Below are positions 1 through 20,193 of a stretch of 20,193 bases of DNA, one piece after another (within the stretch, counting starts at the first letter, position 1; the number at the start of each line of letters is the position of its first letter). Both the position numbers and the translations under genes were made by a program. The DNA is from a virus, in the IMG/VR virus record IMGVR_UViG_3300049919_000191, positions 1-20,193 of that record; one strand, written 5' to 3'. The notes beneath the pieces were generated by a model. The model was not told where the DNA came from. It did no database searches and saw only the letters and a list, made by a program, of their open reading frames with translations.

Positions 1-1361
1 AGTTCTTCCTGCGTAGTAGTGTCGGGTAGCTCATCTACACCAATGCTGCGTAGAACCGCGTTGATTACATCAAGGGTTTTTGGAAGCATACCAGTAGCCG
101 CTGCTCTTTGAATCATCTTGCTGAATGTATCTAGGTCATAGTCCTCGAAACCTTCGTAGTCAATCCTACAACGCTTAGAAGCATCCCAACCATTCAACTC
201 GTACAACTGTCTAATCAGATCGTTATTGAGTACAGCAACAATCTGTTTGACATAGTTTTCAACAGCAGTACCAGTCAAGGAGTTCTTAATTGCACCTAGC
301 GCAAAACTACCTGTCTCGCTGTTACCTGCTAAAAGAATATCAGAAGACATACCTATGAAAATCATCATACGGTAGTATTCTTTAATCTTCGTTGTATCGT
401 AGTTCTTCTTACCTTCGTTCGACAACAGTTCTAGTTTGAACATTGGTTGTCTAGTCTCAGGGTCATACATCAACGGATAAACAATTCCCGATTGACTGTT
501 CATCTGTATGTTGCGTACTAAGTTCTGAGCGTAAGTGTAGAAAGACTTTTGCTCTGGACTTGCATCAGCAGCCATGTATTGAGGTGGAATACCAAAACTA
601 GGCAACCCCTGCAAGTCTTTAGCTACACCGGATGCCTCAAGTTCCTCAATTGCTTGTAGGTACTTCCAAGGTAAGTAAACATTACGCAGAGGACTTGTAC
701 CGAAGGGGTTTGTCTTCTTGTCTCCAGCAGCGAAAAGCATGATCTTGTTACGGGGAATCACAGGACTCTTGACAGAAAGTTTTACGTATCTGTTGTATGG
801 GTCGGAGATCAAATCAATCTCTTGTTTTATTCCTAGTATTTGTTCACCTGTGTCATCAAACACAAATTTACTAATACTTCTTTGATGTCTTAGACTGAGT
901 TTGCGAATACCAATAAGACCATCATCATAGAGACTTCCAGCATCCTTGGTTCTACGCCTGAAGATTTTTTCCAACGGAGCAAAACCATAGTCAATCATTG
1001 TCATTGCTTCTGCGACAACATCAGGGAGAGTAGTCTCCATGTCACCAAACATTTCTTCTATGATTCTAGTCTGAGACTTTTGTTCTTCTGTTGCGTCTTT
1101 TGGAGGTAGAAACCTGAAGGTTGTTTTTCCGACCATTGATTTATGTAACGCAACAGAAGCGTTGATGGAAGGGTGAAGCATCATTTTTTCAAAAGTATCA
1201 TTTGACTTTGGATACTTCAAGTCGTCAACCATCTCGGTTTCAACAACACCATCAAAAATCTTCAGACCACTGTAACCTATCGAGGAGAGTTTAAAACGGT
1301 CTGGAGTATCAGTACCAGATGCTTTCTCAATTGTTTCTTTTGTATTTTTACGAGTAGCCAT
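1..1361 (-). CDS. Phage portal protein, Mu gp29/DUF935-like (3' end outside window)
   Basis: An open frame of 453 codons runs from ATG at 1361 to the window edge without a stop, so the C-terminus is missing. The portal forms the dodecameric ring at the capsid vertex through which DNA is packaged and ejected. Recognisable parts are an N-terminal region with LHPSINASVALHKSMVG near residue 70, an RNKIMLF...NPFGTSPLRNVYLPW segment near 205-230 and a C-terminal GMLPKTLDVINAVLRSIG segment near 435, the order I know from DUF935-type portals. The Shine-Dalgarno TAAAGGAAAG overlaps the terL stop codon, so the two genes are translationally linked. I translated it by hand; the family call is by motif memory, not a search. 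Confidence 0.85.
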   Translation of the reverse strand, partial: MATRKNTKETIEKASGTDTPDRFKLSSIGYSGLKIFDGVVETEMVDDLKYPKSNDTFEKMMLHPSINASVALHKSMVGKTTFRFLPPKDATEEQKSQTRIIEEMFGDMETTLPDVVAEAMTMIDYGFAPLEKIFRRRTKDAGSLYDDGLIGIRKLSLRHQRSISKFVFDDTGEQILGIKQEIDLISDPYNRYVKLSVKSPVIPRNKIMLFAAGDKKTNPFGTSPLRNVYLPWKYLQAIEELEASGVAKDLQGLPSFGIPPQYMAADASPEQKSFYTYAQNLVRNIQMNSQSGIVYPLMYDPETRQPMFKLELLSNEGKKNYDTTKIKEYYRMMIFIGMSSDILLAGNSETGSFALGAIKNSLTGTAVENYVKQIVAVLNNDLIRQLYELNGWDASKRCRIDYEGFEDYDLDTFSKMIQRAAATGMLPKTLDVINAVLRSIGVDELPDTTTQEE

Positions 1362-1375
1362 CCGGCTTTCCTTTA

Positions 1376-2839
1376 TTATGATAGTTTGGTAACTAAGTGG
1401 CTAGGTATTGTTGTGTCTTGAAAACCGAACGAATTTGTTTTCGATGCAAAATCAGGAAGAACGAAGGAAGATGGAAGCTGGATACCTTGGTTTAAATGGT
1501 AGAAACTATCTGATAAAGCGTCAGCTATATCGTCGTGTGTGTTTTGACTAAAATCCATTTTTTCAAGTTCAGTAAACGCAGAGTCTGTCCAGCTTGCTTT
1601 AACACATTGCACGTAACCAGCTTCGCAAGCACTGGCAAAAGGAAGAAATCTCTGAAGTTTTCCTTTTTCTGGGCGAATAAGTTTTACATGAAAACCACGC
1701 TCAGACAAACGCCTAGCAAGGTCTTTGCAGTATGCCCCACCAGTTGCACCGGGGTCGAGAGGAAGAGATATTACAACTTCCTTGCCATCGCGTTCTGCTG
1801 TTTTAAAAATCACATCTTCAACAACATGTACCTTATCTCTGACAATAGCTAAATCTTCAAACGTGTAAACAGAAGCTTTGTCTTTAGACAAAAGAACTCC
1901 TGCTGTTGCATCTACATCAGGACGTACTTCAGATGGAGCACTGAATGCTAAATCCCAAGCACGAACTCTTTTAAATGCTGAAAAATTCGCAGTGTCCACC
2001 ATTTTCAGGTTTTCACGTTTGAAATATCCAGATTTACTTTCCCTAACCCAAGCACCATGTAGGAGTCTTTTTACCTCGACAGGAGGTAAGGCTTTCAAAG
2101 TACTTATGTAGTCTTTGTTTTGTTCAAGTCCAATAGGGTTGTCATATATTTTACCGGGCACAAACCTGTAGCTCTTGACTGGAGAATTTCCCCTAGCATC
2201 TGCTGGATGTTTTCTCCGTGCCTCTTCTGCATCAGCGTAGAAGTGTGTGCCAAAACTATCTCGAACAAAGTATCTTTCAATATCTGCCACAGAGCTATCT
2301 GGTATCATGTCACTGTCTAGACTAAACTCGACAAAAGGCATTAGGAACGAATCTGGGTCTGGGTTGCAAGTAATATTGGCCTGCAAAGGATAGTCTACTA
2401 TGGTTGATCTGAGTCTACTGAGCGCATACGCCACGTTATCACCATCTAGTTGCTGTCCCTCATCCAGCGAGATACGACTAAACTCCTTACCTTGTAAGTT
2501 CATGCGATCCGCAATCTTATCAAGATAGGTGAACTGTATCTGAGCACCAGAGCTAAACACTAGGGTTAAATCTCTAGTTTTTATTTTAAGTTTTGGATCA
2601 ATTTTACTATAAAGCTGTATGGCTGCATCAAACAAACTACCACTACCAGACAACATTTTTGTCGTCTTACGTATAACTAGTGCTCTAGTTCCCTTGTGGT
2701 GTATGATAGGTAGCATACTCCCCAGTAGACACATTGATTTACCAGCAAAAGCAGCGCCACCGTATATCGTTAACCAGCTTTTACTCAATAAGAATGCCTG
2801 TTGAGCAGCACTAGCTGGCGCAAATAGTATTTTACTCAA
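1376..2839 (-). CDS. terL: Terminase large subunit
   Basis: DNA-packaging motor and nuclease, 487 aa, a typical TerL length. The N-terminal ATPase shows Walker A GGAAFAGKS at 27-35, Walker B RISLDE at 122-127 and a coupling-motif candidate ITCNPDP at 156-162. The C-terminal RNase H-like nuclease shows AWDLA at 294-298 (D296), LDPGATGG at 361-368 (D362) and HDDIADALSD at 435-444 (D436, D440), so all expected acidic residues are present. It pumps DNA through the portal encoded directly downstream and cuts the concatemer. It lies between the probable small subunit and the portal, the standard order. The family call is firm. Confidence 0.96.
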   Translation of the reverse strand: MSKILFAPASAAQQAFLLSKSWLTIYGGAAFAGKSMCLLGSMLPIIHHKGTRALVIRKTTKMLSGSGSLFDAAIQLYSKIDPKLKIKTRDLTLVFSSGAQIQFTYLDKIADRMNLQGKEFSRISLDEGQQLDGDNVAYALSRLRSTIVDYPLQANITCNPDPDSFLMPFVEFSLDSDMIPDSSVADIERYFVRDSFGTHFYADAEEARRKHPADARGNSPVKSYRFVPGKIYDNPIGLEQNKDYISTLKALPPVEVKRLLHGAWVRESKSGYFKRENLKMVDTANFSAFKRVRAWDLAFSAPSEVRPDVDATAGVLLSKDKASVYTFEDLAIVRDKVHVVEDVIFKTAERDGKEVVISLPLDPGATGGAYCKDLARRLSERGFHVKLIRPEKGKLQRFLPFASACEAGYVQCVKASWTDSAFTELEKMDFSQNTHDDIADALSDSFYHLNQGIQLPSSFVLPDFASKTNSFGFQDTTIPSHLVTKLS

Positions 2840-2850
2840 AACATTTCCTT

Positions 2851-3207
2851 TTATTCTTCTTTTTTGCTTCCATCAATTACGTGCAAGCTAAACGAAGGTG
2901 TAGAATCTTTCTGAATCTCTTCACCTTTTTCGTCATCATACTTTTCTTGATACAACTCTACACTTAGGCTACGGTTGAACTCCATAATCCATTTACTCGC
3001 TTGGAATCGGACATTAGCTGGTGTTGCATTATCTTCCAACAACATGATCATGGTCTTCAAAGCCTTAGCCATGTGTGGTTTTACTTTCCTAGCAAGAGAA
3101 AGTAGTGTTTTTTCACGAAGCTCCCTATTGGTAAGATCGTCTGTAACGGTAGGTTCTTTAACCTTGTGTCCGAGAAGTTTTTTCTGAACGTTTGCGTCAA
3201 ATGGCAT
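2851..3207 (-). CDS. Probable terminase small subunit
   Basis: 118 aa, read mainly from position: it sits 11 nt upstream of terL in the same direction. The small subunit recognises viral DNA and hands it to TerL. The protein is charged, with a helical middle (LREKTLLSLARKVKPHMAKAL) followed by a segment with RFQASKWIMEF, the kind of ending seen in small terminases, and an acidic tail. I chose ATG 3207: an in-frame TTG at 3255 lies inside a hairpin (3233-3263) and would add 16 unlikely residues. The Shine-Dalgarno at 3207 is weak (AATAAGAAAAATAA). No helix-turn-helix is obvious, so the call rests on synteny. Confidence 0.65.
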   Translation of the reverse strand: MPFDANVQKKLLGHKVKEPTVTDDLTNRELREKTLLSLARKVKPHMAKALKTMIMLLEDNATPANVRFQASKWIMEFNRSLSVELYQEKYDDEKGEEIQKDSTPSFSLHVIDGSKKEE

Positions 3208-3232
3208 TTTATTTTTCTTATTCTGAAAACGA

Positions 3233-3263
3233 CAAAACCCCGTGCTAAAAAGCAAAGGGTTTG
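3233..3263 (-). terminator. Hairpin between tRNA cluster and terS, possible terminator or processing site
   Basis: Arms CAAAACCCC / GGGTTTG enclose TGCT-AAAA-AGCA (as read on the plus strand). On the minus strand the hairpin is followed by GTCGTTTTC, a short imperfect U tract. It lies just after the last tRNA and just before terS, so it could end or process the tRNA transcript. The stem has small internal mismatches, so termination is only partial at best. Confidence 0.45.
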
Positions 3264-3277
3264 AAATTAATTATGTT

Positions 3278-3352
3278 TGGAGTATCCTAGGTGAATCGAA
3301 CACCTGTACTTTACTTAGAAGGAAAAGAGTCTACCGTTAACTTAATTGGTAC
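3278..3352 (-). tRNA. tRNA-Arg(TCT)-like gene with an unpaired acceptor stem
   Basis: The 3' half is canonical: T-arm AGGTG-TTCGATT-CACCT, then AGGATAC, T and an encoded CCA (3278-3280). The anticodon arm reads TTTTC-CTTCTAA-GTAAA, with one T-T mismatch and anticodon TCT after U33. A D-arm AGTT-AACGGTA-GACT fits. The 5' acceptor strand should read GTATCCT, but the upstream bases are the end of tRNA-Glu (ACCA at 3347-3350), so at most four or five of seven pairs form, and only by overlapping the neighbour. It is either an overlapping tRNA needing repair or a decaying one. The 5' end is uncertain. Confidence 0.55.
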
Positions 3353-3422
3353 ACACACGGAGAATTGAACTCACGATTCTTTGGTTGAAAACCAAATATC
3401 CTAACCACTAGACGATGCGTGT
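3347..3422 (-). tRNA. tRNA-Glu(TTC)
   Basis: 76 nt with encoded CCA. Acceptor ACACGCA pairs fully with TGTGTGT (one G-U). The anticodon arm is TTTGG-TTTTCAA-CCAAA with anticodon TTC, decoding GAA/GAG. The D-arm carries AGTGGTTAGG. The T-arm CGTGAG-TTCAATT-CTCCG pairs with a single bulged T. It is the middle gene of a leftward cluster, and its CCA end touches or overlaps the Arg-like gene. Confidence 0.9.
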
Positions 3423-3439
3423 AAATTATTGCTATCAAA

Positions 3440-3516
3440 TGGTCTATGTGGATGGATTTGAACCACCGACATCTTCCTTCCAAGGGAAGTAGGTTACCAG
3501 ACTGCCCTACACATAG
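3440..3516 (-). tRNA. tRNA-Pro(TGG)
   Basis: 77 nt with encoded CCA. Acceptor CTATGTG/CACATAG pairs perfectly. The anticodon arm is CTTCC-CTTGGAA-GGAAG with anticodon TGG, decoding CCN, chiefly CCA. C1:G72 and A73 fit proline identity. The T-arm contains GGTTCAAATCC. It is clean and presumably functional. Confidence 0.92.
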
Positions 3517-3525
3517 ATACTTGAT

Positions 3526-3600
3526 TGGAAGCGGGAGCTGGAATTGAACCAGCGACCTTTGGGTTATGATCCCAATAAGCTACCCCTGCTCCATCCCGCT
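3526..3600 (-). tRNA. tRNA with CAT anticodon and initiator (fMet) hallmarks
   Basis: 75 nt with encoded CCA. Acceptor AGCGGGA/TCCCGCT, D-arm GAGC-AGGGGTA-GCTT, anticodon arm TTGGG-ATCATAA-CCCAA, variable loop AGGTC, T-arm GCTGG-TTCAATT-CCAGC. Three consecutive G-C pairs next to the anticodon loop and a purine-pyrimidine A11:T24 pair are the classical marks of bacterial initiator tRNA, and the sequence tracks E. coli tRNA-fMet closely. Unlike cellular initiators, position 1:72 is a weak A-T pair rather than a C-A mismatch, and the discriminator is T. Elongator Met or Ile2 is less likely on these marks. Confidence 0.85.
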
Positions 3601-3603
3601 GTA

Positions 3604-3750
3604 TTATTTCATAGAGTTCTTTGTTCTTTACACCACGTATCAACCACAGTATCAGTGTGTTCTAGGTTATATCTAGTTTCTACGTAGTTTTGCTATTTAC
3701 CCACAAAGATAGGCTGTTGATTAGACATTTTTGCAGACTCTATGAAATAA
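3604..3750 (-). ncRNA. 147-nt inverted-repeat element between two tRNA genes
   Basis: A perfect 14-bp inverted repeat (TTATTTCATAGAGT at 3604-3617 and its complement at 3737-3750) closes a 119-nt loop. Inside are a possible ATCAAC/GTTGAT stem and short palindromes such as CTACGTAG. On the minus strand it would be cotranscribed with the tRNAs. It holds no tRNA; a minus ORF of 11 codons (3693-3728, beginning MSNQQPIFVGK) is the only coding hint and may be a gene remnant. Strand and function are inferred. Confidence 0.45.
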
Positions 3751-3752
3751 GA

Positions 3753-3821
3753 ACTAGCGAGTGGACTCGAACCACCGCACAAGGATTTTGGCCTTTGATC
3801 TACCGACTGATCTACGCTAGT
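3753..3821 (-). tRNA. Anomalous tRNA-like gene, anticodon loop lacks U33
   Basis: The acceptor ACTAGCG/CGCTAGT is a perfect 7-bp stem, the D-arm GATC-AGTCGGTA-GATC is canonical, and the T-arm GGTGG-TTCGAGT-CCACT is canonical. The anticodon arm AAAGG-CCAAAAT-CCTTG puts AAA at the anticodon, but C replaces the near-invariant U33, there is no base 26, the variable loop is short and no CCA is encoded. It is clearly tRNA-derived. It is either a degraded gene or an unusual tRNA, nominally Phe(AAA). It is the first tRNA-like gene after the promoter at 4032-4059. Confidence 0.6.
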
Positions 3822-3867
3822 AATGACGCTTTTCCGTTGCGACAAACGACCCTAAGGTAAGGTGTTC

Positions 3868-4014
3868 TAGTTTTATTTAATGATGGTCATTGTGTGCTCA
3901 GTGCAATAACATCACTGCCCAACGTTGGTGGCCTGTAGGGGTTCATCCACCCGCTTCTACGCCAAAGTTATCAACCTTTGTTTAGCACGCAATGGCCATC
4001 ATTAAATAAAACTA
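3868..4014 (-). ncRNA. 147-nt structured element with a 31-bp terminal stem, leader of the tRNA cluster
   Basis: Arms at 3868-3898 and 3984-4014 match over 31 bp with two differences, enclosing 85 nt. Read as minus-strand RNA (the direction of the promoter just upstream) the two differences are A-C mismatches; read as plus-strand RNA both become G-U pairs. Inside are hairpins CAGTG-N9-CACTG, a GTAG/CTAC stem stacked on GGGT/ACCC, a CCAACGTTGG palindrome and CAAAG/CTTTG. I recognise no named RNA family. It may be a leader, an RNase target or a separate small RNA. Confidence 0.55.
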
Positions 4015-4031
4015 AATACCTGAGAAACTCT

Positions 4032-4059
4032 AGTATACCACGGTTTTGTAAAAACGCAA
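4032..4059 (-). promoter_or_regulatory. Sigma70-type promoter for the tRNA leader
   Basis: On the minus strand, -35 TTGCGT (4059-4054), 16-nt spacer, -10 TATACT (4037-4032), preceded by CCGTGG, the motif shared with the divergent promoters near 5.5 kb. Transcription would start near 4025, a few bases before the 147-nt element, and run through the tRNAs. Confidence 0.65.
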
Positions 4060-4076
4060 GCGGTTGTTTAAATAAA

Positions 4077-4268
4077 TTAATAATAATCCGAATAAAGCAC
4101 TGCTGGAGTTACTTTTGATCCGTTTATTGTACGCAGAGCTTCTATCTCATCTTGGATTTCAGCGTCACTAGGGTACTGCTGTTGCTCGTATTGGAAACAG
4201 TACTCACAGTGTATGGTTTTGTCGTATTTTACTGGTCTAATTACACCAGTGCAGTCAATGCATTTCAT
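4077..4268 (-). CDS. Small zinc-ribbon-like protein
   Basis: 63 aa. Two CxxC knuckles, C3/C6 and C21/C24, spaced 14 residues apart, look like one zinc-binding ribbon, followed by an acidic helix (SDAEIQDEIEAL) and a tyrosine-rich tail. Such proteins often bind nucleic acid or a protein partner, but nothing identifies the target. ATG 4268 has only a weak A-rich ribosome site. The next minus gene ends 272 nt upstream, so it may have its own transcript. Confidence 0.65.
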   Translation of the reverse strand: MKCIDCTGVIRPVKYDKTIHCEYCFQYEQQQYPSDAEIQDEIEALRTINGSKVTPAVLYSDYY

Positions 4269-4307
4269 TATTTTTATTTTTGTTTATTAACCCCGAAGGG
4301 GAAGATT

Positions 4308-4493
4308 ATGGATTCTTCTGCAATCGAATCACTTAGAGTGTTATGTAAAAGGAATAAATATAACACAATGAACCTCATTGCCAATTATTCATCAAAGCAC
4401 TCAAGAGAGTTTGTGCCACAGAATGGAAAGTCTAATAAAGGTTCTTTGGTCTGTGTACTAAGCAATTGTAACTATTTAGTTGCAGTGCTGTGA
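4308..4493 (+). CDS. Possible small protein on the opposite strand, unknown function
   Basis: 61 aa (begins MDSSAIESLRVLCKRNKYN), occupying a 270-nt stretch that carries no minus-strand gene. The start has a good Shine-Dalgarno, AGGGG seven bases before ATG, but that site is one arm of CCCC-GAA-GGGG, so initiation could be sequestered. A hairpin GTGCT-ATTTT-AGCAC lies just after the stop. No homology is recognised, and it is a lone rightward ORF in a leftward block, so it may be spurious. Confidence 0.35.
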   Translation: MDSSAIESLRVLCKRNKYNTMNLIANYSSKHSREFVPQNGKSNKGSLVCVLSNCNYLVAVL

Positions 4494-4539
4494 TTGTGCT
4501 ATTTTAGCACGAAAACAGTAAAAAGTCAAACGCAATGTG

Positions 4540-5055
4540 CTACTGACTAGTACGAATGTGCTGATTTACAAACTTCACCATTTCTAGGATTTTCTTTTGA
4601 GCAAAACTATTCGCACTACTTATATCATAAAAGGTATTACGATGATGTGATTTTCCCAACCAAGACACCACATAAGCGTGTTTATCCTGTGTGTGTTGTT
4701 TTACGTTCAATCCCCCAGCCAAGTTCCTAAGTGCTACTTGTATTTTCGTATATACTTTCCTATCGACAAGTTTCAGATTATGAAACTTTATGTTTTCGTT
4801 GTCTAAATCGAGACATAGTACTTTCTTATCAGAAGGAATAACCTTGCCCGATCCTAGAACAAAAGCTAGATTGTGATAGAGCAGGTTTTTCCGTAGTTTC
4901 GATTCAGTATCATACAAATACACCTTTCCCGTTTCTGGGTTTGGAAGGATTCTTCTGTTGTTTTCTTGTCTGTGAATCAATCCTTGTTCTTTATCATACT
5001 TGTAAAGAATCTGTAATCGTTCAGGGGTTATATCAGGAGACAGACGTTGTTGCAC
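4540..5055 (-). CDS. HNH-fold protein, probably catalytically degenerate
   Basis: About 171 aa. The layout matches phage HNH/AP2-type proteins: LYKYDKEQGLI at 17-27, LLYHNLAFVLGSG at 58-70, then VLCLDLDNENIKFHNLKLV at 79-97, where active enzymes have V-x-H-x-D-x-D...N...NL. The expected first histidine is replaced by C81, so nuclease activity is doubtful while DNA binding may remain. The C-terminal part resembles the AP2-like half with VVSWLGK. I chose GTG 5055 because GGAGG lies five bases upstream; a longer frame from TTG 5067 would start inside that Shine-Dalgarno. It overlaps the preceding gene by 23 nt. Confidence 0.65.
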   Translation of the reverse strand: MQQRLSPDITPERLQILYKYDKEQGLIHRQENNRRILPNPETGKVYLYDTESKLRKNLLYHNLAFVLGSGKVIPSDKKVLCLDLDNENIKFHNLKLVDRKVYTKIQVALRNLAGGLNVKQHTQDKHAYVVSWLGKSHHRNTFYDISSANSFAQKKILEMVKFVNQHIRTSQ

Positions 5056-5236
5056 CAGAACCTCCAATCAAGCCCCTACCACGGGCAAACCCTGCCATGA
5101 AACCTAGGCGCAACAACTCATAGGATAATTTCTTTTCTGTGTCGTCTAGATAACCTGTACACCGTTTAAAACGAGTCACGGAGTCTTTATCTGTCTCGTT
5201 CAACCATTCATGGAATTTAATATCATGTTCTTTCAT
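5033..5236 (-). CDS. Unknown small phage protein
   Basis: 67 aa, soluble and charged (KEHDIKFHEWLNETDKDS...), with a GFMAGFARGRGLIGGSG glycine-rich C-terminal region. Family not recognised. ATG 5236 has a strong Shine-Dalgarno AAGGAG seven bases upstream. It overlaps its upstream neighbour by 4 nt and its downstream neighbour by 23 nt, so it belongs to one translationally coupled operon from the promoter at 5469-5496. Confidence 0.7.
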   Translation of the reverse strand: MKEHDIKFHEWLNETDKDSVTRFKRCTGYLDDTEKKLSYELLRLGFMAGFARGRGLIGGSGATTSVS

Positions 5237-5439
5237 ACAATCTCCTTACTTGTTGTTCCTTCAAACAGAACACTCTCACCACGTATCTCTCGCAGGAAAC
5301 TCCAGAAAAAGTTTGCGTAAGCAGATTGAGCACTACTCTCTAAGTATCGAAATGGCGGCACTATGTCAAAGGTAGCCTCACCTTCTTCGTACATCATTGC
5401 ATCAGTTTTTGCATTCAATAATATGTTTGCTGTGTTCAT
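5233..5439 (-). CDS. Unknown small phage protein, first gene of the leftward operon
   Basis: 68 aa, no recognised domain; it contains a short aromatic stretch ANFFWSFLREIRG at about 42-54. ATG 5439 follows AGAAAGG at good spacing, and the predicted promoter lies 30 nt upstream. Its stop overlaps the start of the next gene, so the two are coupled. Confidence 0.7.
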   Translation of the reverse strand: MNTANILLNAKTDAMMYEEGEATFDIVPPFRYLESSAQSAYANFFWSFLREIRGESVLFEGTTSKEIV

Positions 5440-5468
5440 GTAAAACCTTTCTGATTGGTTAAAACTCT

Positions 5469-5496
5469 ATTTTACCACAGATATTTTGATTTGCAA
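5469..5496 (-). promoter_or_regulatory. Leftward promoter with extended -10
   Basis: Minus strand: -35 TTGCAA (5496-5491), 16-nt spacer ending CTGTGG, -10 TAAAAT (5474-5469). The TGG before the -10 makes it an extended -10 promoter. It drives the gene at 5439. Confidence 0.65.
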
Positions 5497-5513
5497 CTTA
5501 GTCTTAGATTCTG

Positions 5514-5522
5514 TGGTATAAT
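5514..5522 (+). promoter_or_regulatory. Rightward extended -10 promoter
   Basis: TGG then TATAAT (5517-5522), a perfect -10 with an extended TG. No -35 sits at normal spacing: the TTGCAA at 5491 is 20 nt away and is already the -35 of the leftward promoter, being its own reverse complement. It probably contributes to the rightward block. Confidence 0.5.
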
Positions 5523-5559
5523 TGCAAAAGCACTCAAGTTAGCCAAAGTAGATTCTACC

Positions 5560-5588
5560 TTGACTTTCAGAGTATCCTGTGGTAATAT
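5560..5588 (+). promoter_or_regulatory. Rightward promoter of the central block
   Basis: -35 TTGACT (5560-5565), 17-nt spacer ending CTGTGG, -10 TAATAT (5583-5588). Only about 14 nt separate the expected start site from the TTG start of the first gene, which rules out an upstream GTG start at 5579 that lies within the promoter. Confidence 0.7.
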
Positions 5589-5608
5589 GTTATTTTAAGG
5601 AGAAGAAT

Positions 5609-5932
5609 TTGACAAAACGAATAGAAGCATACACGTTTTATGACTTTATTATGAAAGTACAGGAAGCAGTAAAGGAAGGGTGGTGTGTTGACCCCAACGA
5701 CTCAGAGGGTTATCCTCAAGCACATACAGGGTTCTACCGTTGTGGTATGCATAGACAAGAGAAAATTGCCGCGTTATTGTTACCAAAGCAACCCGCGTTA
5801 GTTGTCGAAGCGCAAGAACCAGAACGAGAAACCGTTACTCAAGAGTTCACTCCTTCTCTGGTCTTCACAGTACAGGAAGATGTGCAACCAGTCAAACGTG
5901 CGGTTGGTCGTACTAAATCGAACTCAATCTAA
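5609..5932 (+). CDS. Unknown phage protein, first rightward gene
   Basis: 107 aa from TTG 5609, which sits six bases after a perfect AAGGAG. The N-terminal part (MTKRIEAYTFYDFIMKVQEAVKEG) is alpha/beta-like, with a C55-HRQ-type segment FYRCGMHRQE in the middle; the C-terminal 45 residues are low-complexity and end in basic KRAVGRTKSNS. Function not recognised. The alternative GTG start at 5579 overlaps the promoter -10. It is the first gene of the unit that leads to PhoH. Confidence 0.7.
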   Translation: MTKRIEAYTFYDFIMKVQEAVKEGWCVDPNDSEGYPQAHTGFYRCGMHRQEKIAALLLPKQPALVVEAQEPERETVTQEFTPSLVFTVQEDVQPVKRAVGRTKSNSI

Positions 5933-5933
5933 T

Positions 5934-6062
5934 ATGCGGCATAAACTAGAATTACTGTACATTTATTCAAGATTTAAAATCCTTGAGTGGTATTTCGTTA
6001 GTTGTATTGTTTTGCGTGAGTGGAAACGTGAAATATCACTCTTCACTAAAAATAATTCGTAA
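5934..6062 (+). CDS. Possible 42-residue protein, translationally coupled
   Basis: ATG 5934 begins one base after the TAA of the preceding gene and reads 42 codons, rich in aromatic and basic residues (HKLELLYIYSRFKILEWYF...). There is no independent Shine-Dalgarno, so it would rely on reinitiation. It ends 16 nt before phoH and fills the gap neatly. No homology recognised; it may be a chance frame. Confidence 0.4.
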   Translation: MRHKLELLYIYSRFKILEWYFVSCIVLREWKREISLFTKNNS

Positions 6063-6078
6063 ATAAAGGAGAACGGTT

Positions 6079-6855
6079 TTGAAACGTAGACAAAAAACAA
6101 CAGAAGATATTGTAAAGAAAGAGAAATTCCAACGGATTGATTTTCCACAGCTTTACCCAAAGAACGAAAATCAACGACTTTTCTTAGAATCTTTCAAGTA
6201 CGATACAATGGTGGTTGGTGAAGGTAGCTCTGGTGTAGGTAAAACCCTACTAGCTTGCTATCACGCAGCTAAAAAACTACACTACGGGGATGTTAAGAAA
6301 GTTGTACTTATTCGGGCATATCAACCCTTAGCTGGAAGAACTATCGGTTTCATGCCCGGCGATGCTCTGATGAAGTTGTTACCTTTTTATCAACAAATGG
6401 TTGACTACTTTGAGGACTATCTTGGTAAAGCACGTACGCAGATTCACCTTACTCAAGGTACAATTGAAATTTGTTCACTAGAGACAATTCGTGGTCGGTC
6501 TTGGGATGATGCAATAATTATTGTAGATGAAGCACAAAACTTGTTTGTTCCTGAAATCCAAGCCTTGTGTACCCGATTGGGTGAGAAGAGTCAGATGATT
6601 TTTTGCGGAGATGACACTGGTTTTCAAACAGACGTGAAGAACAGCATGAACGGTTTAACGTATCTACAAAAACTGACGGAAAAATACAACATCCCTGAAG
6701 TGACTTTTGTTAAGTTCAACCGTGAGGATATTTGTCGCTCTGGTATTACGAAATCTTTTGTCACAGCTTTTGAGGATGAAATGCTAGCGGATAAAACAGG
6801 TAAAGCTATTTTGTCGCAGACAGAACAAGACAAACAGTTTAAAAAACACCGATAA
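6079..6855 (+). CDS. phoH: PhoH-like P-loop ATPase
   Basis: 258 aa from TTG 6079, seven bases after AAGGAG. It has Walker A GSSGVGKT at 49-56, the PhoH signature region RAYQPLAGRTIGFMPGD at 79-95 and Walker B IIIVDEAQN at 146-154, then FCGDDTGFQTD as sensor-like segment near 175-185. PhoH proteins are ATPases of the helicase superfamily; they are very common in phage genomes, with proposed roles in RNA or phosphate-stress metabolism, but the phage function is not settled. It is cotranscribed with the ClpP-like gene 14 nt downstream. Confidence 0.92.
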   Translation: MKRRQKTTEDIVKKEKFQRIDFPQLYPKNENQRLFLESFKYDTMVVGEGSSGVGKTLLACYHAAKKLHYGDVKKVVLIRAYQPLAGRTIGFMPGDALMKLLPFYQQMVDYFEDYLGKARTQIHLTQGTIEICSLETIRGRSWDDAIIIVDEAQNLFVPEIQALCTRLGEKSQMIFCGDDTGFQTDVKNSMNGLTYLQKLTEKYNIPEVTFVKFNREDICRSGITKSFVTAFEDEMLADKTGKAILSQTEQDKQFKKHR

Positions 6856-6869
6856 GAAAAAGGGTAAAC

Positions 6870-7508
6870 ATGCTTGAATTGAGAAATAAAAACTCTGAAG
6901 AATATAGTGATGAAGACTTTGACGATATACCACAACAACGCGGTAGTAAAAACCTGTTTGAAACAACTCACCGATCTACCGCTTACGACTATTATCTAGA
7001 TACCCCGATAGGCGACAAGAGCAAGTATCGAGATTTGCTTCACACGCTCTACAACATGGAAGAAGGAGATTCCCTAAGACTGTTTGTGAGCGGGCCGGGT
7101 GGACAACTCGATACAATGCTGGAGATTATCACTGCTGTTGAATCTTGTCGTGGGCGTGTTATTGGTGTTCTAACGGGTACAGCAGCGTCTGCTCACGGTA
7201 TCCTTGCGTTAGCCTTGCCCGAGCTGCAAGTGCTCCACAGAGCTAGTATTATGATTCACAACGCTTCTTTTGGTGCGGGTGGTAAAGTACAAGAAGTTCA
7301 ATCTATGGTTGACTATAGTATTAAAGTCTGCAAAGAAGTGTTTGAAGAATTTTATACAGGTTTTCTTAGTGAAACAGAACTTGCTGATCTTTTCAAAGGC
7401 GTGGATTTCTACTTTAATGCACAAGAAATACAAACAAGGTTGAAGAAGAGAAATACTTATCGTAAGAAACAAATCAATGTTGTGAAAAAGAAAACAACAG
7501 ACAATTAA
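6870..7508 (+). CDS. ClpP-like serine protease
   Basis: 212 aa. The ClpP/crotonase-type core is visible: SGPGGQLDTMLEI at 74-86, catalytic serine in GTAAS (S107), histidine in MIHN (H130) and aspartate in GVDFYFNAQEI (D179), so the triad looks complete. The first 40 residues are an acidic extension (EEYSDEDFDDIPQQR). Phage ClpP-like proteases usually mature the prohead and sit near the portal; this one is instead beside PhoH on the opposite strand, so a regulatory or host-directed role is also possible. The basic tail KKRNTYRKK is unusual. The gene ends at a strong terminator. Confidence 0.85.
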   Translation: MLELRNKNSEEYSDEDFDDIPQQRGSKNLFETTHRSTAYDYYLDTPIGDKSKYRDLLHTLYNMEEGDSLRLFVSGPGGQLDTMLEIITAVESCRGRVIGVLTGTAASAHGILALALPELQVLHRASIMIHNASFGAGGKVQEVQSMVDYSIKVCKEVFEEFYTGFLSETELADLFKGVDFYFNAQEIQTRLKKRNTYRKKQINVVKKKTTDN

Positions 7509-7515
7509 ACTGATA

Positions 7516-7556
7516 AAAACCTCCTACAAGAAATAAATCTCGTAGGAGGTTTTTCT
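7516..7556 (+). terminator. Strong rho-independent terminator
   Basis: AAACCTCCTAC and GTAGGAGGTTT form an 11-bp stem around a 14-nt loop, followed by TTTTTCTTT. It ends the PhoH/ClpP transcript. The same arm sequence recurs in the terminator at 13411-13445. Confidence 0.9.
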
Positions 7557-7569
7557 TTATTAAAAATAG

Positions 7570-7575
7570 TATAAT
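7570..7575 (+). promoter_or_regulatory. Likely promoter -10 after the terminator
   Basis: A perfect TATAAT directly follows the terminator, 32 nt before the next start codon. No good -35 is seen; the terminator U tract occupies that place. Confidence 0.45.
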
Positions 7576-7607
7576 CTCTCCATCAACAACTCTGAAAGGA
7601 AAACAAA

Positions 7608-7988
7608 ATGACTATAAAACACGCAGAAATCATCAAGCACATGGTAGATCATGGGTATGAAAGCGTAGAGTATGAGTATGGTGGTCGATGGTTTTTTGCT
7701 AGAGAAAGCATAACTCCTCTACGCCTTCCTACTTTTAACTGGCGCATTAGACCTGCTGAAAAATTATTGCACATAGAAAATTTTCCAACACCTGAGACAA
7801 AAGCACTCGCATACGGAGAAACATATTATCTGTTGACAATCAGTCCCTGCATACCAAACTTGTGTACATGGTACAACGCAAACGATGAATGGGTAGCTTT
7901 GAAAAAGGGACGAGTGTATAAGTCGAAAGATAAATGCAATTTGGCACGCAATCTGCTCCTGTCTGCCTTGTCTGTAACGGTGACGTGA
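7608..7988 (+). CDS. Conserved-type phage protein, unknown function
   Basis: 126 aa. The first 50 residues (EIIKHMVDHGYESVEYEYGGRWF...PTFNWRIRPAE) have the layout of a small domain often repeated in phage proteins, ending in W-RIRP. The second half has aromatic-rich strands and a basic C-terminus. It probably acts in the cytoplasm; no catalytic motif is seen. ATG 7608 follows GAAAGGA at good spacing. It is transcribed from the -10 at 7570. Confidence 0.75.
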   Translation: MTIKHAEIIKHMVDHGYESVEYEYGGRWFFARESITPLRLPTFNWRIRPAEKLLHIENFPTPETKALAYGETYYLLTISPCIPNLCTWYNANDEWVALKKGRVYKSKDKCNLARNLLLSALSVTVT

Positions 7989-8060
7989 TGACTTTGCATT
8001 CGATTGTCACAGAACACGATCTTGTATTTCACAAAACACGTACTAGGTTAATAGAAAACG

Positions 8061-8069
8061 TGTTATACT
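8061..8069 (+). promoter_or_regulatory. Extended -10 promoter
   Basis: CGTGT then TATACT (8064-8069): an extended -10 of the same style as other promoters in this genome. The -35 region is weak. It lies 33 nt before the gene at 8102. Confidence 0.5.
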
Positions 8070-8101
8070 TACGTTGTTATTAATTTTAAAGGAGATCACA
8101 A

Positions 8102-8500
8102 ATGAGTAAAATCGAAATAGGTAAAAAATACCAAACGAAAAGCAACATCAAAGTAAAACGTGTACTCTGCACGGATGCTGCTGCCCCCTTTTCTGTTGTT
8201 GTGCTGTTGGAAAATGGTAAAATCATCCGAACCACAGAGCACGGCGAATATTATGAAGTAGAAATACCTCACGACTTTGATTTAGTAGAGGTATCTCCGT
8301 TCTCTGAATTTAAAGACGGAGACCCTGTTATGGTGCGTGACAACGATATGCAGGTTTGGAGAAAACGATATTTTGCTCGTGTTTCACCGCAAAGTAGTTC
8401 AATACAGGCCTACACAGATGGTACAACCAAGTGGTCAAACGATGGTCGTTTTTCAGACTGGAATCAGTGCCGTAAACCAACACAAGCAGAACTGGAATGA
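8102..8500 (+). CDS. Phage protein with FKDGDPVMVRD domain, unknown function
   Basis: 132 aa. The N-terminal 60 residues form a beta-rich segment (EIGKKYQTKSNIKVKRVLC...). The C-terminal 65 carry FKDGDPVMVRDNDMQVWRKR...WNQCRKPTQAEL, a module I know as the tail of many unrelated phage proteins, with an SH3-like look and a conserved W-x-x-CR-PT. The function of that module is not known. It has a good Shine-Dalgarno AAAGGAG. Its stop overlaps the next start (ATGA). Confidence 0.75.
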   Translation: MSKIEIGKKYQTKSNIKVKRVLCTDAAAPFSVVVLLENGKIIRTTEHGEYYEVEIPHDFDLVEVSPFSEFKDGDPVMVRDNDMQVWRKRYFARVSPQSSSIQAYTDGTTKWSNDGRFSDWNQCRKPTQAELE

Positions 8501-8799
8501 CTTACACAGCCAATGAATTGTTCAGAACAGCGTTTAACTACATGGATTTACAATTAGACTGCGCCTTTGGAAGAGGATTACCGCATGGAATAAACCAAGT
8601 ATGCGTTTGTTGTAAGGCTGGATCGTTAGATGAAGCTGGAGCTACGATTGGTTCTGTTGATAGAATCACTGATGAATTAGAACTTAAACCGTGGTCAACC
8701 TTTTACAAGACAAAAGAATACACTGCTTATGTGTGTAGGAGTTGTGGTTATCAGTGGTCATGGTATAGAGACAAACAACAAAAGGAAACTACAGAATGA
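8497..8799 (+). CDS. Zinc-ribbon protein
   Basis: 100 aa with two CxxC pairs, C36-V-C-C39 and C80-R-S-C83, about 40 residues apart, the second in VCRSCGYQWSW typical of a zinc ribbon. It could bind DNA, RNA or a protein partner; the context (next to a DNA methyltransferase) hints at DNA metabolism but does not show it. It begins within an ATGA overlap and ends in another, so translation is coupled on both sides. Confidence 0.75.
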   Translation: MTYTANELFRTAFNYMDLQLDCAFGRGLPHGINQVCVCCKAGSLDEAGATIGSVDRITDELELKPWSTFYKTKEYTAYVCRSCGYQWSWYRDKQQKETTE

Positions 8800-8849
8800 A
8801 TCCTAAACAATCCACGTTAAGCGAAAGAATAGTTTTATGCAAGAAATAA
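8796..8849 (+). CDS. 17-codon overlapping ORF leading into the methyltransferase
   Basis: It starts in ATGA at the stop of the zinc-ribbon gene (reads MNPKQSTLSERIVLCKK) and ends 13 nt inside the methyltransferase gene. The methyltransferase has a poor Shine-Dalgarno, so ribosomes finishing this short frame could reinitiate there. It could be a coupling device rather than a functional peptide. Confidence 0.3.
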   Translation: MNPKQSTLSERIVLCKK

Positions 8850-9898
8850 ACGTACTTAGTTTGTTTGATGGAATATCTTGTGGACAAGTCGCACTACAAA
8901 GAGCAGGTGTTGTTGTAAACAACTACTTTGCGTCAGAGGTAGATAAATACGCTATAGCAGTTACACAGAAAAACTACCCAAATACTCACCAACTCGGAGA
9001 TGTTACAGCAATAAAAGCTGAGCACCTACCTAAGATTGATTTATTGATAGGAGGGAGTCCCTGTCAAGGTTTTTCTTTTGCTGGCAAAGGTTTAAACTTC
9101 GATGACCCACGGAGTAAACTGTTTTTTGAGTTTGTGAGACTACTAAAGGAAGTAAAACCTAAGTATTTCTTACTAGAAAACGTGGTTATGAAAAAAGAAA
9201 TATCTGCTGTTATTTCAGAGCTTCTTGGTGTGCAACCAATCATGATAAACAGCAGTCTTGTCTCTGCTCAAAACCGCAAGAGGCTTTACTGGACAAACAT
9301 ACCGAACGTACAACAACCAGAAGACTTAGGTTTGATGTGGGGTCATGTTAGAGAAACAGGTGTTAATTCTGAGAGCTATTACTACACAGAGAAAGCAATG
9401 CAGTGGTTGGCTAGAAGTAGTCAGAAACGAAACAAAGTGCTGGTTGTTCACTCAGACTTCGAGAAAATGCAGATGATTGAAGCTAGTCACTGCAAGAAAT
9501 ACAGTAATCAGAGGTTTTTCGGTATTGTGGATTACCCGACATGCAAACAAACAATTGCTTCCTTGCGAGGGAGATTTGTTGTTGGTGGAAAAAGACAAGA
9601 TAGTAAAGTAAGCACCGAAGGTTTGACAAAACAATACATTGAGTTCAGGTATGACAACAAGTCAAACTGCTTGAGTACAGTAAAGAAAGACAACATTGTT
9701 GTACCTTTTACACTTCCCTATAGGATACCTCCTGATGATTTCCTGTTCCGTTACATAACTCCTTTGGAATGCGAAAGACTTCAGACGTTACCAGACGGAT
9801 ACACTAGCTGTGTGTCAGATACACAACGGTATAAGGCGATTGGTAACGGTTGGACTGTAGATGTTGTTGCTGGTATCTTCAAAAGCATGGTACAATAA
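8837..9898 (+). CDS. DNA (cytosine-5-)-methyltransferase
   Basis: 353 aa, typical for a C5 methyltransferase. Motif I LSLFDGISCGQ at 7-17 (AdoMet binding), motif IV GGSPCQGFSF at 72-81 with catalytic C76, motif VI LLENV at 112-116, motif VIII QNRKRLYW at 145-152, a target-recognition stretch at about 190-300, then ITPLECERLQ and AIGNGW at the C-terminus (motifs IX-X). It transfers a methyl group to C5 of cytosine in a site that cannot be read from the sequence. No restriction endonuclease is nearby, so protection of phage DNA from host restriction is the likely role. The start is weakly supported by a ribosome site; coupling to the short ORF above is possible. Confidence 0.95.
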   Translation: MQEINVLSLFDGISCGQVALQRAGVVVNNYFASEVDKYAIAVTQKNYPNTHQLGDVTAIKAEHLPKIDLLIGGSPCQGFSFAGKGLNFDDPRSKLFFEFVRLLKEVKPKYFLLENVVMKKEISAVISELLGVQPIMINSSLVSAQNRKRLYWTNIPNVQQPEDLGLMWGHVRETGVNSESYYYTEKAMQWLARSSQKRNKVLVVHSDFEKMQMIEASHCKKYSNQRFFGIVDYPTCKQTIASLRGRFVVGGKRQDSKVSTEGLTKQYIEFRYDNKSNCLSTVKKDNIVVPFTLPYRIPPDDFLFRYITPLECERLQTLPDGYTSCVSDTQRYKAIGNGWTVDVVAGIFKSMVQ

Positions 9899-9931
9899 CT
9901 TCATCAACAACACAGCCAGAAAGGAAACCTC

Positions 9932-10357
9932 ATGTCAAACTCTATGCAAATTAAACTAAGCGATTACGTATCCGATGAAGAAATAAAAGCTACCATCCTT
10001 GATGAAATCCGACGATTTACACGTAACAACACCGAGACTACACTCAAGAGAATCTTCTCCAACGGTGCTTACGAGATTCTTTCCCAGTGTATTGATAAGA
10101 ACACATCTGCTTCTGTGTTGGAAGAACTAGCAAACACAGTCAATCGTTTGTTGACTGATAAAGCCTCAATTCAGTACCAGCTTTTCAAACAGCCCGACCA
10201 GTGGAATAGAGAACCAAGTATGGTTGCTAGAGTTTTCTCAGACTGTGTTTTTAAACGTGGAAAAGAAATCGCGGAAGCTGTTGACAAACATCTTGCTACG
10301 TTAAACGCAAAAGATTTTAAAACTTTTCTAATCCGCTATGCGGTAAAAGAAAAATAA
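9932..10357 (+). CDS. Unknown helical phage protein
   Basis: 141 aa, predicted largely alpha-helical (LSDYVSDEEIKATILDEIRRFTRNN, then VLEELANTVNRLL). No catalytic or metal motif. Good Shine-Dalgarno AAAGGAAAC. It follows the methyltransferase by 33 nt and is probably in the same transcript. I do not recognise the family. Confidence 0.75.
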   Translation: MSNSMQIKLSDYVSDEEIKATILDEIRRFTRNNTETTLKRIFSNGAYEILSQCIDKNTSASVLEELANTVNRLLTDKASIQYQLFKQPDQWNREPSMVARVFSDCVFKRGKEIAEAVDKHLATLNAKDFKTFLIRYAVKEK

Positions 10358-10393
10358 GCGCTTCAAACCTAAACCATCAGTGAAAGGAAAACC

Positions 10394-10588
10394 ATGTTAT
10401 TCATGCCTATTTTATTCTTCTGTACAGTAAACGGTGTATGCGCGTTTAAAGCGTTTCCAGCTACTACAAACGTCTCTTACTGCAATCAGGCAGTACAAGA
10501 GATCAAAACACGACTAGAACCCTCACTAGATGACTTCAGCACTATAGCCGTTACTTGTGTCAGTGTAAAGAAAGCTGAAGAAGTATGA
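10394..10588 (+). CDS. Small exported or membrane-anchored protein
   Basis: 64 aa. Residues 1-17 (MLFMPILFFCTVNGVCA) are hydrophobic, compatible with a signal peptide or a short anchor, with later cysteines that could form a disulphide in the periplasm. The remainder is soluble. No lysis motif is seen. Shine-Dalgarno GAAAGGA. Its stop overlaps the following start by ATGA. Confidence 0.65.
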   Translation: MLFMPILFFCTVNGVCAFKAFPATTNVSYCNQAVQEIKTRLEPSLDDFSTIAVTCVSVKKAEEV

Positions 10589-10791
10589 ACTGGTGTTTAT
10601 TTGGTTTTCATAAATATAGTAAATTTACTGGTTTAATAGATGCACGAAATAGTGATTTTACTAAATTACAGGCAAGAGTTTGTGAAGATTGTGGTAAAAT
10701 ACAAGTAAAGAAAATATCCCAACCTTGGAACACTTGGTTTCTTTTAAGCGATACAAACACAAAACTAGAAGAGTTGCAATGCAAAAATTAA
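10585..10791 (+). CDS. Small zinc-ribbon-like protein
   Basis: 68 aa. MNWCLFGFHKY at the start and RVCEDCGKIQ at 31-40 give one CxxC (C33, C36), with C4 and H9 as possible further ligands: the layout of small phage/plasmid proteins of the LFGFHKY...CxxCGK type. Function unknown. It is translated from an overlap with the preceding gene. Confidence 0.7.
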   Translation: MNWCLFGFHKYSKFTGLIDARNSDFTKLQARVCEDCGKIQVKKISQPWNTWFLLSDTNTKLEELQCKN

Positions 10792-10841
10792 CCAAAGATC
10801 AGCAGATTGTCAACTGTGTTGTTGTATTGATTTCAGAGTAA
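10779..10841 (+). CDS. 20-residue ORF, possibly a gene remnant
   Basis: MQKLTKDQQIVNCVVVLISE from ATG 10779 with AGAAGAG upstream, overlapping the end of the previous gene by 13 nt. It is too short for a domain. It resembles the beginning of a larger protein cut off by the stop at 10839, and may be a relic. Confidence 0.3.
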   Translation: MQKLTKDQQIVNCVVVLISE

Positions 10842-10850
10842 TGACAAGAC

Positions 10851-10878
10851 TTGCATAAAACTGTTCAAAACATATTAA
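10851..10878 (+). promoter_or_regulatory. Possible promoter
   Basis: -35 TTGCAT (10851-10856), 16-nt spacer, -10 TATTAA (10873-10878), 27 nt before the start of the membrane protein at 10906. Confidence 0.45.
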
Positions 10879-10905
10879 ATAACTTACATATAAAGGTACT
10901 ACTCA

Positions 10906-11280
10906 ATGGACTCTTTCAGTTTTCTTCTCTTTATTGTTATTGCTTTTGGTGGTTTCATCCTATTTTCACACATAGTGTATATAGTTGCTTTTGATGTGAT
11001 TAACGAAAAAGCAGACGACAAAATAGCAAATTGTTTTAAAGATATAGATAAACTCTTATCTCCTCATGGTCTGGAAGTAATGAGGCGAAGTAACAATTGT
11101 TGGACAATTTATGACTGTGCTTGTAGTATGCCTTTTTCAGTTGCTATTCCAGCTAGTAAATTCTTATTTTTATTAAAACAATTAAAGTACGGTAAGATTA
11201 CAACAGAAGATTTTTTGAGCTATCTTAGGAACACTGAAATAAAGCACACTAGGAAATTACAGAAATCCAAGGAACTATAA
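10906..11280 (+). CDS. Small inner-membrane protein, unknown function
   Basis: 124 aa. Residues 5-29 (FSFLLFIVIAFGGFILFSHIVYIV) form one transmembrane helix, followed by a soluble domain with several cysteines (CWTIYDCACSM) and a basic tail. The topology suggests a cytoplasmic or periplasmic domain tethered to the inner membrane. Not a recognised holin. Shine-Dalgarno AAAGG, start clear. Confidence 0.7.
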   Translation: MDSFSFLLFIVIAFGGFILFSHIVYIVAFDVINEKADDKIANCFKDIDKLLSPHGLEVMRRSNNCWTIYDCACSMPFSVAIPASKFLFLLKQLKYGKITTEDFLSYLRNTEIKHTRKLQKSKEL

Positions 11281-11302
11281 CGTTAGACACAAAGGAAAAG
11301 AA

Positions 11303-11773
11303 ATGGAAACCAGAACAAGTCAACAACAGAATCGAGAGCACAGTCATTATTTCAAGGATGTGTCCAAGTTATCTAAAATAGATGTTTACCGTGTCTTACA
11401 ACTATTTAATGTCACTGACCCATGTATCCAGCACGCAGTTAAGAAGCTTCTTGTAGCTGGTGGTCGTGGTGCAGGTAAGGATGTATCGAAAGATATTAAA
11501 GAAGCAAGGGAATCACTAGTACGCTGGCAAGAAATGCAGGTAGAAACAACCCCTGAAATTCAACAAACTTTTGATGAACAACCAAAAGAAAGTAAGGTTG
11601 CTCTTGCACCTGAAGATGTTGTAGTAACTTACGACAATCACACCGTTTATCTTGTTCACAGACCAACAAATCTTACTATTGTTTACAATGATCTCTATGT
11701 AACCAAAAGGAGTGCTTGGGCACAGCTTACAGAGAAGGTTAAGAAACACAACCAACAAAAGGAAACTAAATGA
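11303..11773 (+). CDS. Phage protein with HYFKDVS...IDVYRVL domain
   Basis: 156 aa. The first 75 residues (HYFKDVSKLSKIDVYRVLQLFNVTDPC...AVKKLLVAGGRGAGKDVSKDIKEA) match a domain I recall from many phage proteins of unknown function. GGRGAGKD resembles a P-loop but lacks the K-S/T ending, so ATP binding is not supported. The second half (from about residue 95) is a separate small domain. Shine-Dalgarno AAAGGAAAAG. It overlaps the next gene by ATGA. Confidence 0.75.
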   Translation: METRTSQQQNREHSHYFKDVSKLSKIDVYRVLQLFNVTDPCIQHAVKKLLVAGGRGAGKDVSKDIKEARESLVRWQEMQVETTPEIQQTFDEQPKESKVALAPEDVVVTYDNHTVYLVHRPTNLTIVYNDLYVTKRSAWAQLTEKVKKHNQQKETK

Positions 11774-12060
11774 AATTCTATAATCCGTTTAAACCGCACA
11801 TTGTCGAGATAAATAAACTTTATTATATTAAAATACAGCAGACAACGCGACCGTGGTTCAAGGATGCTTTGTACTTGAACTGTTATTTTGTTTGGCATTA
11901 TTTTGGAACAAATACGCAGTATTTCAGCACACAAGAAGCAGCAGAAAATTTCTGGCTAGAGTATTCGGCTAGGACTAAAAAAGAAAAAGAAGCATGCACA
12001 GAATGCGCACTTGTGGGGTGCAACGGTGAATGTTCCGGCAATGGCGCGATGGGAGATTGA
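11770..12060 (+). CDS. Unknown small protein with C-terminal cysteine cluster
   Basis: 96 aa. The body (YYIKIQQTTRPWFKDALYLNCYFVWHYFGTN) is aromatic. The tail has C76, C79, C84 and C88 (ECALVGCNGECSG), a possible metal site. Function not recognised. Translated from an ATGA overlap with the preceding gene. Confidence 0.65.
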   Translation: MKFYNPFKPHIVEINKLYYIKIQQTTRPWFKDALYLNCYFVWHYFGTNTQYFSTQEAAENFWLEYSARTKKEKEACTECALVGCNGECSGNGAMGD

Positions 12061-12121
12061 AATGAAAATAACCAGTTGCAACACGTAAAACAGATGAGCC
12101 GAACAGAGAATTTATTTTTAA

Positions 12122-12166
12122 TTGACAAACAGGTATCATCTTCGTACCATGTAAACGTGATACAAT
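12122..12166 (+). promoter_or_regulatory. Promoter region with two overlapping options
   Basis: TTGACA (12122-12127), 17-nt spacer, TACCAT (12145-12150) is one choice. A second -10, TACAAT (12161-12166), is preceded by CGTGA, the extended -10 style found elsewhere in this genome. Either lies 45-60 nt before the gene at 12211. The 150-nt gap from 12061 holds nothing else. Confidence 0.55.
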
Positions 12167-12210
12167 ACCCTAAATCTATAACTTAACCCTAACTCAATAA
12201 AGGAACAAAA

Positions 12211-12408
12211 ATGGCACTACGTATTTACAAATTTAACTTTAAAGGTATTTATCTCGGAGGCGAAGCTGTTGTTGTCGCTGGTAGTTTTGAAGAAGGTTTA
12301 GCCAAGGTTAAAACCATTCAACCCTTTAACAACGAACCAATTTGCGAGAACAAAAAAGGCGAAGTCATTAAAGCAGAGGTTGTTTACTTTGCTAACGGAG
12401 ACTATTGA
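12211..12408 (+). CDS. Unknown small phage protein
   Basis: 65 aa, beta-rich look (RIYKFNFKGIYLGGEAVVVAGSFEEGLAKV), no motif recognised. AAAGGA is well placed before ATG. Its own promoter lies upstream, which suggests separate timing or dosage. Confidence 0.65.
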   Translation: MALRIYKFNFKGIYLGGEAVVVAGSFEEGLAKVKTIQPFNNEPICENKKGEVIKAEVVYFANGDY

Positions 12409-12433
12409 TTGTCATTAAGGACAGAACCATACA

Positions 12434-12556
12434 ATGATTGATGTAAACTTCAGTAACGACTTAATTAACTACGGAGCTACAGCAGCAGTTTTAATCTGCG
12501 TTGTTGGTTTGTTCGTGGAAATAGTTATATCCTTACCTAAGAAAGACAAGAAATGA
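12434..12556 (+). CDS. 40-residue membrane protein
   Basis: ATG 12434 reads 40 codons with one hydrophobic helix at about 13-33 (YGATAAVLICVVGLFVEIVI) and a lysine-rich end KKDKK, consistent with one membrane pass with a cytoplasmic tail. It begins after AAGGA (somewhat distant) and ends in an ATGA overlap with the next gene, good evidence that it is translated. Function unknown; single-helix phage peptides often modulate host membrane proteins. Confidence 0.6.
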   Translation: MIDVNFSNDLINYGATAAVLICVVGLFVEIVISLPKKDKK

Positions 12557-12747
12557 CTAGAACAGATTTACTAGCCCACGCTGCAAACGCACGGGTTGCC
12601 CGATGGTCTGCTATACACAATGATATGTTGGTGTGGGATATGCACCACCCAGAGCAACCATACATGATTTCCCAGTATAAAGCTGTACAGGACAACCTGC
12701 TAAATGAGGCTACTTTTCTTCAAGCATTGGCAGGGAGTGTAGAATAA
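12553..12747 (+). CDS. Unknown small helical protein
   Basis: 64 aa, helical and histidine-rich (HAANARVARWSAIHNDMLVWDMHHPEQP). No motif recognised. It starts in an overlap with the membrane peptide and is the last confident rightward gene before the non-coding stretch. Confidence 0.65.
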   Translation: MTRTDLLAHAANARVARWSAIHNDMLVWDMHHPEQPYMISQYKAVQDNLLNEATFLQALAGSVE

Positions 12748-12768
12748 GTAATAACGTCAGTAATACAA

Positions 12769-12829
12769 GCGTCTGGGTATTACCTATTAGTAAAGCTCAA
12801 TTCAATGCTCTAAGCTAGGTATCCAGATC
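12769..12829 (+). promoter_or_regulatory. Stem-loop after the last rightward gene
   Basis: TCTGGGTATT pairs with GGTATCCAGA (ten pairs including G-U) around a 41-nt loop. There is no U tract, so it is not a classical terminator; it could be a weak 3' end or an mRNA-stabilising structure just before the promoter at 12837. Confidence 0.35.
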
Positions 12830-12836
12830 ATTTCAC

Positions 12837-12865
12837 TTGACTTGTTATTAAATCCGTGATAGAAT
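12837..12865 (+). promoter_or_regulatory. Near-consensus promoter with no gene downstream
   Basis: -35 TTGACT (12837-12842), 17-nt spacer, -10 TAGAAT (12860-12865) preceded by CGTGA. One of the best promoters in the window. Transcription should start near 12872 and run rightwards into a region without a convincing reading frame. Confidence 0.7.
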
Positions 12866-13352
12866 ACAAGTATGAAAGAAAGTACATGTACTTGAATTAA
12901 ACACTGCGGTTAACCTACATAAAAACTAGGCAAGATGTTGGGTGTTTACCCTACCACGAGGTAGGTTTCAGTTTTACAAGAGAACCCCAAAGAACTAACG
13001 TGTGCTGAACTAGAGCGTATGGGTGGCGGTTGGCAATCCCAACTGAGAAGTCTAGGTTAAGTATCCAGTCTCAATCAATATGAACTTTCTTCAAGTTCTT
13101 TAGATGCCGAGTCCGATAAGCTGTTTATTCCACATGCTGTTTACACAGCAACAGGAAGGTCTCGTGCCGTTCCGAACTCATCAATATGTTTTAAATTACT
13201 GTTGTCAAGTCTTTTCTTGCTTTTCTTAACTTTTATTTATTAAGATTAAACAAACAAGATAATAACTTCAAACAAAGTTACTAATAATCAAATAACATTC
13301 GATAAGTAATTAGTACGTTAGTTTAACAGAAGGAATAAGCAGAGTATACCTT

Positions 13353-13388
13353 GGTATAACTAACAGTATAACTAATAGTATACTGTAT
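13353..13388. repeat. Three degenerate 12-nt repeats in an AT-rich stretch
   Basis: GGTATAACTAAC, AGTATAACTAAT and AGTATACTGTAT follow directly one after another, flanked by more AGTATAC/GTATAC sequence. Protein-binding iterons or an easily melted region are possible; function unknown. Confidence 0.45.
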
Positions 13389-13410
13389 ATAATACAAATT
13401 TAAAATAAAC

Positions 13411-13445
13411 AAACCTCCTACTTTAACGAGTAAGGAGGTTTTTTG
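13411..13445 (+). terminator. Bidirectional rho-independent terminator between convergent blocks
   Basis: AAACCTCCTAC pairs with GTAAGGAGGTTT (one bulge) around an 8-nt loop, followed by TTTTTT on the plus strand and by GTTTATTTT on the minus strand. It separates the rightward transcript from the leftward gene at 13474, so it probably serves both. Confidence 0.9.
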
Positions 13446-13473
13446 TTGTCTAAAATATCTTGGCTAGTGTTTA

Positions 13474-13785
13474 CTAACTATTGTTAGTTTTCTCTATAAA
13501 CAACAAGTACTTTGAAGCTAGTGCAGTTATTGCTGTTCGTATGGTTTTCCGTCTGTCTCCAGCAAACTGTTCATAGAGCAGGTTGTGCTTGTATAAATGG
13601 TTACTAACAAACACACCATCATCTTCTAGTTCTATAGTAAAACAACCATCAATAGCTAATCGTAGGGCATCACTATCGCTGTCTAACGGATTCCAGTTAG
13701 CCCCTGCTGGTGACATAAGCACACCAGTAGATGTTTCTATTAGTCTCTGATTCATGTGTTCTTCTCTTTGTTGTTTATAATTCAT
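13474..13785 (-). CDS. Phage protein with WNPLDSDSDALRLAI motif
   Basis: 103 aa. WNPLDSDSDALRLAIDG at 31-47 and a C-terminal RRKTIRTAITALASKYL segment match a small alpha/beta family found in many phages, resembling ABA-sandwich-type domains; its function is unknown. ATG 13785 overlaps the stop of the upstream 34-codon gene. An internal ATG (Met11) also has AGAGAAG upstream and could be used instead. It is the last gene of the leftward right-hand block. Confidence 0.7.
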   Translation of the reverse strand: MNYKQQREEHMNQRLIETSTGVLMSPAGANWNPLDSDSDALRLAIDGCFTIELEDDGVFVSNHLYKHNLLYEQFAGDRRKTIRTAITALASKYLLFIEKTNNS

Positions 13786-13886
13786 TTAAGTTCTCTTTTA
13801 TTAAAATGCTTCGATACAAAATTATTTTGTACTAGGGTGTCACCGGATACTAAAATATCTTTATCCCCTTGAACTAGTATTTTCAT
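13782..13886 (-). CDS. 34-residue protein, first of a two-gene unit
   Basis: ATG 13886 is preceded by an excellent AAGGAG, reads 34 codons (begins MKILVQGDKDILVSGDT) and stops in an ATGA overlap with the next gene. Short beta-strand-like repeats (ILVQGD, ILVSGD) are visible. The extended -10 at 13919 lies just upstream. The ribosome site, overlap and promoter together make it a real gene; function unknown. Confidence 0.7.
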   Translation of the reverse strand: MKILVQGDKDILVSGDTLVQNNFVSKHFNKRELK

Positions 13887-13918
13887 GTTGTTGTTTCTCC
13901 TTAAAGTTAATAAAAATA

Positions 13919-13927
13919 AGTATAACA
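13919..13927 (-). promoter_or_regulatory. Leftward extended -10 promoter
   Basis: Minus strand TGT then TATACT (13924-13919). No clear -35. It is placed 33 nt before the 34-codon gene. Confidence 0.5.
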
Positions 13928-14237
13928 TAGAATAATAGTTTTTGGTTATCTATGCACAAAAATATCTACGCATAATATACAAGGTTAGTATACGCTAACT
14001 ATTGCATCAGATTAGGGTGTGCTAGCAGGGACAGCAATACAGACGTTTAAACATCCTATAAGCACTCAGACTACCTTGGGTATTAACTCGTGGGAACAAG
14101 AGCTATAACTGCTGTTATACAGCCTATAAACACGTTATGCAATGCTGTAGTAATACAAGCAGAACTAGCTCAAGGTCTAACTGCTTTATATTACCGCTAG
14201 TATTACTTTTGGACAGATTCAGTAATACCTGAGAATA

Positions 14238-14253
14238 CTGTAATGATTTACAG
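14238..14253. promoter_or_regulatory. SOS-box-like palindrome (CTGT-N8-ACAG)
   Basis: CTGTAATGATTTACAG, preceded by TA, fits the enterobacterial LexA-box consensus CTGT-N8-ACAG with an AT-rich centre. No clear promoter overlaps it, so its role is open. It could also be bound by a phage repressor. Confidence 0.4.
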
Positions 14254-14457
14254 CAGGGATAATCGAAGGCTGTATTTCGCAGCAGGTTGGAATTGGTGCT
14301 TGATATACCCCTCCGCCCCCGTTTTCCCATCGCTCTACAATCCCAAAATATCCATGGTTTACCTTCAGAATAGCCTTTGGAATCAATAACTTGCATCACC
14401 TAGGGTTAAAAACGACTAGATACGACTGCTATTATGTTAAGTTACTGCCATAAGCTA

Positions 14458-14486
14458 AACCGCTGGGTGAGAGCGGTTCATTTTTG
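14458..14486 (+). terminator. Rightward rho-independent terminator with no assigned gene
   Basis: AACCGCT/AGCGGTT, 7-bp stem with 7-nt loop, followed by CATTTTTG. An extended -10-like TGC-TATTAT (14427-14435) about 30 nt upstream could feed it, giving a very short RNA; otherwise it guards against rightward read-through into the leftward block. Confidence 0.65.
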
Positions 14487-14619
14487 AGGGGTTAAATCAG
14501 GGGTTGTAACGTTTTTATGGTTTCTATGACCTTGAGTGCTTTTGTGTTTTTAATCTTTTGTTAATCTTTTGTTGCACAGCTCTAATTTTAACTACCAGCC
14601 ATTGCAATCACTGACCGAG

Positions 14620-14946
14620 CTAATAGCTTGTAACGCCCTCATGAAACCCTGACGTATAAGCAATCACATTTTGCAGGTTACTACCAAATAATATCCTGTA
14701 ACCCCCTTCAGCTTCGTACTCCGTGTCCAGCACAGCTATTCCTTTGTGCTTCCTAGCTGTAATATCAGCTTCCGCTTGACTACCGAATACACCCAATATA
14801 CAATTGTATGAACTGCCAATTGTGTGCTTAAAATACTCACTAATTACCATAGTGTTTGACAGTAACCAATTGGTAACAGAATAAGAACAACCTTCGTACT
14901 GACCGCATATTACTGCCATATCTTCCAGGTTTTGTGCTGGGTGCAT
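14620..14946 (-). CDS. Unknown protein of the small-gene module
   Basis: 108 aa from ATG 14946, which follows AGAGG; an in-frame TTG at 14991 would add 15 residues and overlap the neighbour without a ribosome site. Mixed alpha/beta (NLEDMAVICGQYEGCSYSVTNWLLSNTM...), ending in GYRILFGSNLQNVIAYTSGFHEG. No family recognised. It is the last gene of a leftward run. Confidence 0.65.
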   Translation of the reverse strand: MHPAQNLEDMAVICGQYEGCSYSVTNWLLSNTMVISEYFKHTIGSSYNCILGVFGSQAEADITARKHKGIAVLDTEYEAEGGYRILFGSNLQNVIAYTSGFHEGVTSY

Positions 14947-14980
14947 CTTGTTTTTACCTCTTGTTGTTACTTTAGTTGAT

Positions 14981-15199
14981 TTAAACTGCAAACTTGGGGA
15001 TCAGGTCACCGTCTCTATAATCTTGCCCTATGACTCTAGCGGTTTGAATACCTCTCATGCCCATGATGTTACCACAAGAGCAATCACGTGAACCGCATAA
15101 AACCTTCCACGCTTTTTTGACCTGATAAGCACTAAGGTATGACCCTGTTAGTCTAAGGGTTACTTCGGTATTGTGAAAATCATTGAATAATTTGATCAT
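14981..15199 (-). CDS. Small phage/plasmid-type protein with LCGSRDCSCG motif
   Basis: 72 aa. LTGSYLSAYQVKKAWKVLCGSRDCSCGN has a cysteine trio (CGSRDCSC) that could bind a metal; similar short proteins occur on phages and plasmids, with no known role. It starts in an ATGA overlap with the gene upstream, so expression is coupled. Confidence 0.7.
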   Translation of the reverse strand: MIKLFNDFHNTEVTLRLTGSYLSAYQVKKAWKVLCGSRDCSCGNIMGMRGIQTARVIGQDYRDGDLIPKFAV

Positions 15200-15789
15200 A
15201 CACTGACCCCATCTTCTGTGAATTCTGTTTCGTTGCTATCGAAAAATTCTTCAATTTGTCCTTCACTGGTTCCGTCATCGTACGCTTGCTCTAAACTACG
15301 ATATATCCAGTCTGCAAAAGCTCTTAACGCTTGCTCCATATCATCCTCAGCGCCGGAAACGTCACTAAAATCGCGCGAGGTGTCAACGTTTATACACATA
15401 CTGTCGGAATGACAGTAGCGCCCATGTTGTTTGCATATAGCTTTTAGACTGTAAAAATACTTAGATTGTATTTTTTGTAAATCTAAAGCTATTTGGTGTA
15501 GTTCTGTATCCTGTGGGGCATATTGTTTTATTGCTTCCACGGCTTGCTTTTTATACCGATACACACCGTCAAAGCATGCGCCGTCACCTTGTGACCAGAA
15601 ACCACTATAGTAAATTCTGTCAATACTAATGCCAAGGATTTTACTTATCTCAATAGCATCTTCTGTTACACTTTCCGCGTCGGATGTAAAATCATAGTTT
15701 TCTCGATAGCGTTCGATTGCCCGCTGTTGTGCTTTTTCGTTCAATTCGCTGAACGTGTACAGTTTTGTTACCGTAGTAATCTCTCGCAT
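15196..15789 (-). CDS. Phage/plasmid protein often labelled 'antitoxin of toxin-antitoxin stability system'
   Basis: 197 aa. The start KLYTFSELNEKAQQRAIERYRENYD, the middle YYSGFWSQGDGACFDGVYRYKK and the acidic end EFFDSNETEFTEDG are the recognisable family pattern. The antitoxin label in databases is to my knowledge unproven, and no toxin gene is beside it here, so I give no function. AAGGTG precedes ATG 15789. It is the longest gene of the module and is coupled to the next by an overlap. Confidence 0.75.
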   Translation of the reverse strand: MREITTVTKLYTFSELNEKAQQRAIERYRENYDFTSDAESVTEDAIEISKILGISIDRIYYSGFWSQGDGACFDGVYRYKKQAVEAIKQYAPQDTELHQIALDLQKIQSKYFYSLKAICKQHGRYCHSDSMCINVDTSRDFSDVSGAEDDMEQALRAFADWIYRSLEQAYDDGTSEGQIEEFFDSNETEFTEDGVSV

Positions 15790-15830
15790 GGTTTCACCTT
15801 AAGTAGTTAAAATTAGTTAAATCAATACCC

Positions 15831-15892
15831 ATAAACCCTAGTATTTATAGGGTTTATAGTTAGTGACTGGTTAATTGTTTTAACAATTAACC
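15831..15892. promoter_or_regulatory. Two adjacent perfect hairpins
   Basis: ATAAACCCTA/TAGGGTTTAT (15831-15840 and 15848-15857) is a 10-bp stem, and GGTTAATTGTT-TT-AACAATTAACC (15869-15892) is a perfect 24-nt palindrome that includes the stop codon of the gene at 15880. There is no U tract. They may be operators, an mRNA 3'-end block or an attenuator between two leftward genes. Confidence 0.5.
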
Positions 15893-16083
15893 GTCGCTAG
15901 TAGGTGATGCTTTACTGGTGTGTATTCTTTAACCAGCTCAAAATTATTGTTTTTCCCAACTAGGCACTTTAGTCCTAAAGCCTTAGCGACGTCGTTAGCT
16001 GTCAATAATTGTTGCCCCCATTTTTGAGTGCTTACAGATAAAATAGCTGCCTTAAATACTTCGATTTTCTGAGCGTTGTTCAT
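15880..16083 (-). CDS. Unknown small protein
   Basis: 67 aa. LLTANDVAKALGLK at about 26-39 resembles the start of a MerR/excisionase-type winged helix (T-x-x-DVA-x-ALG), so DNA binding is possible but unproven. GAAAG precedes ATG 16083. The mRNA would begin with a hairpin right after the promoter at 16129. Confidence 0.6.
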   Translation of the reverse strand: MNNAQKIEVFKAAILSVSTQKWGQQLLTANDVAKALGLKCLVGKNNNFELVKEYTPVKHHLLATVNC

Positions 16084-16101
16084 AATTTACTTTCAGTTAT
16101 T

Positions 16102-16134
16102 GCGCTAAGATGTTCAGCGCATATTGAGATTATA
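16102..16134 (-). promoter_or_regulatory. Promoter -10 followed by a 5' hairpin
   Basis: Minus strand GTTTATAATCT with TATAAT at 16134-16129, then GCGCT/AGCGC (16120-16116 and 16106-16102) with a loop containing GAACATC. The same arrangement, with a loop containing GAACTTC, lies at 17116-17147. No good -35 is seen. Confidence 0.5.
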
Positions 16135-16173
16135 AACGTTATTTACTTGTTTTTTAGGTTTATTTTGAATTTA

Positions 16174-16314
16174 TTAGTTGTTTGTGGCGTATTTCCAACA
16201 TTCACATAAAAGCTGCACGGTTAACACCGAGACTGTGACCAACAAAAACAAACCCCATGAAACCCCAACAAAACCTAGTATTAGAATAACTATTGCCTTG
16301 ATTAGATCAATCAT
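16174..16314 (-). CDS. 46-residue membrane protein
   Basis: ATG 16314 overlaps the end of the upstream gene by 8 nt and reads MIDLIKAIVILILGFVGVSW onward to a stop at 16174. Residues 5-37 are strongly hydrophobic, one long or two short membrane segments, ending in CECWKYATNN. The overlap suggests coupled translation. Its 3' end is nearly duplicated at 17634-17665. Function unknown. Confidence 0.6.
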   Translation of the reverse strand: MIDLIKAIVILILGFVGVSWGLFLLVTVSVLTVQLLCECWKYATNN

Positions 16315-16630
16315 TGATGTGATGCTCTCTCAAAATAGCACGACACGCCTGATTCAAAGCCCGTGCTTGCACATCCAACCACTGTTCAGACTTATTTGGT
16401 TGTAATTCGCCCCCTTTTTTCCTCTTCAATTCCGAAGGGGTGCATAAAAGCTCTGCTATTTGGTAATCATAGATATAGCTACCGCCGCCATAGCTGTACT
16501 CTTTCCAGTTCTTTGCACCATTGAGCATATTTTCTTTACTAATTTTCATATTATTTTCTACTAAAAAATCGAGTAAATCGTGCTTATAGGTTTCCACGCC
16601 TTTTTTCCATGCTGATAATTTCAAAACCAT
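16307..16630 (-). CDS. Phage/plasmid protein with TPSELKR...WLDVQARAL motif
   Basis: 107 aa. CTPSELKRKKGGELQPNKSEQWLDVQARALNQACR at 62-97 is a strongly conserved stretch that I know from many plasmids and phages, function unknown. The N-terminal half is helical (LLDFLVENNMKISKENML). GGAG sits five bases before ATG 16630. It overlaps the downstream membrane peptide by 8 nt. Confidence 0.75.
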   Translation of the reverse strand: MVLKLSAWKKGVETYKHDLLDFLVENNMKISKENMLNGAKNWKEYSYGGGSYIYDYQIAELLCTPSELKRKKGGELQPNKSEQWLDVQARALNQACRAILREHHIND

Positions 16631-16633
16631 TTT

Positions 16634-16819
16634 TTACTCCATGTCATTTGTAGCCACACCAACGATATTTCCGTTGTAGTCCCTGAGGTTAATATAAGGG
16701 TAATCCTCTACTTCACTATGCTCGATTTTATCGGCTAGCTCTCGCAAAATTCGAGCTATCTCGTACATAGCGCCGTCGCTGAATGCAGCGTTATTTGTTT
16801 CTATACTTAGGTCAAACAT
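16634..16819 (-). CDS. Small phage/plasmid protein, NAAF...VARILRELAD type
   Basis: 61 aa. DLSIETNNAAFSDGAMYEIARILRELADKIE followed by LRDYNGNIVGVA is a compact alpha/beta pattern found in many phage and plasmid small proteins. No activity known. A perfect AAGGAG lies seven bases before ATG 16819, inside the end of the preceding gene; the two genes abut. Confidence 0.75.
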   Translation of the reverse strand: MFDLSIETNNAAFSDGAMYEIARILRELADKIEHSEVEDYPYINLRDYNGNIVGVATNDME

Positions 16820-16945
16820 TTAATAACTCCTTTTAGCTTCGCGCAATTTGGCGCGGTCTGGTTTATTTGTCTTGACAAGACTATACGTAGTCTTGTTTTC
16901 CCGCGTTTTTGTCGCGGGTTTTGTTTTCTCATGTGATTGCTGCAT
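16820..16945 (-). CDS. 41-residue basic protein
   Basis: Start ATG 16945 shares TGATG with the stop of the upstream gene and follows AAGGGG. The product (begins MQQSHEKTKPATKTRENK, ends KLREAKRSY) is very basic and probably disordered. A longer frame from TTG 17044 exists, but its first 33 codons run over the gene below in another frame and lack a ribosome site, so I reject it. Function unknown; nucleic-acid binding is a guess. Confidence 0.6.
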   Translation of the reverse strand: MQQSHEKTKPATKTRENKTTYSLVKTNKPDRAKLREAKRSY

Positions 16946-17094
16946 CACAACCCCTTCGCAGCTTCGAGCGTGCGTGCGAGATAGTACAATCGAAGCGGTA
17001 TCCCGCGTTTTTCGCAGTAGCGCCGTGTAGCGAATACCCCCCAATATTTTACATTTTGAGCAGCGCGGATAATTAATTGCGTTTGGTTTGACAT
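16945..17094 (-). CDS. 49-residue phage/plasmid protein, WGVFATRRYCEKRGIPL type
   Basis: ATG 17094 follows AAGGG and reads MSNQTQLIIRAAQNVKYWGV onward. YWGVFATRRYCEKRGIPLRLYYLARTLEAAKG is a conserved stretch seen in many small plasmid and phage proteins, function unknown. Its stop overlaps the next start. The GC content is above that of its neighbours. A frame of 74 codons covers part of the same DNA and hides it, so it is easily missed. Confidence 0.7.
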   Translation of the reverse strand: MSNQTQLIIRAAQNVKYWGVFATRRYCEKRGIPLRLYYLARTLEAAKGL

Positions 17095-17115
17095 GGTTTT
17101 AACCCTTGATTTACA

Positions 17116-17147
17116 CCGCGAGAAGTTCGCGGCATGTGAAGATTATA
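17116..17147 (-). promoter_or_regulatory. Promoter -10 followed by a 5' hairpin
   Basis: Minus strand GTTTATAATCT with TATAAT at 17147-17142, then CCGCGA/TCGCGG (17132-17127 and 17121-17116) with loop ACTTC. Transcription from here would start at or in the hairpin, which then caps the mRNA of the 49-residue gene. Same layout as 16102-16134. Confidence 0.5.
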
Positions 17148-17165
17148 AACTGGTTTTGAGGTATT

Positions 17166-17576
17166 TTAATAAAAAGAAAAATAAATTTTATTGTCGTCTG
17201 TTTTAAACAACGATCCGGAAATTAAGCCATGTTCGGCTTGAGACTGGTAATCTGACCATTGTTCCGGTGTAGTATCACTACCCATATCAAACCCCACGGG
17301 ATCGCGCATCTCCGACGATATAAACTGTATACACAATGCATTTAATTCAATTTCACTATATGCCTTTAATTCGTCTTCAGTCCACGCGCCAAACTTTACG
17401 ACGTATTCAATGAATGCTTCTTTTTTGTCTGGTGTATCCAGTAACATAAAAATTCTACTATCTGAGCAAGCATTACCCCAAGTGATCTCACCGGCCCTGT
17501 CGCCTATTTCAGCACCCGACGCGGAATAGTCACTTGGCGCGACATTGTTGAAAAAATCAGTAATATCTAGTTCCAT
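17166..17576 (-). CDS. Acidic phage/plasmid protein, DYSAS...EIGDRAGEITW type
   Basis: 136 aa, acidic. DYSASGAEIGDRAGEITWGNA near 17-37, LLDTPDKKEAFIEYVVKFGAWTEDEL near 46-71, ELNALCIQFISSEMRDP near 77-93 and GSLFKTDDNKIYF at the end follow a family I know from phages and plasmids; its role is unknown and it might be a DNA-mimic type protein only on the basis of charge. AAGG precedes ATG 17576. It heads the small-gene module. Confidence 0.75.
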   Translation of the reverse strand: MELDITDFFNNVAPSDYSASGAEIGDRAGEITWGNACSDSRIFMLLDTPDKKEAFIEYVVKFGAWTEDELKAYSEIELNALCIQFISSEMRDPVGFDMGSDTTPEQWSDYQSQAEHGLISGSLFKTDDNKIYFSFY

Positions 17577-17633
17577 AAAAGCCTTGAGGTTGGTTAAAAC
17601 TAAGATTTTACTCTAATTCAATGGCGTTCATGC

Positions 17634-17665
17634 TTATTTTGAATTTATTTGTTGTTTGTAGCGTA
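17634..17665. repeat. 32-nt dispersed repeat, second copy of 16160-16191
   Basis: 30 of 32 bases agree with the 3' end of the 46-residue membrane gene, including the codons ATNN and the stop. Upstream of it (17666-17740, minus strand) a hydrophobic but start-less frame remains (LVTQVLITSFAG), so it may be a decayed duplicate of that gene. Confidence 0.6.
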
Positions 17666-17784
17666 AAAGCAACGCGCTAAAACCATGCTCAAAGCCTGCA
17701 AAACTAGTAATTAATACCTGAGTAACCAAAAACAAAATAATCGGTTTAACGTGATTCTACAAGGTTTTGAGGGATTATGCGTAT

Positions 17785-17812
17785 TTGCTGTATAACTTTA
17801 CAGTGTTATACT
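17785..17812 (+). promoter_or_regulatory. Rightward promoter with an SOS-box-like operator in its spacer
   Basis: -35 TTGCTG (17785-17790), 16-nt spacer, extended TGT and -10 TATACT (17807-17812). The palindrome CTGT-ATAACTTT-ACAG (17788-17803) lies between the two boxes and fits the LexA consensus CTGT-N8-ACAG. A bound repressor would block the promoter. No rightward gene follows; the transcript would enter the repeats and run antisense to the gene at 17974-18234. Confidence 0.5.
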
Positions 17813-17816
17813 TTGT

Positions 17817-17876
17817 TTTCTGACTGTACTGTATAGTTTCTGACTGTACTGTATAGTTTCTGACTGAACCGTCTAG
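17817..17876. repeat. Three tandem 20-bp repeats
   Basis: Unit TTTCTGACTGTACTGTATAG at 17817-17836 and 17837-17856 (identical), with a diverged third copy at 17857-17876 (TTTCTGACTGAACCGTCTAG). The 20-bp period is close to two helical turns, as in replication iterons or arrays of operators. Confidence 0.85.
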
Positions 17877-17893
17877 TCATGTACCGATCAGTC

Positions 17894-17995
17894 GCAGCGC
17901 TGCATCGAGTTAAGCGTCTATGGGTTTTTGGTATGTAAGGCTTTTTGGTTTAAACCAGCTATAGGTTTTTGGATCAAAAGTCTACGGGTTTTTGG
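17894..17995. repeat. Palindromes and four GGGTTTTTGG copies
   Basis: GCAGCGCTGC (17894-17903) and TGGTTTAAACCA (17946-17957) are perfect palindromes. GG(G/C)TTTTTGG or AGGTTTTTGG recurs at 17922, 17939, 17963 and 17986, the last inside the 3' end of a gene. With the tandem repeats next to them, the picture suggests an origin or a regulatory array. The rest of 17577-17973 holds no gene. Confidence 0.6.
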
Positions 17996-18234
17996 AACTT
18001 ATTGAAATCAAGCTCTACCCTGCATAACAACGAAATCCAATCTCCCTTAAACCTACGATATATCTCTAGTTCGTGAGTATGCCCAATAAGTCTACCGTAG
18101 TTTATGAACACACCTACGTTGAATTTCTCTTCTATGTCTTCTGCTACTTGCTCTATTGTTTTACTAGACCAGTCTTTTTTCAGATACCTTAGTATGTTTG
18201 TTATTTTTCTTTGAGGGTCTTTTGTGTAGGTCAT
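17974..18234 (-). CDS. Unknown small protein, WSSKTIEQVAEDIEEKF type
   Basis: 86 aa from ATG 18234. KITNILRYLKKDWSSKTIEQVAEDIEEKFNVGVFINYGRL is a helix-helix-strand pattern I do not recognise. A TTG at 18315 would give 113 aa and overlap the upstream stop, but the extra segment covers a promoter-like TTGACA (18288-18283), so I prefer the shorter form; the ribosome site (AAAGAAC) is weak. Its last codons contain one GGGTTTTTGG repeat. Confidence 0.55.
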   Translation of the reverse strand: MTYTKDPQRKITNILRYLKKDWSSKTIEQVAEDIEEKFNVGVFINYGRLIGHTHELEIYRRFKGDWISLLCRVELDFNKFQKPVDF

Positions 18235-18259
18235 TCTGTTGTTCTTTATGTTCTTTTGA

Positions 18260-18288
18260 TACACAAAACACAAGTATTGTGTTGTCAA
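18260..18288 (-). promoter_or_regulatory. Promoter-like site with a palindromic spacer
   Basis: Minus strand -35 TTGACA (18288-18283), 17-nt spacer, weak -10 TGTGTA (18265-18260). The spacer holds AACACAA-TAC-TTGTGTT (18283-18267), a perfect inverted repeat that could be an operator. The poor -10 keeps confidence modest. Confidence 0.4.
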
Positions 18289-18311
18289 GTTTGTGCAGAT
18301 TGTGCGTCGGT

Positions 18312-18611
18312 TCAACCAACCAAATGTAACGAAAACACCTCGGTGATTGCTTGCATAGTTTTGTTAAAACGATGTTTAATACCTAGTAAGAAACTTCTTA
18401 TTCCAGAGAAAAAGTTGTTAAACAGATAAAACAACCAACAAACAATATTAGGTAAAACTAACACCAAGATTATAACCAATAAACCTTGGTTGTTGGTGAC
18501 AGCAACAAAAGCTGGAGCAAGATCAGGTGGAGCACACCCTAGCAACACAACAGTCACTACAACCAGCAACAAAGCTCTACAGGTTTTTGAAATAAAATTT
18601 GTAATTTTCAT
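18312..18611 (-). CDS. Lipoprotein-like membrane protein near the lysis gene
   Basis: 99 aa. Residues 12-25 are hydrophobic and end in a lipobox LLGC with C26 as lipidation site; residues 43-66 (GLLVIILVLVLPNIVCWLFYLF) form a second membrane segment, followed by a basic tail. A lipobox plus a transmembrane helix recalls unimolecular spanins, but only 16 residues separate them, far too few to span the periplasm. A holin or antiholin is another option given SleB three genes upstream. ATG 18611 sits in a 20-nt tandem duplication and has no strong Shine-Dalgarno. Confidence 0.6.
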   Translation of the reverse strand: MKITNFISKTCRALLLVVVTVVLLGCAPPDLAPAFVAVTNNQGLLVIILVLVLPNIVCWLFYLFNNFFSGIRSFLLGIKHRFNKTMQAITEVFSLHLVG

Positions 18612-18639
18612 AAGATTTCTGTAATTTTCATAAGATTTT
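18600..18639. repeat. Tandem 20-nt duplication over a start codon
   Basis: The segment 18600-18619 is repeated at 18620-18639 with one difference at its last base. Each copy holds an ATG with the same context (CTTATGAAAATTACA on the minus strand). The upstream ATG opens only a 7-codon frame; the downstream ATG starts the lipoprotein gene. Confidence 0.8.
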
Positions 18640-18647
18640 CAGGATTT

Positions 18648-18845
18648 TTAGGAGTTTTCTACAATTAGACTACTACATTGCTCGTAGTCAATCCAAGGTT
18701 GGCAACCGTGCAGTGAACCCTTGTCTACTTTACAGATACTCCCATCATCAGATACCCACACCACCACAGCTTTGTATACTTTAACTTGTTTTCCGCACAC
18801 AAATACTGTAGTGCTCACCTTGTCGCCAATTTTAACACTAGACAT
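18648..18845 (-). CDS. Unknown small beta-rich protein
   Basis: 65 aa. SSVKIGDKVSTTVFVCGKQVKVYKAVVVWVSDDGSICKVDKGS reads like a small SH3-like barrel; no family is recognised. ATG 18845 is chosen because AAGGAG lies seven bases upstream, whereas the ATG at 18851 is only one base from it. It overlaps the preceding gene by 8 nt. Confidence 0.65.
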   Translation of the reverse strand: MSSVKIGDKVSTTVFVCGKQVKVYKAVVVWVSDDGSICKVDKGSLHGCQPWIDYEQCSSLIVENS

Positions 18846-19248
18846 TATCATACTCCTTTAAATAATGATCGACTTCGCTGCAAAGGTATCTCTCGTTACT
18901 ACTCGGAAAACCATATGAGTTTCTGACTTCTCGTAGTTGTTCAATACTCTGTTTTGTGGGTTTACCATAGTTTTCTTCATTGAAAGCAGAGGATAAACAA
19001 GCGTTGCTGAGAGCACCCATCAAGGCACTGAGTGGTTCGACAGGTTTACTATCTTTCATATCCTTCCTTTCGTCTTTTGCTTTTATTTCAAGCTCATCAA
19101 CAACAGGTTTTGCTGTCATCTCAAGTTCATCGGCTATTTCATCCTTGCCTGCACGTCTGAGAGCCATTAACGCAAGTTTTAAAGCCCCACCGTTTACTAA
19201 GGTATCATGCTTGACGCTAGGGTGCAATACCGTGCTAGTGTTCTTCAT
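18838..19248 (-). CDS. Unknown acidic/basic helical protein
   Basis: 136 aa. A segment GALKLALMALRRAGKDEIADELEMTAKPVVDELEIKAKDERKDM suggests a helix and a coiled coil. The C-terminal half contains LSALMGALSNACLSSAF and a soluble end. No catalytic motif. AAAGGAAAG precedes ATG 19248, which overlaps the SleB stop (ATGA), so translation follows the endolysin gene. Confidence 0.65.
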   Translation of the reverse strand: MKNTSTVLHPSVKHDTLVNGGALKLALMALRRAGKDEIADELEMTAKPVVDELEIKAKDERKDMKDSKPVEPLSALMGALSNACLSSAFNEENYGKPTKQSIEQLREVRNSYGFPSSNERYLCSEVDHYLKEYDNV

Positions 19249-19739
19249 ATCTTTCCTTTCGTTTTGTGCTCATAGAACACATGATTACCTACTTGACTTA
19301 CTTGTTTCATCTGCTTGTTCCAAACAGGGTTGACTTGCTTCGTATGATACCACAAAACAGTCTCTGGGAGCAGATGATTGCTTTTATTACTCAAAGCCTC
19401 TACAGCTACTTTTCTTGCAGACACATATGCAAGTACTTCTTGTTGTTTTGATTGCGGTGAATACCCGTTTAAAGCCTTCTGCTGCTGTTCTTTTGGTATC
19501 TGCTTAGTCCAACTGAACTGATGCTTCTGCATTACTACAGCACATATTGTTTTTGGATATTTCTTGGACTTTACTCTGTTTAAAGTAACCTGTGCGACTG
19601 CTTGTTGTCCTTGGAGTGACTCACCACGGGCTTCATAATAAACATTGCTTGCTAAGCAATTCTGTTCTGCATGGTCAATCCTAGGTTGTTGTGCTACTGG
19701 TGCAGCGCCTAGGATTAGTAAAAGCATTAATACATCCAT
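19245..19739 (-). CDS. SleB-type cell wall hydrolase (endolysin), exported
   Basis: 164 aa of the Hydrolase_2/SleB family, glycan-strand lytic enzymes of peptidoglycan. CLASNVYYEARGESLQGQQAVAQVTLNRV at 28-56 carries the expected catalytic glutamate in YYEARGE (E36); YPKTICAVVMQKHQFSW follows at 61-77, and GNHVFYEH near the end completes the domain. Residues 1-16 (MDVLMLLLILGAAPVA) are a signal peptide or signal-anchor, so the enzyme can reach the periplasm through the Sec system. Lysis of the host at the end of infection is the likely role. Start ATG 19739 follows AGGA. Confidence 0.9.
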   Translation of the reverse strand: MDVLMLLLILGAAPVAQQPRIDHAEQNCLASNVYYEARGESLQGQQAVAQVTLNRVKSKKYPKTICAVVMQKHQFSWTKQIPKEQQQKALNGYSPQSKQQEVLAYVSARKVAVEALSNKSNHLLPETVLWYHTKQVNPVWNKQMKQVSQVGNHVFYEHKTKGKI

Positions 19740-19748
19740 GTTTCAGTC

Positions 19749-19988
19749 CTACTGAGCACAGATTTCTAGGAACAATGGTTTGACTATTTTCTTCATGCAA
19801 TTGACAAAAAGTTCATCACCAAACTGGTGTAAAAACACAGGATGACCTACCAGTTCTTCAGCTAATGCGTGAATATCACTAAAAGAACCACAGGTTACCC
19901 CTGTATAAAGACCAATGATAGCTGCTTGTCTTTTGGTTAGTTTTTCCAGAGTCAAGTGATATCCAGAAGTTGTGTTAAATGAAGACAT
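19749..19988 (-). CDS. DUF7736-like phage protein
   Basis: 79 aa. LTKRQAAIIGLYTGVTCGSFSDIHALAEELVGHPVFLHQFGDE is the pattern of a small phage family I recall as DUF7736 (T-x-x-QAAIIG-YTG...FSD...E...G-PVF-H). Function unknown. AAAGGAAAAC precedes ATG 19988, and the TATAAT at 20017 lies 29 nt upstream. It ends 10 nt before the SleB start, so it leads the lysis operon. Confidence 0.75.
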   Translation of the reverse strand: MSSFNTTSGYHLTLEKLTKRQAAIIGLYTGVTCGSFSDIHALAEELVGHPVFLHQFGDELFVNCMKKIVKPLFLEICAQ

Positions 19989-20016
19989 GTTTTCCTTTGT
20001 TTGTTTCGATAGTTTG

Positions 20017-20022
20017 ATTATA
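20017..20022 (-). promoter_or_regulatory. Promoter -10 of the lysis block
   Basis: Minus strand GTTTATAATC, the same -10 context as at 16129 and 17142, with a weak -35. The following leader is short. It probably starts the leftward transcript that includes SleB. Confidence 0.45.
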
Positions 20023-20097
20023 AACAGAAATTTGAAGACATTGTTGTAATTTCTACAAAATAATTAGAAAATTGTAAAAATACAACAAGTTAGTCGT

Positions 20098-20193
20098 TTA
20101 AACTCCACCTGACAGAAAATAGCAAAGTTTGTCTGCCATGATTTTGTAATGTTCTTTATTGGTAGCGTAAGCAGCGTTAGCAGCAGCGTTAGC
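20098..20193 (-). CDS. 3' end of a protein with an alanine-rich repeat (5' end outside window)
   Basis: The last 31 codons before TAA at 20098 read ANAAANAAYATNKEHYKIMA and on to FLSGGV. An A-N-A-A-A/Y tail like this is typical of a phage protein family whose C-terminus carries repeated alanine/aspartate units; I cannot name the family from this fragment. The stretch 20039-20095 between it and the next promoter has an imperfect hairpin TTGTTGTA/TACAACAA. Confidence 0.6.
   Translation of the reverse strand, partial: ANAAANAAYATNKEHYKIMADKLCYFLSGGV

Follow-up and report, generated by a model that had tools for sequence, protein, structure and literature searches.

A methionine tRNA gene with the anticodon CAU, carried by a 20,193-base virus record, descends, as its sequence shows, from a bacterial initiator tRNA, and its acceptor end is closed by an A1:U72 pair followed by U73. 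The whole of this record was analysed and is referred to below as the window. Watson-Crick pairs at 1:72 recur in viral initiator-like tRNAs, including those of cultured phages. The best explanation we can offer, and one we hold with about even confidence, is that the gene provides a dual-use methionine tRNA of initiator ancestry, which would serve both initiation and elongation. Annotation has already placed initiator-type tRNAs in phages, T5 among them. In the open-access literature searched we found no account of phage initiators paired at 1:72, and we therefore regard the paired-end variant as what is new.

ARAGORN predicts a tRNA-Met(CAT) at exactly 3526-3600 on the minus strand, and Rfam matches it with 61.2 bits (E 2.7e-11), the top score of five tRNA matches in the window; the CAT tRNA placed there by a first-pass annotation, made without database searches, is thus a real gene. 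It is not a sequencing slip, since a second IMG/VR contig (IMGVR_UViG_3300048573_000182) is 100% identical over window positions 1-13199. A more distant relative, L004, is syntenic with the window and has a terminase 79% identical to that of the window. The tRNA parses as AGCGGGA TG GAGC AGGGGTA GCTT A TTGGG ATCATAA CCCAA AGGTC GCTGG TTCAATT CCAGC TCCCGCT T CCA. Its anticodon stem contains the three G:C pairs of bacterial tRNA-fMet (G29:C41, G30:C40, and G31:C39, hereafter the GGG stem). Position 11:24 is A11:U24, the purine:pyrimidine arrangement of bacterial initiators and not the pyrimidine 11:purine 24 of elongator tRNA-Met. Bacterial initiators lack a Watson-Crick pair at 1:72, and the window tRNA has one, A1:U72. 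The first-pass annotation had read these stem pairs, A11:U24 and A1:U72 correctly. Among the minor determinants for the formyltransferase Fmt, G2:C71, C3:G70, and G4:C69 are present, though A73 is replaced by U73. This replacement had gone unremarked, as had a G10:U25 pair, a D-loop shortened by two bases, and A26 for G26 and A32 for C32, the last two hinting at a degree of drift. The features discussed here are collected in Table 1.

Table 1. Features of the window, with strand and supporting evidence.
Feature	Position	Strand	Evidence and remarks
Portal protein	3..1361	-	phrog_113, E 9.7e-61
Terminase large subunit, TTG start	1376..2839	-	phrog_979, E 1.2e-134
Truncated tRNA	3288..3345	-	Rfam 32.4 bits; anticodon UCU by reading
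tRNA-Glu(UUC)	3347..3422	-	ARAGORN, Rfam
tRNA-Pro(UGG), next in cluster	3440..3516	-	ARAGORN, Rfam
Initiator-type tRNA-Met(CAU)	3526..3600	-	ARAGORN, Rfam, parse, classifier, E. coli comparison; encoded CCA
Hairpin element	3601..3750	-	Flush between Phe-like tRNA and initiator-type tRNA; syntenic in L004 at ~6070-6237
tRNA-Phe(AAA)-like element	3751..3821	-	C33, no encoded CCA, unusual anticodon

The window tRNA is identical to E. coli K-12 tRNA-fMet (metZ/W/V) in 60 of 77 aligned columns (77.9%), a likeness already noted at first pass, versus 39 of 77 (50.6%) for the elongator tRNAs metT/metU. We built a position-profile classifier for this class of tRNA, trained on 108 distinct cellular CAU tRNAs among the matches listed, 42 with A11:U24 and 66 without, and correct for 107 of the 108 in leave-one-out trials. 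As an initiator the window tRNA scores 72.8 bits; the elongator-Met-like cluster gives it 39.1, and two clusters whose sequences we read as Ile2-like give it 10.5 and -3.7. Removal of ten hallmark positions (1, 72, 11, 24, 29-31, and 39-41) leaves 60.0 bits for the initiator versus 41.7. The class test proposed in the first-pass annotation, in which elongator Met and Ile2 were the competing assignments, therefore came out as initiator. We rejected elongator Met identity on its score and on the 50.6% identity to metT/metU, and the lysidine-type tRNA-Ile2(CAU) on its two scores together with the identity comparison. The classifier and the E. coli identity figures support descent from a bacterial initiator tRNA.

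Our scan of bacterial and archaeal genomes returned at least 117 loci, from which one parse recovered 113 CAU tRNAs and a later parse 114 places with 108 distinct sequences (among the matches listed). Not one of the 42 initiator-type sequences with A11:U24 among these matches has a Watson-Crick pair at 1:72; the combinations seen are C.A (25), C.U (8), U.U (7), A.A (1), and C.C (1). The viral sample, selected without regard to positions 1, 72, 73, or 29-31:39-41, comprised at least 120 stretches. These gave 107 identifiable loci (85 new and 22 relisted, among the matches listed), from which 104 places were parsed and 101 distinct initiator-like tRNAs obtained. Twenty-four of the 101 are Watson-Crick paired at 1:72 (20 U:A, 3 G:C, and 1 A:U), compared with 0 of the 42 cellular sequences (Fisher p 1.3e-4, both counts among the matches listed). 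Cellular tRNAs that fit the viral search pattern itself likewise gave 0 of 41 among the matches listed. One of 41 cellular CAU tRNAs with the GGG stem (L214, among the matches listed) does have A1:U72, and it falls outside the A11:U24 count because it has G11:C24. A first viral sample, on which the GGG stem had been imposed, drew at least 120 stretches and 105 parsed tRNAs, not deduplicated, of which 22 are Watson-Crick at 1:72 (among the matches listed). Part of this contrast between viral and cellular tRNAs, drawn among the matches listed, could reflect host groups outside the cellular sample. A search of 299 Pseudomonadota genomes for the A1:U72 pattern (AGCG...CGCT ends) found two with a match. 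The contig of the first, 10.8 kb long, includes phage-type genes such as a CI-like repressor and an anti-repressor; the second match is near a contig end and adjoins metal-response genes. None of 100 Pseudomonadota genomes and none of 99 Bacteroidota genomes matched the U1:A72 pattern (TGCG...CGCA ends).

Twenty-two named phages were parsed, T5 by accession and 21 from matches to two A1:U72 queries. Nine of the 22 have a paired 1:72 end, a rate that is biased because 21 of them were found through A1:U72 queries. The pair is A:U in a Kolesnikvirus, D479, Pan5, and phiAS5, and U:A in CcrSC, CcrColossus, CN1A, Kaldavass, and A3Wally. The filter was passed by 21 of the phages, including all nine paired ones; phiKX1 (C1.A72) failed it and was counted as unpaired. 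Two more Kolesnikvirus records (L246 and L247) were not counted as separate lineages, and the record of Acinetobacter phage MD-2021a (L244, CAKLQF020000005) was excluded because of its bacterial genes. In that record tpiA, secG, rimP, and nusA lie around initiator tRNAs, so that it resembles a host contig.

The discriminator base and the closed end are associated in viruses. A complete viral scan for U73 followed by CCA found 101 stretches, 76 of them distinct. A1:U72 is present in 18 of the 76, versus 1 of 91 A73 tRNAs (the latter among the matches listed). This contrast persists after clustering at 93, 88, and 85% identity, and it overstates the coupling, since the figure of 1 in 91 rests on the matches listed and a dedicated viral A1:U72 scan shows more A1:U72 together with A73. 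The 119 stretches of that scan consist of 106 new loci, two of which went unparsed (L377 and L449), and, by subtraction, 13 relisted ones. It recovered 13 of the 15 U73 loci that fit its pattern, and therefore covered most of the collection. A73 occurs in 80 of its 101 distinct tRNAs. The reverse test found U73 in 17 of these 101, versus 5 of 101 in the general viral sample among the matches listed (p 0.012). When the control was limited to A73 tRNAs with an encoded CCA, enrichment of A1:U72 gave p values of 0.010-0.023 across clusterings, while any Watson-Crick pair gave p 0.056 at 85% clustering. The window's own sequence (L292) is counted within the 76, the 18, and the 101. The coupling of U73 with A1:U72 in viruses is therefore best described as real but moderate. 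Among named phages, U73 is found in all four with A1:U72, as in the window, and in 6 of the 17 others.

In the available portion of one source, MetRS is described as recognizing its tRNA mainly through the CAU anticodon, and Fmt as depending on the 1:72 mismatch as its major determinant and to a minor extent on A73, G2-C71, C3-G70, and G4-C69 (PMC9976931). The available portion of another gives the mismatch roles in formylation, in exclusion from the A site, and in resistance to Pth, and assigns P-site binding to the three G:C pairs (PMC11231383). The window tRNA has the anticodon, the pairs at 2:71, 3:70, and 4:69, the GGG stem, and A11:U24; it lacks the 1:72 mismatch and A73. We propose that a phage tRNA-Met derived from a bacterial initiator is probably excised from the transcript of the tRNA cluster, and that it is probably charged by the host MetRS through its CAU anticodon before joining the tRNAs of the host. 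With its G29-31:C39-41 stem and A11:U24 it should still be able to enter the P site. Its acceptor end has been altered from the initiator type (1:72 mismatch and A73) to a closed A1:U72 with U73, so that exclusion from EF-Tu would no longer be strict and formylation would be poorer. The favored role for such a tRNA is to aid phage translation in both initiation and elongation during infection. Seong & RajBhandary in 1987 reportedly found, to go by their title, that one base change enables an initiator to elongate in vitro. Counting against this dual use, A1:U72 itself is seen once in the 101 viral tRNAs and U1:A72 20 times (among the matches listed). Relaxed constraint in phage tRNAs, without any selected dual use, could also produce the same pattern.

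A somewhat unlikely alternative makes the tRNA a dedicated phage initiator: Fmt would open its weak A1:U72 pair and formylate it, and the tRNA would be used at start codons only, supplying phage mRNAs with more initiator. The GGG stem, A11:U24, G2:C71, C3:G70, and G4:C69 all agree with this, initiator is the class favored by the classifier, and T5 carries a tRNA annotated for the purpose. A tRNA with a weak A:U pair at 1:72 can still be formylated, according to work in E. coli, so that Fmt might open the pair here; if this holds for the window tRNA then a dedicated role is conceivable. However, the tRNA has lost both its major Fmt determinant, the mismatch at 1:72, and A73, which is among the minor determinants, as judged from the available portion of PMC9976931. 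Formylation should also leave a paired-end tRNA exposed to Pth, because the mismatch is what confers Pth resistance in the available portion of PMC11231383. Of the three G:C pairs, moreover, the syntenic copy in L004 has G30:C40 alone. A dedicated initiator function is therefore not supported for the window tRNA, and the phage initiator of the first-pass annotation survives in its ancestry, on the classifier and identity figures, rather than in its function.

That annotation had further suggested that a phage initiator could bias initiation towards phage mRNAs, which often seemed to start with TTG or GTG. We chose 36 ORFs from 61 and took for each the start with the top Shine-Dalgarno score, which was ATG in 28, TTG in 6, and GTG in 2. 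TerL and PhoH have plausible TTG starts behind Shine-Dalgarno-like sequences. The frequency of TTG and GTG starts was nonetheless overstated, and a genome-wide bias towards non-ATG starts is not supported. The proposed bias in initiation has little in its favor on these counts, and the tRNA would not favor TTG or GTG over ATG because its anticodon is CAU.

The L004 counterpart of the tRNA-Met keeps A1:U72, U73, and A11:U24, and its stem (GAAGT/GCTTC) has only G30:C40 of the three; the same single pair is found in T5 and Kolesnikvirus, while D479 has all three. Position 29:41 is relaxed across viruses, being A:U in 51, U:A in 21, and G:C in 28 of 101 (among the matches listed). G31:C39 occurs in 75 of 101 viral tRNAs versus 10 of 66 cellular CAU tRNAs without A11:U24, and G30:C40 in 98 of 101 versus 56 of 66 (all among the matches listed); by these counts the viral copies are initiator-like at 31:39, and 30:40 is little informative. 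We therefore dropped conservation of G30:C40 as strong proof of initiator function. The GGG stem is kept in 5 of 24 paired versus 14 of 77 unpaired viral tRNAs (p 0.77, among the matches listed). Pairing at 1:72 thus shows no association with loss of the GGG stem, and the idea of a linked, general package of elongator conversion was rejected.

These observations bear on a second alternative, quite improbable in our view, in which the initiator-derived tRNA now brings methionine to internal AUG codons through EF-Tu. The A1:U72 closure of the end, the moderate co-occurrence of U73 with it in viruses, and the relatives in L004 and Kolesnikvirus with a single pair remaining would all fit an elongator. 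But the GGG stem and A11:U24 are retained in both the window copy and D479. Only 3 of the 18 A1:U72-U73 copies, one of them the window's own sequence, keep the GGG stem, and the window copy is for this reason not the most converted form.

Equally improbable is a nuclease-resistant replacement, in which an altered anticodon arm and tail evade VapC-type or other tRNA-cutting host defenses and so sustain initiation. Certain VapC toxins cut tRNA-fMet, and phage tRNAs are often altered in the anticodon loop, according to the available portions of PMC10264068 and PMC8522696; position 32 is A in the window tRNA and C in every one of the 42 cellular initiator-type tRNAs among the matches listed. Yet the viral loop is nearly constant, with C32 in 96 and A37 in 100 of 101 tRNAs (among the matches listed), and D479 has C32. 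The eLife source, in its available portion, indicates that phages generally avoid tRNA-fMet where VapC-LT2 is a threat (PMC10264068). Nuclease resistance could also act jointly with the dual use that we prefer.

The genes around the tRNA are those of a phage, and encode portal, terminase large subunit, PhoH-like, ClpP/head-protease-like, DNA methyltransferase, and endolysin proteins. The top-ranked match to the terminase in the phage collection is that of Limnohabitans phage DC31, at 42.4% identity. ARAGORN predicts four minus-strand tRNAs in the window, Glu, Pro, Met(CAU), and one Phe(AAA)-like, to which Rfam adds the weak, truncated fifth. By blastn the truncated tRNA matches L004 7103-7171, which ARAGORN reads as a complete tRNA-Gly(UCC). 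The L004 counterpart of the Phe-like element (6014-6071) has no anticodon arm and an Rfam match of 58 bases, and the element may be a tRNA-like processing element and not a decoding tRNA. That the tRNA-Met is a captured host initiator drifting without selection, as these truncated and C33-bearing neighbors might imply, is very unlikely, given that all its stems are intact, that CCA is encoded, that Rfam scores it at 61.2 bits, and that both syntenic L004 and D479 have the closed A1:U72, U73 end as well.

The hairpin between the Phe-like element and the tRNA-Met is placed as though excised by tRNA processing. It folds at -35.5 kcal/mol and its L004 counterpart at -39.6, with the ends paired in both, and the changes in the closing stem between the two preserve pairing. 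A short ORF within it begins MSNQQPIF in the window and MPNQQPIF in L004. The hairpin has no Rfam match at or above the gathering score, and the 7 weak matches it has in the phage collection span no more than 29% of its length. Another large inverted repeat, at 3850-4025, lies upstream of the tRNA cluster; blastn aligns its arms at 89.7% over 39 columns, and the two strands fold at -67.2 and -71.1 kcal/mol. Unusual tRNAs were also seen elsewhere. L004 has a well-formed tRNA at 6819-6894 whose anticodon, UUA, would read the UAA stop codon, and Mycobacterium phage LRRHood (L568) has an annotated CUA suppressor tRNA at 79-151, before an initiator-like tRNA-Met with A1.C72.

A broader generalization is that phages maintain a distinct class of methionine tRNAs, derived from initiators and closed at 1:72, acting as initiator and elongator and escaping the strict division of labor kept by their hosts, and that A1:U72 with U73 forms a coherent subtype among them; this we regard as unlikely. 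The closed end in 24 of 101 viral initiator-like tRNAs (among the matches listed), cultured phages included, would amount to a large natural set of variants, and the function of closed-end tRNAs is testable in laboratory-grown phages. Dual use would offer a concrete role for some phage tRNAs besides codon supply.

Several known systems resemble the window tRNA in part. E. coli tRNA-fMet (metZ/W/V) has A11:U24, the GGG stem, and the AGGUC variable loop, but differs in its C1.A72 mismatch, A73, G26, and C32. The tRNA of phage T5 (AY543070, annotated 'initiator tRNA fMet') resembles it in its CAU anticodon, A11:U24, U73, encoded CCA, and location in a tRNA cluster; it differs at 1:72, where T5 has a U1.U72 mismatch in place of the closed pair, and in its stem (CTAGT/GCTAG), where only G30:C40 remains of the three pairs that are intact in the window. 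Other phage tRNAs are annotated as tRNA-fMet in Erwinia phage Omen and Microbacterium phage A3Wally, and S. meliloti prophages are reported with tRNA-fMet in the available portion of PMC12429752. The Caulobacter jumbo phages CcrBL9 and CcrSC also have an annotated tRNA-fMet, which in CcrSC is paired at 1:72 (U1:A72); unlike the window both have U1 and U29:A41, and CcrBL9 has a U1.U72 mismatch. The tRNA-Met/tRNA-fMet of Kolesnikvirus (Ounavirinae) shares A1:U72, U73, A11:U24, and an identical acceptor-stem sequence with the window, but its stem is CCAGT/TCTGG, with only G30:C40, and its loop is UUCAUUA, with U37. The top match in the phage collection, at 90.9% identity, is a tRNA of Vibrio phage D479 (OZ195776, 218879-218955), one of the 23 tRNAs counted across a 6 kb stretch. 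It differs from the window tRNA in C32, a D-loop two bases longer, and the T-arm, and shares with it A1:U72, U73, A26, G10:U25, and the GGG stem.

Follow-up and report, generated by a model that had tools for sequence, protein, structure and literature searches.

Based on the architecture of a repeat array and its conservation in relatives, we propose that a stretch of an environmental viral genome is, in whole or in part, an iteron-type replication origin of a tailed phage, a reading to which we assign a probability of about 60%. This reading is favored because the array occurs at one site per genome and is accompanied by DnaA boxes in most members of the group around Limnohabitans phage DC31, and because the slot that it occupies takes exchangeable repeat arrays and the element is conserved independently of the neighboring genes. 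The DNA analyzed (hereafter the window) is a 20,193-base IMG/VR fragment of the genome of a freshwater tailed phage; it encodes a portal protein, a large terminase, four tRNAs, PhoH, a ClpP-like protease and a cell-wall hydrolase, together with one ORF whose translation, on our reading, resembles a cytosine methyltransferase. The first 13,199 bases of the window are matched at 100% by another viral contig (G001), which stops before the array. There is no DnaA-box cluster in the window, and for this particular phage the origin inference thus rests on the layout of the array plus its adjoining G-T-rich repeats; as the sequence is a fragment, it is possible that a second candidate site lies elsewhere in the phage.

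The array begins with three 20-bp copies in exact tandem (17817-17876), the first two identical and the third at 85%. These had been recognized in the original prediction, which missed a fourth, degenerate copy that keeps the 20-bp step and whose core starts in register at 17882 (Table 1). The four copies therefore follow one another at exact 20-bp steps, in helical phase, and the near-palindromic core GACYGNNCRGTC is common to all of them. Over 69 copies from 12 contigs, the conserved positions are the half-sites GACTG and C-GTC, the center being less so; since these copies were picked with the same consensus, this conservation is a description and not a test. A chance origin of the array and of the G-T-rich repeats is excluded, neither being reproduced by dinucleotide shuffles: no match to the 20-nt repeat turned up in 100 shuffles, even when 3 mismatches were allowed, and in a 414-bp region 37 of 40 positions followed the periodicity, vs at most 26 for any period of 8-60 in 1000 shuffles. 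The flanks of the array contain 60-75% A+T (61% for the whole fragment). The stretch had been described as gene-free, which holds for most of it but fails at the right end, where the last G-T-rich copy falls within a minus-strand ORF.

Table 1. Positions of the features discussed in the text.
Feature	Sequence	Positions	Strand	Remarks
Flanking gene	window	17166-17576	-	136 aa, PHROG 24784, function unknown
A+T-rich gene-free stretch	window	17577-17816		array to leftward gene start; no DnaA box
Iteron copy 1, TTTCTGACTGTACTGTATAG	window	17817-17836	+	core 17822-17833
Iteron copy 2	window	17837-17856	+	identical to copy 1; core 17842-17853
Iteron copy 3, TTTCTGACTGAACCGTCTAG	window	17857-17876	+	core 17862-17873, 9/10 consensus positions
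Degenerate iteron copy 4	window	17877-17896	+	core TACCGATCAGTC 17882-17893, 9/10 consensus positions
Palindrome GCAGCGCTGC	window	17894-17903		exact; directly after array
G-T-rich repeat 1, GGGTTTTTGG	window	17922-17931	+	exact
G-T-rich repeat 2, GGCTTTTTGG	window	17939-17948	+	one mismatch
Palindrome TGGTTTAAACCA	window	17946-17957		exact; absent from relatives compared
G-T-rich repeat 3, AGGTTTTTGG	window	17963-17972	+	one mismatch
G-T-rich repeat 4, GGGTTTTTGG	window	17986-17995	+	exact; inside 3' end of ORF 17974-18315
Flanking ORF	window	17974-18315	-	at most 113 aa; ATG start at about 18231 possible; no confident family
GQW...RGQ...G family loci	L027	18514-18738, 19045-19311
GQW...RGQ...G family locus	L069	3497-3754
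GQW...RGQ...G family locus	L083	3515-3880
DnaA cluster	L083	3925-4065		compared with L027 cluster, 81% identity
DnaA cluster	L027	20215-20353		compared with L083 cluster, 81% identity

The G-T-rich repeats begin about 30 bp past the array and span 17922-17995. Four copies had been announced; those at 17922 and 17986 are exact, and those at 17939 and 17963 carry one mismatch. Across the whole window, GGGTTTTTGG is found six times with at most one mismatch, for 1.4 matches expected. An inverted G-T motif, ACCAAAAAC, lies at 17725-17733, about 90 bp left of the array. The two palindromes also noted earlier are present and exact, but two perfect 10-mer palindromes were seen in 14 of 1000 shuffles, and a chance origin is only weakly excluded for this pair. 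In several relatives the position of GCAGCGCTGC is G+C-rich and non-palindromic; neither palindrome being conserved, both were rejected as functional elements. Further left, the plus strand carries three terminator-like hairpins, G+C-rich and ending in T tails, at 16777-16918 in a gap between minus-strand genes.

A blastn search with a 4.2-kb query around the array matched one phage record among 50,697, that of DC31, and the matching segment is the array itself (84 bp, 76%, E 1e-6). In DC31 the array lies inside a 930-bp unannotated gap (19820-20750), in which an alternating ACGCACGCGCACGCG block is followed by five TTATCCACA boxes around TCTTATATAAGA, by A+T-rich TTATATAAGTAAACGC repeats, by eight 20-bp copies and finally by three AGGTTTTTGG copies. 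The five DnaA boxes are perfect and are the only ones in 76 kb, for 0.9 expected; the A+T-rich 16-mers of the gap contain 72-77% A+T. The two phages are otherwise related at 48% for the portal, 42% for the terminase and 67% for PhoH, and in both of them the PhoH and ClpP-like genes and then the array are found in the same orientation. The DC31 gap thus resembles the window in the array consensus, the 20-bp step and the order and direction of the G-T repeats, but it has eight copies instead of four, as well as five DnaA boxes and A+T-rich 16-mers, both of which are lacking in the window. Passages of the DC31 paper describe clear plaques and mention neither an origin nor repeats of this kind (PMC12195039).

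When 2.9 million viral contigs were scanned for linked pairs of sites, 23 loci emerged. About 15 of these hold arrays above shuffled sequence, array phages reaching chain scores of 14-41 vs a maximum of about 7.5 for shuffles; several of the remaining loci have two weak sites and do not exceed chance. The gene at 17166-17576, used as an anchor for finding more relatives, gave no loci. GG(N)TTTT repeats follow the array, with side and direction maintained, in the window, DC31, G002, G010, G011, G012, G013 and G015; the first repeat lies about 30-80 bp beyond the last core and, in most of these sequences, the next is about 25 bp further on. The DC31 copies are of the AGGTTTTTGG form. Viral contigs L108 and L114 show this arrangement as well, so that at least eight contigs share it with the window and DC31. 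As the GG(N)TTTT motif was defined after viewing the sequences, its P-values are indicative only. The conservation of the repeats in relatives, proposed as a check of the original prediction, is therefore observed in DC31 and several contigs, with both order and orientation maintained. Terminator-like hairpins end the neighboring gene just right of the G-T repeats in L060, L062 and L010, and their loops carry a TTTTT G-T-type motif. In a 107-kb contig of 60% G+C (G014; L086 16900-17110), only distantly akin to DC31, about eleven copies of the same 20-bp array occur without a DnaA cluster and without downstream G-T repeats.

Such a layout is reminiscent of an operator array, in which a dimeric regulator of the phage or of its host, with TetR- or GntR-like half-sites, would control the leftward cluster starting at 17576. 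Phased operators are a common regulatory layout, the cores are near-palindromic with strongly conserved half-sites, and in both the window and DC31 the array is upstream of a leftward gene. This explanation is nonetheless unlikely. Directly beside the array, G002 and the window have genes without homology to those of DC31; the element thus stays while its neighbors vary. No sigma-70-like promoter was found in the gap, and none of the DC31 early proteins scanned resembles a repressor. Moreover, the array occupies a single locus in each of the genomes of DC31 (76 kb), G010 (74 kb), G011 (77 kb) and G014 (107 kb), a count that refers to paired sites in long contigs and leaves aside one weak 3-mismatch match in G010; an operator set would be expected at several promoters. 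This single location, together with the DnaA-box cluster that adjoins the array in DC31-like phages and is linked to it in two lineages, favors an origin over a multi-site regulon.

When considering all array-bearing phages and their relatives, the candidate origin appears to be modular. In DC31 and its close relatives, the array is located between the TTATCCACA cluster and the G-T repeats, and both modules are present in DC31, G010, G011, G013, L108 and L114, as well as in a second lineage (G018, G019, G020, L063). The DnaA cluster occurs without the array in P26059A, G004 and L109, and the array without the cluster, in the available sequence, in the window, G002, G012, G014 and G015. The array slot of L109 and G004 contains other A+T-rich repeats instead; in L109 these are 18-bp repeats, ATGCTTATATATGAAT, at about 3850-4070, between the DnaA cluster and the G-T repeats. 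In L060, 9-bp GCTTATAT repeats fill the slot. The second lineage is only distantly related and has an unrelated terminase, yet its DnaA cluster and 20-bp array co-occur, and the cluster shares 81% DNA identity with that of DC31 over 141 bp. Such identity despite unrelated terminases suggests that the cluster was exchanged or is under strong constraint. A copy of a host oriC was rejected as its source, the DnaA core pattern having no match in a collection of 84,980 species.

The second lineage also bears on the idea of a pac or partition (centromere) site, bound by an oligomeric terminase small subunit or by a ParR/ParB-like protein. Some plasmid centromeres are known to have tandem 20-bp sites, and the array of this lineage is situated upstream of the genes for both terminase subunits, at a distance of less than about 1.5 kb. 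However, the distance to the small terminase grows to about 8 kb in DC31 and, for the candidate gene at 2851-3255, to about 14.6 kb in the window, and a pac site would not be expected to carry DnaA boxes. A partition protein was not identified either, and a plasmid-like lifestyle is not indicated, the plaques of DC31 being clear in the passages cited above (PMC12195039). We therefore regard a packaging or partition role as improbable. Nor was a plasmid relative retained: none of 72,556 plasmids matched the DC31 region, and a query with only its DnaA segment gave two matches at chance level (E 0.1 and 0.4). Finally, the array could be a decoy that titrates a DNA-binding protein of the host. Its distribution is not tracked by any phage protein, and a common host protein is conceivable, since the isolates DC31 and P26059A both infect freshwater Comamonadaceae. 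The fixed association with DnaA boxes and G-T repeats speaks against a decoy, as does the scan of 84,980 bacterial and archaeal species genomes, no contig of which contains the array pattern of two full sites; this explanation is very improbable.

No known initiator family was detected among the DC31 early proteins scanned, no known initiator domain among the window neighbor proteins, and no protein whose presence strictly tracks the array; an initiator of a new kind is possible. The DC31 proteins of 88 and 149 aa, considered on the basis of phylogenetic profiles, were rejected as initiators, having distant homologs in array-less phages. A family of 75-90-aa proteins with a conserved GQW...RGQ...G motif is found near the origin-like site in several lineages (DC31, G002, G004, G010-G013, G015, G020), and also in array-less phages; it belongs to no known family. 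Its structural model is small, beta-rich and fairly confident (mean pLDDT 79), with no significant structural match, and we do not claim a DNA-binding role for it. GC skew, a check suggested with the original prediction, was negative or uninformative: the cumulative minima coincide with boundaries between divergent genes (at 35 kb in DC31 and 56 kb in P26059A) and not with the array, and the skew follows gene orientation; it was thus rejected as an origin marker. Of the initial alternative between an origin and a multi-operator switch, the origin gains from the conserved single-site array and from the DnaA cluster of DC31-like relatives; the missing cluster in the window, the unconserved palindromes and the GC skew do not support it.

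In the origin reading, a putative sequence-specific protein would bind the array, whose sites at 20-bp phasing share one face of the helix, probably as a dimer, because each core is near-palindromic. The adjacent A+T-rich DNA would then melt and the phage primase-helicase would be loaded. The conserved GG(N)TTTT repeats may act as a partner of the array, possibly in unwinding, priming or the binding of single strands. The host initiator DnaA is a probable helper in DC31-like relatives, where its box cluster flanks the array opposite the G-T repeats; the window phage seems to manage without this module. Among the papers searched, none describes an origin of this kind. Tentatively, these phages could harbor a previously undescribed family of modular origins, in which interchangeable DnaA-box (TCTTATATAAGA) and 20-bp palindromic iteron modules, the latter read by a putative initiator, are exchanged between distantly related phages and combined with a conserved GG(N)TTTT element.

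The origins of lytic environmental phages have rarely been mapped, and the array offers a precise and testable candidate that points to a putative new DNA-binding protein. DC31 on Limnohabitans is a cultured phage-host pair carrying this candidate, and natural variants lack one or other module; with this system, one could ask directly if a virulent phage borrows the host DnaA or relies on an initiator of its own. Among known systems, the ori of bacteriophage lambda consists of O-protein iterons inside gene O. Like it, the array has at least four tandem sites, each palindromic in itself, at intervals of about 20 bp, and in DC31 also A+T-rich DNA alongside; in contrast, it lies outside any initiator gene, no O-like protein was found, and there are extra GG(N)TTTT repeats and, in several members, a DnaA-box cluster. 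In SPP1, oriL and oriR are lytic-phage origins with repeated boxes for the initiator gp38; the repeated, here putative, initiator sites are similar, but the site sequence and host group differ and no gp38-like protein was identified. Origins combining iterons and DnaA boxes are known from plasmids of the RK2, P1 and F type, which, like the DC31-like phages, assemble DnaA boxes, iterons and short repeats in one gene-free stretch. Unlike these, the array has no match among the 72,556 plasmids searched and no adjacent Rep gene, is carried by clear-plaque phages, and belongs to a system in which either the DnaA or the iteron module may be missing.
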